Below, piece by piece: positions 1-50,569 of a stretch of 50,569 bases of DNA. Both the position numbers and the translations under genes were made by a program. Where the stretch lies: positions 1 through 50,569 of the forward strand of contig DUMW01000058.1 of NCBI GenBank assembly GCA_012839765.1, in the 5' to 3' direction. The notes beneath the pieces are model-generated. The model did no database searches. It was not told where the DNA came from and saw nothing but the letters and a program-made list of their open reading frames with translations. This DNA is from Bacillota bacterium. Its GTDB lineage: Bacteria; Bacillota; Limnochordia; DUMW01. Positions within the stretch are counted from its first letter, which is position 1; the number at the start of each line of letters is the position of its first letter.

Positions 1-52
1 ACTCTTGAATGATCTTCTCCTTGAACTCATCAGAATACTGGCGTGACTTCAT
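1..52 (-). CDS. IS3-type transposase OrfA, N-terminal fragment cut by window edge
   Basis: Read on the minus strand from an ATG, this gives MKSRQYSDEFKEKIIQE, which has the typical opening of IS3/IS911-family OrfA (helix-turn-helix, Transposase_8 type), where a Y-S-x-E/D-F-K pattern follows the first few residues. A purine-rich GGGAGGG stands about 7 bases upstream of the ATG on the same strand. The rest of the gene lies beyond the left edge, so completeness cannot be judged. The right end of the element may be near position 108, where the outward reading TGAGTTTGGAGAAACC begins with the TG usual for IS3 ends, but no partner repeat is in view. The family assignment rests on only 17 residues. 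Confidence 0.6.
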   Translation of the reverse strand, partial: MKSRQYSDEFKEKIIQE

Positions 53-126
53 TTGGAAACCCTCCCTGACTCAATACTATCATAGTGCAAAGGGTTTCTC
101 CAAACTCATTGCGGGGCCCTTAGGGT

Positions 127-156
127 GGAGCGGCAAGAATCGCCGTTCCTTTTTTT
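127..156 (+). terminator. Rho-independent terminator, group IIC intron insertion site
   Basis: GGAGCGGC pairs with GCCGTTCC (8 bp, one G-U) around a 7-base loop, followed by seven T. No gene that it would serve remains upstream, because the transposase starts there on the other strand. Group IIC introns are known to insert just after such hairpins, and the intron remnant begins immediately after the T-run. Confidence 0.8.
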
Positions 157-510
157 GTGTTCTCCCGGAATGGGTAGTGTCTAGAGGTTGAAAGTTCGAG
201 ACGGCGAAGGTAGCAGTAGTCCTAGCTTAACACACGGGTGTCCATCGGTAGGTGCAATCCGAAGGAAGTGGGCGGCAAACCTCCGGCCGGACGAGCAGGA
301 AGTACATAAGCGGCTAGCAGCGGTTGGATGAGCTTGCCAAAATGGGACGAAGTCCTTGAGTAGACTTGGCGGGTGGATCAAGGGAAAGACAGTACTCTTA
401 CCCGGGGACGTCTGCCGGGAACATCCGCGGACGCCTAGTGGAACACATTGTCATCTGGTCCAAGGGACGTCCGGTCAGCTAACATCGTGGCTACCCCTTA
501 AATCCCTGGG
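157..510 (+). mobile_element. Group IIC intron 5' fragment (domain I only)
   Basis: The sequence follows domain I of the Oceanobacillus iheyensis-type group IIC intron, as I recall it, over most of its length. Matching stretches occur in order: a GTGT start with CCCGGnATGGG, GTAGCAGT and GCTTAAC, GGGTGTCC, GAAGGAAG, GGGCGGCAAACCTCCGG, a TGGATGAG-TTGC block, CAAAGTCCTT-like ACGAAGTCCTT, AAGGGAAAGAC, and CTTACCCGGGG-CGTCTG. Similarity fades after the GTCAGC...GGCTACC segment near 510. No reverse transcriptase/maturase reading frame follows, and I find no domain V (the usual 34-base hairpin), so this is a 5'-truncated-type relic without catalytic core and cannot splice on its own. The right boundary is approximate. 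Confidence 0.85.
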
Positions 511-1767
511 TACGTACTCCCTAGCACCAAGTCCTTGACAAGATCACTGCCATCTTTCGAAATCGAGTAAGAGGGAGGGGTTGGCCCTTGTCCTCTCACA
601 TCACTGCACATACCCTTTGGGCGGTACACCCATGGTTGACCTAGTGCCGAGCAATCACCTTGTCAGAGACCTTCGAGGCCCCACTTCTTCAAAGGCCACC
701 TTTTACCTTCAGCATTCGAATTGGCAAAGGTCTGTTTTGGAAATCGTCGTGCAGGTCTAATCTGGCGTACCAGAATGATAGGACTACTTATCCGCCTTAG
801 CTAAAGGGCCAGTGTCCAAGTTGACTCCAAAGCCGTCTGCTATGGGCGGCCGCGGCAAGCGCGCAGCCATATTTCGTTGCCTCGGCTTTCCTGCCATTTT
901 CGCCGTGAACATCTGGCTACCATGGCATATTTGGCAGTCTGTTATCCTGTCATCATCAGAGCGAGTTGATGTGGAGTCTCTGTCTTTTTCGGCTAAGTAT
1001 TCAAAACTGGGTACGCGTCAAGAGAGACACAGGTTGATTGCATCAGCCAAAAGGGAAATGAAACCGTACCCTTGCTTCCAACGGGTACATAGTACTCCCA
1101 TCCTCTGTCCGGCCGTTTCCGGTCTTGGGTGCACCGAACCACATGGTATCTCATCAGGGGCACGGACGAATGCCGATTTCTACTCAACAGTCAAGAAGGT
1201 TGGGTTTTCACTGCAGGTGCTTCGGAAAATTTTCGGAACTCTAGGCAGGAATAACTATGCCGATATAGAAATAACAATTAGCGAAGAAAACGAATGCGAA
1301 AAGGAAATCAGACGGCCTATACCATACACTTTCTGTTGAGCACCGGTGGAAGATAGGGACCACTTGGACGTCGGCACAATCCCATCGGCTGATTGCTGGT
1401 AGAAGTGGCAACCGAGTGGCAGTTCCAGTTGAGCATACGATAGGCGTGATGAAGAGGTGCTGATCGGTTTTCTATCTTGGCAGATTTCCAGGGTAGTGTG
1501 AAAGGGTGCACTGAGATTCGTCTTCGATTCATCTAGCTTCCCGCGTGTGTCAGTGGAGACCGACTGTGTGTGGAGTTTTATAGAAGAGACAGTCTTTTAA
1601 CAGTCCATCAGCAACAAGGTGTGCCATTCGCACACGTGGATCTAGGTGGCTGCCACCTTTAGAAGGAAGGGAGGAGGGAAGACCCTAAACGCAACAAAGG
1701 GAGTACTTACAAGTACCGTAGAAAAAGTAAAGAGAACACTTCCAAACTCAAGACAAGGGGGAGTAAA
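511..1767. other. Non-coding stretch before the first sugar locus
   Basis: No reading frame here has a ribosome binding site or recognisable protein. The only clear signal is the operator-like repeat copy at 1244-1307. A small inverted repeat, GTGTGC/GCACAC, lies at 619-635 past position 1000 (1619-1635). The rest looks like decayed or promoter DNA between the intron relic and the solute-binding-protein gene. Confidence 0.5.
1244..1307 (+). promoter_or_regulatory. Operator-like repeat, copy A
   Basis: GGCAGGAATA, then 11 bases, ATAGAAAT, then GAAAACGAATGCGAAAA followed by GGAAA. The same arrangement recurs at 3892-3951 and 5227-5284. The AAAACG core resembles LacI/GalR-family operator half-sites. 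This copy stands about 460 bases before the broken solute-binding-protein gene, so a long leader or a lost intermediate gene is possible. Confidence 0.6.
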
Positions 1768-2872
1768 ATGAAATCAAGACACATTATGGCTGTTTTGGTG
1801 GTTCTTCTGACACTTAGTTTTGCCATGAGCAGTGTGGATGCAAAGATCGTGTTTAGCGCACGAAATGATCAGAAGTTGGTGGAGCTCTACAACAAAATCC
1901 TAGATGCGTTCCGGGAGGAATACCCAGAGATAGAGGTAGTATTCGAGCCCTTGTCCGGGTTATGGTATGAGCAGTTTACGATCCGCCTAATGGGCGGTAT
2001 CGCCCCTGATGTTATGGCTTCAATTGTACGGTATCGGGTTCTACGTGACTCCCCGGGCCTGGGTCTACAACGCTGACCTCTTCCAGGAAGCCGGGGTTCC
2101 CTTTCCGGATCTGGAGTTCACTTGGGACGATATTGTTAGTTACGGTACCAAGCTAACCGTCGACAGAACAGGGGACGGAGTGCCGGAAGTCTATGCGGTG
2201 AACAACTATGGGATCGCCACTTGGACTTGGGAGCCGATTTTGGTTTCCTTTGGTGGTTCCATGTTCAATGATTACCTCCGTCCTACTGAGTTCACAATGA
2301 ATCAGCCAGGGGCGATGCGGGGGATGCAGTTCTATGTAGACCTCAGCGTTGTGCACGGGGTTGCTCCTCGTTTGGCTCCAGGCCAGGGACAGAATCTGCT
2401 AAATATTGCCGCAGGCAATGTTGCCATGGCCGGGGAAGGGGCACCACCAACCCTGAAGCCACCGAAATATGACTATGATATCCGGATTATGGCCAGCCCA
2501 TTGGGTCCAAACGGTCGGTATATCCGTGCTGCGTTGGAAGTGCTTTGGATTCCGAGTGTTAGCCAGAACAAAGAGGAAGCTTGGAAGTTGATCGAATTTA
2601 TGGCCGGACCGGTGGCACAACGGATTCTGGCTGAAGAGTACGAAGGGGCACTACCGGTTTCCATTGACACCATCATCGAGTACATGAACCCCGAATGGCC
2701 GATTCATCTCATCTTAGAAGAGTCGACGACCATGACCAGTAGCGCCCCGATGGCCCAAATCGGTCCAATCTTAGAGCGGGAGATCGGGCCCGTTTACTGG
2801 GGCACGGCTAGTCTAGACAGTGTGATTATGAAGGTAAAACCGGCGATCGATGCTATCCTGCAGGGACAGTAA
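1768..2872 (+). pseudogene. Broken ABC transporter sugar-binding protein
   Basis: The first frame (1768-2076) encodes a signal peptide (MKSRHIMAVLVVLL onward) and the N-terminal lobe of a family-1 extracellular solute-binding protein up to GGIAPDVM. The second frame (from about 2009 to 2872) resumes at YGIGFYVTPRAWVYNADLF and runs to the natural C-terminus ending AIDAILQGQ. In intact relatives some 50-70 residues separate these two points, so an internal deletion together with a frame change has removed part of lobe I, including the region leading into the hinge. The start has a good site (AGGGGGAG, 5-6 bases before ATG). The two pieces overlap on the DNA, which argues for deletion rather than a simple one-base frameshift. 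An assembly error is the alternative. Confidence 0.8.
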
Positions 2873-2987
2873 GCTGTAAGAAGAAACCTAGATCCTGAGC
2901 TTTTGCTCTAGATCCAGTGAGACCGGGCAGGGCAGATTTCTCATCGGCAGCTAACTGGGAGTTGGGGCTTTGGGCCGAAGTGCTGTC

Positions 2988-3012
2988 GGTGGGCAGATCT
3001 GCCCACCCTTTT
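2988..3012 (+). terminator. Palindromic terminator candidate
   Basis: GGTGGGCAGATCTGCCCACC is a perfect 20-bp palindrome that folds as an 8-bp stem with a GATC loop. It is followed by CCTTTTC. It sits 115 bases after the solute-binding-protein pseudogene and would end its transcript. Confidence 0.55.
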
Positions 3013-3891
3013 CTGGATGAGTGATCATCATAGACCAGTGGGTTTCTACTTAGCAACTAGATAGAGAAGATGGGGCAGTGTGTTGATAATCAACAGGTGC
3101 TGCTCTTGGCGGTTTCTGGGAGACCGGAATTGGGGTTTCCGTGAGTGGCTACTAGGCCAAGCCCCTGCCGGACTGAATCTATGGGAAAGACGATGCTGAG
3201 CGTGGCTCCACAGGGGGAAGTGGCGCTAATCTGTAATTCGTGGGTCGCAAACAAGGCTCTATGTAGGGTTGTTCTTGGCAGCTAGTGTTCTGGCTTGTTC
3301 AAACGGGCTAGTGCTCTGTCCTTGGACTGCGCGAAGCATTACTGCTTGTCGGCCTTTCGTAACTCCGAAGTGCACAGAGAAACGACAGAGTCCGTTCCAC
3401 AACATTCCAATCCAAAGGATTGAAGGAGCGCGTCAATGCCCTTCTGGCCAGCCACCAGACTCAGAAGGCAGGGTGTCTGGAGTGGAAAACTACCTGTACA
3501 TCGACCAAGACACTGTTTTCAGAACGTGAGAACCGAGTCAACGTACGTTGGGGTAATCGGTAGGCTACTCGTGACAACTGGACCCAGTTCGGGGTATGGC
3601 TGCGAGTTGATCATGTTGTCTTGGAATCGAACGGGGCTTCGACCACCCGGTCTTGATGGGTGTGTGTCATTCACTGGCGAGTATAGACTAACTGGTTAGA
3701 CTTGGGAGAAGGTTTACGCAATTGTGGGTGTCACTGCTCTTCGAAAGTCCATGGATAGTCCGACTCCCATAGTTGCAATAGATTTAACTTGAACCCGATG
3801 GAACTCTGCCCCTTATGCCCGGCAACGAAGTGCATTATAGTTACAGTTTATGTTTGCTGCGAAAGTGATTTAGAGAAATTTTGATTTCCCG

Positions 3892-3951
3892 GGCAGGAAT
3901 ACCCTCTTTGGCGTAGAACAAGTACCATTGAAAACGAATGCGAAAAGGAAA
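3892..3951 (+). promoter_or_regulatory. Operator-like repeat, copy B, upstream of lacI
   Basis: GGCAGGAATA, 11 bases, GTAGAACA, then GAAAACGAATGCGAAAA and GGAAA. The 22 bases of the second part are identical to copy A. Its position about 180 bases before the LacI-type regulator suggests autoregulation. With the preceding T, TGAAAACGAATGCG matches a cre/LacI-type consensus at 11 of 14 positions by my count. Confidence 0.6.
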
Positions 3952-4129
3952 CCATAGGGAGGCGGTATGACTCGGCGGCTTCATGGAGAAGCCCACTAGG
4001 TGCAACAGGGGGCAGGGTCCTTTAGGGCATAAAGGGAATCGTTGGGCGGCACTCCGGATTCATTTGGCTCCTTTGACCTGTCATGGGAAACAGGAGACGC
4101 AAATTCCTTTCATAAAAAAGGGTGATAGT

Positions 4130-5146
4130 TTGGTTACGATTAAGGATGTGGCGCGAGAGGCCAATGTTTCAGCGTCGACGGTATCAAGGGTACTGTCTAA
4201 AAGCGCAAATGTCAGCAAAGAAAAGCGCGAACGGGTTCTCGCAGCCATGAAGAAGCTGGGGTATGTTCCCAATCTTGCTGCCCAGTCTCTGCGCGGCAAC
4301 GGGTCTTTTGTAAACAGCTGGACGAAAGGCATAGGAGTGATCGTGAGCAGCAAGGCGATGGAGATTTCCCCGGAATTCTTTACCCCAATCCTGGAAGGTA
4401 TCCAAATCGAAGCGGAGCAGCAGAACCAAGTCGTGGCGTTTAACCGCAGGATCGATGAGTTTGCCAACAAACCTTCGCTGCTGAACGAGCTGGCACCGGA
4501 AGTGGCTACAGGCCTAGTCTTCGTGGGATGTTCTCCCTATAATGATCAGGTCCTGTCGCAGGTGGTGGACGGGGAAGTTCCCATCGTACTGGTGGAGTTC
4601 ACCTACAAAGGGCTGGATGCGGTGATCGCAGACAAATGGGATGGCATGCGCCAAGCTGTAAACCATCTGGCATCCTTTGGGCATAGGCAAATTGTCTATG
4701 TGGGCCCCGTCGACGAACGGGCCCGAGGTTTCGAAATGGCCCTACAGGAAGCAGAGCTCTGCCGAAGCGGAGACATCATCTTTCCGGCGGAGTTTTCTCT
4801 GCGGGAAGGGTACAGGGCCTGCCGTGAAGTGCTGGGCCGCAGAAGCTTTACCGGGCTGGTTGCCGCTTCGGATGCTATTGCCTTTGGGGCGATCAGGGCC
4901 ATTCATGATGCTGGTCTATCTGTGCCAGAGGATGTCTCGGTGCTGGGTTTTGATGATGTGCCGATGGCGGAGTTCCTTACCCCGCGGCTGACCACTGTTG
5001 CTGTTAATAAGGTGGATATGGGGCGCTATGCTGTCAGGCGGTTGATGGACAGTGCAACTATTGCCGGGCTGGAGTTGTCGGGTACGGTGACCATATGCCC
5101 AGTGGGGTTGGTGGTGAGAGAGTCTACGGGACCGGCGAAAAGCTGA
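4130..5146 (+). CDS. LacI-family transcriptional regulator
   Basis: Starting at TTG gives 338 residues, the usual LacI length, opening with VTIKDVAREANVSASTVSRV, the classic N-terminal helix-turn-helix and hinge. AAGGGTG stands 7 bases before this TTG; an upstream in-frame start at 3983 would add 49 residues unlike the family. The remaining sequence is the periplasmic-binding-protein-like sensor domain, with the family's LGFDDVPMAEFLTPRLTTV segment near the C-terminus. The gene lies between copies B and C of the operator-like repeat and just before two sugar oxidoreductases. It therefore probably represses this locus and responds to a sugar derived from the imported glycan. The effector cannot be read from sequence. 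Confidence 0.93.
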   Translation: MVTIKDVAREANVSASTVSRVLSKSANVSKEKRERVLAAMKKLGYVPNLAAQSLRGNGSFVNSWTKGIGVIVSSKAMEISPEFFTPILEGIQIEAEQQNQVVAFNRRIDEFANKPSLLNELAPEVATGLVFVGCSPYNDQVLSQVVDGEVPIVLVEFTYKGLDAVIADKWDGMRQAVNHLASFGHRQIVYVGPVDERARGFEMALQEAELCRSGDIIFPAEFSLREGYRACREVLGRRSFTGLVAASDAIAFGAIRAIHDAGLSVPEDVSVLGFDDVPMAEFLTPRLTTVAVNKVDMGRYAVRRLMDSATIAGLELSGTVTICPVGLVVRESTGPAKS

Positions 5147-5153
5147 GTATTGG

Positions 5154-5193
5154 CATTGCTTGCTGCAGCGTTGACTGGATTAGAGGTATAAGA
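5154..5193 (+). repeat. 40-base direct repeat, left copy
   Basis: CATTGCTTGCTGCAGCGTTG followed by ACTGGATTAGAGGTATAAGA. It recurs with seven mismatches at 5340-5379, and the two copies bracket operator-like copy C. Its position between the lacI stop codon and the next gene suggests a local duplication of regulatory DNA. Confidence 0.6.
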
Positions 5194-5226
5194 CAAGTCC
5201 GGTCTAGAAGAACCTTCTGGTCCCTA

Positions 5227-5284
5227 GGCAGGAATACTTCCGGTGATTGTAGAAATATCTATGAAAACGAATGCGAAAAAGAAA
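5227..5284 (+). promoter_or_regulatory. Operator-like repeat, copy C, upstream of oxidoreductase genes
   Basis: GGCAGGAATA, 12 bases, GTAGAAAT, then GAAAACGAATGCGAAAA and AGAAA, differing from copies A and B at one base in the second part. It ends about 120 bases before the first oxidoreductase start, a plausible operator distance. Confidence 0.6.
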
Positions 5285-5339
5285 TCGACACGAGCAGCAA
5301 GATGCTCTGGTTTCCGTGGAGTGAAGCAGGGGACGTCGA

Positions 5340-5379
5340 CATCGCTTGCTGCAGCTTTGACTAGGTTACAGGGGTAAGA
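5340..5379 (+). repeat. 40-base direct repeat, right copy
   Basis: CATCGCTTGCTGCAGCTTTG followed by ACTAGGTTACAGGGGTAAGA. It matches the copy 186 bases upstream at about 33 of 40 positions and ends 25 bases before the oxidoreductase start. Confidence 0.6.
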
Positions 5380-5404
5380 AAAAACTACATAAGGTGGTCT
5401 TGAT

Positions 5405-6400
5405 ATGTCACTTAACGTGGGTGTTGTTGGTGTAGGTGTGCGGGGCAGGCACAGCCTCGAACAGATGCTAAGAAAAGTAGAAGGAGTACAGATCAGGAGC
5501 CTAAGCATGTACCCGGGTACGCACCCGGTTCTCTTGGAAGGATTTACGGAGGCTAGGGCAAGGGAGTACGCCGCGAATCTAGGTGCTAGCTATCTTGAAG
5601 ACTGGCGCCAAGTGGTGCAAGATCCAGAGGTGGACATCATTAGTGTCATGGTGGAGCCGGCTGCGGCCTATCCGGTAATCATGGAAGCCATCGCTTCGGG
5701 GAAACACGTTCTTTGCGACAAGCCTATGGTGAAAAGTCCCGAAGAGGCTGAAAACATCCGGCGGGCCGTCGCTGAAAGTGGAGTTCAGCTGATGGTGTTT
5801 TTCTGGGCTAGGTACCTTCCTCCGTTTCGAGATCTTAGGAGACAGGTCGCGGAGGGTGTGATCGGTCGGCCGGTTGCTGCGTCAATGGAGTTTATCATGG
5901 GCAATGGACCGTTGGGTGGTTTTACGGCTTCAGCAGAATACCTCCAGGGCTATGGTGGTGGTGAACTGGTCACTTTTGGGTGCTATGGCGTGGACTACCT
6001 GTGTTGGCTGCTGGGTGAACCCCACGCACTGCAGGCTGGGGCCTTTCCATATTTTTATCCTGATTATCAAGCGGTAGGTATGGACTCCCTTGGGTTTGTG
6101 GGGATTGAGTTCAAGGATGGCAGCATCGGGAACCTGACCACGGGTCGGAGTCCTGGTAGCATGGCGATCATCCGCGTGAATGTAACTGGTGAAAGCGGGG
6201 TGCTTCGGGCTGATGTCAATCTAAAGGCACCGGGGCTAGTAAGCGATGCTCAGATGGAAATGATCACAGATTTTGTCTCTAGCATCCGTGGTGAAAAGCC
6301 CGCAGGGGATCTGCCGGGGTGTCAGGATGGCTGCTACAATGCTCGGGTTCTCAGTGCTGCTTATGAGGCGATTGAAAAAGGAAAGACCATATTAATCTAA
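5405..6400 (+). CDS. Gfo/Idh/MocA-family oxidoreductase
   Basis: A 331-residue cytoplasmic NAD(P)-dependent dehydrogenase of the glucose-fructose oxidoreductase / inositol dehydrogenase family. The N-terminal Rossmann fold opens with VGVVGVGVRGRHSL (GxGxxG-like), and GKHVLCDKPM around residue 100 is the family's conserved substrate-site motif with its lysine. The C-terminal half is the usual mixed beta-sheet substrate domain. AAGGTGG stands 7 bases before the ATG. It is followed within 25 bases by a second member of the family, and both lie behind the LacI-type gene. They probably oxidise or epimerise a sugar or sugar acid released from imported glycan. The substrate is not predictable. Confidence 0.9.
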   Translation: MSLNVGVVGVGVRGRHSLEQMLRKVEGVQIRSLSMYPGTHPVLLEGFTEARAREYAANLGASYLEDWRQVVQDPEVDIISVMVEPAAAYPVIMEAIASGKHVLCDKPMVKSPEEAENIRRAVAESGVQLMVFFWARYLPPFRDLRRQVAEGVIGRPVAASMEFIMGNGPLGGFTASAEYLQGYGGGELVTFGCYGVDYLCWLLGEPHALQAGAFPYFYPDYQAVGMDSLGFVGIEFKDGSIGNLTTGRSPGSMAIIRVNVTGESGVLRADVNLKAPGLVSDAQMEMITDFVSSIRGEKPAGDLPGCQDGCYNARVLSAAYEAIEKGKTILI

Positions 6401-6424
6401 CAACCAGTGAGGAGAGAATACAGG

Positions 6425-7444
6425 ATGACCAGATTAGGCATAGCTGTGGTAGGAGCTGGTGGTCATAATATTGCCACGGCCAATCATCTGCCTGCCATTA
6501 AGAAGATACCGGAACTAAACCTTGTTCTGCTTATGGACAAAAACCCAAAGGTAAAAGAATACGCAGAAGAGTACGGTGTCGAATGGACATTGGATTTCGA
6601 CGAAGTCTTGGCGCGGGATGATGTACACATTGTGGACATTTGTTCTCCTGACTGGCTTCACGCGGAACAGACGATCAAGGCTTTGGAGGCAGGTAAGCAC
6701 GTACTGTGTGAAAAGCCCATGGCCTTATCTGTCAGTGATGCCCGGTCTATGGTGGAGGTTGCAGAGAAAAACGGTAGGAAGCTGCAGATCATGGCGAACT
6801 ACCGCTATTACCCCGAGTGGAATTATGTAAAACAGGTGGTGGACTCAGGGCAGCTCGGTAGGCCCAGACATCTAAAATACATCGTTCAGAAGCCGTTCTT
6901 CAGCTATCCTCCGGATAGTCCGTATCGGAAAAAGTGGACTGGTGGTCAGTTCATTCATAATGGGGTGCACTATGTAGATCTCATCTGTTATCTTCTGGGT
7001 TCGCAGCCCACTGACGTGGCCGGCATGAGCCTCTCATATTATCCCACCAGTGACCGGCTAGAGACAGACAACTACGTCCTTTGTTCCATGCTGCTGGAAA
7101 ACGGTGCTTCTGCGGTATGTGAGATGAACCTATGCGTGCAACCGGGTACCCCAGCCTTTGAACGGGTAGTTGTGATCGGTGAAGAGGACAACCTTGACGT
7201 CTCACTCATGGGCAGCTCTTTGTCAGAGTATACCGGTGATGGCTATCGTTCCGTCCCACTACCGCCGAAGGAACACCAGGAACCTATCCGCATCGTGATT
7301 CAGGATTTCGTAGAGAGTATCCTCCACGGCAAGAAGCAGACTATTCCGCCGGATTATTCGCTAAGAATCTTTGAAGGGTGCATGGCGACGCTGCTAGCTG
7401 TGGAAGAACAGCGGACAATGGGGCTCCCGCTAGCGGAAGAGTAA
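6425..7444 (+). CDS. Gfo/Idh/MocA-family oxidoreductase
   Basis: A 339-residue protein starting at the ATG 10 bases after AGGAG; a GTG 18 bases earlier overlaps that site and is unlikely. It opens with LGIAVVGAGGHNIATANHL (dinucleotide fold) and has GKHVLCEKPM, the family's EKP motif, near residue 95. ANYRYYPEW and the histidine-rich FIHNGVHYVDLICYLLG fit the substrate domain. It shares a transcript with the preceding oxidoreductase but is only distantly related to it, so the pair could carry out consecutive steps such as oxidation and reduction during sugar epimerisation. That role is inference. Confidence 0.9.
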   Translation: MTRLGIAVVGAGGHNIATANHLPAIKKIPELNLVLLMDKNPKVKEYAEEYGVEWTLDFDEVLARDDVHIVDICSPDWLHAEQTIKALEAGKHVLCEKPMALSVSDARSMVEVAEKNGRKLQIMANYRYYPEWNYVKQVVDSGQLGRPRHLKYIVQKPFFSYPPDSPYRKKWTGGQFIHNGVHYVDLICYLLGSQPTDVAGMSLSYYPTSDRLETDNYVLCSMLLENGASAVCEMNLCVQPGTPAFERVVVIGEEDNLDVSLMGSSLSEYTGDGYRSVPLPPKEHQEPIRIVIQDFVESILHGKKQTIPPDYSLRIFEGCMATLLAVEEQRTMGLPLAEE

Positions 7445-7812
7445 AAGCAGATAGGAAGTCATGTTTTTGGGGCCTGCGGTTTGTTTATATGTCTTGGGAT
7501 AGCGTCTTCCCAACCGTGGTTCAGAGAAAGACTGGTTCCAAGAATACTCTGGATGTTAGCAAAAGGTACAGTGGAATGAAAACGACATGTAGTCGATGCA
7601 GGTTCCAAGTGAATATTGGGGGGTGACTACATGCTTAGGTATCCTCCATGGAGAACGTCAAAGAGAGCAGAAAAGCCTTTGGAAGGAGGGTGATAGGACC
7701 CATTTGTGACGGAAAGGTGGCCGGCAATTTCGAAAAGCTAGGTGTGCTCGAAAGGTGTTCAGAGTAGCTACTTTTACATTTTGACACATTTTAACCGAAG
7801 GAGTGAAGGTAA
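7445..7812. other. Intergenic region with weak inverted repeats
   Basis: A 6-bp hairpin (TTGGGA/TCCCAA, 7494-7513) follows the oxidoreductase operon. GAAAACGACATGTAGTCG at 7578-7595 shares the GAAAACGA start of the operator-like repeats and contains CGAC/GTCG, so a weaker operator for the secreted-protein operon is possible. No gene is visible. Confidence 0.4.
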
Positions 7813-8535
7813 ATGAAAAAGGTTCGTTTCATTCTTGGTGTATCATTGTTGGTAAGCTTGCTCTTGCTTAGCAGTGTGTCTGTTTGCTTGGGCAGTGGGC
7901 CTTTTATTGAACTGTCAGAAGCCACATCCTATGAGGTCTATGAAGGTAGTGCGGGATTCGAGGACGGCAAGTTTGTTATAGTCTCCAAGGACAGTGCTTG
8001 GGACCGGGGGTTTGTTGCAATCCAGGATGGGGTGAAGCTGGGCCAAGAGCTTATGGTGGAGCTTGACATTCAATCAGTAGCTGTCACCTCAATCAACGAC
8101 ATGCCGGAGATGCGCTTTACCTTGTATCTGGTCCCCGAACCTGTTGGGCCGACGGGGAACTGGTGGGAGACAGAGAGGCAGCGAGTTGGTGGCCCCAATT
8201 ACACCGGTGAGTATCTGGCGGCCTTTCTTGAGATAAACCAAACTGCTAATGTGGTTAGTTTGCAGTTACTGCATAAGGCGAAGGATCAGGAATTCCGCGG
8301 CAGTGTGCTGTTCCGTCAGGACTTCCCCTTTACCGGTGCTTTTCCTGGTTATCTCCGCCTGGTTATAGATGCTTACAGTTTCAACATGCTTTACTCCGAT
8401 CGGGTAGACGTTACCCGGGATCACCGGTCGAGCATCATGGATTGGGAAGAAGTGTTCTTGGTCTTAGAAGTTCAGAATGTAGATGACAACCGAGGCGGTA
8501 TCACTTTGGATTCTCTGAGGGCGATGAGCTATTAG
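7813..8535 (+). CDS. Secreted jelly-roll-like protein of unknown function
   Basis: 240 residues with a clear signal peptide (MKKVRFILGVSLLVSLLLLS, cleavage expected near CLGSG) and then an all-beta protein. GAAGGAG precedes the ATG. It is a paralogue of the next gene: both share a YEV-x(2)-G opening, an RFT-(L/M)-YL segment, a VGG-x(3)-TGEYL block, an LEI...LLHKA/VWHKA segment, and a DWE-x-(F)-x-(I/V)LEVQNV ending. The pattern resembles concanavalin/LamG-like sugar-binding folds, but I do not recognise a named family. Export and position in a sugar locus suggest glycan binding at or outside the membrane. The function is unproven. Confidence 0.8.
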   Translation: MKKVRFILGVSLLVSLLLLSSVSVCLGSGPFIELSEATSYEVYEGSAGFEDGKFVIVSKDSAWDRGFVAIQDGVKLGQELMVELDIQSVAVTSINDMPEMRFTLYLVPEPVGPTGNWWETERQRVGGPNYTGEYLAAFLEINQTANVVSLQLLHKAKDQEFRGSVLFRQDFPFTGAFPGYLRLVIDAYSFNMLYSDRVDVTRDHRSSIMDWEEVFLVLEVQNVDDNRGGITLDSLRAMSY

Positions 8536-8612
8536 GGAGTACGTGCGAGACAAACCACAAAGCTCCCTTAGGACCATGAACACAAAACTTAGTCAAGGAG
8601 GTATCCGTAGCA

Positions 8613-9329
8613 ATGTCCCTAAGAAGAGTCCTCTGCTTAACGCTGAGTACGGTGCTACTCTTAGCGGCTGGGTGCTTTACTATTGGGCCGGGTGATGTGG
8701 ACGAAATCGACCCGATGCCCTATGAGGTTTTGGATGGTACCGTTGTAGTTGAGAATGGGCGCTTATCCATTACGGCGAACGACCAATCCTGGGCAAGGGG
8801 GGTCCTGTATTTTACGGAGCCCATCCTGTTTGAACAAGATCAGTACACTATCGAGGTGGAATTTGACACTCCGGATATTGTGAAAAGAGACCCTGGGGTC
8901 GACATCCGCTTTACGATGTACCTAGCCCCCATCGCCCCGGACGAAAACAAGGACGGGTGCTGGTATAACCCCGAGGATGGCCGAGTGGGAGGGCAGTGGT
9001 ATACGGGAGAATACCTGTCGGTGTACCTCGAAATCGACAGTACTAATGACAAAGTGCTTATCCAAGTGTGGCACAAGGCGGAAAACGCTCAACCCAAAGG
9101 CCGCATGGTCGCTCAGAGGGAAATGAAACTTAGTACTGGATTTCCTGCAAAGATGACTGTGCAATTTGACAATGAGAACTTCCAGATGCTGTTTGGCAGC
9201 GTTGCACCTTGCAACGAGCAGCACGGTGCTGGTGTTTCCGACTGGGAGCAGTTCTATATTGTCTTAGAGGTTCAGAATGTGAACGCTAACCTTGGTACTA
9301 TCAACATTAATTCAATCGAAGTCGAGTAG
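8613..9329 (+). CDS. Lipoprotein paralogue of the preceding secreted protein
   Basis: 238 residues. AAGGAGG lies about 11 bases before the ATG. The leader ends in LLAAGC, a lipobox, so the mature protein is a lipid-anchored form of the same all-beta fold as its neighbour at 7813. Shared blocks are the RFTMYLAP segment, the RVGG-x(3)-TGEYLSVYLEID segment and the ending DWEQFYIVLEVQNVN. It stops 6 bases before the start of the large lipoprotein gene, implying translational coupling. A soluble plus a lipid-anchored copy of one binding fold could pass glycan from the medium to the membrane; that is inference. Confidence 0.8.
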   Translation: MSLRRVLCLTLSTVLLLAAGCFTIGPGDVDEIDPMPYEVLDGTVVVENGRLSITANDQSWARGVLYFTEPILFEQDQYTIEVEFDTPDIVKRDPGVDIRFTMYLAPIAPDENKDGCWYNPEDGRVGGQWYTGEYLSVYLEIDSTNDKVLIQVWHKAENAQPKGRMVAQREMKLSTGFPAKMTVQFDNENFQMLFGSVAPCNEQHGAGVSDWEQFYIVLEVQNVNANLGTININSIEVE

Positions 9330-9335
9330 GCAGTG

Positions 9336-12056
9336 ATGGATCTATCGTTCAAGAAGAGGTGCTTAATTGTGGCATATATGCATATCGCCTTGATTATGGT
9401 TTTGATCTTGTTGTTGATGGTGGCTGGGTGCTCTGCGGCCCCCGCTAGCATTCTTCTCCTAGATACCTTTTCTGAGGTTAGAGAGTCACAAGGAATAAGG
9501 CACACCATCGCCGAGGTGATCTCTAAGCAGTCCGGAGAGGTGGGGGGAACCGTAGGCATGGATGTAGAGCTGGTACACGGCGAATCGCCGTTATACCCTG
9601 GTGTTAGGTCTGTAAGTTCTTCGGGCAGGGTTACCTACCCTGCCCTGGGGAACATATCCCTGGAGCAGGGGACTGTCGAAGTATGGGTTACTACACTTCC
9701 GGGATTCCGTGGCCGCAGCCAATACCTGTTTCGACTCCGGGTTGACCAGAACAACGGCCTGGGGTTGTATTATAACGGCAATGAGCGGGCGATCGTCGCT
9801 TGGATCACCAACGACACACCAGATAAGAACGCGGCCAATAACGAATTCAGGACGTTCATGGTTAGTAATATCTTGGATTGGAAAGAAAACGAACAGCATC
9901 ACGTTTGTGTAACGTGGAGCAATGGTCACCAGATACTGTATCTGGATGGTGTCCCAGTCCGATGGCAGGAGTTCAACGGTGAAATCGGTGGCACTCTCAA
10001 TGACCGTTCAGTGATTGAAATTGGAGAGTCCACTGGCATGGTGATAAACGCAGTGCGGGTTTGGGATCAGCCGCGGTCACCACGGTTCATCCATGAAGTG
10101 CCCACCGTGTCCGATCAAGAGGAGCAGTTCCTCTTCCCTGTCCGGGTAGGCCTTGAGGATGATGAACTGGGTGAACTCGGAGAAGAAGAGTTGGCCACAG
10201 ATTTGTACAGGATGCGCATCGACAAGGAGAGCGGACTCCCTGCATCCCTAATTCATAGACAGGCGAAGGTGGATCTTCTGTTTCAACCAGTGCGGTTGGT
10301 TCTATCTGGCCAGGAGGTAGACGTACGGGCCCGGGAGTACCAAAAACAAGAAGATGCGCTGGTGGTTGTCCAGGAAATCCAGCAACATCCAGAATTGAAA
10401 GTGACAAGCCGGTATCAGACTTTTGGGGACTATGTGGAGTGGAAGGTGAGCATCAGGAATACCGGGGAGGAAGACTGGCGCGGCGACGTTGGTGTCAATT
10501 TCCCCGCTGTTAGCCCTGACGATATGGCTTTCCTTGCCGCAGATGATAATCCATTTCCGGCGCGTAACGGGATGGCCCAGTATGGTGGCGATCGAAGCCG
10601 GATCCAGGGCTGGACTGGTTATGCAAATACCTACCTGCCGTTGTCTGCGGTGTATCATGGGGAGCGGGATTATGGGCTGACCGTGTGCCAGCCGCCAGAT
10701 ACTTTAGGGCTCATCCGCTTTGATTTTGGATCAGAAGTGCCCCTGGGTATAATGGGCATCACCAACTACGATCTTACGATCAAGGCCGGGCAAGAGCAGA
10801 CTATTACTTACTATCTTGTGCTCCATGAAGGTGACTGGCGGCCGGTACTAAAATGGATGGTGCAGAGGTTCCCAGAGGTCTTTGTCAGCCCTCATGAGAA
10901 GAACCCGTTGGATGGTCCCATGATTGTAGGAGGACCGTCAGATTTCTACTTCCTTACGGAACTGGAAAACTTCGGGATTGTCTACCGGCAGATGGGCACA
11001 ACCGACGGGAACGAACTCTTTTTCGGACGGTATGTACCTGAAGACCCCAGCCCCAACGTCCTGAAGTTCTATGAAGGGCTCAGTGCCCAAATCGAGAGTG
11101 CTGAGCACCACGGCATCAAAGGATTGCTGTATATTAACGCTAGGGAATGTCAGAGCCTCCCGTTGGCCAAAGAACGGTTTGCTGACTCACTGCAGTACAC
11201 TGTTGACGGGGCTATTCTGGAAAGCTACAGTTTTGGTGCCAAGATGACCTGCCGCCCGGGATCCAGTTGGTTTAACCATATGCTCCAACAGGCGGAGGCC
11301 CTCTTAGATGCAGTTCCCAACGCGCATGGGATCCAGTTCGACAATAGCTGGGAGAAAGAATATGCGGAGATAATCCACGCGGTGTCTGAATTGGTGCGCT
11401 CTAGGGGGCTGGTGATTGCTTCCAATGGTGCCTCTTCCAACTCTGCTGGAGCAGTGGACTCCATTATGGCTGAGGGGACGCGCCGGTCCCTAGGCGGCAT
11501 GCAGTATCTTTGTTTGGAAAAGCCGATGACCTATCTGCCGCTTTATCTGAACCACGCCTTAGGTCTCAGTGAGCGAGAACTGGCGGCACCGGCCTTGATC
11601 GAGAACCTTGAGCAGGATATCAAAGGGTGCCTGCTTGCGAAAGCTTTCTATAGCCTGAACTATCGCGGGCTTAGGAAGTTCGACAACGAAGGGATCAACC
11701 TCCTGCTCCACTATGTGCCGCTCAGGGAACCTATGTATGGGGCGAAGTGGTACTTAGAGGCTCATGCGTTGGTTACACCAGAGGACATCGATGGGAATAT
11801 ATTCCAGACCGCTGATGGTGGCTTTGTCATCTACTTGGTCTCCTGGGAGGGGATGCCCTTCAAGGCAGAGCCCAAGGACCCATTCAAGATAGCGGCCAAC
11901 CTCAAAGGATTTGAGGTGACCCGGGTGCTGCAGAGGCACATCGAGGATAGTACCGAGGTTGAGGTGAGCTTTTCTGCCATGGGACCTAGTCTAGAGGTGG
12001 AGGTTAATGGCCATCGATCCATCACTATGCTCCGGATCGAGGGGAATTGGCAGTAG
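9336..12056 (+). CDS. Large lipoprotein: LamG domain plus putative TIM-barrel glycoside hydrolase
   Basis: 906 residues. The leader ends LLLMVAGC (lipid-anchored Cys about residue 32). Residues about 55-245 look like a LamG/concanavalin domain (LEQGTVEVWV, HHVCVTWSNGHQILYLDGVPV). Residues about 270-510 are beta-rich, like the beta-sandwich that precedes catalytic barrels in several hydrolase families. Residues about 525-800 look like a TIM barrel: GIKGLLYINARECQ, VDGAILESYSFG, HGIQFDNSWEKEY (Asp669), and GLVIASNGASSNS, with acidic residues at strand ends. A small beta domain closes the protein. I do not recognise the family. The ATG follows an in-frame GTG and has a poor ribosome binding site, so translation is probably coupled to the gene before it. 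Confidence 0.75.
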   Translation: MDLSFKKRCLIVAYMHIALIMVLILLLMVAGCSAAPASILLLDTFSEVRESQGIRHTIAEVISKQSGEVGGTVGMDVELVHGESPLYPGVRSVSSSGRVTYPALGNISLEQGTVEVWVTTLPGFRGRSQYLFRLRVDQNNGLGLYYNGNERAIVAWITNDTPDKNAANNEFRTFMVSNILDWKENEQHHVCVTWSNGHQILYLDGVPVRWQEFNGEIGGTLNDRSVIEIGESTGMVINAVRVWDQPRSPRFIHEVPTVSDQEEQFLFPVRVGLEDDELGELGEEELATDLYRMRIDKESGLPASLIHRQAKVDLLFQPVRLVLSGQEVDVRAREYQKQEDALVVVQEIQQHPELKVTSRYQTFGDYVEWKVSIRNTGEEDWRGDVGVNFPAVSPDDMAFLAADDNPFPARNGMAQYGGDRSRIQGWTGYANTYLPLSAVYHGERDYGLTVCQPPDTLGLIRFDFGSEVPLGIMGITNYDLTIKAGQEQTITYYLVLHEGDWRPVLKWMVQRFPEVFVSPHEKNPLDGPMIVGGPSDFYFLTELENFGIVYRQMGTTDGNELFFGRYVPEDPSPNVLKFYEGLSAQIESAEHHGIKGLLYINARECQSLPLAKERFADSLQYTVDGAILESYSFGAKMTCRPGSSWFNHMLQQAEALLDAVPNAHGIQFDNSWEKEYAEIIHAVSELVRSRGLVIASNGASSNSAGAVDSIMAEGTRRSLGGMQYLCLEKPMTYLPLYLNHALGLSERELAAPALIENLEQDIKGCLLAKAFYSLNYRGLRKFDNEGINLLLHYVPLREPMYGAKWYLEAHALVTPEDIDGNIFQTADGGFVIYLVSWEGMPFKAEPKDPFKIAANLKGFEVTRVLQRHIEDSTEVEVSFSAMGPSLEVEVNGHRSITMLRIEGNWQ

Positions 12057-12074
12057 AGAGCGACAGCCCGCTGA

Positions 12075-12099
12075 GGCCGGCTCTGTAGAGGAGCCGGCC
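12075..12099 (+). terminator. Stem-loop after the large lipoprotein gene
   Basis: GGCCGGCTC pairs perfectly with GAGCCGGCC around a 7-base loop. No T-run follows, so it may stabilise the 3' end of the upstream mRNA or only partly stop transcription before the solute-binding-protein gene. Confidence 0.55.
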
Positions 12100-12220
12100 C
12101 TATGCGGGGCAGTAGCACGTGCCCATCGGGACTTCCTTACCTGAGTACTGGAAGAAGCACGAACTGGCACAGCCTTGTTGAGTTTTAGTTTACCAACCTG
12201 GATAGGAGGTATGTTTTAGT

Positions 12221-13528
12221 ATGGTAATGGCAGGAAACAGACTTCGGTTGTGGGTTACAGCAATCTGTTTGACCATGCTGATTGTGGTGGGTGCAGGCCT
12301 TACCGCTACTGGTGCACCGCAGAGGGTCGAACTGTTGTACCCCGCTGGTAACTGGCGGATTGCTTGGGAAGCATTAGCGGAGGCGTTCAATGCATCACAA
12401 GATGAATACGTTGTTGTACTGAAAGCCCAGTCGTCGCCCAGTGAGTTCATGGTTAGAACTGTGTCTGGTGCGCCTCCTGACCTAGTTCATATGCACAGGA
12501 GTGATACGGCCCATATCTTAAACGGACTTCTTGAGCCCATCGGAGGACTGATTGAACGAGACGGTTTTGACTTGGGACAGATGTTTCCAATTGTTCTCGA
12601 CGTTTCCTATCAATCAGGTGCCATGGCAGGGGGGGACCTCTATGATCTGCCCTTTGCGTGGGGAGCTGTTGTGTTCGGCTACATCAGTACGTTTTTTGAT
12701 GAAGCTGGGTTGGAGTATCCGTCCAATGATTGGACCTGGGATGACGTGGAGAGTTATGCGTCTAAACTAACCCTAGTACAGCAATCCGGATTCAGCATCC
12801 TGCCACAGCGCTTTGGACTGTGGTTTTCTGCAGCTGGTCCATGGACCTGGCCGCCCTTGGTCGAAGGATGGGGTGGTATGCTTTATGATGAACGGATATT
12901 CCCGAAAGAGACCTTGCTTCACGAGCCGGAAGCCATCGCGGCACTGGAGTTTATGGCAGATCTTATCACCGTAAGGAGGACTGTTGTGCCTACAGACCAG
13001 CTCGAAGCCTTTTCATTCAAGACGGGCAAGAGTGCAATGGCGGAGCTGGCGCCTTCCCATATTGGAGATGTCCGGGAAAGCTTAGGAGCAATGAATCTGG
13101 AATGGCAGCTTGTGGCCTATCCTTCCGGTCCGGTGCGCCAGACCACTCGCCTTTTCACGGAAAACTTAGCCATACCCCGGAATGCACGCAACGTGGAGGG
13201 GGCGTGGGCATTTATGAAGTTTGTCTGCGGGCCAGAAGGCCAAAAGATCCTGGGAACAGTGACCGGAATCCCAGTGAACATTGAAGCGGCTGCCAGTAGC
13301 TTCGTCGATCCGAACACTCCCCAGCATGAAGAACTATATCTCCATGCGTCGGAATATGCCCACAGTTTCTACTTCCTGGTGGATCAAGCTGCGGTACAGT
13401 CCATGCTAGAAAAGGAATTTGGACCGGTCTGGAACGGTAGGCGCTCAGTACAGGAGGCTGTGGAAATGGTTAAGCCAGCCATTGACGCCAAGCTACAGGC
13501 TGATTATGCGGCGCTGTTCGGCAACTAG
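12221..13528 (+). CDS. ABC transporter sugar-binding protein
   Basis: 435 residues of the family-1 extracellular solute-binding type. A signal peptide (RLRLWVTAICLTMLIVVGAG) is followed by a mature start near ATGAPQRVELLYPAG. SGAPPDLVHMHRSD and DLPFAWGAVVFGYIS mark the first lobe and hinge, and the C-terminus (VQEAVEMVKPAIDAKLQ) is typical. AGGAGG lies about 11 bases before the ATG; a second ATG two codons later is an alternative. It closes the left sugar locus and has no permease or ATPase genes beside it, so it must dock on a transporter encoded elsewhere. It is a distant relative of the broken gene at 1768 and of the gene at 41159. Confidence 0.9.
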   Translation: MVMAGNRLRLWVTAICLTMLIVVGAGLTATGAPQRVELLYPAGNWRIAWEALAEAFNASQDEYVVVLKAQSSPSEFMVRTVSGAPPDLVHMHRSDTAHILNGLLEPIGGLIERDGFDLGQMFPIVLDVSYQSGAMAGGDLYDLPFAWGAVVFGYISTFFDEAGLEYPSNDWTWDDVESYASKLTLVQQSGFSILPQRFGLWFSAAGPWTWPPLVEGWGGMLYDERIFPKETLLHEPEAIAALEFMADLITVRRTVVPTDQLEAFSFKTGKSAMAELAPSHIGDVRESLGAMNLEWQLVAYPSGPVRQTTRLFTENLAIPRNARNVEGAWAFMKFVCGPEGQKILGTVTGIPVNIEAAASSFVDPNTPQHEELYLHASEYAHSFYFLVDQAAVQSMLEKEFGPVWNGRRSVQEAVEMVKPAIDAKLQADYAALFGN

Positions 13529-13558
13529 TAATTACCTCTACTAATGCTCGTCGCAAGA

Positions 13559-13590
13559 TGTGATGCCTGGCCGGTAGGCCAGGCATCACA
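13559..13590 (+). terminator. Strong stem-loop terminator of the left sugar locus
   Basis: TGTGATGCCTGGCC pairs perfectly with GGCCAGGCATCACA (14 bp) around a GGTA loop, 30 bases after the solute-binding-protein stop. Only TGTGTTCCCTT follows, so it lacks a clean T-run but is the longest perfect stem in the window. Confidence 0.7.
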
Positions 13591-14774
13591 TGTGTTCCCT
13601 TGCACAAGAAATGCCCTCCGCCCTGTCTATCCTGTTGATACCTCCGTTCAACCCCCCACGCCATTGTTCCGGGAGGTTCCAGGCTATGAAGGTGAGCCAT
13701 ACCAGCAAGTTCCCCGAGTGGTACGTCATGTCTAAGGAGACATGATAATCTTTCTGCAGGACCTTGGCCATTTCCAAGGGACTCTTGATGGGAACAATGG
13801 GTACTACCATCAGATACCGCAAAGCGACCAGTGGAAGGAACCGGACGTTGAGGCCAAGGTAGGTATATGTGGGCACGAAGAGGTTTGACCTTATGGAACG
13901 CACAAGTATGCTTCTCTCGAAGAAGAGTGTATCGGGCAGGGATCATCTTAGCGGCGATTTCGCAGGAACGACACTGTCAAGAACCGGAATTGTGCACCTA
14001 GACGCAGCTGTTCAAAGCCAAGAGAAACCATTGTCTTTGCTGAGTTTAGACTAGAACCTCGTGTCGAAAAACCTCGGATTATGCGGGAAGTAACAGAAAA
14101 TTACGTTAGAGAAAGGATTATGGAGGAAGTCGGCTCTAGATGAGAAAAACGGAAGAGTTTAGGGTTTGTCTATGTAGACGGTACTATAGTAAACTTAGCT
14201 TGCACTAGAAAGTCTTTCCGCACCGGTATGAGTTTGGCAGATGCCTCCCAAGCGTCCCTCGAGACAAAAGACCATATTATCCAATGCTTCGTAATATGGA
14301 TGCAATGCAGCAGGGTACCGACTGACTTGTGATGGAAGGGCTTTTTTGGGCGGCCGCTTTTCCGAAACGCCGGGTCTCCCTTGTTAACAATGAGCTATGT
14401 CGCCCAAGTGATAGACGCGCTCTTTCTCCTAAAGGTTGCAGGGTGTGCGGGTGGGAAACGGTCATTGGAGGGAAGGGGCCGGCGTGGATAGCTTTGTGGG
14501 CCATTTGTGTGTCCGGTAGAAATGTTCCGGGGGTAGCAAGGTAGGGAGCTGAACAGGCAATTCTAGAGGCTTGCCTATTCATCCTTCCAGCAGCTTAGAG
14601 TCGGGATTTGTCCCCTATCAGTAGGTCCCGACGTCTATGAGTGCGGGGATGAGTTCAATGACGGATCATTGCCATTCCGTTCGGAAGTATTTCCGGGCCT
14701 GTATACCGGTGGCGAAATTAAGACGACAGTCAGCAGATCGTTTTCTTGTAAATATCTAACTTGCGTGTGAAAAC

Positions 14775-14803
14775 TTGACTGAAATATAAGTTTTGGGTAT
14801 AAT
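14775..14803 (+). promoter_or_regulatory. codY: SigmaA promoter of codY
   Basis: TTGACT, a 17-base spacer and TATAAT, about 100 bases before the codY start. A loose match to the CodY box (ACTTGACTGAAATAT, about 10 of 15 positions) overlaps the -35 element, so weak autorepression is conceivable but not established. Confidence 0.85.
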
Positions 14804-14905
14804 TCTCTCTAGTACCGTAGTTTGTACTTCTTGGCGATGGTCGCCAGTTTTCTGCATATTGATAATGGGTAGGAATAATAACACAGGTAGAAAGGAAGTT
14901 GAAAT

Positions 14906-15697
14906 ATGGATACATTACTTAAACGCGTTAGAAGAATCACCCAACTGATGCAAAACGAGGGAGAAGATGTAGCCTTTGCCGATATCGCTCGGGTTTTGGC
15001 CGCAGAGATGCAAGACACTAGTGTTTATGTGGTGAACCGCAAAGGGAAAATTCTCGGTTATGCCTTGCCGATTGGCTATGAGACCACCGATTTTGATGCC
15101 GACTGGCTAATGGAAGGCAGGCTTCCCGAGGATTACAACGAGATACTCCTCCGGGTAGGCACCCTAACGGCAGAGAAGGATGTCGCCACCGCTCTTGGAG
15201 TAAAAGTTGCATTGATTGCTCCGGTGGTGGGCAGCGGACGCCGTTTGGGCACGTTGATGATGGTTAGGGATGGTGAGCGCTTCAACGACGACGATAACCT
15301 CGTTGCCGAGATTGCCTCTACGGTCATTGGCATGATTATGGCCCACGCCATGAGCGAAGAGGAAGAAGACGAGGTTACGGAGCGAAAGATGGCCATTTCG
15401 GCGATCCGGAGTCTTTCCTATTCCGAGATTGTGGCAATGCAGCGGATCTTTGATGAGCTCAATGGGGATGAGGGTCTGCTGGTGGCTAGCCGGGTTGCCG
15501 ACGAAGCGGGTATTACCCGCTCGGTGGTGGTCAACGCCCTGCGGAAACTGTCCTCGGCCAACGTGATCGAATCTCGGTCGCTTGGGATGAAGGGTACCTA
15601 TCTGCGGATTCTGAACAAGGAGCTGAGGGCGGAACTGGAGAGACAACGTTACCCCTATCCAGCGGAGACAGCCGAGCTTAAGAGGAAGAAAGCATAA
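14906..15697 (+). CDS. codY: GTP- and branched-chain-amino-acid-sensing repressor CodY
   Basis: 263 residues, the normal CodY length. An N-terminal GAF-type sensor domain (opening LLKRVRRITQLMQNEGEDV) binds isoleucine, leucine or valine in characterised homologues. The C-terminal winged helix contains ASRVADEAGITRSVVVNAL and the highly conserved RSLGMKGTYLRILN. It represses nutrient-acquisition and stationary-phase genes when amino acids and GTP are plentiful. The ribosome binding site is AGAAAGGAAG. It is a single-gene unit with its own sigmaA promoter and terminator, away from its usual clpQY-xerC neighbours. Its presence supports placement in the Bacillota. Confidence 0.97.
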   Translation: MDTLLKRVRRITQLMQNEGEDVAFADIARVLAAEMQDTSVYVVNRKGKILGYALPIGYETTDFDADWLMEGRLPEDYNEILLRVGTLTAEKDVATALGVKVALIAPVVGSGRRLGTLMMVRDGERFNDDDNLVAEIASTVIGMIMAHAMSEEEEDEVTERKMAISAIRSLSYSEIVAMQRIFDELNGDEGLLVASRVADEAGITRSVVVNALRKLSSANVIESRSLGMKGTYLRILNKELRAELERQRYPYPAETAELKRKKA

Positions 15698-15706
15698 CCA
15701 AGCTGG

Positions 15707-16879
15707 TTATTTCGGAGGGTCAGGGTTTTTCCCCTGGCCCTTTTTCATTTCTGTCCCTCGATGGACGATGGGGGCTTGATACTTCTCTGTTAATCGGTCT
15801 AAGGCTAAGGACAACCTTCGTTTGGATTCGTCCTCGAAAAGAGAGGCCTGTTGGTGGCGACTCAGTTTGGATACACCGACACCGATTAGCCGAAAGGGAC
15901 GATTCCGTCGGGGTAGTCTCTCCAAAAGCCGACATGCTTCGTAGTAGATCGTATCATCATCCTGAAAGGTATATTCCTTCGTGGTGCTCCGGGTCACAGT
16001 GTAAAAGTCGTTGTAACGGGCTTTTAGTGTGATGGTCTGGGCCGAAAGACACTGTGCCCTTAGTCTATGGCCTATGGCGGCTGCTTGTTCAGCCAAGATG
16101 CCCTTGATTTGGGCCAGATCAGCAGTATCGGTGGAAAAGGTGGTTTCGTGGCTGATAGATTTGGCCTCAGAATTAGGCGTCACTTGCCTATGGTCGATGC
16201 CGTTGGCTAGTTGCCAGATGACGGGGCCACTATTGCCCAGAATCCTGGCCAGGTATTCGGGAGACTTGGTACGTACATCTTTTATAGTATGAATTCCATA
16301 GCGCTGTAGTTGTCTTTGGGTTTGGGTACCGACGCCCCAGATTTTGCTTACCGGTAACGGATCCAAGATAGTATGCACATTGTCTTGGTCGATGATGACT
16401 AAACCATCGGGTTTTTGGAGATCAGAGGCTATTTTGGCCAAGAACATATTCGGGGCAATGCCCACGGAGGCCGTCAGTCCCACCTCGGACCAAATCCTTG
16501 ATTTAATGGTCTGACCCATCTCCTGACGGTCTTTGTAAAAATGCTCGCATCCCGTCATATCGAGGAAGGCCTCATCGACGGAGAGGTGTTCTACCACCGG
16601 GGTGAACTGGTAGAAGGTCCTGTGAATTATCGTGGAGATCTCATGGTAATAGTCCAGGTCGGGAGGGAGAAAAACCGCATGGGGACAGAGTTTGCGGGCT
16701 TGGGCCATGGGCATCGCGGAACGGACCCCATATTTTCTGGCCTCGTAGGAGCAAGTAGATACAACCCCTCTGGGACCTAACCCTCCCACAATTACAGGTT
16801 TGTTCTGATACTCGGGATTCCGCTTCTGTTCGATGGCTGCAAAGAAGGCGTCGAGATCGACGTGCACGATGGTGGCCAC
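15707..16879 (-). CDS. dinB: DNA polymerase IV (Y-family)
   Basis: 390 residues from a GTG preceded by AAAGGAGGGG at 6 bases; longer in-frame starts up to 16960 would add residues absent from the family. The palm/fingers region has VHVDLDAFFAAIEQ (first catalytic Asp) and HLSVDEAFLDMTG (catalytic Asp-Glu pair). VGIAPNMFLAKIASD and KIWGVG are the helix-hairpin-helix and thumb motifs. The little-finger domain follows. It performs error-prone synthesis past DNA damage. A beta-clamp peptide (QASLF) lies about 40 residues from the C-terminus. It converges on codY, and its last codons overlap the codY terminator. Confidence 0.96.
   Translation of the reverse strand: MATIVHVDLDAFFAAIEQKRNPEYQNKPVIVGGLGPRGVVSTCSYEARKYGVRSAMPMAQARKLCPHAVFLPPDLDYYHEISTIIHRTFYQFTPVVEHLSVDEAFLDMTGCEHFYKDRQEMGQTIKSRIWSEVGLTASVGIAPNMFLAKIASDLQKPDGLVIIDQDNVHTILDPLPVSKIWGVGTQTQRQLQRYGIHTIKDVRTKSPEYLARILGNSGPVIWQLANGIDHRQVTPNSEAKSISHETTFSTDTADLAQIKGILAEQAAAIGHRLRAQCLSAQTITLKARYNDFYTVTRSTTKEYTFQDDDTIYYEACRLLERLPRRNRPFRLIGVGVSKLSRHQQASLFEDESKRRLSLALDRLTEKYQAPIVHRGTEMKKGQGKNPDPPK
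15717..15745 (+). terminator. codY Rho-independent terminator
   Basis: GGGTCAGGG pairs with CCCTGGCCC (one G-U) and is followed by TTTTT. It lies inside the 3' end of the convergent dinB gene, so its sequence is also coding on the other strand. Confidence 0.85.
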
Positions 16880-17345
16880 GGAATTCCCCTCCTTTGGCAG
16901 TATTATATCAATGACTGTTTGGGAGAACAATCTAGGGAACTGTGAGGAGGGGACAAGCACATTTCGGTCTCAAACCAAGTCGGTTGAGGGTGGATTGCAT
17001 GGTTGCGCAGGCGCTGTTCGGAGACTTCCCCAACGATGAGTTTGTCCCAGTGAAAGGACGTGGGTCAGCACTAAAGAGTCTGTCCCTTTTGCTGATCCGA
17101 GAGGTTCGGCCCATGGACAGCTGAAGCTTGTCTTTCCCATTCAATGATTGAGATGGTTATTATTCTTGGGTATAATTGAACTGGTAACGTATGAAGACGG
17201 GCTCAAGAACTAGGGCGCTTGGCGACTTGGTAGGATTTGCTCCGATTAACAAGGGGTTTTTGGCACCGCAGGTTGCAAAGCTTACAGGGATACCATATTG
17301 TTAAGTTGAAGGCTTGCCCATAGATGATAAGGGGAGGGGTGGGGA
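16880..17345. other. Divergent intergenic region between dinB and the TrkA-C gene
   Basis: It holds the dinB upstream region on the left and a sigmaA promoter on the right. Short frames on both strands lack ribosome binding sites and recognisable products. Confidence 0.5.
17148..17176 (+). promoter_or_regulatory. SigmaA promoter for the TrkA-C/yqhQ/prfA operon
   Basis: TTGAGA, a 17-base spacer and TATAAT, 170 bases before the first gene. The GGGTATAATT around the -10 is shared with the codY promoter. A leader of about 160 bases would result. Confidence 0.75.
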
Positions 17346-18275
17346 ATGGGTGAGCGAATAGAGCCCAAGTGGCCGGTACGGTTGCTTTCGTTTGCCCGGG
17401 CGTTTACCGTAGGCTTGGCCTACTATTCGGTGCATAGATTCCCCGGGCTTACTTCTTCTTTTGTAGCGATCTTTACGGCCCTTTTGCCCTTTGATTTGAT
17501 GGTGTCCCTGCCGAGTTTGCGTACCCGTCGGGCGGCGGTGAAACAGATTGTGCTTGTCGTTGTTCCCAGGATCACCGCCACGGCCTTGACCCTGTTTAAG
17601 GGGTTGTTTATCGGGATTATCTTTGGTACTATTACCCGATTGGGCCTTCCGGTATTCTTCGGAGCGGTGCTGACCGCCGGAATCGCCTATAGTATAGCTG
17701 TAGCTACCAAATGGAATATTTCGGGTTACGTGGGAATGATCGCTGGGCTGAACGTTTTCCAGGAAATCGTGGCGGCGTCAGTGGCCGAGGAAATGTTGAT
17801 GACGGTGTTGAAGGTCAGCTTAATCGCTTCCTACGGGACCTTTGGAGCATTGCTGGCCGGCTGGGGAGCGGGGTTGCTGATCGGACTAGTGACCCGACTC
17901 TTTTTACCCCGAGGCTATCGATACTTGAAGAGCGCGGCCTATGACCAACCCTTGGAGTATCGACCGTTTAAGGAAGTGACTGGGACAGGCAATGAAATGG
18001 CGCTACTTACACTGACCATTTCGGAGGACAGTCCCTTGGCGGGAAGCACTTTAGCTCAACTTGCCCTTAAGGAACGGTTCAACGCCTATGTGCTTTCGAT
18101 CCACCGGGGAGAGACGCACATTCCTGCACCCAGCGGTAAAGACTATCTGTATCCCAACGATCAGGCTTTGATCTGGATACCTAAAGAGAGGGTACCAGAA
18201 CTACTTTCTACAGCGCGAAGGAGCCATGAAAATGAGCAGCAAGAGATTCAGTTATGGGGGCCAGGCGGTAATTGA
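17346..18275 (+). CDS. Membrane protein with C-terminal TrkA-C (RCK-C) domain
   Basis: 309 residues. AAGGGGAGGGG lies just upstream. The first 200 or so residues contain several hydrophobic helices (for example LLPFDLMVSLP, GLFIGIIFGTITRLGLPVFF, FGALLAGWGAGLLIGLV). Residues about 225-295 are a TrkA-C domain (LTISEDSPLAGSTLAQLALK, NDQALIWIPKERV), which binds ligands such as cyclic di-AMP in some transport regulators. The protein is therefore a probable ion or small-molecule transporter, or its regulator, but the membrane part matches no transporter I can name. Its end overlaps the yqhQ start by 44 bases, implying coupled translation. Confidence 0.75.
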   Translation: MGERIEPKWPVRLLSFARAFTVGLAYYSVHRFPGLTSSFVAIFTALLPFDLMVSLPSLRTRRAAVKQIVLVVVPRITATALTLFKGLFIGIIFGTITRLGLPVFFGAVLTAGIAYSIAVATKWNISGYVGMIAGLNVFQEIVAASVAEEMLMTVLKVSLIASYGTFGALLAGWGAGLLIGLVTRLFLPRGYRYLKSAAYDQPLEYRPFKEVTGTGNEMALLTLTISEDSPLAGSTLAQLALKERFNAYVLSIHRGETHIPAPSGKDYLYPNDQALIWIPKERVPELLSTARRSHENEQQEIQLWGPGGN

Positions 18276-19122
18276 AGGCGTGATGATGCGTGGTCGTAGA
18301 ACCATGGCCATTGCCGTAAGGAATAACAATCGGGACATTGTCCTGAATGAAGAAACATTGCAGCCCTTGGCGGACAAGTATCCCTTCCTCGGTTGGCCCA
18401 TCATCCGGGGGGCGGTTTCCCTCGTGGAGACTCTGGTGATTTCTATCAAAGCTCTCAACTATTCTGCTAGTGTTATTGCCGAGGATGAGGGAGAAGAACT
18501 GGGTACGAAGGAACTGGTCCTTACAATGGCGATGGCCCTGTTGCTTACGGTGGGCATCTTCATTGTGTTACCGGCGTTTTTGTTGCGTTTTGTTCAGAGT
18601 CATATCACTAGTAATGTGCTTTTGAATGTGGTGGAGGGATTAATCAAGATCACCCTGTTTGTGTCCTATATCGCGCTGATCTCCCAGATGGCAGATATTC
18701 GGCGGGTCTTTCAGTACCATGGAGCCGAACACAAGACCATCAATTGCTACGAGCAGGGTGAGGAGCTGACGCTGAACAATGTGCGCAAGCACAGCCCCAT
18801 CCATGCCCGTTGTGGCACAAACTTCATCTTGATCGTCTTCTTTACCAGTATCTTTATTTTCTCCTTCTTTGGTCGTCCACCCTTTTTGATTCGTGTGTTG
18901 ACCCATTTGGCGATTCTACCCTTGGTGGCTGGTTTGTCCTATGAGGTGATTAAACTGGCCGGCAAAAAGAATGCCAACCCCTTGGTACGGGCGGTCGCCA
19001 AACCGGGCCTACTTTTGCAGAAACTCACTACTCGGGAACCGGACGACGATCAGATCATGGTGGCGATCCGTTCGTTGGAAGCCGTGTTGAACCAAGAAGA
19101 GAGAAAGAATCAGAACGCTTAG
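18232..19122 (+). CDS. yqhQ: YqhQ-type DUF1385 membrane protein
   Basis: 296 residues. AAGGAG lies 8 bases before this ATG and only 2 bases before an alternative ATG at 18226. The N-terminal YGGQAVIEGVMMRGRRTMAIAVR is the DUF1385 signature, as is FQYHGAEHKTINCYEQGE with its HGAEHK core and KHSPIHARCGTNFI. Four or more membrane helices follow in between and after. The family's function is not settled. The gene commonly sits upstream of prfA-prmC in clostridia, as here. The reading frame begins inside the TrkA-C gene, which links the two proteins' expression. Confidence 0.92.
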   Translation: MSSKRFSYGGQAVIEGVMMRGRRTMAIAVRNNNRDIVLNEETLQPLADKYPFLGWPIIRGAVSLVETLVISIKALNYSASVIAEDEGEELGTKELVLTMAMALLLTVGIFIVLPAFLLRFVQSHITSNVLLNVVEGLIKITLFVSYIALISQMADIRRVFQYHGAEHKTINCYEQGEELTLNNVRKHSPIHARCGTNFILIVFFTSIFIFSFFGRPPFLIRVLTHLAILPLVAGLSYEVIKLAGKKNANPLVRAVAKPGLLLQKLTTREPDDDQIMVAIRSLEAVLNQEERKNQNA

Positions 19123-19159
19123 AAGATTAGTGTAAGGCTAAAGACGGGGTGTTATCTAG

Positions 19160-20230
19160 ATGTTTGAGCAATTGGCGAGTGCGGAAAAGCGGTATGAAGA
19201 GCTGACAAAGAAGTTGGGGGATCCGGAGATTATCGGTCAGCAGCAGTTGTATACCCAATATGCAAAGGAGCATGCGGATCTCGGCCGTTTGGTAGAGCTT
19301 TACCGGGAGTACAAGGCAGTGGAGGAGGAGCTGTCCGAGCTGGACACCATGTCCGAGGACGATCCGGACTTGGCGGCCCTTATCGAAGAAGAACGGGAAA
19401 AACTCACGGTGCGGAAGGAGAAGCTCACTAAGGAGCTAAGGTTGATGCTGCTACCGAAGGATCCCAATGACGATAAGAACGTCATTATGGAGATCCGGGC
19501 CGGGGCCGGTGGTGAGGAGGCCGCCCTATTTGCCGCGGATCTGTTTCGTATGTACAACCGCTATGCGGAAACGGTTAACTGGAAAGTGGAAACTATGAGT
19601 ACCAGCACCACGGGGCTGGATGGGTTGAAAGAGGTTATCTTTATGGTCAGTGGCAAGGGTGCCTACAGCCGACTCAAGTATGAAAGCGGCGTGCACCGGG
19701 TCCAACGGGTTCCTGCCACGGAGGCCAGCGGGCGGATCCATACTTCGACGGCGACGGTCGCCGTTTTACCCGAAGCGGAAGAAGTGGAAGTAGAGATTAA
19801 CCCCCAGGACATCCGGATCGATGTCTTCCGGTCCACTGGTCCCGGTGGACAAAGTGTGAACACCACAGATTCCGCGGTGCGCATTACCCACCTTCCTACG
19901 GGGATCGTGGTCAGCTGTCAAGATGAGAAATCACAGCACAAGAACCGGGAAAAGGCAATGAAGATTCTGCGGGCTCGCCTGCTGGACAAGATACAGCGGG
20001 AACAGCAGGAGAAGCTTTCTAGTGAAAGGCGCAGTCAGGTGGGTACCGGAGAAAGGTCTGAGCGGATCCGGACGTACAATTTCCCCCAAGGTCGAGTTAC
20101 GGATCACCGGATCGGTTTGACTTTATACAATCTCGATCAAGTGATGGATGGCGAGTTGGACTTGATCATCGAGCCGTTAATCGAGGCGGAACAGAAACTG
20201 GCCCTGGGAAATCTGGAGGAGCAGAAGTAG
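19160..20230 (+). CDS. prfA: Peptide chain release factor 1
   Basis: 356 residues, full length for RF1. The catalytic GPGGQ loop (Gly-Gly-Gln near 229-231) directs peptidyl-tRNA hydrolysis at the ribosome, and the codon-recognition domain lies upstream with the [11 protein letters not shown] region around residue 190. GACGGGGTG precedes the ATG. It recognises UAA and UAG stop codons. The next gene starts on the base after its stop codon and encodes the methylase that modifies the GGQ glutamine, a conserved and functionally sensible pair. Confidence 0.98.
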
Positions 20231-21121
20231 ATGGGGCAACCGAGTCGGAAAGTATTAGAGCTTTTGACCCTATCCACCGATTACCTGAAAAAGGCGGGGG
20301 TGGATACACCCCGACTGGATGCCGAGGTGTTGCTGGCCTATTGTTTAGGGCTTGAGCGGATTTGGCTGTATGTTTACCACGATCGTCCCGTTACGGAGGA
20401 AGAGCTGAATTGCTATCGCCGGCTCATCGCCCGCCGGGGCAAGCACTGCCCTGTGGCTTATCTTACGGGGGAGAAGGAATTCATGTCCCTGTCATTTCAC
20501 GTGACCCCGGATGTGCTAATTCCACGGCCAGATACGGAGATACTAGTAGAGTCGGTGATTACACGGGTATCCGCCAGTTTTCCCGAGGGGGAAGTACGGA
20601 TTGTGGACATAGGCACCGGCAGTGGTGCCATCGCGGTGTCCCTGGCCCACTTGCTACCCCATGTGTCTGTGATGGCTTTGGACATTAGTCCGAAGGCCTT
20701 AACCATAGCAGAGGATAATGCCCAGCGACATGGGGTTGCTTCCCGGTGCCGCTTTCTCCGCAGTGATTTACTCTCGGGCTTGCCCCCGGGGTATCAGGCC
20801 CATGTTTTGGTGAGTAATCCACCCTATATTTCCCTCCCCCAATGGGAGGAGTTACCCCGGTCGGTCCGGGAATATGAGCCTGAGATCGCCCTGAAGGCGG
20901 GGGCTGATGGCCTTGACTTTTACCGGCGGATCTTCCAGGAAGCCCCACCCTATCTGTTACCGGGGGGCTACTTGTTTTTGGAGATCGGTGCGGGACAAAG
21001 GGAAGCGGTCTGCCAGCTGGGAATGGCCAAGGGGTGGAACCTGGAAGAGGTACACAAAGATCATGCAGGGATCGAACGAGTTCTCGTTTTCTGCCAGGAA
21101 GACAATTCGAGGTGGAATTAG
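20231..21121 (+). CDS. prmC: Release factor glutamine N5-methyltransferase
   Basis: 296 residues. The N-terminal helical domain binds the release factor, and the C-terminal Rossmann-type methyltransferase has VDIGTGSGAIAVSLA (S-adenosylmethionine site) and SNPPYIS, the NPPY motif that positions the glutamine. It methylates the GGQ glutamine of RF1 and RF2. The start is directly adjacent to the prfA stop, with no separate strong ribosome binding site other than GGAGGAGCAGAAG inside prfA. In Bacillus, spoIIR follows this gene; it is absent here. Confidence 0.97.
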   Translation: MGQPSRKVLELLTLSTDYLKKAGVDTPRLDAEVLLAYCLGLERIWLYVYHDRPVTEEELNCYRRLIARRGKHCPVAYLTGEKEFMSLSFHVTPDVLIPRPDTEILVESVITRVSASFPEGEVRIVDIGTGSGAIAVSLAHLLPHVSVMALDISPKALTIAEDNAQRHGVASRCRFLRSDLLSGLPPGYQAHVLVSNPPYISLPQWEELPRSVREYEPEIALKAGADGLDFYRRIFQEAPPYLLPGGYLFLEIGAGQREAVCQLGMAKGWNLEEVHKDHAGIERVLVFCQEDNSRWN

Positions 21122-22174
21122 TTGCCTAAAGATACACTATTTTTGGACATGCGCACAGGGATCGATGAGGGGCAGATGGCCCAGGCGGCCGCGATCTTAC
21201 GCCAGGGCGGTCTGGTGGCCTTTCCCACTGAAACGGTCTACGGCTTAGGCGCCAATGCCTTGGACGAAGTTGCGGTGGCAGGTATTTTTCAGGCCAAAGG
21301 AAGACCCCAGGATAACCCCTTGATCGTCCACGTTGCGGAGCAGGAACAGTTGTATGACCTGGTTCAGAGTGTTCCCTCCTGTGCTCGGGATCTCATAGGG
21401 CGCTTTTGGCCTGGCCCTTTGTCCTTGATTTTCAAGAAGGCTCCACAGGTGCCCCTGCGTACCACCGGGGGCCTGGACACGGTGGCGATCCGGATGCCGG
21501 ATCATCCGGTGGCTCTGAAGCTGATCGCCGAAGCCCAGGTACCCGTGGCCGCACCCAGTGCCAATGTCTCCGGGCGTCCGTCCCCGACGACGGCGGCTCA
21601 CGTCCACAGGGACCTGGCGGGAAGAATTGATTGTATCATCGATGGTGGCCCCACGGGGATCGGGGTGGAGTCCACGGTGTTGGACCTGACCAGCACCCCA
21701 CCGATGGTGTTGCGTCCAGGGGGTGTAACCGTCGAAGAGCTGAGGGAGATCCTCGGTCCGGTGGATCTGGATCCCGCCCTGGAGGAAGAGCGCACGGTGC
21801 GCATCGCCCGTTCGCCTGGGATGAAGTATCGTCATTACGCTCCCGTAGCCAGGGTGCACTTGGTGCTTGATCGTCCGGGGGTGGAAAAGCGGGTGGAGGC
21901 TTTGGCGGGGGAACTGGCCAAGGCGGGCCGGCGGGTAGCCGTCATGGCTCCGGCCGAGAGCATTCCCTTATACACCAATGGCCAGTTGCTCTTGGAACCG
22001 ATGGGCCAGGTCCAGAAACCCGTGACCATCGCAGCCAACCTATACGGACTGCTCCGAAAAATGGATCACCTCGGTGTTGATGATATTGTTGTGCAGGGGA
22101 TAGAGGAGAAGGGACTGGGTCTTGCGATCATGAATCGCTTGCGCAAGGCGGCTGGTGGAAGGATCGTGTCATAA
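21122..22174 (+). CDS. tsaC: L-threonylcarbamoyladenylate synthase (Sua5 type)
   Basis: 350 residues, the long Sua5 form with a YrdC domain plus a C-terminal Sua5 domain. YrdC motifs are QGGLVAFPTETVYGLGANA, KGRPQDNPLIVH (the KxR-x-SxxN-like nucleotide site), and VPVAAPSANVSGRPSPT. The linker has RSPGMKYRHYAP, conserved in Sua5. It makes threonylcarbamoyl-AMP from threonine, bicarbonate and ATP, the first step to the t6A37 modification of ANN-decoding tRNAs. It begins with TTG directly after the prmC stop, behind AGGTGG. Confidence 0.96.
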   Translation: MPKDTLFLDMRTGIDEGQMAQAAAILRQGGLVAFPTETVYGLGANALDEVAVAGIFQAKGRPQDNPLIVHVAEQEQLYDLVQSVPSCARDLIGRFWPGPLSLIFKKAPQVPLRTTGGLDTVAIRMPDHPVALKLIAEAQVPVAAPSANVSGRPSPTTAAHVHRDLAGRIDCIIDGGPTGIGVESTVLDLTSTPPMVLRPGGVTVEELREILGPVDLDPALEEERTVRIARSPGMKYRHYAPVARVHLVLDRPGVEKRVEALAGELAKAGRRVAVMAPAESIPLYTNGQLLLEPMGQVQKPVTIAANLYGLLRKMDHLGVDDIVVQGIEEKGLGLAIMNRLRKAAGGRIVS

Positions 22175-22190
22175 TCCCTTATGTAAAGGA

Positions 22191-23156
22191 GTGAAGGGCA
22201 TTAAGACCATATTGTTCGTCTGTACCGGTAACACTTGTCGTTCCCCCATGGCGGAAGGACTCTTGAAAAAACGTCTGAGGGAACTGGGGAGAACTGATAT
22301 CAAGGTGCTGTCCCGGGGAGTCGCTGTGGGATATGCGGCACCGGCCAGTGAGAACGCGCAGAAGGTGATGGCAGAGGATTACCAGGTGGATCTGGAACGT
22401 CATCGGGCGGCCCTGCTGACCGCAGAGGACCTTAAGGGGGCTAGCTTGGTCTTGACTATGACCCGGCGACACAAGGAACTGCTTGAACAGGAGTTCCCCT
22501 GGATCCGGGACAGACTCTTTACACTGAAGGAGTATGCGGCTTTGCGGTCGGAGCAGGAAGGAAAGTACGGCGATGGACCCGAAGATTTAGACATTGCCGA
22601 TCCCTTCGGGCAAGGGGTAGAGATCTACCGGAAAAGTGCCAGGGAGATCGAAAAGGCAATTGAAGTGCTCTTGCTTGACTTGGTAAAGGGTGATTCTTGG
22701 GGAGGTAGTCACATGGTTGTTGCATTGGGTTGCGATCATGCTGGCGTACAGTTGAAAGCGGAGATCATCGAGTACTTGAAGGAGAAGAACATTCCCTATA
22801 TAGATTTTGGAACGGATTCCGATGAAGCAGTGGATTATCCAGATTTTGCCGCCAAGGTCGCCCAGGCCGTGGTCAGCGGGCAGTGTCAGCGGGGGATCTT
22901 GATCTGCGGTACGGGAATCGGCATGTGTATTGCGGCGAACAAAGTGCGGGGAATCCGGGCGGCCAGTTGCAGTGATACCTTTTCTGCTCGGGCCAGCCGG
23001 GAGCATAACGATGCGAACGTGCTTTGTTTGGGAGCCCGAGTGTTGGGGCCCGGGCTGGCCGTTGAACTGGTGGACGTGTGGTTGCATACCCAGTTTCAAG
23101 CGGAGCACCCCCGACACAAGCGCAGAATCGATAAGATGATGCAACTGGAAGACTAG
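22191..23156 (+). CDS. ywlE-rpiB: Fused protein-arginine phosphatase (YwlE) and ribose-5-phosphate isomerase B
   Basis: 321 residues from GTG. The first part is a low-molecular-weight phosphatase with the P-loop [14 protein letters not shown] (nucleophile Cys11, Arg17) and the DPFG Asp loop. Thr15 matches the threonine that gives Bacillus YwlE its phosphoarginine specificity. From about residue 175 the second part is Rpi[24 protein letters not shown], and [13 protein letters not shown] with the catalytic Cys. The linker is only [16 protein letters not shown] lies 7 bases before an in-frame ATG at 22713, so free RpiB could also be made. The GTG overlaps AAGGAG; an ATT at 22200, 8 bases after AAGGAG, would give the family-like start (M)KTILFVCTG and deserves consideration. 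Confidence 0.9.
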
Positions 23157-23229
23157 TGGGAGAGAATGTTTCCCGGAGGGGAGGAAACAGGATCGTCTTT
23201 GCCGGTTGGCAACCAGCGGAGATGGTTCT

Positions 23230-23682
23230 GTGTACGTTGTGCGGCCGAGTTGGGATCAATACTTCATGGAGATTGCAAAGTTGGTGGCTAAGCGGTCCAC
23301 TTGTCTGCGCCGGCAGGTGGGTGCAGTGCTGGTTCGGGATAAAAGGATCGTAGCCACAGGATATAACGGCGCTCCCGCCAATTTGCCCCATTGCTTGGAT
23401 ATTGGCTGTCTACGACAGGAGCAGTCGATTCCCTCAGGACAACGGCATGAGCTTTGTCGTGGGATTCACGCAGAGCAGAATGCGATTATCCAAGCCGCCT
23501 TGCATGGTGTGAGTACTAAGGACTGTAGTATCTATGTTACGCACCAACCCTGTATCCTGTGTGCTAAGATGCTGATCAACGCGGGCATCGTGCGGGTTAT
23601 TTACGCGGGGGATTACCCCGATGAGGTGGCCGCCCAATTGTTGAAAGAGGCGGGGATCGCGGTGGAAGCGGTAAGTCCTTAG
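23230..23682 (+). CDS. comEB: dCMP deaminase, ComEB family
   Basis: 150 residues from a GTG that lies 8 bases after GGAG; an upstream TTG at 23206 lacks a site. The protein opens with [20 protein letters not shown], typical of ComEB. HAEQNAI (zinc histidine and catalytic Glu) and [10 protein letters not shown] (two zinc cysteines) form the deaminase centre, and [13 protein letters not shown] is the family's substrate loop. It deaminates dCMP to dUMP for thymidylate synthesis. In clostridia it often lies between rpiB and the tagO/wecA gene, as here. It is likely cotranscribed with both. Confidence 0.95.
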
Positions 23683-23696
23683 GGAGGCGTTAAAGG

Positions 23697-24713
23697 GTGG
23701 TTAGGGCGGCGATTTTCAGCTTTTTTTTCAGTGCGGTGGCCAGCGGTGTGCTTTATTCCCTTGCACCCAGATTGAGGTTGCTGGATTATCCCAATCATCG
23801 CCGCATTAACCCCCAGCCTTTAGCCAACGGCGGCGGTATCGCCATCGTGTTGGGGATCCTTCTGTCTACCCTGTTTTTTCTTGACGGTCCGGGATTTGTC
23901 AGTATTCCCCTTCTTATGATTCTAGTCTTGGGGATTTGCGACGACATTTTTGAACTGAGGGCCCTGTATAAGCTCATCGGTCAACTGGTGGTGGCGGCGG
24001 TAGCAGTGGCTGGGGGGATCTTGATCCCTGAGGTGACCGGCCCTCTGACCGGCAGGTCCCTGTCTTTGGGGTGGCTAGCCTATCCTGCCACGGTGATTTG
24101 GCTTGTCGCCATGACCAACGTGATAAACTTCGTGGACGGCTTGGACGGACTGGCGGGGGGAATCAGCCTCGCTTGCTGTCTCTATCTGTATGTAACCTTC
24201 CGGCAGCTGGGTCTCATGGCGGAAGGAGCGATGGTGTTGGTGATGGCCGGCGCGCTCGTTGGTTTCTTACCCTTCAATTTCCCCCGGGCCAAGTTAGTGC
24301 TGGGAGATGCGGGGGCGATGAGTCTCGGGTTCCTGCTGGCGGTACTGATGACGCGGCTGTCGGGGGTAGGGGCCTTTCGTCCTTCGGTACTCTTTATCCT
24401 GTTGGCCCTACCTATTTTGGACACTGCCTGGGCCATCTACCGTCGGACCAAACGTAAGACACCCTTTTACCTTGGGGACCGGGAGCATTTACATTATCGT
24501 TTGGCCGATCATCTGCGGTCAGGGACCGTAGCCTCAGCGGTACTGGTGCTGATGAGCCTTGGAAATACCGGTATCGCCCTTGGGTTAAGCCATTTGCCCG
24601 CCTGGGTATCACTCCCTGTGGTTGTTTTCTTGAGTTATGGCTATACCTTGATGGCCCAACGGTTGCAGGTGATCCCTCCTTTGAGATGGGGAAGAAGCGG
24701 GTTACATAAGTGA
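23697..24713 (+). CDS. tagO: Undecaprenyl-phosphate GlcNAc-1-phosphate transferase
   Basis: 338 residues with about ten membrane helices, MraY/WecA superfamily. Key motifs are DDIFELRALYK (Mg-binding Asp-Asp), NVINFVDGLDGLAGG (catalytic loop), KLVLGDAGAMSLGF, and the basic cytosolic DREHLHYRL loop. It transfers GlcNAc-1-phosphate to undecaprenyl phosphate, starting a surface polymer such as a secondary wall polymer, teichoic-like chain or O-antigen-type glycan. AGGGAGG precedes the GTG by 9 bases. The next gene makes UDP-ManNAc, the usual second sugar in such linkage units. In a diderm cell the final polymer could be outer-membrane rather than wall linked. Confidence 0.93.
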   Translation: MVRAAIFSFFFSAVASGVLYSLAPRLRLLDYPNHRRINPQPLANGGGIAIVLGILLSTLFFLDGPGFVSIPLLMILVLGICDDIFELRALYKLIGQLVVAAVAVAGGILIPEVTGPLTGRSLSLGWLAYPATVIWLVAMTNVINFVDGLDGLAGGISLACCLYLYVTFRQLGLMAEGAMVLVMAGALVGFLPFNFPRAKLVLGDAGAMSLGFLLAVLMTRLSGVGAFRPSVLFILLALPILDTAWAIYRRTKRKTPFYLGDREHLHYRLADHLRSGTVASAVLVLMSLGNTGIALGLSHLPAWVSLPVVVFLSYGYTLMAQRLQVIPPLRWGRSGLHK

Positions 24714-24736
24714 GGCAGTAGATGAGGGGGGAAGTC

Positions 24737-25891
24737 TTGAAAAGGCGGCTATCTGTACTGTGTGTTTTTGGTACCAGACCGGAAGCCATTAAAATGGCCC
24801 CCCTAGTCCTTCTGTTAAAAAGGGAACCGGATATCCGTCCCATTGTGGTGGTGACGGCGCAACATCGGGAAATGCTCGATCAGGTACTAGACATTTTCTC
24901 GATCCGGCCCGATTATGACCTAGATTTGATGCGTCCGGGTCAGACTTTGACCCAAGTTACCTGTGGGGTGCTGACTGGTCTGGAGGCGATTATTGCCCGG
25001 GAAGATCCCGATCTGGTGCTGGTCCACGGGGATACCACCACCAGCATGGCGGCAGCCCTAGCTAGTTACTATGGGAGAAGACCACTTGGACATGTGGAAG
25101 CAGGACTGCGGACCGGGGATAAGTATAATCCCTATCCGGAGGAGATGAATCGTCGGATTACTAGTAATCTGGGCGACTTGCATTTTTCCCCTACGGCCGC
25201 GGCCAAAGGGAACCTGTTGGCGGAAGGTGTTCCCGAGGAGAAGATCTACGTAACTGGAAACACGGTGGTGGATGCTCTTCGGTATATCATCGAACATCAC
25301 CGAAGCTTTTCTGATCCAGCCCTGGAAAGGCTTGTAGAGTCCACTGCACGATTGATTCTGCTTACGGCCCATCGGAGGGAGAGTTGGGGTGCCGGTTTGC
25401 GGGAGATCTTTGCGGCGGTGAGGGACTTAGTGAGGGATTTTTCCGATGTGCAGGTGGTGTTCCCGGTACATCGGAATCCGGTGGTGAGGGACCAGGCTAC
25501 CGCGGCCTTTGGTGGGCAGGAGCGTATCCACTTGATCCCTCCTCCCGCCTACAACGATTTTGTGCGATTGATGCAGCGGGCCTATCTTGTTTTGACCGAT
25601 TCCGGTGGAATTCAGGAAGAGGCGCCGGGATTGGGCGTGCCGGTCGTGGTCCTTCGGAACACCACCGAACGCCCCGAGGGTTTGGCGACGGGGAACGCGG
25701 TATTGGCCGGTACCAGGCGGGAGGGAATCTATCGACTGGTGGCTGACCTCCTCCAGGACCGGGAGAAGCATCGCCAGATGGCCCTGGCACCTAATCCTTA
25801 CGGTGATGGCAAGGCAAGTGTGCGGATCCGTGATGCCATATATCATCATTTTGGGCGAATAGCTAACCGTCCGCGGGACTATGTAATCTAG
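24737..25891 (+). CDS. mnaA: UDP-N-acetylglucosamine 2-epimerase
   Basis: 384 residues from a TTG placed 5 bases after AGGGGGG, giving the family-like opening (M)KRRLSVLCVFGTRPEAIKMAP; an ATG at 24722 would add five residues. GHVEAGLRTGD, EEMNRRITS, TAHRRESWG and the UDP-binding LTDSGGIQEEAPGLGVPVVVLRNTTERPE segments (long motif at about residues 290-320) are diagnostic. It is a non-hydrolysing GT-B fold enzyme interconverting UDP-GlcNAc and UDP-ManNAc. It follows tagO with 23 bases between, so the pair supplies and loads the first sugars of a surface polymer. Confidence 0.96.
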   Translation: MKRRLSVLCVFGTRPEAIKMAPLVLLLKREPDIRPIVVVTAQHREMLDQVLDIFSIRPDYDLDLMRPGQTLTQVTCGVLTGLEAIIAREDPDLVLVHGDTTTSMAAALASYYGRRPLGHVEAGLRTGDKYNPYPEEMNRRITSNLGDLHFSPTAAAKGNLLAEGVPEEKIYVTGNTVVDALRYIIEHHRSFSDPALERLVESTARLILLTAHRRESWGAGLREIFAAVRDLVRDFSDVQVVFPVHRNPVVRDQATAAFGGQERIHLIPPPAYNDFVRLMQRAYLVLTDSGGIQEEAPGLGVPVVVLRNTTERPEGLATGNAVLAGTRREGIYRLVADLLQDREKHRQMALAPNPYGDGKASVRIRDAIYHHFGRIANRPRDYVI

Positions 25892-25912
25892 CAAAAGAAG
25901 GACGTGAAGGCC

Positions 25913-26737
25913 GTGTCCCCAGAACAGTCTGTGCAGACGGAAACACCGAAGCGGAAGGAGACAAAGGTACCACCGGTGCTCCGGGTGGCCCTCCGTTTGG
26001 TTGGCGTGTGGTGCGTCTATTTGTTGTTGATGCACCAGGGGGCCCGGGTGATGGAAGAGGGCCTTTTGGAGTATCCCTTGGTGTGGGGTCTACAGCAGGC
26101 CGGGGTACATATTACCCGTCTGGAGATTTCCGCGGACGTATATCTGGGACCAGAATATTTCGGCCTAGGGGAGTTGAAGGAAGTGGCCATGGCCTTCGCC
26201 CAGCGATTGGGACTGAAACCAGCTGGCCTGGAGCTGTTGGCGGAGGCGGAGGCGGGGTTCAACCGCGTGCGGGCCTATGGCGAAGAACCGTTAAAAACGG
26301 TGGCGGTGGTGGCCACCTCCTTTGGTGGTGAACACTGGGTTTACGATCAGGTGGCTTCCGAGACCATCCTTTCGGTCCATTGGATCGAGGGGGCGGAAGA
26401 CCGGAGCCTGGATGTGTGGTCATCGCGTCGCAAGATCAAGCGGGCCTGCCGTAAAGTAGGGGAGCTGCAGAGTTTTCACCTGGTGTTTGTCGGATGGTTT
26501 CCGGGTGTTTTCACGCACGAAGACTTAGCCCTGTTGTTAGACCAGATTTCCGGTCACTGCAGGGATAGCAGTGAAGTAATGGATGCGGAACAGCTATTTA
26601 GAGTCTATTCTCCCCGCCTCGCAGAGGTGGTGACCCTTCCCCAAATAGGTGCTGTTAATGTGGAGATCAGAACACTCTACGACCCCCAAAGGGAGGTAAC
26701 TTACCTTCGGATCGGAGTGCCCACCCTGCCCCAATAA
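25913..26737 (+). CDS. ywmB: YwmB-family protein
   Basis: 274 residues from the GTG located 10 bases after AAGAAGGA; a GTG at 25904 is too close to that site. A single hydrophobic N-terminal segment (LRVALRLVGVWCVYLLLMHQG) suggests a membrane-anchored or exported protein. The body has the alternating alpha/beta pattern of the YwmB/DUF1779 family with ISADVYLGPEYFGLGELKEVA. YwmB is a poorly characterised protein found near sporulation and wall genes of endospore formers. In most relatives murA and spoIID follow; here the SpoIIQ-like gene comes next. Identity rests on weak sequence similarity and neighbourhood. Confidence 0.7.
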   Translation: MSPEQSVQTETPKRKETKVPPVLRVALRLVGVWCVYLLLMHQGARVMEEGLLEYPLVWGLQQAGVHITRLEISADVYLGPEYFGLGELKEVAMAFAQRLGLKPAGLELLAEAEAGFNRVRAYGEEPLKTVAVVATSFGGEHWVYDQVASETILSVHWIEGAEDRSLDVWSSRRKIKRACRKVGELQSFHLVFVGWFPGVFTHEDLALLLDQISGHCRDSSEVMDAEQLFRVYSPRLAEVVTLPQIGAVNVEIRTLYDPQREVTYLRIGVPTLPQ

Positions 26738-26795
26738 TTCTATACACATGTATTAAATTGGTAGCCCCGGGAAGAATAACTAACGGGGTGATTTT

Positions 26796-27542
26796 ATGAC
26801 AAACATCTTGTATCCTTTGCGCAAAGGTCTTGGGTTTCTAGGGGATAGGGTCAGGAAAGGGATCCGGTCCCTAAGCAGGGTCCGTCGTTATCTTGTTCGC
26901 TGGGCATTGGTGGCCTGCCTTTTGGTGGGGGGTGTACTGGTTGTTCAAAGACTGGTGGTCAATCACTTCCTTGGACGCTTGGAACAAATTGTTCCGGAGG
27001 CGGAACCTTCGCCGCCGGTGGTAGGGTCCATTCCCCACAGCAAATTGGCGGTGGACACTCCCCGTCCTTGGTTTGGCGAGTTGGTGTTGAATTGGCCCGC
27101 GGTGGCCACTGCTACCCAGCCTTCGGAGCCGGAGCTGGAGGCATTACCCAAGGAACCGGCGCCACCCTTTGATCCTCTTACTATTGCTGCACCGGTGAGG
27201 GGAGAGGTGGTGGCCGGATTTGGTTGGCAACGCCATCCCCAATACGGTGATTGGCGGTACATTGACGGGGTGATTTTTTCTACTGGGGTGGAACTGGTGG
27301 CCGCCTCGGCCCCCGGTGTTGCTTACGTCGTAGGTCCCGGTCAGATCAGAATCGAACATGGATCGGGCTGGGAGACTATTTACGAAGACGTGGACGTGGT
27401 TTTGGTCAGCGACGGCCAAAGGGTGCCCCAGGGTCAAACCATTGGACGTAAGACCAGTGCAGGTTCTGGCTTGTTGACCTGGAAAGTGATTTACCAAGGG
27501 CAGCACCAGGATCCTAGTAACTGGGTTTTCCCTGTCCCGTAA
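26796..27542 (+). CDS. SpoIIQ-like degenerate M23 (LytM) protein
   Basis: 248 residues: basic N-terminus, one membrane helix (WALVACLLVGGVLVVQRLVV), a Pro/Glu-rich linker, then a LytM-type domain from about residue 130 (APVRGEVVAGFGWQRHPQYG). All zinc-binding positions look lost: the HxxxD site reads YIDGVIF and the HxH site reads LTWKVI. Bacillus SpoIIQ likewise carries an inactive LytM domain, which binds SpoIIIAH across the mother-cell/forespore space and supports engulfment. The position directly before spoIIID and mbl matches the spoIIQ/spoIID neighbourhood. It is therefore probably a sporulation scaffold and not an active endopeptidase. ACGGGGTG stands before the ATG. Confidence 0.8.
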   Translation: MTNILYPLRKGLGFLGDRVRKGIRSLSRVRRYLVRWALVACLLVGGVLVVQRLVVNHFLGRLEQIVPEAEPSPPVVGSIPHSKLAVDTPRPWFGELVLNWPAVATATQPSEPELEALPKEPAPPFDPLTIAAPVRGEVVAGFGWQRHPQYGDWRYIDGVIFSTGVELVAASAPGVAYVVGPGQIRIEHGSGWETIYEDVDVVLVSDGQRVPQGQTIGRKTSAGSGLLTWKVIYQGQHQDPSNWVFPVP

Positions 27543-27560
27543 GGACGGTAGCACGTCCTT
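27541..27560 (+). terminator. Small stem-loop at the spoIIQ-like stop codon
   Basis: AAGGACG pairs with CGTCCTT around a 6-base loop and includes the last bases of the stop codon. T-rich sequence (TTGTTTTTCTATT) follows about 20 bases on, so it may be a weak terminator. Confidence 0.4.
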
Positions 27561-27592
27561 CCCAGGGGAAGAATCAACTCTTGTTTTTCTAT

Positions 27593-27623
27593 TCATATTT
27601 GCCCCCTCCCCACAATATACATT
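27593..27623 (+). promoter_or_regulatory. Candidate sigmaE promoter of spoIIID
   Basis: TCATATT fits the sigmaE -35 consensus (KMATATT) exactly and TATACATT matches six of eight positions of the CATACAAT-type -10, with 16 bases between, slightly longer than usual. Bacillus spoIIID is transcribed by sigmaE, which makes this biologically expected. Confidence 0.4.
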
Positions 27624-27652
27624 AATTAGCAAGTGGTGGAGGGGGCGGGTTG

Positions 27653-27910
27653 ATGCGAGACTACATCCGCAGACGAGTTGTAGAGATTGGCAGCTATATA
27701 GTTGAAACGAAAGCCACTGTCCGACAGGCCGCCACCGTCTTTGGAGTCAGTAAGAGCACGGTCCATAAGGACGTTACCGAACGGCTCCCCAGTGTAAATC
27801 CAGAACTGGCCAAGCAGGTGGCCAAGATCTTACAATTGAACAAGGCGGAGCGACACCTGCGGGGTGGCGAAGCCACGAGGAGGAAATATAAGGAGATAGA
27901 GAGTGCGTAG
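27653..27910 (+). CDS. spoIIID: Stage III sporulation protein D, mother-cell transcription factor
   Basis: 85 residues. The protein matches Bacillus SpoIIID throughout: MRDYIRRRVVEIGSYIVETK, then the helix-turn-helix FGVSKSTVHKDVTERLP, then LNKAERHLRGGEATRRKYK. It is a small DNA-binding protein that activates and represses mother-cell genes of the sigmaE and sigmaK regulons. The start is the ATG after GGAGGGGGCGGG; a TTG one codon earlier is less likely. The intact gene, together with mbl immediately downstream, is the clearest sign that this organism forms endospores. Confidence 0.97.
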   Translation: MRDYIRRRVVEIGSYIVETKATVRQAATVFGVSKSTVHKDVTERLPSVNPELAKQVAKILQLNKAERHLRGGEATRRKYKEIESA

Positions 27911-28195
27911 GACAGACACCGTAGTCTGGGATCTAGAAAACTCAATGGGCATTGGGAATGGTTCGGGAAAGGCACAATACGCGGTGGCCACAGGACATTT
28001 CGAGGGTCGTGTATGACCAGGCGTGTCCTGTTTTCTTGGCGGTTCTGCGGTCATGGGCGAGGGACTAGTACTTAGTTACTCGCCTTTGTCTGCATCGGAC
28101 CCGGTTTTCTGGAATTAGCAGGAAACGATGGGTTTTTGTCGAAAAAGTCATAGGCAAGACCTAATGCTTTGGGGATGTTGAAGGGAGCTTCCTGT

Positions 28196-29209
28196 GTGTT
28201 TGCAGCGCGTATTGGCATCGATCTGGGTGCGGCCAATGTCTTAGCCTATGTGGACCAGAAGGGGCTCGTTGTCCAGGAGCCCGCGGTGGTGGCCATTGAC
28301 ACCCGAAAAGACGAGGTCCAGGCCTTGGGGCATGCGGCTTTGAATATGGTGGGACGTACCGCAGAACATATCAAGATCTTCCAACCTTTGTCCGAAGGCG
28401 CCATGACGGACCACCGGATTTTGGAACTGCTGCTTCGTTATCTGATCCTCCGGGTCTGTGGGCGACGGTGCCTATTCCGACCGGTGACCATTATTTCTGT
28501 GCCGCCCAAGATCAATTCGGTGGAAAGGCGGGCTGTATTGCAGGCCGCCTATAGTGCTGGAGCCAAGGAGGCCCACTTAGTCTCGGAAACCTTGCTATCC
28601 GGTCTGGGTGCTGGTCTCGATCTCAATCAAGCGCGGGGCCATTTGGTGGTGAATATCGGAGCGGGTACCACCAATGTGGCGGTGCTCTCCATGGATAGCG
28701 AGGTGATCAGCGAGTCCATCAAGGTGGGTGGAGAGGACTTTACCCGGGCCATTATGCGCTATCTAAAAAAACACCATAACTTGGTTGTTGGTCAGCTATC
28801 TGCGGAGCAGATGAAGTGTGCTATCGGTACGGTAATCCCCCGGGATGGTCAGTGGGAGATTAGGGGACAAGACTACGTGTCTGGACTTCCCGAAGTGAGA
28901 AAGGTTTCCGCCACGGAGCTGCAGGATGTCCTCCTGGGGTGTGTGGAGCCGATCATCGCTACCATTGTCCATGTATTGGAACAGACTCCCCCCGAGTTGG
29001 CTAGGGATATCTATAGTTTCGGGATGGTTTTGACCGGGGGCGGGGCCCTGTTGCACGGTATGGATCAGGTTTTGGAAGAGGCCACCGGTATTCAGGTCAA
29101 ATTGCCGGCGGAGCCGCTTTTGTCGGTCATTGACGGAATTAAGGTCCTGATGAACAACAAACAGTACCCATTGAGTCCAGGGGTATTGAATGATTATTCT
29201 GCCGGATGA
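28196..29209 (+). CDS. mbl: MreB-family actin homologue (Mbl)
   Basis: 337 residues from a GTG 8 bases after AAGGGAG; longer in-frame starts exist but add residues outside the family. Actin-fold nucleotide motifs are IGIDLGAANVLAYV (phosphate 1; usual Thr replaced by Ala), VVNIGAGTTNVAVLSM (phosphate 2), and FGMVLTGGGALLHGMD (adenosine). It forms membrane-bound filaments that guide lateral wall synthesis and the rod shape. Mbl following spoIIID is a conserved order in endospore formers. The Ala in place of Thr in the first motif, and Val for the usual residue nearby, make this a rather divergent member. Confidence 0.9.
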   Translation: MFAARIGIDLGAANVLAYVDQKGLVVQEPAVVAIDTRKDEVQALGHAALNMVGRTAEHIKIFQPLSEGAMTDHRILELLLRYLILRVCGRRCLFRPVTIISVPPKINSVERRAVLQAAYSAGAKEAHLVSETLLSGLGAGLDLNQARGHLVVNIGAGTTNVAVLSMDSEVISESIKVGGEDFTRAIMRYLKKHHNLVVGQLSAEQMKCAIGTVIPRDGQWEIRGQDYVSGLPEVRKVSATELQDVLLGCVEPIIATIVHVLEQTPPELARDIYSFGMVLTGGGALLHGMDQVLEEATGIQVKLPAEPLLSVIDGIKVLMNNKQYPLSPGVLNDYSAG

Positions 29210-29411
29210 GCAGTCTATTTTCCTCTTTTACTGTTTCTTCAACACCCACAGCTAAAAGAATAGACTACAGAGGTTCCCTCCGCGAAGGACGGGTTTATTC
29301 TTGCCTGTCCAATCCTTGTCTTGGTCAAGGGCCAGGCGGCATCAGACCAAAGGAGCCAGTTTCGTGGATGGCCCTGTGGGGAGTTTACCAAGAAAGAAGG
29401 TGATTGACCCG

Positions 29412-31133
29412 ATGCGCTTACGGCGTCCTACGGTCAGTCTATTTTTGTTATGTCTGGTTTTCGTTGGTATTGCCGCCGGAGTCGAGCGGGTGTGGGCCCA
29501 GGCTGAAAGTCTCTCCCGGCCAGGGAGCATGAAGACGGTGCTGCGTGGTACCAGCGTAGAGGAGTTTCCTGTGGAGATTCTCGGCAGATACGGGGATGAG
29601 GATCTGATCTTGATCCGGATCTCCGAGGAATTGGCCGAGCGTTCGGGAGGCATCGCCGAAGGAATGAGCGGCAGCCCCGTCTATGCCGAAGGAGAGTTGA
29701 TTGGTGCCCTAAGCTATGCCTTGAACGATCGTTCCCATCGGTATGCCTTGGTTACTCCCATCGAGCAGATGCTGGAGATCCTCGCCCTGCTTCCGGAGCA
29801 GCAATTACCCGAGGATACAGTTGGCCTGGAACCTCTGATGGCCCCGGTTTTTACCTACGGTTACACCACACGGTCGGTGCGGGCTTTGGAAGACATCTTT
29901 TCCCTAAGGCCCCTGGGGAGTTTGCGGGGTTGGCCTGCAGGGAGCGATGTCGTGGCGGAGCTGGAACCGGGTAGTGCCGTGGCGGTGCAACTGGTCTATG
30001 GGGATGTGTCGGTGGTAGCTGTGGGCACAGTCACCTGGGTAGAGGATGGAGTGTTTTTGGCCTTTGGACACCCCTTCTACCATGCGGGCAGTGTATCTTT
30101 GCTATTGAGCCAGGCGGTGGTGGTGGATACGGTGGATGCGGATCCTTTGCCCTTCAAACTGGCCTATCCTACTCGGCCGGCGGGGACGGTTCTCCAGGAT
30201 CGGAGTGCAGGCATTGCAGGGACTTTGGGCATCGTGCCTGAGTATACGGAGGTGGTCCTGGATATTGAGGATACATCCACAGGGAAAAGAGAGCAGCTTA
30301 AGTTTTACGCTGTCTATGATGAGAACCTGATTACATACCTCTTCGGAAGCAGTGCCCTGGCTCTGGTGGACCGGGCCCTGGACCGGGTGGGCACCGGTAC
30401 AGCCCTGGTTGATTTCACCATTGAATCCCGGGACCTGGTCCAACCCCTTATCCGGACTAATGTGTATTGCAGCGGCGACATTGGGGCTACCGCAGTGACG
30501 GAATTGTCGGAGGCCGTCTCTTTGCTGGCCACCAACGAGTTTCGTCCGGTGCATTTGGAGCGGATCAGCGCTCGGATTACTGTTTCGGATAAACTGCAGC
30601 GGGCTAGTCTGGTTCAGGTCGTTGCCCGTCAGGAGTACTACTCTCCCGGTGATGAGGTTGTCCTGGAGATTGTCCTTCGGCCCTTTCGGGAAGCGGTTCA
30701 AAAGTATGAGGTGGTGTTGGAAGTGCCCGACCATTGGCCGATGGGTATGACCACGGTCCTAGTAGAGTCTGGCAGCGCTGATTTTTACTACCCCGATTAC
30801 TCGGCCCTCGCCCAGGAGATGGTTTGGACGGAGGCGGTACGCACACCCGGCCTCGATGAAGAATCTGCCGATGCCGGAGATCTAGACCTCTTGATCCGTC
30901 AGTTTACCGAACGGTTACGGAACGACCAGATAAAGGTTACCCTGATGAATATGGAAAGCGAAGAACGGGTGGAACGGGTTATTGATCTGCCCTTTGTGGC
31001 CATAGGGACAGTTCTGTGCGACCTGCAGATTGTGCCCGGGAAGGAATCATGGGAAGAGGAGTCCACAGAATCTGTACAAACCTCACCAGAAGGGGATGAA
31101 TTTGTCTCGGACCACGAGCAGGAATTATCCTAG
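29412..31133 (+). CDS. Exported SpoIVB-type (S55) serine peptidase domain protein
   Basis: 573 residues from the ATG after AGAAGG. A signal peptide (RPTVSLFLLCLVFVGIAAGV, cleavage near VWAQA) precedes an S55 peptidase domain: EGMSGSPVYAEGELIGALSYAL carries the nucleophile Ser in GMSGSP, and FLAFGHPFYHAGS carries a conserved His. No PDZ domain is evident, unlike Bacillus SpoIVB, so this is not a true spoIVB orthologue. The C-terminal 230 residues are beta-rich and end in an acidic tail. Between mbl and bamA it is likely a periplasmic protease or an inactive regulator serving envelope assembly or sporulation. The target is unknown. Confidence 0.82.
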   Translation: MRLRRPTVSLFLLCLVFVGIAAGVERVWAQAESLSRPGSMKTVLRGTSVEEFPVEILGRYGDEDLILIRISEELAERSGGIAEGMSGSPVYAEGELIGALSYALNDRSHRYALVTPIEQMLEILALLPEQQLPEDTVGLEPLMAPVFTYGYTTRSVRALEDIFSLRPLGSLRGWPAGSDVVAELEPGSAVAVQLVYGDVSVVAVGTVTWVEDGVFLAFGHPFYHAGSVSLLLSQAVVVDTVDADPLPFKLAYPTRPAGTVLQDRSAGIAGTLGIVPEYTEVVLDIEDTSTGKREQLKFYAVYDENLITYLFGSSALALVDRALDRVGTGTALVDFTIESRDLVQPLIRTNVYCSGDIGATAVTELSEAVSLLATNEFRPVHLERISARITVSDKLQRASLVQVVARQEYYSPGDEVVLEIVLRPFREAVQKYEVVLEVPDHWPMGMTTVLVESGSADFYYPDYSALAQEMVWTEAVRTPGLDEESADAGDLDLLIRQFTERLRNDQIKVTLMNMESEERVERVIDLPFVAIGTVLCDLQIVPGKESWEEESTESVQTSPEGDEFVSDHEQELS

Positions 31134-31212
31134 GGAACGAGAATTACAAGGGAGTAAGGCATCCCACCTATTTGTTTTATGATGTCATCGGATTGTTGAA
31201 GGGGGCAATAAG

Positions 31213-32883
31213 GTGAAATACGTGAAGGATTACTTGATTCTACTTGTTCTCCTGACTTGCTTGCTAGCCCTGGGGGCAGTGACCTTTGCCCAGGAAACTG
31301 CACCTATCGTTAGAAAGATTACCATTACGGGGAATGAGTATGTCAGTACCGACTACATTGAACAGCTAATAATCTATACCAAAATTGGACAACCCGTTGA
31401 TACGGAAAAGCTGACCCAGGATCTGGACAATATCGCCCAGTCGGGTCCCATCTACTATGTGGCCGTGGACAGTAGGCCCTATCAGGATGGCATCGAGCTC
31501 ATTTTTGAGATTACCGAGAATCCAGTGGTGGAGAGTGTTGAGATCCTTGGTTTGCTTCACTTGGATCCGGCCACGGTCCGGCGTTACATTTCCCAGCAGG
31601 ACGGTGCCGTACTGAATGCCCGCCGCTTGGACAACGATATCTGGTTGGCAGTACAAAAAGTCCAGGACGAGCATGGGTACCTGATCCAACCCCACAGTCT
31701 GCAGTTTACCGAAGAAGGCGTCCTGCAGATTGTGTATCGGGAGTTGGTTTACGGTGAGATTATTATCGAAGGTAACGAGAAGACCAAGGAAAACGTCATT
31801 CGGCGGGAGTTGCTCATGCAACCCGGCGAACCTATTCGTTTAGAGCCGTTACGCCAAACCCTTGGAAAACTGATGATGCTGGGGCACTTCCAGGAGATCG
31901 AACCTTCCCTGGAGGAGACCAATGAACCCCATGTGGTGAATTTGAGGTTGAAGGTGACAGAGCGCCAGACCGGTCTGGCTAACTTCGGTACAGGCTACAG
32001 CAAGCTGGACGGTCTTGTCGGCCTTATCCAGGTCCAGGACACCAACTTCCGTGGTACAGGCAATACCATCGATATCAAATGGGAATTTGGTAAGAAGAAG
32101 ACATCCTATGATATCGGCTTGGAATTCCCCTATCTTGGGGACAGCCCCACCTCCTTGGGCCTTAGTGCGTACAACCGCACAGTGACCAGAACCTATGATG
32201 ATGTACCAGCGACCGATCATCGGATGGGTGGCGATGTGACCCTCGGACGGCGGCTGGGCTTGTTTAGTCATATCTTTACGCGCCTGAAGATTGAAGATAT
32301 TAACGTGGTCAGTGAAGACGAGACGATAAATGATGACAAGAAGCTGCGGAGTCTGTCTTTGATCGCCCAGACCGATTCTCGCAACCACCCCTTCTATCCC
32401 AGCGAAGGGTGGGCTGGTTTTGTCAGTGTGGAAGTGGCGGGTCGGTTCCTGGGTGGGGATCTGGACTTTACCACCTACCGGGGTAGTGCCAGCAAATACT
32501 TCCAGCTAGGAGAGACAAACAAGCATACCATCGCTTTGCGGGTGGATGCGGGGGTACAGACCGGTGAGGTGCCATCCTATGAACTGTTCCGGGTAGGCGG
32601 TACCGGGTCGTTGCGGGGCTATAACTATGCCCAGTTCCGTGGGGAGAAGATGCTCACCACCAGTGCCGAATACCGTCTGAAGCTAACCGATACCGTTCAG
32701 GGATTGGTCTTCGTAGACTTGGGCAATGCCTGGGACCAGAATACCCCCATTTCTCTAAAGGACCTGAAGGTGGGTTACGGGATCGGTGTTCGCATCGATA
32801 CACCCCTCGGTGTGATGGGTCTGGGTTATGGCATCGGTGAAGAGGGCGGGAAGACCTACTTCACCATCGGAGAGCAGTTCTAA
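31213..32883 (+). CDS. bamA: Outer-membrane protein assembly factor BamA (Omp85 family)
   Basis: 556 residues from GTG behind GAAGGGGG. A signal peptide (YLILLVLLTCLLALGAVTFA) is followed by three POTRA domains (about 30-103, 104-175, 176-250; for example VRKITITGNEYVSTDYIEQL and GEIIIEGNEKTKENVIRREL). The 16-strand barrel follows, with VGGTGSLRGYNYAQFRGE (the Omp85 [V/I]RGY-type motif) and a C-terminal Phe. Proteobacterial BamA has five POTRAs; fewer are usual in diderm Bacillota. It folds beta-barrel proteins into the outer membrane. Together with ompH, lpxD and lptF it shows that the cell has a lipopolysaccharide-type outer membrane. Confidence 0.95.
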   Translation: MKYVKDYLILLVLLTCLLALGAVTFAQETAPIVRKITITGNEYVSTDYIEQLIIYTKIGQPVDTEKLTQDLDNIAQSGPIYYVAVDSRPYQDGIELIFEITENPVVESVEILGLLHLDPATVRRYISQQDGAVLNARRLDNDIWLAVQKVQDEHGYLIQPHSLQFTEEGVLQIVYRELVYGEIIIEGNEKTKENVIRRELLMQPGEPIRLEPLRQTLGKLMMLGHFQEIEPSLEETNEPHVVNLRLKVTERQTGLANFGTGYSKLDGLVGLIQVQDTNFRGTGNTIDIKWEFGKKKTSYDIGLEFPYLGDSPTSLGLSAYNRTVTRTYDDVPATDHRMGGDVTLGRRLGLFSHIFTRLKIEDINVVSEDETINDDKKLRSLSLIAQTDSRNHPFYPSEGWAGFVSVEVAGRFLGGDLDFTTYRGSASKYFQLGETNKHTIALRVDAGVQTGEVPSYELFRVGGTGSLRGYNYAQFRGEKMLTTSAEYRLKLTDTVQGLVFVDLGNAWDQNTPISLKDLKVGYGIGVRIDTPLGVMGLGYGIGEEGGKTYFTIGEQF

Positions 32884-32903
32884 TAATCAGTAGAAATACT
32901 GAG

Positions 32904-32929
32904 AAGGACGCACGCCAAGCTGCGTCCTT
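32904..32929 (+). terminator. Stem-loop between bamA and ompH
   Basis: AAGGACGCA pairs perfectly with TGCGTCCTT around an 8-base loop, 21 bases after bamA. Without a T-run it probably tunes the relative amounts of bamA and ompH messages and does not fully end transcription. Confidence 0.55.
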
Positions 32930-32955
32930 ACAATCATAATTTAAGGAGAACGACT

Positions 32956-33489
32956 ATGCAAAGAAGACACAAGAATTACTTGGTTGTAACAGTTGCTTTG
33001 ACTTTCATGCTCGGTTTGGTTTTGGCGGCAGGACAACGCGGTGTTCTGCGCGCTACCCAGCAGAGTACCGTGGGGTATGTGGACACTGAATTTATCTATT
33101 ATGCTTATGTGCAGCCTGCCTTAGGGCAGCGTTTGGTGGAAGTAGGTCTGGACGCCGAACTACAAGCCAAGTTGGAGGAATTCCAGAAGGAACTGGATAA
33201 AGAGCTGGCGGAGCTTGAGGCCAATGACGGCCTGTCGGAGACGGTCAAGTGGCGGTTGGCCCAGGCCATTCAGGCGGAGTATCAGGTCCAGTTGGATGCT
33301 AGTCAGCGGGCTTTGACTGCAGAGGTAGAAGACGAAGTCTACAACGAACTGATCCAGGCCATTTACAAAGTGGCCGCCGCCGAGAAGGTTGATTTGGTGC
33401 TCAACGGACAGGTTGTCCTGGTTGGTGGTGTGGATCTGACGGTGAAGGTCCTAGCGGAATTGGGCGTAGATTTGAGCAGCTATTATTGA
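32956..33489 (+). CDS. ompH: OmpH/Skp-family periplasmic chaperone
   Basis: 177 residues with an N-terminal signal (YLVVTVALTFMLGLVLAAG), a short beta segment (STVGYVDTEFIYYAY), a long charged coiled-coil region (about residues 60-135, LEEFQKELDKELAELEAN onward), and a terminal beta segment (VDLVLNGQVVLVGGVDLT). That is the jellyfish-like Skp architecture, where the helices grip unfolded barrel proteins. AAGGAGAA precedes the ATG. The order bamA-ompH-lpxD is the same as in Proteobacteria and in the outer-membrane clusters of diderm Bacillota, where the products deliver barrels to BamA. Confidence 0.92.
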   Translation: MQRRHKNYLVVTVALTFMLGLVLAAGQRGVLRATQQSTVGYVDTEFIYYAYVQPALGQRLVEVGLDAELQAKLEEFQKELDKELAELEANDGLSETVKWRLAQAIQAEYQVQLDASQRALTAEVEDEVYNELIQAIYKVAAAEKVDLVLNGQVVLVGGVDLTVKVLAELGVDLSSYY

Positions 33490-33521
33490 TCGACCTTGGG
33501 GAATAGCGGAGGTGAGCCCCG

Positions 33522-34592
33522 ATGAGTACAGGGCATAAGTTAGGGGAACTTGCCCGGATGGTTGCCGGCACCCTGTGTGGTGACCCTGATCTAGTGATTA
33601 AGGGTATCAGGGGATACCAAACTGCTGGCCCCGAGGAGATTACCTTTGCCGCCGATAAGAAAGTCTTGGCCAAGGTCGCGGAGGAGAGCAATGCCGGAGC
33701 GGTGATTGTCCCCGCCGACGGTTCCTTGGATAAGCCCCACATCAAGGTAGCCAATCCTAGGTTGGCCTTTGCGCAGCTTCTGGCGGTCTTTGCGCCCCAG
33801 TATCCCCGTCCGGTGGGCGTTCATCCCACCGCGGTGGTTGGTGCTGATGTGGAGCTGGGTGCCGACTGCAGTATTGGTGCCCATGTGGTGATTGAGGATG
33901 GAGCCAAGTTGGGGAATCGGGTGACCCTCTATCCCGGAGTGTATGTGGGCCATGATGTGGCTATCGGTGATGATTGTACCCTTTATCCTAATGTTGTGAT
34001 CATGGCCGGCTGCGTGCTGGGAAACCGAGTAGTTATTCACGCAGGAACGGTTATCGGTAGCGACGGTTTCGGATATGTCCAGGAGGCTTCGGGGCATACC
34101 AAGGTACCCCAAATCGGCAATGTGATCATTAGCGACGATGTGGAGATAGGGGCGAACGTCACTGTGGACCGTGCCACCTGTGATAGCACCATCATCGGGC
34201 GGGGGACGAAGATTGATAATCTGGTCCAGCTCGGTCACAATGTGGTCATCGGAGAAAACTGTTTATTGGTGTCCATGGTGGGTATCGCCGGTAGTACCGA
34301 GGTCGGTGATAATGTGGTCATCGCCGGACAGGCTGGTGCGGTGGGCCACATCCAAATTGGTTCCGGCAGTCGTATTCTTGCCCGGGCCATGGTGACCAAT
34401 GATCTTCCGCCTGGCTCCCTGGTGTCCGGAGCGCCGGCCCAGCGCCATCAGGACGCACTTCGGATTACCGCGGCCACCCGTCGCTTGCCGGAGTTGCTCA
34501 GTACAGTGAAGGAGCTTGGCCGGAGGATTGAGGAACTGGAAAAGAATCTTGATTCCGTAGTTCGGAGGAGTGGTTCTGGTGCGACGGATTGA
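33522..34592 (+). CDS. lpxD: UDP-3-O-acylglucosamine N-acyltransferase (lipid A synthesis)
   Basis: 356 residues. An N-terminal uridine-binding domain ([17 protein letters not shown]) is followed by a left-handed beta helix of hexapeptide repeats (about 100-300). [15 protein letters not shown] contains the catalytic His, and [21 protein letters not shown] is the conserved LpxD loop. A C-terminal helix-rich end ([21 protein letters not shown]) completes the family pattern. It adds the second 3-hydroxyacyl chain, amide-linked, in the third step of lipid A synthesis. CGGAGGTGA precedes the ATG. The other lpx genes are not in the window. Confidence 0.96.
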
Positions 34593-35199
34593 TTGGGTTT
34601 TGAGCGGACTTGTGGTTTGTCTCGTTTGCCTTTTTCCGGTGTTGGGTGCCGCCAATGGCATCCTGGTAAACGTGCCAACGGCAGACCTGACCAAGGATGG
34701 ACGCCTGGTTTTTGGCTTTCAAGATATTGACAACAGAGGTGAAGGGGAGGTTTCCTGGGGCATCTCGCCGGAGGTGGCGGCGAAGCTTTCTGTGACCAAG
34801 CTGGATGGGAAAGCGGGGAAATTCGACGCTGGGGTGAAGGTGCAGCTACTAAAAGAGAGCGTCGATTACCCAGCGGTGAGTTTTGAGATTGCGGGTAACA
34901 GCAAATACCTGGTGGCGAGCAAATCCCTGGGGGTACGGGCTCCAAGGATTCACGCCGGGATCGGCCAGGGCCGTGTTAATGGTGTATTTGTGGGTTTGTC
35001 CTATGTGGTCAATCCCGTTACCATCTCATCGGGAACCAAGTCCTGGTCCGTGCCTGTGGCGATGGTGATGGGTGAGTTTGACGGTAAACACCTCAATGCG
35101 GGAATAAGATTAGCCTTTTCACCTCGCTTTGACTTAGACTTGTACCTGGTTGATATGGAAGAACTGGGTTGGGGTGTGAAGTTCAACACGCAGTTTTGA
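34579..35199 (+). CDS. Unknown exported protein, probable outer-membrane beta-barrel
   Basis: 206 residues from a GTG 8 bases after GGAGGAG, overlapping the end of lpxD by 14 bases; a GTG nine bases earlier lies inside that site. A signal peptide ([20 protein letters not shown]) is followed by a sequence of alternating polar and hydrophobic residues in short strands separated by Gly/Asn/Asp turns (SVSWGIS-, AAKLSVTKL-, HAGIGQG-type segments; [21 protein letters not shown] near the end). It finishes NTQF, with the C-terminal Phe used as a barrel-assembly signal. I recognise no family. Coupling to lpxD and the following LPS-export permease suggest a role in the outer membrane. Confidence 0.75.
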
Positions 35200-35206
35200 C
35201 GACGAA

Positions 35207-35277
35207 GACCTAGTCTCCCCGGATCCCTTTTCCTGTGTTGCTGGTGGGATGATCCGGGGGACTAGGTCCCTTTCTTT
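35207..35277 (+). terminator. Strong terminator after the lpxD operon
   Basis: GACCTAGTCTCCCCGGATC pairs with GATCCGGGGGACTAGGTC (18 bp, one bulged T) around a 25-base loop and is followed by CCTTTCTTTT. It should end the envelope transcript before lptF. Confidence 0.85.
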
Positions 35278-35349
35278 TATTGATGGGGGCTTCCCCAACG
35301 GGGTAAGCTAGAGAGAGGTATCTAGAGAGATGTAAGGACGTGGGTTGGT

Positions 35350-36468
35350 TTGTCAGAGGGGAATCGCCAGTTGCGCAGGAAGTTAGTGAAGTTTAGGATA
35401 CTTGACCGATACGTGATGAAGGAGTTTTTGGGACCCTTCTTCCTCTGCATTGCTGCTTTCACCTTGATGTTGATCAGCCAATTGCTCTTCGAGATGAGCG
35501 ATCTTATTTTCGTCAAACGGATCCCTGCCTCCCAAGTGACCAAAATGGTCTTATACAAACTACCTCATCTTTTTGCCATGAGCTTTCCTGTGGCGGCCCT
35601 ATATGGTTGTTTGACTTCCTTGGGTCGACTGGTGAAGGACAATGAGGTTACAGTGGTCAGAAGCTTCGGAGTGAGGTTTACCCGGTTTATTATCCCCACC
35701 CTGGTGATGGGTTTGCTAGTGACTCTGTTAACCTACGAGTTCAATGAACGGGTGGTGCCCTGGGCCAACCACCAGTTTCAGATGATGTGGCGTCGGGTGG
35801 TGTTACAAGAAGAATCCCCCCGGATCCAACAGAACCTATTTTTCAAAGGGTTGGACAATCAGTTTTTCTATATTCGACGCATAGATCCGGGGCGCCAGAC
35901 CTTCCAGGATATCTTGATCTATCAGTTGCCCCGCACAGGATTTCCCTCGATCATCAGTGCCCGGGAGGGGACGTACGAGGATAATCTGTGGACCTTGCGT
36001 AACGGGGTCAGCACGGAACTAGATCGGGACGGCATGGTGGTCAATGAGCGCAAGTTCAATGAACTGCAGATTGTTACCGCAGAGCCGGCGGATGTTTATC
36101 TTAGCGGATACAAGACCGCCGATGAGATGAGTAGGAAGGAACTGGCGGAACACATCGCACGCTTTCAGCGTAGTGGCCTGCAGGTGCGTTCGTTCGTAGT
36201 GGATTACCATATGAAGTTGTCTATGCCCGTATCTTCCTTCATCTTTGTCTTTTTGGCCGCTCCTTTAAGCCTTTATTCGGTAAGGGGTGGTAAAGCTTTT
36301 GGCGTAGCTGCTAGTGTGGCCTTGGGTTTTGCCTACTACATCATTTCTGCCGTCTTCCGTTCTATGGGAAGCAATGCTTATCTTCCGGAACTGGCGGCAG
36401 CTTGGTTACCAAACCTCATCTTCGGCCTCTGTGGAGTCATCCTCCTCCTTTGGGCGGAACGAAAGTAA
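35350..36468 (+). CDS. lptF: LptF/LptG-family lipopolysaccharide export permease
   Basis: 372 residues from TTG; AAGGA lies about 11 bases upstream, and a GTG at 35386 is an alternative start. RILDRYVMKEFLGPFFLCI is the typical YjgP/YjgQ opening. Three helices precede and three follow a large periplasmic beta-jellyroll region (about 140-270). FPVAALYGCLTSLGRLVKDNE is a strongly conserved cytosolic loop. In the LptB2FG complex this permease lifts lipopolysaccharide out of the inner membrane and passes it to LptC/LptA. Only one permease gene is here; the partner and LptB must be elsewhere. It has its own transcript after the strong terminator. Confidence 0.93.
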   Translation: MSEGNRQLRRKLVKFRILDRYVMKEFLGPFFLCIAAFTLMLISQLLFEMSDLIFVKRIPASQVTKMVLYKLPHLFAMSFPVAALYGCLTSLGRLVKDNEVTVVRSFGVRFTRFIIPTLVMGLLVTLLTYEFNERVVPWANHQFQMMWRRVVLQEESPRIQQNLFFKGLDNQFFYIRRIDPGRQTFQDILIYQLPRTGFPSIISAREGTYEDNLWTLRNGVSTELDRDGMVVNERKFNELQIVTAEPADVYLSGYKTADEMSRKELAEHIARFQRSGLQVRSFVVDYHMKLSMPVSSFIFVFLAAPLSLYSVRGGKAFGVAASVALGFAYYIISAVFRSMGSNAYLPELAAAWLPNLIFGLCGVILLLWAERK

Positions 36469-37034
36469 TGGCTAACAGGGCTTCCTCCGGTCTGTTTCCT
36501 TTTTCCAATATTGGCGAAAAGACCTAGGTCCTTTTTCAAGGCGCCGCAATCATATAGTTGATTTCCCGGGCGAACTGTGGTACTATGAAGGTAACTTAGT
36601 CCATAATGTGTAATAAGCAGCAACTATTTGTTTAAGAATAGAAGCTGTTTTGTGGAGATAAAGCCATCATTTGCATCGGCTTTGGTTGAGCACAGCCTGC
36701 TGTGGGCCCAAGTTATTGTAGATTTTGGTAAAAGTAGGGCGTTGTGGCCGGAGGTTTGTTCCCCAGGGTTTATAGTGGTAGGCAAGTGCTTGGGTGGTTT
36801 GAAAGACGGCTGGGGCGTTCTGAACTGGAGTAGCTTGATAGTTGGCATTGCCTCGGCAAGTTTCGGGGACTACTAGTGATTAACTAGGATACATAGGTCA
36901 ACGATATTTACCCTTAGGGGCCTTTTCTCATATTTCCCATACGGGGGTAAAGAGGGTAGGTGATGGTTTAGCATAGCAACCCTAGGGAGCGAAGCTTTAT
37001 CGGTATAAGCCTTGTTTGTGGGAGGAGAAGAAGC
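36469..37034. other. Intergenic region with long possible leader
   Basis: It contains a weak T-tailed palindrome (AAAAGAC...GTCCTTTTT, 36517-36536) that may end lptF, a sigmaA-like promoter, and about 440 bases without a credible gene before the GH43 start. A small hairpin (CACAG/CTGTG) lies near 36690. No known riboswitch motif is apparent. Confidence 0.45.
36558..36586 (+). promoter_or_regulatory. Candidate sigmaA promoter for the right sugar locus
   Basis: TTGATT, a 17-base spacer and TACTAT. It would start an mRNA with an untranslated leader of roughly 440 bases before the GH43 gene. Confidence 0.5.
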
Positions 37035-39557
37035 ATGTACAAAAAGTGGGGTCTACAAAGGGGATTGACGGTCGCTTCCGTTTTCCTACTCATTGCAGTG
37101 ATGGCAATGACGGCAGCTGCCCAATCCCTAGAATCGATCACGTATAACAATCCGATTGACATTGGTATAGCGGATCCATGTGTTATCCGAGCTTCAGACG
37201 GCAGGTTCTATCTGTACAGCACCGGGTTGTCTGTTTGGTCCTCCGATGACTTGGTGAATTGGAAACGGGAAGGAAGCGTAAAGCCGGCCAACACGTGGGG
37301 CGTGGCAGATTTTTGGGCTCCGGAGGTCATTGAGTACGAAGGCAAGTTCTATCTCTTCTATTCAGCGGAGCGTCCCCAAGGCGGGAAGCGAGTGGCTTTG
37401 GCGATTAGCGACAGTCCCATCGGGCCCTTTGAGGATTTAGGTCATCCCCTCTTCGATTTCGGCTATTCCGCTATCGATGCTAGCCCGTTCATCGACGACG
37501 ACGGTCGGAAGTATCTGTTTTATTCAAAGGATCAAGTGGGTATTGGCGGAGGGCGTTACGAGAGTTCCATCTACGGGGTTGAGCTCAGTGATGACTTTAC
37601 CTCTGTGGTGGGAGAGCCAGTCCTTTTAATCAAACCGGATCAAGCTTGGGAGCTGCTCTCCGGGAACCGCCTGTGGAACGAAGGTGGCTACGTCGTCAAG
37701 CATAACGGTAAGTACTATTTGATGTACTCGGCCAACTACTACGGTGGCGTCCACTATTCTGTCGGGTACGCGGTATCCGAGCATCCTTTAGGACCCTATG
37801 TGAAGTATGCAAATAACCCTGTTCTTTCCCGGGGACCCTGGGTCGGGGAGCTTTCAGGGACTGGACACCATAGCGTGGTACGTTCTCCCGATGGAACAGA
37901 GCTGTTCATCGTCTACCACGTACATGCTGATCCGGCGGTGGGTGGCGGAAACCGTCGCCTGGCCATTGACCGCATGGGCTTTAGACAAGATGGTAGCATT
38001 TATGTGAGTGGTCCGACCTTGACACCGCAGCCGAAACCCTCGGGAACTACGCCCCTGGTAAATCTGGCGGCGGAGGCCGTTGTGACCGCTAGTTCCGTGA
38101 GAGTTCCCTATCGGGTGGATGCCCTAAAGGACGGGGAAATCGTGACCCAGATCAAGAATGCCCAGTATGATTGGGCAAGCAACGACGGCGAAGGCACCTG
38201 GGTTCGGTTCCAATGGCCGACCCCGAGAAGGATCAAGTACCTCTTCTTGTACGGCAGTGTAATGGGGACGCGGATTGAACAAGCCACCGTATCTTACGGA
38301 ACGGGCGACGAGGTTGCGGGGCAGGTTACCACTGAAATGTTCCCGCTGGAGCCGGGCGTGGCCGTTGTAGTAACACTGCCAGACAATGAAGACATCAGTT
38401 GGATTGAGATTTCCATCGATAAACTGGTGAATCCGGCCGGAACTGCGGCCCTGAGTGAAGTGATGGTTTTGGGTTATCCCGCAGGGATGGTGTGGATTTC
38501 CTCCTTCAACGAGGGAGACACCCTTACGGAAGTGACTCCCGTATCTGTGGAAGCCCCGGGGATACCGGTGAAGTGGGTACAAATTGCCATGAACGAGGAA
38601 ATCTGGTATGAAGACGATGTTCTACCGACAGGGCTCATCCTCGATCCTGCGCAGCTGGAGCGGGGCTATTATCGCCTATCTGTTAGCTTGGTGGATCAAC
38701 ATGATACAGAATATCAGTACGATACCGGATTCCAAGTGGAGCATGCTCGGTTGGTCACCCCTGACCCGGGGGCACGGCTTAGTGGAGAAGTGCTTTTGGA
38801 GGTTGCTCCTGTTATCCCGGACCAGGAGTTAGCCCAGGTGGAAATCGTGGTGGAACGGTTCGTCGCCGATGAGAAGTTGATTGTCTTCGATACCACTGGT
38901 GTAGATCGGATTTCTTTCCAGACCACTTCCCTACCATGGTCGGGTGCGCTTAACACCTTGGCTTTAGAGGATGGGGCCTATGACATTGCTATCCATGCCA
39001 CTACTGTCCATGGTGTTCGGTCCGAAAGAAGAGAGCGCGTGGTTGTCAGCAACTGGACCGTACTAGAGGATCATCTGCTGCCTCCGAAGAACCTGGGGTT
39101 GTTTGGTATCCTTGAGTCCCTGAAGACCTCCGACAAGTCCAAAGGATGGGCCTATACCGATGTCAACCCGGAATTGTTTTCCGGTGATCGGGATCGCATG
39201 CTGCGTAGTAGCAATACCGATGAGTATTTGACCTGGAATTTGTCCAATCTGTATCGTGGTATCTTAACGGTGTACAGTAAGTATCCGGAAATCGAAGGCA
39301 GTGTAAGGGTGGAGGCTTCGCCCGATGGCAATGATTGGTACCCGGTTATCTGCGAAACGGAGATCATCAGGCCCGGAACTGAGGACAACCCGTGGTGGGA
39401 ACTGAAAGTGATCGCTACGGTGCCCACAGACCTCAAGGCGGAATTCCTCCGGGTGGTCTTCACTGCCCAAGGGTTACCTAAGGATGAGCTGCAACTAGGT
39501 TATGTCCGTCTAGTGGGGTTACAGGATGCCGTTAACGTACCTTTGATTGTCGATTGA
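37035..39557 (+). CDS. Secreted multidomain GH43-type glycosidase
   Basis: 840 residues behind GGGAGGAG. After a signal peptide (ending MTAAAQ) comes a five-bladed beta-propeller of family 43 (about 35-335): IGIADPCVI supplies the catalytic base Asp47, SAIDASPFID the pKa-tuning Asp148, and WNEGGYV the acid Glu216. A discoidin/F5-8-type domain (about 341-484) and two Ig-like domains (about 485-570, 571-671) follow, then a terminal domain (673-840) that reappears in the GH115 protein. GH43 enzymes release arabinose, xylose or galactose from plant polysaccharides; the exact sugar is not deducible. It heads an operon of glycan-degrading genes. Confidence 0.9.
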   Translation: MYKKWGLQRGLTVASVFLLIAVMAMTAAAQSLESITYNNPIDIGIADPCVIRASDGRFYLYSTGLSVWSSDDLVNWKREGSVKPANTWGVADFWAPEVIEYEGKFYLFYSAERPQGGKRVALAISDSPIGPFEDLGHPLFDFGYSAIDASPFIDDDGRKYLFYSKDQVGIGGGRYESSIYGVELSDDFTSVVGEPVLLIKPDQAWELLSGNRLWNEGGYVVKHNGKYYLMYSANYYGGVHYSVGYAVSEHPLGPYVKYANNPVLSRGPWVGELSGTGHHSVVRSPDGTELFIVYHVHADPAVGGGNRRLAIDRMGFRQDGSIYVSGPTLTPQPKPSGTTPLVNLAAEAVVTASSVRVPYRVDALKDGEIVTQIKNAQYDWASNDGEGTWVRFQWPTPRRIKYLFLYGSVMGTRIEQATVSYGTGDEVAGQVTTEMFPLEPGVAVVVTLPDNEDISWIEISIDKLVNPAGTAALSEVMVLGYPAGMVWISSFNEGDTLTEVTPVSVEAPGIPVKWVQIAMNEEIWYEDDVLPTGLILDPAQLERGYYRLSVSLVDQHDTEYQYDTGFQVEHARLVTPDPGARLSGEVLLEVAPVIPDQELAQVEIVVERFVADEKLIVFDTTGVDRISFQTTSLPWSGALNTLALEDGAYDIAIHATTVHGVRSERRERVVVSNWTVLEDHLLPPKNLGLFGILESLKTSDKSKGWAYTDVNPELFSGDRDRMLRSSNTDEYLTWNLSNLYRGILTVYSKYPEIEGSVRVEASPDGNDWYPVICETEIIRPGTEDNPWWELKVIATVPTDLKAEFLRVVFTAQGLPKDELQLGYVRLVGLQDAVNVPLIVD

Positions 39558-39588
39558 CGATGCCTACAAGAAGGGGAGGGCACAGAAT

Positions 39589-40650
39589 ATGAAACGAAGA
39601 TTATCCCTGGCGTTGACGGCAATAGCCGTTGTGGTCCTGACTGTACCGGTCTTTGCCCAAAGGGTAGATATCCAGGAGCGGGCCATGCATGTAGCCCGCG
39701 AAGTGGCCAAGATTAGCATCAAGCCCCATTTCGACTGGTTCTATTCTGGGGTGATTGCCCTGGACGGTGGTCTGCGGGTCTACGAGGCCACTGAAGACGA
39801 ACTCTTTTTGAAAATGGTGCTGCTGTGGGGTGACGAGTTTGTCAACGGTAACAGACAGATTGCCACTGGCCATGTGGACAAAGACATGCCCGGTCTAGTG
39901 GCCCTGAAGCTTTATCAGTATACCGGCAATCAAGGGTACCTTGATCTTGCCAATCGGAACATTGTAGACTTGGTCTTTGGCGCTACGCGGGTGGTGAATC
40001 ATAGCAGATTCTGGGCCGACGATTTGTACATGGTTTGTCCTATGTTGGCCCTGGCTGGTAACATCCTGGACAGACCCGAGTACTTTTCTTTGGTGGTAAG
40101 CCAGTTTGAAGCCTACAGAGAAGCGTTATTGAAGGATAATGGTCTCTACCAGCACACCTTTAGTGTGCCCTATGCCTGGGGACGGGCTAACGGCTGGATC
40201 GCGGTGGCCTTGGTGGAATGTTTGAAGTTCATCCCTGAAGGCTTTGAAGGATGGGGCACACTCCTGAAGATGTATCAGGAATATATGGACACCATCCTAC
40301 GTTTTCAGGATGAAGAAGGTATGTGGCACCAAGTGCTGGAGTACCCCGAATCTTACCAAGAAACCTCCTGTACGGCAATGTTTGTATATTCCCTGGCCGC
40401 TGGTTGTATTAACGGATGGCTCCCAGAGCAGATTAGTGAGGAGGCGAAGGAGGCCGCCTTCCGTGGTTTTGAGGCATTGTTACAAAGGTTGGATCCATTG
40501 TATCGTCTGAAGGACATCTGCGTCGGGACTAACGCCGGTGATACACTGGAATACTACTTCGAACGACCCACCCGGGCTGGTGATTGGCACGGTATGGCTC
40601 CCCTCATGTGGGCCTGTGTGGAGATTGCGGAGTTGGCTGCGTTGGAGTAG
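39589..40650 (+). CDS. Exported GH105 unsaturated glucuronyl/galacturonyl hydrolase
   Basis: 353 residues from the ATG 9 bases after AAGGGGAGG; an in-frame ATG at 39547 would hide the signal peptide (LSLALTAIAVVVLTVPVFAQ). The (alpha/alpha)6-barrel family GH88/105 is indicated by SRFWADDLYMVCPMLALAG (with the conserved catalytic-type Asp), WGRANGWIAVAL, ETSCTAMFVYSLAAG, and the ending DWHGMAPLMWACVE. Such enzymes remove 4,5-unsaturated uronic acids produced by polysaccharide lyases, by hydration of the double bond. Bacillus YteR is cytoplasmic, so an exported version is a little unusual. It implies that a lyase acts earlier on the same polymer. Confidence 0.88.
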   Translation: MKRRLSLALTAIAVVVLTVPVFAQRVDIQERAMHVAREVAKISIKPHFDWFYSGVIALDGGLRVYEATEDELFLKMVLLWGDEFVNGNRQIATGHVDKDMPGLVALKLYQYTGNQGYLDLANRNIVDLVFGATRVVNHSRFWADDLYMVCPMLALAGNILDRPEYFSLVVSQFEAYREALLKDNGLYQHTFSVPYAWGRANGWIAVALVECLKFIPEGFEGWGTLLKMYQEYMDTILRFQDEEGMWHQVLEYPESYQETSCTAMFVYSLAAGCINGWLPEQISEEAKEAAFRGFEALLQRLDPLYRLKDICVGTNAGDTLEYYFERPTRAGDWHGMAPLMWACVEIAELAALE

Positions 40651-40770
40651 GTTTAAGGCTTACAGCAGGACCTGACAGTTTCGGGTGGCCGAATCCTTGG
40701 GTAAAACCTTACTGCCAATTAGTGCCGATAAGGCGGTCCGTACCTGCGAAACGTTGGTCTGATGCCATGT

Positions 40771-40799
40771 GGGGGCTCCTCGGCCTTTCCGGAGTCCCC
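40771..40799 (+). terminator. Stem-loop after GH105
   Basis: GGGGGCTCC pairs with GGAGTCCCC (one G-U) around an 11-base loop, about 120 bases after the stop. No T-run follows. Confidence 0.4.
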
Positions 40800-40932
40800 G
40801 GGACGGCGTCTTGACCGAAAAGTGGATCTGGAGTAAGATATACTTACCTTTAAACGAAATATGGAAGAAGATTCGGCGATCTGGAACTTCGGGTCCTGTC
40901 ATAACTGTAAGATATGAAACATATTCCGATTT

Positions 40933-40990
40933 GGAGGAGGTGAAGGCAGGACGCTTTTGTGTTCTAGATCGGACAAAATATGATATAAGT
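40933..40990 (+). promoter_or_regulatory. GCAGGA...AATAT element, copy D
   Basis: GGAGGAGGTGAAGGCAGGAC, then T-rich DNA and GGACAAAATATGATATAAG. It shares the GGCAGGA start and downstream GAA/AATA part of the operator-like repeats but lacks GAAAACGAATGCG. It lies about 170 bases before the solute-binding-protein gene. Related element: 50224-50259. Confidence 0.35.
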
Positions 40991-41158
40991 TCACGATTGT
41001 CTCAAGGATGTCATGGCTCAGAAAGCGTGTTGGGGGAAACAACACATTTCTCAGGCGTACACGTGAGTGTCTTGATGATGAACTCAGAAGGTGAAGCTTC
41101 ATAGACTTTGTAGTTGCCGGCAAACTCTGAACCGGAGAACGAAAGGAGATGCGGGATC

Positions 41159-42433
41159 TTGAAAAAACGTTTCATTTTCTGTCTAGCTATTTCGCTGGTC
41201 TTTATTCTGTCCCTTGGAGTAAGCGCGGAAAAGACCGTAATCCGCCACTCCCACGATGTGTATAATCAGCGGGATTGGACTGCCTGGTTGGAAGCGGCCA
41301 AGCTGAAATTCGAAGCTTTGAACCCCGACATTGAGATCGAGATCATTGTCCACGGGCGGAATGAACAGCGGGAGAAGTTCTTGCTCACGCATGGTATGGA
41401 GGAAGGGGCCGATGTGATGGAAGTCCTTTCCTCGGACCACTACAACTTGGCCACTGTCGGCTTGTTTGACAATATCGACCCCTTCATCGAGAATGACTCG
41501 GAGATCTCCTGGGAAGACTTTCTCCCCATCGCCGCACAATGTGCTACGATGTTCGACGGACCTATGGAGGGTGGCCATTGGTTCCTGCCCATGTCCCTGT
41601 GGGTAATCGGAGCCGCCTTTAACGACACCCATTTCCAGGAAAGTGGCGTGCAGGTTCCCTCCCGGTACAACTACACCTGGACCTGGGACGATTTCGCTGA
41701 TATTGGACGGAAGCTCTTGCGGATGGATGCGGCCGGAAATGTGACCCGCTGGGGCGCTACCTATTCCCATTGGCGCACCTGGATCCACAATGCGGGTGGA
41801 TTCATGTATGAACCGTACATCAACCCCACTCAGATCACGATGAATACTGAAGCGGTACGGCAGGCTCTGGAGTTCTTGCAGAGGGTGACTTCCATCGAGC
41901 GGATCGCGGCGTATCATCCCTATCCCGAGCCCTTTACTGCACAAGAGATCTCCATATTCCTGCACGCAGGGCCGTCGATTACACCGATCCTGCGACGGAA
42001 CAACGTGAACTGGGAATGGTCCTTCGGACCGAATCCGAAGTTGGAACGGGCCGGTAGTGAGATTGTTAGTATCGGTTTTGCGATTAGCTCTGGTTCCAGC
42101 AAGAAGGAAGCGGCTTGGCGCTGGATTAAGTTCCTGGCCACTGAAGCGGCTGTTGACCACATCATGGTCACCGGGCGGCCGGCGGCATGGTTGCACGCGG
42201 TTGCTGACTACCAGGCCTACTTCCCCATGGCTTCTCCCTGGGAGTATGTCTGGATCGAGCTTCTGTCGGATCCCGACAGCTATATCCGACCCGTCGTGGA
42301 CGATGATGTAGGCAGGATCATCAACGATCATGTCTGGTCCGTCATCCGGGGTGAAGTGGCGCCTGAGGTAGGTATAGCCCGGGCCCAGGAACAGGCCAGT
42401 ACCATGTTGCAGTTGAAGGGATTGGCTAAGTAG
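41159..42433 (+). CDS. ABC transporter sugar-binding protein
   Basis: 424 residues from a TTG 11 bases after AAGGAG; the overlapping ATG at 41149 is in another frame. The signal peptide (KKRFIFCLAISLVFILSLGV, cleavage near SAEK) is followed by a family-1 solute-binding fold: LEAAKLKFEALNPDIEIEI, EGADVMEVLSSDHYNLATVGL, the hinge region FLPMSLWVIGAAFNDTHFQES, and YTWTWDDFADIGRKL. Aromatic residues are frequent, as in oligosaccharide binders. Like the binding protein at 12221 it has no permease beside it. It probably captures oligosaccharides made by the neighbouring hydrolases. Confidence 0.92.
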   Translation: MKKRFIFCLAISLVFILSLGVSAEKTVIRHSHDVYNQRDWTAWLEAAKLKFEALNPDIEIEIIVHGRNEQREKFLLTHGMEEGADVMEVLSSDHYNLATVGLFDNIDPFIENDSEISWEDFLPIAAQCATMFDGPMEGGHWFLPMSLWVIGAAFNDTHFQESGVQVPSRYNYTWTWDDFADIGRKLLRMDAAGNVTRWGATYSHWRTWIHNAGGFMYEPYINPTQITMNTEAVRQALEFLQRVTSIERIAAYHPYPEPFTAQEISIFLHAGPSITPILRRNNVNWEWSFGPNPKLERAGSEIVSIGFAISSGSSKKEAAWRWIKFLATEAAVDHIMVTGRPAAWLHAVADYQAYFPMASPWEYVWIELLSDPDSYIRPVVDDDVGRIINDHVWSVIRGEVAPEVGIARAQEQASTMLQLKGLAK

Positions 42434-42476
42434 GAAGTCCCTATTTTTAAGTCAGCACGCAGTTTGCAAGTGAAGA

Positions 42477-42505
42477 ACCGAGGGCGACGGTTTGTTGCCC
42501 TCGGT
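42477..42505 (+). terminator. Stem-loop between solute-binding protein and GH115
   Basis: ACCGAGGGCGAC pairs with GTTGCCCTCGGT (12 bp, one G-U) around a 5-base loop. No T-run follows. Highly expressed binding proteins are often separated from downstream genes by such stabilising stems. Confidence 0.6.
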
Positions 42506-42557
42506 GACTTCACCTAACGGGGAGCGACTGGACTAGGAAGGGGGCGAGGGTGTAACG

Positions 42558-45362
42558 ATGCGTAAGGCTTTCATTGTTTTTAGCTTTGTCTTGTTGGTTA
42601 TCGCAGTGGCGGTGGGAAGTAGTTTTGCCGAGGGTTGGACTGAACCTATTCGGGGATCCTGGGTTGTGGAACCAGGGGAAGAATCGGCTGTTTTGTTGGT
42701 GAACGGGAACCGAAGTTGTGAAATCGTAGTGTCTACAGTGGAACACTCGGCTGTGCAACAGGCGGTAACCTTCCTTGTCCAAGATTTGACTAAGATCACC
42801 GGTGTGACCCCGCAGATTGTGGAAACTCCCTCCGAGGAGGCATTGGCCCGGATCCATGTGATCACTCTGGGGGTTGGTGATGTGCCGGAGGCGGTGGACG
42901 AAGCCTTCTTGGCGGGAAAGTGGGAAGCCTTTCAGATTGTAACCGTTGATCAAGACGTTTATCTTGTTGGTTCCAATTTCCGAGGTACAGCTTTTGCGAT
43001 ATACACATTGAGTGAACGGTTGGGCATTGATCCCTTGTATCATTGGACGGGCTATGAACCAGAAAGACACAATCCCCTGAGGATGAAACAGGTGGATTAC
43101 CTTTCCGATTCGCCTACCTTCAGATACCGTGGCTTGTTCCACGACGATGAGGATATTCTGCCTCGCCCCATCGATCCCAGTACTGGGTACCCATACATTC
43201 GGGGTGAAGTTCCCATCGAGTGGTACGAAAGGTATTTTGAGACGGCCCTTCGGTTGAAGATGAACATGGTAGTTCCCTTCACAAGGGCATATCGCAACTT
43301 TGCTGTGCAAAAGATGGCCAGTGATTGGGGATTGTACTACAGCGGCCAACACTACGACATATTGATCTCTAACCCCTATGGTTTTTCCAAGCACGGACTG
43401 GCGGAACAGCGGGGGATCAGCGGTGGTTATGATTGGTTTAGCAACCGGGAAGGGATCATCGAGTATTGGAAGGCCGGAGTCCTGGAAAACCGTGAATTAG
43501 ATTGCATTTGGCCCATTGGCATGCGGGCTACCGATGATTATCCCTATAGTTTCCCGCCAGGCACCACCGATGAGGAGAAGATTGAGATTTATAACGAGAT
43601 CTTTGCCTTGCAGGTGGAGATGGTGAAGGAGCTTCTACCCCCGGATAAAGAACCCATCTTCCATTTTACCATGTATAACGAGATGCTGGATCTCTATCAG
43701 AAGGGCAAGTTCAAGTTGCCCGAGGGGGTCATCTTGGTCTGGGATGATGACGGTGACGGTGTGATGCGGGCTTTGCCCACCGAGGAAGACCATCGAATTA
43801 ATGACAAGCACGGGGTTTACTACCACCTGGCGTTTTTCGGTTGGTCTGCCAAACAGACAATCCACACCGTTACCCCGATGCGCATTGAGCAGCAGTTCCG
43901 GAACATTGTTGACGCGGGCGCTACAGAGTATTTGTTGGTCAACGTTTCTGAGCTGCGGGAGCACGTTATGGAGGTCCGGATGATCGCCGATATCGCCTGG
44001 GATGCGGAGAGTCACCTCAGTGGCCCCAATTCGGCTTACCGGTTTGTGGAGTGGTGGTGCCAAGAGTATTTTGATACGGCCTATCTGCCTGCCTTCAACT
44101 CCTATTTTAATTACTATCGGTTGATGGGTTCCTTCGACCGGGTCTGGTATGGTAGTGGCCATGTGTACAGCATGGTCCAATCCCTGTATAAGAAGTTTGC
44201 CGGAGAGTCCTACAACCAAGTGGGCGGGGGTACTATTGCCGCTCTGGCCGAGAGGGAAAAGGATTTTGAACGGGCTCTGGAATTGGCCCGGCAGGCGTCA
44301 GAGCTGATGACGCCGCAACAACGTCAGTTCTTTTATGAACATGTGCAGTTCGGGATGCTTATCGACTATCGACCGGTGCAGGCCGCTTTGAAACTGAGCG
44401 AAGCCCTGAGGGAACCCAATCTTGATCGGGCTTTTGCAATTTGCCTAGAGGCCTTTGAGTACTTGAAGCAGTTGGAAAGGGAGATCCTGAAGGCGGAACG
44501 GCCGCCTTTCGAGGAATGGTATCGGTCTACGTGGATTCGGGTTTCGGACTATCATCATTCCTGGAGTTCCATGAATCCACATCGTGCCTATTTTGTGCTG
44601 AGGGATTTCCTCACGGAGACGGGTGGAGTACAGATCAGGAGTCCTCGGCCGGCGGAGACCGTTAGTGGCGAAGTGCCAGTGGTGTTCAATACGAGTTCAC
44701 CTCGTTTGGTCCCCGTGACTCTGGTCGTGGAATTGGATGACCGAGAAATATATAGGGGTTCGACAGTGCCGCAACAACTGAGTTTCGACAGTACGTTGTT
44801 TGCCGATGGGCCGAAGACCCTGAAGCTGACTGCGGTCTATGACGAGGAGTATCTGGTCTGGTCCCAAGAGGTACCTATTGCCATTGCTAACCGGTGGACC
44901 CTTTTCGATCCTTTGAGAGCTCCCCAGGCGACCTTGTTCGGAGTCATCAACCATGACAAGGTTTCCTCGAAGTCGGAGGGTTGGGTATATCGGCAGGACT
45001 CACCGCAGCTGTTTTTCCGAGATGAGAACCGGCTCACCAGAGAGGCCGATACCACCGAGTATCTCATCTGGGATACTCCAAAATTGCAGCTGATACAGGC
45101 CACCATCTACGTACAGCCTGCAATGGCGGATAGGGTGAGGGACGTTGTATGTTTTGCCGTCTCTAAAGACGGGCAATCCTGGGAGGAACTGCCCTATTCC
45201 ATCGTGCAACAGGATGCCAATGACAGTTGGATCAAACTTGAGCTGTCGGCCGCGGTCGATGGAAAGTCGGGATATGAACGTTTTAGATTGACCCTGGTGG
45301 AAAGTGGTTTTGCAGGTGACTCGTTGCAGATTGGTGAGCTGAATTTCCAAGGTCTGAACTAA
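42558..45362 (+). CDS. Secreted GH115-family alpha-glucuronidase-like enzyme
   Basis: 934 residues with a signal peptide (FSFVLLVIAVAVGSSFAEG). The N-terminal domain and TIM barrel match GH115: FRYRGLFHDDED (about 187-198), MNMVVPFTRAYRNFAV, SDWGLYYSGQHYD, MRATDDYPYSFPPGTT, HFTMYNEMLDLYQKG, ILVWDDDGDGVMRALPT and VYYHLAFFGWSAKQT. GH115 enzymes cut (4-O-methyl-)glucuronic acid side chains from internal xylan residues. Residues 691-777 form an Ig-like domain and 778-934 a module shared with the GH43 protein. The usual GH115 C-terminal domain is thus replaced or extended. AAGGGGGCGAGG precedes the ATG. The substrate could also be another glucuronylated glycan. Confidence 0.87.
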   Translation: MRKAFIVFSFVLLVIAVAVGSSFAEGWTEPIRGSWVVEPGEESAVLLVNGNRSCEIVVSTVEHSAVQQAVTFLVQDLTKITGVTPQIVETPSEEALARIHVITLGVGDVPEAVDEAFLAGKWEAFQIVTVDQDVYLVGSNFRGTAFAIYTLSERLGIDPLYHWTGYEPERHNPLRMKQVDYLSDSPTFRYRGLFHDDEDILPRPIDPSTGYPYIRGEVPIEWYERYFETALRLKMNMVVPFTRAYRNFAVQKMASDWGLYYSGQHYDILISNPYGFSKHGLAEQRGISGGYDWFSNREGIIEYWKAGVLENRELDCIWPIGMRATDDYPYSFPPGTTDEEKIEIYNEIFALQVEMVKELLPPDKEPIFHFTMYNEMLDLYQKGKFKLPEGVILVWDDDGDGVMRALPTEEDHRINDKHGVYYHLAFFGWSAKQTIHTVTPMRIEQQFRNIVDAGATEYLLVNVSELREHVMEVRMIADIAWDAESHLSGPNSAYRFVEWWCQEYFDTAYLPAFNSYFNYYRLMGSFDRVWYGSGHVYSMVQSLYKKFAGESYNQVGGGTIAALAEREKDFERALELARQASELMTPQQRQFFYEHVQFGMLIDYRPVQAALKLSEALREPNLDRAFAICLEAFEYLKQLEREILKAERPPFEEWYRSTWIRVSDYHHSWSSMNPHRAYFVLRDFLTETGGVQIRSPRPAETVSGEVPVVFNTSSPRLVPVTLVVELDDREIYRGSTVPQQLSFDSTLFADGPKTLKLTAVYDEEYLVWSQEVPIAIANRWTLFDPLRAPQATLFGVINHDKVSSKSEGWVYRQDSPQLFFRDENRLTREADTTEYLIWDTPKLQLIQATIYVQPAMADRVRDVVCFAVSKDGQSWEELPYSIVQQDANDSWIKLELSAAVDGKSGYERFRLTLVESGFAGDSLQIGELNFQGLN

Positions 45363-45383
45363 ATGGTGCCCAGACACCATTTA
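45360..45383 (+). terminator. Stem-loop at the GH115 stop codon
   Basis: TAAATGGTG pairs perfectly with CACCATTTA around a 6-base loop, and the 5' arm begins with the stop codon itself. It lies 35 bases before the next start. Confidence 0.5.
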
Positions 45384-45417
45384 GATATAATGAATCACAA
45401 AAAGGGAGGAACAACTT

Positions 45418-46107
45418 ATGCGCAGGTACACTCTTACGCTTATGGCCTTATTGGTCTGTTTAATGTTCAGTGGTTGCTTCACGAAGAAGCAAGAGCCCGT
45501 GGAGATCACCTTACCCTTTACGTTGGATCTGAGCCAAGTGGAAGAGGGGACCCTTCCTAAAGAGATCAGGGTTATTACAGGTGACTGGAAGGTTATCGAT
45601 AACGCTTTAGAAGTAAACTTCCCGCCGCAGTCAGGGGAAGGATTGGGAGCCTTCTTGCATTTCCGTGGCCTTGAGTTGGCAGATTTTGATATGCGGGTAA
45701 GTATTAGTTTTGAAGCGGTGGATAGCGATAGTCGCTTCGCCATGTTGCTTTTCCGGGCCGACCACCTAAACCTGCCACGGCACAAAATACAGGTGCGTCG
45801 GGGTGGAACCAGGGCCGACGGTTTGCGTGTCCTATTCAGGAATGCCGCAAACACAAGTAAAGAGCAAGCCCGAGCCTCCTATAGTGAAAACTTCGAACTG
45901 GGTGAAGTCTACGATTTCCGTCTGGCGGTATGCGGGAACAAGGTTAAGCTTTTCATAGACGACAACCTCGTGTTCGATGTGGAAATTGCTGAGGAAGAAT
46001 GGCATAAGGACAAGGGCGCCGTTGGCTTGGGTGTATTTGGTGGCCGTGTGCGCTTCAGTAACATCAGTATCGACAGTATCACTCCGGAAGAGTTCGAAGC
46101 TCTGTAA
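45418..46107 (+). CDS. LamG-like lipoprotein (paralogue 1)
   Basis: 229 residues behind AAGGGAGGA. The leader ends MFSGC, a lipobox. The mature part is a beta-sandwich resembling DUF1080/LamG concanavalin folds: LPFTLDLSQV, GDWKVIDNALEVNFPP, GLGAFLHFRGLELADFDMRV, DSRFAMLLFRAD, and the closing GAVGLGVFGGRVRFSNISID. The proteins at 48420 and 49315 share all these blocks. No catalytic site is evident, so a surface glycan-binding protein is the likely role. It sits between the GH115 and GH2 genes in the same direction. Confidence 0.82.
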   Translation: MRRYTLTLMALLVCLMFSGCFTKKQEPVEITLPFTLDLSQVEEGTLPKEIRVITGDWKVIDNALEVNFPPQSGEGLGAFLHFRGLELADFDMRVSISFEAVDSDSRFAMLLFRADHLNLPRHKIQVRRGGTRADGLRVLFRNAANTSKEQARASYSENFELGEVYDFRLAVCGNKVKLFIDDNLVFDVEIAEEEWHKDKGAVGLGVFGGRVRFSNISIDSITPEEFEAL

Positions 46108-46556
46108 TCGGTGGTTGGGAGGCAGAGATGCCTTGTCGAGGCATCTCTGCAGGATCATACGTAGAAAAAGGAACAAGGAAACCTGCCCCTTGCACCAGGC
46201 GATGAATAAGGTTGTCTAGTCTCGAGCGGCTATCGTTGCACGAAGGATCGCTTCCTGCAGCCCTTTGGAAAGAAGATGGGTAAGAAGAACATAGGATAGA
46301 AGCCAATGTATTCGGTGAGGTAGGTTGTCTAGGCATCGCTTCTGAACAGAAAGTCGGAAACCAGGTGACCAATTATCTGGCATTGGCAGTTTGTCCTGGG
46401 GGTGGGAGCAAGGGGAGATCGGTGCTTCCTATGGAGCATTTATGGATCTAGTGGGTGTGCATGCACAGAACAATGCACTGGGAAGGATGGGAGCCGGGGT
46501 GAATTAGACCAGTGGGCTTTCCGAAGGCATTGTGTTGAATGAAAGGGGTTTCGGTA
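46108..46556. other. Intergenic region between LamG-like gene and GH2
   Basis: Apart from the terminator-like stem at its left end I see no gene, operator repeat or clear promoter. Confidence 0.45.
46122..46150 (+). terminator. Stem-loop after LamG-like gene 1
   Basis: GCAGAGATGCCT pairs perfectly with AGGCATCTCTGC (12 bp) around a 5-base loop. No T-run follows. Confidence 0.6.
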
Positions 46557-48326
46557 TTGAGTAGTGTGTTGAGAAGCGAATATCCTCGACCTGATAAGGT
46601 TCGGAAAGAATGGATGAGTCTAAACGGAACCTGGGGGTTTGCCTTTGACGATGAAAACAGGGGCACGAAAGAACGTTGGTTCCAGGACTTGTCTAAGCTC
46701 AATCAACAGATAGTCGTACCCTTTCCCTATCAGGCGAAGGCTAGTGGAATAGGGACGTCGGAGTATCATCCCATTGTGTGGTATGGACGACGCTTTTCCG
46801 TCCCCGCCAATTGGGACAAAAGGACGATCCTCCATTTTGGGGCCGTGGACTATGAGGCCACCGTTTGGGTGAATGGTGTTTACGTAGGCAGTCACCAGGG
46901 GGGATATGTTCCCTTCTCCTTTGATATTACCGATCTGCTTCAACCGGGGGAAAACGAGGTTGTCCTGCGGGTGGTGGACATGGCGCGGATCGACCAACCC
47001 CGTGGAAAACAGAGTGCCCGGGATAAATCGTGGGCTTGTTGGTACACCCCGGTTACAGGAATTTGGCAGTCGGTATGGTTAGAGCATCTAGACAGAATTC
47101 ACATCAAAGATTTCTATTTGGTGCCGGATATAGAGAATCAGTGCTTGCTAATCGAGTACACCTTGAGTGAGGTAGTGGAGGGGCTCTCATTAGAGGCCAC
47201 GGTTCTTTGTGAGGGGAAACAGATTGTGCAGCAGGATGTGACCGTGAGTCCGCTGTACACCCGATGGAGCAACATTACTCCGATGGACGTGGCGAAGATG
47301 AGTGTTCCTGTACCCCAGGCCCGGTTATGGTCGGTGGAGGATCCCTTCTTGTATGACCTGACCCTTACCCTGAAGCGGGATGGGCAGATCGTGGATGAGA
47401 TCAAGACCTATTTTGGTATGCGGGAAGTAACGCGGAAGCATGGTCAGGTCTATCTCAACGGACGGCCCTGTTACCAGCGGCTCGTTTTGGACCAAGGTTA
47501 TTGGGCCGAAGGGATTTATACGCCTCGATCGGTGGAAGACTTGAAGAAGGATGTGGAACTGATCAAGGCCTTAGGCTTCAATGGGGTACGGAAGCACCAA
47601 AAAATTGAAGACCCCTATTTCTACTATTATTGTGACAAGTTGGGACTGTTGGTCTGGTCAGAAATGCCCGCCTGTTACGAATATACCGAAACCGGTGCCG
47701 AAAACCTGCGTCGGGAATGGACTAAGGCAGTGCTCAGGGACAGAAATCATCCCAGTATTATTGCCTGGGTGCCTATGAATGAGAGCTGGGGCGTGGATCA
47801 GCTTTTCCGGAGCGTGGATTCGAGAATCGTGGCCTACCTCGAGTCCCTGTATTACCATACCCGTTCCCTAGACCACACCCGCCTAGTGGTAAGCAATGAC
47901 GGATGGCAACATGGGACAACGGATCTGTTGACCATCCACGAATACACCCAGGATGCAAAGGATCTTAAACGTCGCTTTCAAGCCTTTGCAGATAATCCCA
48001 ATGCCACCACCTTCAGTCACAACCGCGAGACCCTCCTAGACGGATTCAAACTTACGGATCAGCCGATCATTGTTTCGGAGTTCGGCGGCGTAAAAATCGA
48101 AGATGGCCAGTCGGGATGGGGTTACGGTAATGCCGCGAAGGATGCGGAAGATATGCTGAACCGGGTGAGCCAGTTGGTGGACGCTCTTTTGAGCTTTAGC
48201 CAAATTGCCGGTTACTGCTATACGCAATTGACCGATGTGGAGCAGGAGGTCAATGGTCTGCTGACCATCGATCGGCAACCAAAAGCCGATTTGGAGCGCC
48301 TGAGGCAGATCTTCACCCGGCGTTAG
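46557..48326 (+). CDS. Cytoplasmic GH2 beta-glycosidase
   Basis: 589 residues from a TTG 8 bases after AAAGGGG; an ATG at 46539 would add six residues. There is no signal peptide. Domains in order are the GH2 jelly-roll (EWMSLNGTWGFAFDDEN; DYEATVWVNGVYVGSHQGGY), the Ig-like linker domain, and a TIM barrel with GFNGVRKHQKIEDPYFYYYC, acid/base Glu409 in MNESWGVDQ and nucleophile Glu508 in VSEFGGV. It cuts a beta-linked galactosyl, glucuronyl, mannosyl or arabinosyl unit. Given GH115 and GH105 nearby, a beta-glucuronidase or beta-galactosidase acting on imported oligosaccharides is plausible. It is short for a LacZ and closer to glucuronidase size. Confidence 0.9.
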   Translation: MSSVLRSEYPRPDKVRKEWMSLNGTWGFAFDDENRGTKERWFQDLSKLNQQIVVPFPYQAKASGIGTSEYHPIVWYGRRFSVPANWDKRTILHFGAVDYEATVWVNGVYVGSHQGGYVPFSFDITDLLQPGENEVVLRVVDMARIDQPRGKQSARDKSWACWYTPVTGIWQSVWLEHLDRIHIKDFYLVPDIENQCLLIEYTLSEVVEGLSLEATVLCEGKQIVQQDVTVSPLYTRWSNITPMDVAKMSVPVPQARLWSVEDPFLYDLTLTLKRDGQIVDEIKTYFGMREVTRKHGQVYLNGRPCYQRLVLDQGYWAEGIYTPRSVEDLKKDVELIKALGFNGVRKHQKIEDPYFYYYCDKLGLLVWSEMPACYEYTETGAENLRREWTKAVLRDRNHPSIIAWVPMNESWGVDQLFRSVDSRIVAYLESLYYHTRSLDHTRLVVSNDGWQHGTTDLLTIHEYTQDAKDLKRRFQAFADNPNATTFSHNRETLLDGFKLTDQPIIVSEFGGVKIEDGQSGWGYGNAAKDAEDMLNRVSQLVDALLSFSQIAGYCYTQLTDVEQEVNGLLTIDRQPKADLERLRQIFTRR

Positions 48327-48363
48327 CTGGTTCCGGATTGAGTATGAATTCAGGCTGTAACAA

Positions 48364-48385
48364 GGCTCTGTCTAGAGGCGGAGCC
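48364..48385 (+). terminator. Small stem-loop after GH2
   Basis: GGCTCTG pairs with CGGAGCC (one G-U) around an 8-base loop, 35 bases before the next start codon. No T-run follows. Confidence 0.35.
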
Positions 48386-48419
48386 ACAGATAAACGACAT
48401 AGGAAGGGAGAAAGGAAAA

Positions 48420-49094
48420 ATGAATAGACATCTGGTTGTGAGATGTGTACTGGTAGCAGCTTTCGTTTTGCTTGTAGCAGGTGTGGCCCTTGGTGCTACT
48501 TTGCCCTATGAAGTGGACTTATCCAACGTACCCAATGGTAGTCTACCGCCTGGATGGTATCCTTTGAACGGTGATTGGCAAGTTGTAGATGGGACCCTGG
48601 AAGGCTACTATCCTCCCGCGGCCGGTGACGGTCAGGGTGCCTTCATCTTCATCCCTAACCTGATGGTGGATGACTTCGATCTTCAGTTGACCATGGAGTT
48701 TAAGTCTGCTGCCCAGGGCTCTCGGTTTGGTGCTATCATGTTCCGTAGCGCCCCCGCCACCGGTGCGCCTCGTCACAAGTTGCAGATCAGACAGCGGACT
48801 ACGGACCGTAATGGTATCGGTTTGCTGTACCGTGACTCTGACAAGAAGGCCACCCGGATCGGTGAAATGCCCCTGCATCACGATTTCGAGCTGAATACCC
48901 CTTACCGGGTGCGACTGGTGGTGTTCGGCGATCGCATTAAACTCCTCATCGAGGATACTCTGGTCATGGATCTGACCGCGAGGACTTACCTGCAAAAGGG
49001 AGGCATCGGTTTTGTGGTGCATGGTGCCACCGTGCGCTTCAGTAACATCCGGATCGATTCGGTGGATGAGGAGAAATTCAACTCCATATACTAG
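48420..49094 (+). CDS. LamG-like secreted protein (paralogue 2)
   Basis: 224 residues behind AAGGGAGAAAGG. The signal peptide (LVAAFVLLVAGVALGATL) has no lipobox, unlike paralogues 1 and 3, so this copy is soluble outside the inner membrane. It shares LPYEVDLSNV, GDWQVVDGTLEGYYPP, DDFDLQLTMEF, GSRFGAIMFRS, RHKLQIRQ and VRFSNIRIDSV with them. No catalytic residues are recognisable. A freely diffusing version of a binding fold that is otherwise membrane-anchored repeats the pattern seen in the left locus (7813 and 8613). Confidence 0.82.
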   Translation: MNRHLVVRCVLVAAFVLLVAGVALGATLPYEVDLSNVPNGSLPPGWYPLNGDWQVVDGTLEGYYPPAAGDGQGAFIFIPNLMVDDFDLQLTMEFKSAAQGSRFGAIMFRSAPATGAPRHKLQIRQRTTDRNGIGLLYRDSDKKATRIGEMPLHHDFELNTPYRVRLVVFGDRIKLLIEDTLVMDLTARTYLQKGGIGFVVHGATVRFSNIRIDSVDEEKFNSIY

Positions 49095-49187
49095 TGCCTC
49101 TGTTGTGGTGTGCCAAAAAGGACGGATTTAGTAAGTGACAGCTTCCATTCCCTAAGCCGCTTCGAGGGAGCGTGTAGGTGATGTTGC

Positions 49188-49286
49188 TGGCCAGTGCCGG
49201 AGGCCGTTTGTGTCTGCAGATGGGCGGCCTTCGGTCTGGCCAGGTAACGCGGTAGAGATAGTCGACGGGGTAGCAAGACCGCGTTA
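49188..49286 (+). terminator. Tandem stem-loops before LamG-like gene 3
   Basis: TGGCCAGTGCCGGAGGCCG pairs with CGGCCTTCGGTCTGGCCA (nearly perfect, 18-bp stem, 18-base loop), followed immediately by TAACGCGGT pairing perfectly with ACCGCGTTA across a 24-base loop. The second stem ends 28 bases before the next ATG. It may be a terminator/attenuator or an mRNA-stability element. Confidence 0.55.
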
Positions 49287-49314
49287 TGCAAAATCCAAAG
49301 AGGGGGGTAAGCTC

Positions 49315-49998
49315 ATGCGTAAATACGGTCTTGTCTTTGTTGCATTGCTGGTTTGTCTGGTGCTAAGTGGATGTTCTGAGCACGAGGGCACCAAGATCAC
49401 CTTGCCCTATACGTTGGATCTGAGCAAAGTCAGTGAGGGTAGCATCCCCAGGGAGATGCAGGTCTTCGCGGACGAGTGGCAAGTGGTAGACAATGCTTTG
49501 GAGGCCAACTTTCCTCCTAGGGCTGGAGATGGATTAGGTGCTTTCATCTATTTCAAGGGTCTTGAGGTAGCCGATTTTGATCTTAGCGTAACGATCACCT
49601 TTATGGAAGTGGACAGCGACTCGCGTTTTGCCGGCATCCTTTTCCGTTCAAACGCCAATAGTAACTTGCCACGCCATAAGCTGGTTATCCGTCAGGGTGC
49701 GGCAAGCCGCAGTGACGGAATTGGTCTAAGGTTCAGGAGTAGCTTCGATGAGCCGGAGTGGATCGAGCGGGATCGGGCCTTCTATGACCTTGAGTTGGGG
49801 CGGCCCTATGATGTGCGAGTGGTGGTTTGCGGTGACCAGGTCAAACTGTTCATCGATGGGATCCGGGTGAAGACCTTCAACACCGACAAATGGCACAGTG
49901 AGACGGGCTCCATTGGCTTTATGGCCTTCGGCGGCCGGGTCCGGTTCAGCAATATTCACATTGCGCCGATAACCCCTGAGGAATTCAACAAACTTTAA
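49315..49998 (+). CDS. LamG-like lipoprotein (paralogue 3)
   Basis: 227 residues from the ATG behind AGGGGGG; a longer frame from 49210 would place 35 polar residues before the leader and is unlikely. The leader ends LVLSGC, a lipobox. It is closest to paralogue 1: both share LPYTLDLSKV / LPFTLDLSQV, NALEANFPP / NALEVNFPP, GLGAFIYFKGLEVADFDLSV, VDSDSRFAGILFRS, and the ITPEEF ending. The putative role is surface glycan binding. It is the last gene of the right locus and is followed by a terminator. Confidence 0.82.
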   Translation: MRKYGLVFVALLVCLVLSGCSEHEGTKITLPYTLDLSKVSEGSIPREMQVFADEWQVVDNALEANFPPRAGDGLGAFIYFKGLEVADFDLSVTITFMEVDSDSRFAGILFRSNANSNLPRHKLVIRQGAASRSDGIGLRFRSSFDEPEWIERDRAFYDLELGRPYDVRVVVCGDQVKLFIDGIRVKTFNTDKWHSETGSIGFMAFGGRVRFSNIHIAPITPEEFNKL

Positions 49999-50020
49999 GC
50001 CAAGGGCGGAGCATGGATCG

Positions 50021-50045
50021 GGGCGTCCTGCTGGACGCCCTTACT
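50021..50045 (+). terminator. Terminator of the right sugar locus
   Basis: GGGCGTCC pairs perfectly with GGACGCCC around TGCT and is followed by TTACTTAAT, 22 bases after the last gene. Confidence 0.7.
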
Positions 50046-50223
50046 TAATAGTAAACGAGAGATTCCGGTGCAAGAAATGGTTTTCTAGTGTTCTGGGTTG
50101 TAAGGCTGACTTCTTCTTGTAACTTGCGTGCTGAAAATGGTTTAATGTCGAGATTCACTGAGAACATCAAGAGCCCAGCTAAGATATGGGAGATTGCAGC
50201 CTAAAGGACTTCTTGCGGTGCAA

Positions 50224-50259
50224 GCAGGATACATTGGAACAGAAATTTGGGAATATAAG
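50224..50259 (+). promoter_or_regulatory. GCAGGA...GAATAT element, copy E
   Basis: GCAGGATAC, 18 bases, GAATATAAG. It has the same outline as the element at 40933 and the first parts of the three operator-like repeats. Whether it belongs to one family is uncertain. Confidence 0.3.
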
Positions 50260-50507
50260 TACACTTCTGATAACAGTAGCAAAGTACTGGCCGGTGGTTT
50301 CCTACGTAACGAACTGAAAATGGGGCGAAGCCACAGACTTGGTGGCTAGGGATGTTGCTTCAGCCGAAAGCAAAGGGTTCCTGCGGCGACAAGGGGTGAG
50401 AAGCGCCGCCACAATTCTTAGACGGATTTTGCTCAGGCAATACGGGGTCCACGCAAATTTCGTAGGGACGCTTGAAGAAGAGAGGGAGGATATTCCAGAC
50501 AAAAAAA

Positions 50508-50563
50508 GAAAGAGTCCTCAAACAAGAAAAGAAGGCGCTAAGCGCTAAAAGGAGGACTCTTTC
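50508..50563 (+). promoter_or_regulatory. Stem-loop masking a ribosome binding site
   Basis: GAAAGAGTCCTC (50508-50519) pairs perfectly with GAGGACTCTTTC (50552-50563), 12 bp. The 3' arm contains the GAGG of AAAGGAGG and ends one base before the next start codon, so folding would block ribosome access. The loop holds another small palindrome, AGCGCT. Confidence 0.65.
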
Positions 50564-50564
50564 C

Positions 50565-50569
50565 ATGAT
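50565..50569 (+). CDS. Start of an unidentified gene at the right edge
   Basis: ATGAT follows AAAGGAGG at 10 bases spacing. Only the first codon is in view. The masked ribosome binding site in front of it is a feature known from some transposase genes, but nothing else identifies it. Confidence 0.45.

Follow-up and report, generated by a model that had tools for sequence, protein, structure and literature searches.

Organization of the locus

The window, i.e., the whole stretch of 50,569 nucleotides that was analyzed (contig DUMW01000058.1 of a Bacillota bacterium), holds the gene studied here (hereafter the family gene) within a series of genes on the forward strand, in the following order:

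3983..5146 (+): LacI-type regulator (PF00356, E 1.1e-20; PF13377, E 2.2e-31)
5405..6400 (+): Gfo/Idh/MocA oxidoreductase 1 (PF01408, E 5.6e-20)
6407..7444 (+): Gfo/Idh/MocA oxidoreductase 2 (PF01408, E 1.4e-27)
7813..8535 (+): secreted beta protein, lipoprotein-like, without Pfam or NCBIfam match (signal peptide recognized by eye)
8613..9329 (+): beta lipoprotein resembling the 7813-8535 protein by eye, without Pfam match over the cut-off
9336..12056 (+): family gene (open reading frame list and sequence; a GTG start at 9333 is also possible)
12221..13528 (+): sugar ABC solute-binding protein (PF01547, E 7.3e-21)

The frame is open over exactly the coordinates given in the initial annotation and encodes 906 amino acids from the ATG at 9336 to the stop codon at 12054-12056. 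The alternative GTG start at 9333, three bases past the point where the upstream lipoprotein gene stops, would give 907 amino acids. Residues are numbered from the ATG unless the GTG is named (which adds one), and position 1 of the structural model discussed below is residue 265 in the GTG count. The gene can be divided as follows:

9420..9431 (+): lipobox VAGC (VAGC/SAAP), predicted lipidated Cys at 9429-9431 (direct reading of the sequence)
9621..10085 (+): LamG/concanavalin-A-like domain, residues 97-251 from the GTG (PF13385, E 1.2e-9)
10185..10835 (+): predicted mutarotase-like beta-supersandwich, about residues 285-501 (AlphaFold2 model; VIA-align to 3mwx)
10917..11760 (+): predicted barrel domain, roughly residues 529-809 with approximate boundaries (AlphaFold2 model, second half poor; GH66 profile match)
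11340..11342 (+): Asp669 (670 from the GTG), predicted nucleophile (invariant in 32/32; aligned with the GH66 catalytic Asp; follows model strand 402-405)
11424..11426 (+): Asn697 (698 from the GTG), invariant residue of a putative active-site strand (32/32; aligned with an Asn within the NAVNNWP segment of a GH66 protein)
11472..11474 (+): Glu713 (714 from the GTG), predicted acid/base (32/32; aligned with the Glu of YIEVWPP in GH66; follows model strand 446-449)
11790..12053 (+): predicted C-terminal beta domain (AlphaFold2 model, strands 555-642)

Bacterial lipoproteins carry a lipobox of the pattern [LVI][ASTVI][GAS]C. The VAGC of the window protein, preceded by a hydrophobic stretch, agrees with it, and lipidation is predicted, as the initial annotation had proposed. 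The LamG domain that it had also named is clearly present, with 38.9 bits for PF13385 against a curated cut-off of 27.6. This was the sole Pfam match of the protein at E<=1, so that none falls over the barrel, while NCBIfam returned nothing meaningful (best 0.12) and a PDB sequence search no match (best 0.24). The initial annotation had recognized no CAZy family, and no known GH profile in these libraries matches the catalytic part. At the level of sequence families, the family is absent from Pfam-A, NCBIfam, and the PDB, and it is relative to these three libraries that we call it undescribed.

The gene had also been placed in a sugar locus, which is correct for the immediate operon with its LacI regulator, two Gfo/Idh/MocA enzymes, and solute-binding protein, but not for the xylan-type genes of the window. 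The GH43, GH88, GH115, and GH2 genes are separated from it by about 25 kb that include housekeeping genes, which indicates a separate operon, and a role in glucuronoxylan use by proximity was rejected. That region also encodes three secreted proteins of the 3-keto-disaccharide hydrolase type (PF06439; 45418-46107, 48420-49094, and 49210-49998), which adjoin the GH115 and GH2 genes with GH43/GH88 nearby, so that xylan-type genes are densely packed here and the locus has an oxidative flavor.

Several other features of the window were noted. A solute-binding protein gene at 1768-2872 apparently falls into two frames that overlap (1768-2076 and 2009-2872). The match of the latter frame to SBP_bac_1 begins only at profile position 105, and the gene may therefore be frameshifted; a solute-binding protein gene near a short relative of the family (L037:8774-9994, near L036) likewise lies in two frames. 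The stretches 2873-3982 and 13529-14905, which follow the two solute-binding protein genes of the window, hold no open reading frames of coding length, and no ABC permease genes were seen beside these two genes. At 31213-36468, BamA-like, OmpH-like, LpxD-like, and LptF/G-like genes were recognized by eye, which are signs of an outer membrane.

Relatives and distribution

Members of the family were found in Bacillota, Planctomycetota, and Verrucomicrobiota. The 32 distinct sequences share 16-37% identity with the window protein (the set used for the tree and for hhalign has 33 rows, as L010 and L052 are duplicates). The window's own genome (G000, 2.56 Mb) encodes a full-length paralog (L002, 26% identity) and the shorter relative L036. 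A six-row core profile matched 4 of the 299 genomes from the window's phylum at E<=1e-3, the two strong ones being the own genome and G143. The same profile matched 9 of the 199 genomes from the phylum of the Phycisphaerae metagenome-assembled genome (MAG); seven of these matches have E values of 1e-14 or lower, and two are weak. With a 17-row profile, 50 of the 288 genomes in the phylum of the Verrucomicrobiota MAG matched, 16 below 1e-79 and 34 weakly and partially. A scan of genome contigs gave four loci, and scans of viral contigs and of plasmids gave no relatives and no match, respectively.

In the tree of the 33 rows, the window protein groups with the three Planctomycetota sequences L027, L019, and L008 (support 99), and the paralog L002 is the sister of this clade (support 99). 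All four clade members carry a LamG domain (E 1.2e-9, 7.5e-6, 3.9e-7, and 2.7e-5; two of these matches fall just short of the curated threshold), whereas no Pfam domain was detected in L002. The Phycisphaerae relative L008 apparently has an in-frame pectate-lyase-like repeat domain after the family domain (2451-3080); PF12708 was matched in 1 of 19 scanned members (E 4.1e-7), and its assignment to L008 was made by eye. In two genomes, two adjacent copies of the family occur in one locus (L047 and L148).

Predicted structure

A model of residues 265-907 was generated with AlphaFold2 from five sequences (pLDDT 63.9, pTM 0.44; a run without alignment gave a pLDDT of 33.9). Its quality differs by region: in 10-residue blocks, the supersandwich mostly reaches 72-92 and the first half of the barrel 59-90, whereas the second half of the barrel reaches 31-47. 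With this reservation about the barrel, both the beta-sandwich and the TIM-barrel-like region of the initial annotation appear in the model. The supersandwich assignment is firmly supported by VIA-align, which superposes this part of the model on the galactose mutarotase 3mwx with a Z of 17.6 (rmsd 2.8, 206 aligned residues).

Foldseek comparison of the model with the PDB returned long alignments over both domains to FpGalNase (5.6e-17), ZgGH129 (2.3e-15), the GH36 enzyme AgaA (2.8e-15), GH101 (2.8e-15), a GH66 endodextranase (4.3e-12), GH97 (9.5e-11), and GH31 (3.5e-10), in lists that do not exclude families missing from them. The top rows have TM-scores of only 0.22-0.30 over the whole length, and rmsd values are high, as would be expected from a poor prediction of domain orientation and of half of the barrel; VIA-align to FpGalNase gave a Z of 18.1 over 434 residues with an rmsd of 25.8. 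The early guess of an alpha-galactosidase-type architecture is nevertheless well matched by the modeled fold, with GH36, GH129, GH101, GH31, and GH97 all among the hits. FpGalNase is described as consisting of an N-domain, a GH36 domain, and a C-domain, and its D463A variant as nearly inactive (PMC11762096).

In the model, Asp669 follows strand 402-405 and Glu713 follows strand 446-449; a single strand, 430-434, whose last residue is Asn697, lies between these two. GH27 and GH31 enzymes are reported to have their nucleophile Asp on strand 4 and their proton donor on strand 6 (PMC1249566), and the single intervening strand in the model would match this spacing.

The predicted active site and its link to GH66

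Five columns are invariant in the 32 distinct sequences, namely a Pro, a Gly, Asp669 (in FDN), Asn697, and Glu713 (in MAEG), corresponding to model positions P172, G402, D406, N434, and E450. The initial annotation had singled out Asp669 and had made its reading depend on a barrel and an acidic pair; a barrel is indeed predicted, and the invariant partner of Asp669 is Glu713, which had not been named. The immediate surroundings of the pair vary (FDNSW, WDWAG, FDELH).

When the family was aligned profile to profile (hhalign) with a set of eight GH66 proteins of the window's phylum, the probability was 96.9 and the E 1.6e-10 over 366 columns covering the barrel and the C-terminal domain. This alignment pairs GIQFDN with GIHMDQ, ASN with VNN, and IMAEGT with VYIEVW (window and GH66 protein, respectively), so that Asp meets Asp, Asn meets Asn, and Glu meets Glu. 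Eight unrelated control sets built from neighboring genes and treated by the same procedure (GH31, AP_endonuc_2, GH2, GH115, GH94, Gfo/Idh/MocA, GH43, and GH88) gave E values of 0.09-0.55, where the GH31 set (0.33) consisted of two sequences only. Other barrels scored as well, namely one DUF6259 protein (L033, 5.6e-9), two GHL-type barrels (about 1e-6), and a GH129 set (1.8e-6). Matches in the range of 1e-6 to 1e-10 are thus common to GH66, DUF6259, and GHL-type barrels, among which GH66 ranks first without being unique. The initial impression that the barrel motifs differ from those of the alpha-galactosidase-type clans is borne out by this closest profile relationship.

In an alignment of the GH66 protein with GH66 enzymes of solved structure, the Asp column is Ala in the cycloisomaltooligosaccharide glucanotransferases (CITases) 3wnl and 3wnp and Gly in the dextranase 5axh (titled as a D312G mutant), which fits a catalytic role of the GH66 Asp. 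The GH66 Glu that aligns with Glu713 is presumably the acid/base. In direct searches of the PDB, the 17-row profile matched GH66 CITases (1.2e-3), the GH13 enzyme Amy10 (3.8e-4), and the GH31 enzyme YihQ (0.04), with the GH66 and GH13 alignments both running through the catalytic Asp. Since the 6-row and 32-row profiles gave no GH66 match in the PDB, it is mainly the profile-profile comparison that connects the family to GH66 by sequence.

Proposed function

Taken together, the open frame, the lipobox, the LamG domain, the invariant Asp/Asn/Glu, the profile kinship with GH66, the structural similarity to the alpha-galactosidase superfamily, and the partly conserved neighborhood lead us to infer catalysis, retention, alpha specificity, carbohydrate binding, and an order of pathway steps. 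The protein thus probably represents an unclassified family of cell-envelope-anchored, retaining alpha-glycoside hydrolases that combines the supersandwich of the alpha-galactosidase superfamily with an Asp/Glu pair of the GH66 type. The LamG domain would probably hold the glycan, and the mutarotase-like supersandwich together with the (beta/alpha)8 barrel behind it would make up the catalytic unit. The nucleophile would be Asp669, where strand 4 ends, and the general acid/base would be Glu713, where strand 6 ends, an arrangement that would imply retaining double-displacement cleavage of an alpha-glycosidic bond. The products could then be imported via the solute-binding protein, and the pair of Gfo/Idh/MocA enzymes, controlled by LacI, could oxidize them in the cytoplasm. 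The Gfo/Idh/MocA family is associated with 3-keto chemistry, and this family as well as the 3keto-disac_hyd domains elsewhere in the window may hint at such chemistry here.

Some of this context recurs in relatives. The contig of the paralog L002 repeats the order MocA1, MocA2, family gene, LacI, with a MocA2 copy that is 75% identical. In G391, a genome of the Planctomycetota, one locus contains, in order, LacI, the family gene, MocA2-like, MocA1-like, GH31, LamG, GH94, and a further gene that was judged AP_endonuc_2-like by eye, and a second contains MocA, AP_endonuc_2, MocA, AP_endonuc_2, a 225-aa open reading frame, GH31, LamG, and the family gene. Among the eight MocA2 matches in G391, the best is the copy directly after the family gene. 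Over 30 loci, 14 Gfo/Idh/MocA genes lie near the family, against 4.6 expected from genome densities. Since four loci of two genomes account for 8 of these 14, no such gene occurs in 20 of the 30 loci, and the family gene of L155 was dropped by the ORF caller, we regard the linkage as suggestive, and only so for the LamG clade together with its sister.

Both GH31 proteins of G391 have 4xpo as by far their best PDB match (1.3e-137 and 2e-135), which is described as PsGal31A, a GH31 alpha-galactosidase (PMC9491548). As these alpha-galactosidase-like genes share loci with the family gene, an alpha-galactoside-type substrate is our best single guess, albeit a doubtful one. The substrates put forward initially (glucuronoxylan, arabinogalactan, and pectin) found no direct support, and the context of the relatives points, weakly, to alpha-galactoside-type sugars instead.

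Several other explanations have to be weighed against a new family of retaining alpha-glycosidases. The protein could be an ordinary member of a CAZy family that is described but lacks representation in Pfam, NCBIfam, and the PDB; the deep-sea protein DSSM_1 indicates that related architectures have already been seen (PMC11087588), yet the catalytic part has no family-level match in the 2025 Pfam, 2026 NCBIfam, or 2026 PDB sequences, and we regard this explanation as rather unlikely. That the protein is a non-catalytic or degenerate glycan-binding scaffold would agree with the variable residues around the pair, the LamG domain, and the two adjoining beta lipoprotein-like genes. However, Asp669, Asn697, and Glu713 are kept in 32/32 sequences across three phyla, a conservation that would be unusual for a pseudo-enzyme and makes a scaffold improbable.

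Other alternatives accept catalysis and change its outcome. The GH66 chains of the PDB matched by the 17-row profile are CITases, so the enzyme might mainly be a transglycosylase that remodels or cyclizes oligosaccharides at the surface, but GH66 dextranases (8iu9 and 5axh) are close by fold and no gene of the locus points to cyclic products, which leaves little to recommend this idea. Some GH97 enzymes invert, and an inverting one (3wfa) is among the fold matches, so that inversion, or cleavage of a beta-linked sugar despite the alpha-type relatives, was also considered; the alignment of Asp669 with the nucleophiles of GH66 and GH13 fits retention and renders this variant quite unlikely.

The retaining alpha-glycoside hydrolase thus remains the preferred reading. 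If the family is active, it would add a GH family that spans at least three phyla and is unnamed in general libraries, provide 32 sequences with two pinpointed predicted catalytic residues that are ready to be tested, and connect GH66 with the alpha-galactosidase superfamily. A more ambitious proposal, which we put forward tentatively and at somewhat less than even confidence, is that the family founds a new GH group bridging GH66, whose Asp/Asn/Glu set it would share, and GH31/36/97/101/129, from which it would have the supersandwich architecture, and that its LamG clade feeds a Gfo/Idh/MocA (possibly 3-keto-sugar) pathway; an extracellular retaining glycosidase would then be genetically coupled to oxidative sugar breakdown.

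Comparison with known families

In the literature covered on DUF6259/GHL6, GH66, and GH129/GH101/GH36, we recognized no description of the family. For DUF6259 (PF19773), the literature search returned no paper, and we know of no function. One member of it (L033) is similar by hhalign as mentioned above, whereas the window protein has no PF19773 match. GHL6 (PF14871) was rejected as an assignment, as two distant relatives match it below the cut-off (L004, 0.01; L024, 3.7e-5) and the window protein does not match. GH129 was likewise rejected as the closest kin, because the profile alignment leaves Glu713 and the GH129 residue that we take to be the relevant Glu unpaired. There is also no PF11308 match, and the hhalign score is weaker than that of GH66. 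GH101 also has no Pfam match in the window protein, and its D764 and E796 (from entry titles) are 32 residues apart as opposed to 44 for Asp669 and Glu713. DSSM_1, which came up in a GH123 domain search, is described as a beta-sandwich with a GH66-like (beta/alpha)8 barrel and as having no significant PDB BLAST match (PMC11087588); the likeness is one of described architecture, and the window protein has no GH123 domain match.

With GH66 (PF13199), the family shares the alignable barrel and C-terminal domain and the coinciding Asp, Asn, and Glu. The Asp nucleophile that ends the DG..D strand of GH66 aligns with Asp669, but the DQ.G motif is missing and the window protein has FDNSW. The Glu of Y.E.WPP aligns with Glu713, while the flanking Tyr and Trp are missing. 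PF13199 has no match in the window protein (E<=1) or anywhere in G000, where L036 reaches 0.011, below the cut-off. GH66 enzymes have an Ig-like domain before the barrel, whereas the family has a mutarotase-like supersandwich there, to which the window protein adds a lipid anchor and the LamG domain.

With the alpha-galactosidase superfamily (GH36/GH27/GH31, GH97, GH101, and GH129), the model shares the order of supersandwich, barrel, and C-terminal beta domain (Foldseek 1e-17 to 1e-9), and an Asp that follows a strand compatible with being strand 4; the N-terminal mutarotase-like supersandwich is a likeness to GH31 and GH36 in particular. The window protein differs from GH27, GH36, and GH31 in having no Pfam match (Melibiase, Glyco_hydro_31) and in carrying Glu713 at the predicted place of the strand 6 proton donor, which is an Asp in GH27/31/36 (GH-D and GH31). 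We consider the family to be an unclassified branch of the barrel hydrolases that act on alpha-linkages.

Follow-up and report, generated by a model that had tools for sequence, protein, structure and literature searches.

A previously unnamed two-domain tail, an Ig-like domain followed by a jelly-roll domain, closes otherwise unrelated proteins in a lineage of Limnochordia, where it forms a lineage-restricted family with a high copy number and diverse catalytic partners. We propose, at a little under an even chance, that this module is a lineage-specific C-terminal tether to one common target, probably on the producer's own surface or matrix. The window (the whole 50,569-nucleotide stretch analysed, contig DUMW01000058.1) encodes two such proteins, with the gene for an exported GH88/105 protein that lacks the module sitting between them. 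The features concerned are as follows.

37035–39557, forward strand: exported GH43 protein, 840 aa (signal peptide, GH43, DUF7402, an extra Ig-like stretch, then the module)
37143–37997 (nt), forward strand: GH43 domain of the GH43 protein (Pfam PF04616, E = 1e-60)
38061–38468, forward strand: DUF7402 of the GH43 protein (PF24135, E = 8e-12)
38745–39050, forward strand: module domain 1 of the GH43 protein, Ig-like, residues 571–672 (AlphaFold2 pLDDT mostly >90; family Ig profile)
39051–39518, forward strand: module domain 2 (CTD) of the GH43 protein, jelly roll, residues 673–828 (HMM, AlphaFold2, Foldseek)
39519–39554, forward strand: 12-residue tail beyond the CTD of the GH43 protein (low pLDDT; no motif common to other members)
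39547–40650, forward strand: exported GH88/105-type unsaturated glucuronyl hydrolase without the module (PF07470, E = 9e-61; signal-peptide-like N-terminus by eye)
41114–42433, forward strand: family 1 extracellular solute-binding protein (PF01547, E = 2e-16)
42558–45362, forward strand: exported GH115 protein, 934 aa (signal peptide, GH115, helical part, then the module)
43107–44120 (nt), forward strand: GH115 domain of the GH115 protein (Pfam PF15979, E = 1.7e-73)
44628–44894, forward strand: module domain 1 of the GH115 protein, Ig-like, residues 691–779 (alignment with the GH43 tail; family profile)
44895–45353, forward strand: module domain 2 (CTD) of the GH115 protein, jelly roll, residues 780–932 (HMM, AlphaFold2, Foldseek)
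45418–46107, forward strand: PF06439 (LamG-fold) lipoprotein (E = 1e-8)
48420–49094, forward strand: PF06439 paralogue with a signal peptide and no lipobox (E = 8e-13; sequence read)
49315–49998, forward strand: PF06439 lipoprotein (E = 5e-9)

The signal peptide of the GH43 protein was assigned from its hydrophobic N-terminal stretch. The CTD of the GH115 protein stops 2 residues before the C-terminus, and no Pfam match to GH115_C (PF17829) was found in this protein at E ≤ 1; in it (42558–45362), the module takes up the C-terminal position in which a GH115_C domain was to be expected. At the start of the window (241–396) lies a match to the group II intron family RF02001 (57 bits; cut-off 32).

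The sequence-only reading had proposed that residues 571–840 of the GH43 protein and 691–934 of the GH115 protein carry the same module on entirely different catalytic domains. The two tails are indeed homologous (BLASTP E = 5e-21, 29% identity over 262 columns), their Smith–Waterman score of 208 lying far above that of shuffled sequences (mean 34, SD 5.4, maximum 65 in 1,000 shuffles), and the catalytic domains are distinct in Pfam (GH43, E = 1e-60; GH115, E = 2e-73). Most of the signal comes from the CTD, the last ~155 residues (pairwise score 176 versus a shuffled maximum of 55). The Ig parts are borderline as a lone pair (48 versus a shuffled maximum of 50), and in cross-validation, with a profile built from one half of the family and searched in the other, the Ig domain was found in 91 of 94 hosts. 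Several elements of the consensus first suggested for the CTD (LFG[IV], P-x-LF, D-x2-R and T-x-EYL-x-W) were right, and others were slightly out of register: the motif written as SK-x-GW-x-Y is actually K-S-[KE]-G-W-[AV]-Y, and WTVLEDHLLPP and WTLFDPLRAP align only with a one-residue gap. The GH43 copy compares at 48% with the copy on an M60 peptidase and at 32% with that on the neighbouring GH115 protein. Local duplication as the source of both tails was rejected because the GH43 copy has its nearer relatives on other contigs.

The architecture of the module is fixed: an Ig-like domain precedes a jelly-roll CTD of ~154 residues in nearly all hosts, as one Ig copy in 67 and two in 26. Among 100 core sequences, the CTD ended no more than 15 residues from the C-terminus in 97, the three exceptions being an ORF at a contig edge and two proteins whose CTD is interrupted by insertions; each protein carried one CTD, and no tandem copies were found. 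Conserved CTD positions are S30, G32, W33, D46, R49, E58, L60, W62, Y75, W96, R132 and G148, of which S30, G32, W33, D46, R49, E58, W62 and W96 are kept regardless of host. The CTD is acidic, with −7.2 net charges per 100 residues compared with −3.2 for the host parts. Comparison of the tails that follow the CTD revealed no sortase, transmembrane or other common motif and no conserved last residues.

AlphaFold2 predicts the GH43 tail as two beta-sandwich domains (pLDDT 92) and the GH115 CTD alone as a jelly roll (pLDDT 95, pTM 0.89). The Foldseek matches nearest to the predicted CTD were CBM51, CBM27, CBM6, CBM32 and CBM16, at TM scores of ~0.4–0.5 and with no closer relative, a resemblance that reaches the level of a general jelly roll only. 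The possibility raised at the outset of a match to an established CBM family was not borne out as far as Pfam, NCBIfam and PDB sequences reach (families defined only in CAZy lie outside this comparison): the module matched no family in these sets above cut-off, and 91 CTDs matched no NCBIfam family at E ≤ 0.01. F5/8 type C (PF00754) gave weak matches in 11 of 91 CTDs, the best at E = 0.0013 and below the gathering cut-off; the GH43 CTD of the window reached 14.5 bits against a cut-off of 28.2. The literature likewise yielded nothing specific on such a C-terminal domain in CAZymes of Limnochordia or Firmicutes.

The module is a family and not just a GH43–GH115 pair. In its own genome (2.56 Mb, 96% complete), a profile search returned 12 matches, two of them divergent, and a search with the GH43 CTD alone found 10 places. 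The module is present in 7 of 73 genomes of the class by profile search, and three related genomes from one family hold 22–32 matches each. Beyond the class, among 399 sampled genomes of the phylum, the first profile found only one further genome, that of a distant relative, and a broader profile gave a few weak matches. When 84,980 species were scanned with a pattern, only three genomes turned up, each of them a MAG from a digester (DTU080, AS04akNAM_18 and AS08sgBPME_369); as it relied on one 8-residue pattern from a 16-row subset of the alignment and misses most known copies, this low-sensitivity scan is no proof of absence elsewhere. Candidate stand-alone CTD proteins were rejected, the short ORFs turning out to be fragments at assembly gaps or contig edges. 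The own genome also holds a truncated module copy with an internal stop codon (L016, G000:C7, 555–860; a 96-residue ORF), a gene remnant or frameshift directly upstream of a GH16 gene with an intact module.

Divergent relatives are arranged differently. Two neighbouring lipoprotein genes of the own genome (L128, G000:C96, 671–1225 and 1238–4135) carry a divergent N-terminal jelly-roll copy; one of these proteins, 965 residues long, otherwise has an fn3 match only. A GH30-like protein from another class (L129, G334:C133, 1046–3634) carries two tandem, N-terminal divergent jelly-roll copies in a CBM-like arrangement.

The proposal that the module is a transferable unit is strongly supported by its occurrence on at least 25 sequence-unrelated host clusters, a count that, like the other host counts, rests on mechanically called ORFs in fragmented MAGs. 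Most hosts are polysaccharide-degrading. They include glycosidases (GH43, GH115, GH16, GH76, GH2, and GH123- and GH127-like), lyases (chondroitinase-B-type, pectate, heparinase-like and rhamnogalacturonan-lyase-like), SASA and DUF4886 esterases, M60 peptidases, metallophosphoesterases and a PD40 beta-propeller. The M60 (enhancin/mucinase-type) peptidases of the own genome that carry the module (L011, 4232–6607; L014, 22–2262) were unexpected in a plant-polysaccharide degrader. By a crude test, 77 of 93 long hosts have a stretch resembling a signal peptide; of the others, many are truncated or uncertain in their start. A lipoprotein regex matched 4 of 93, one of them the divergent L128. All four exported GH43 proteins examined (two in the own genome and two in a relative) carry the module, whereas the other four GH43 proteins have neither signal peptide nor module. 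Several exported beta-helix proteins lack it. Some hosts also hold ordinary internal binding domains (F5/8 type C, DUF7402), to which the CTD is therefore an addition.

We examined the genes beside the module genes for candidate partners. The LamG-like lipoproteins at 45418 and 49315 had been put forward as a possible cell-surface partner of the module, and in one relative PF06439 is itself fused to it (L056). As a general partner they were rejected: their close relatives were found in this window only, and they are missing from G399, G400 and G401, the three genomes richest in module copies. The three PF06439 paralogues (45418–46107, 48420–49094 and 49315–49998) form a cluster, are 39–55% alike and, across the 73 genomes of the class, have close relatives in this window only. 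Family 1 solute-binding proteins are the commonest neighbours of module genes (47 homologous ORFs in 7 genomes), and import therefore seems to use ABC transporters. Apart from these proteins, no partner gene recurred widely beside module genes in the loci compared from the 7 genomes.

Limnochordia is one of three diderm Firmicute lineages (PMC10665443), and the genes for LpxD, OmpH and LptF/LptG in the window make an outer membrane likely in this lineage. SLH proteins were found in all 7 module-positive genomes. Taken together, these features fit Limnochordia as the probable class.

In the tether that we tentatively favour, the Ig-like domain would be a spacer carrying a jelly-roll domain of glycan-binding (galactose-binding-like) type. 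We infer that the jelly roll binds, that its ligand is common to all hosts and that this ligand lies on the cell; such binding would bring the full complement of exported enzymes together in one location beside the importers, the most likely location being a glycan or another constituent of the producer's outer surface or matrix. A tether is favoured because the hosts share nothing but export, because the same residues are conserved whatever the host, because the module accompanies export on the GH43 proteins and because the jelly-roll model best matches glycan-binding modules; the last of these suggests a glycan as the type of ligand. One common target is a better candidate than each enzyme's own substrate because the module comes last, occurs once and sits on enzymes whose substrates are unrelated, including enzymes that do not act on carbohydrates. 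No other anchor is seen in the hosts, as few are lipoproteins and their tails have no sortase, transmembrane or common motif. Against a tether stand the general level of the fold match, the exported beta-helix proteins without the module and the lack of a conserved partner gene, other than those for solute-binding proteins, adjoining module genes. The divergent relatives are N-terminal or tandem, as ordinary CBMs are, and a shared ligand on the substrate side would explain much, given that most hosts degrade polysaccharides.

That last point leads to the less probable, although substantial, possibility that the CTD is a new CBM that binds a glycan common in the digested biomass and keeps enzymes on the particle. 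Cellulose-binding CBM2 and CBM3 occur on enzymes of many specificities, and the predicted fold, the Ig spacer, the predominance of CAZyme hosts and the CBM-like position of the relatives in L129 all fit such a role. The strict single-copy C-terminal position speaks against it, as do the non-CAZyme hosts (M60 peptidases, phosphoesterases and the propeller), the strongly acidic CTD, whose charge is unfavourable for pectin or glucuronoxylan, and the F5/8 type C domains that some hosts already have. Strict C-terminal placement on mixed hosts favours a surface anchor, and the fold fits a new CBM. We consider it unlikely that the tail instead directs export or sorting and is recognised by a machine for surface attachment or in the outer membrane; in that case, it would mark tens of enzymes per genome as cargo of an undescribed pathway in this diderm branch of the Bacillota, one that parallels type IX secretion in function but is not related to it. 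In favour of such a signal, the beta-sandwich pair is strictly terminal, single and shared by many unrelated cargos, an outer membrane is likely, and among GH43 proteins the module goes with export. However, the CTD matches no NCBIfam family, its last residues are not conserved, several exported proteins lack the module, and SprA matched in 0 of 7 genomes, in a search that had no positive control and in which no control genome matched either. Less likely still is a structural cap that has no ligand, the beta-sandwich pair serving purely to stabilise or space the protein. A structural role could suit the many conserved positions occupied by glycine or hydrophobic residues, but the same polar residues (S30, D46, R49 and E58) are conserved on hosts of unrelated fold, and GH43 homologues exist without the module.

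The closest functional parallel to the proposed tether is CBM37 of Ruminococcus albus, likened here by its described distribution and action and not by sequence. CBM37 is confined to that species, where each genome holds 51–102 copies, distributed over numerous enzymes as well as non-catalytic proteins; both polysaccharide binding and attachment of enzymes at the cell surface have been reported for it (PMC4081043, PMC4300822). The two are alike in being lineage-restricted, in reaching dozens of copies per genome and in being often C-terminal on glycoside hydrolases, polysaccharide lyases, carbohydrate esterases and non-catalytic proteins. Unlike CBM37, which occurs in tandem, also without a catalytic domain and in a monoderm, the present module occurs as one copy, always terminal and nearly always with an Ig domain, in a lineage with outer-membrane genes. 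The C-terminal domain of type IX secretion is likewise a beta-sandwich at the end of numerous exported CAZymes within a single genome (PMC5831590), but the CTD described here is different, larger and unmatched in NCBIfam, a library assumed to include the T9SS model. Jelly-roll CBMs (CBM6, CBM27, CBM32/F5-8 type C and CBM51) are alike in general fold by Foldseek but give no family-level sequence match, F5/8 type C matching weakly only. Dockerin–cohesin systems also place a common terminal module on many enzymes; however, no dockerin was present among the Pfam matches of the hosts, and the CTD is all-beta with 154 residues.

Together, these data point to a common tag by which the degradative enzymes of uncultured bacteria from digesters are addressed; no anchoring system has been named here for these bacteria. 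If the tether reading is correct, the module would provide a ready-made tag for enzyme display and a marker by which the lineage's exported degradative proteins could be found, even those hosts in which no catalytic domain is recognised.
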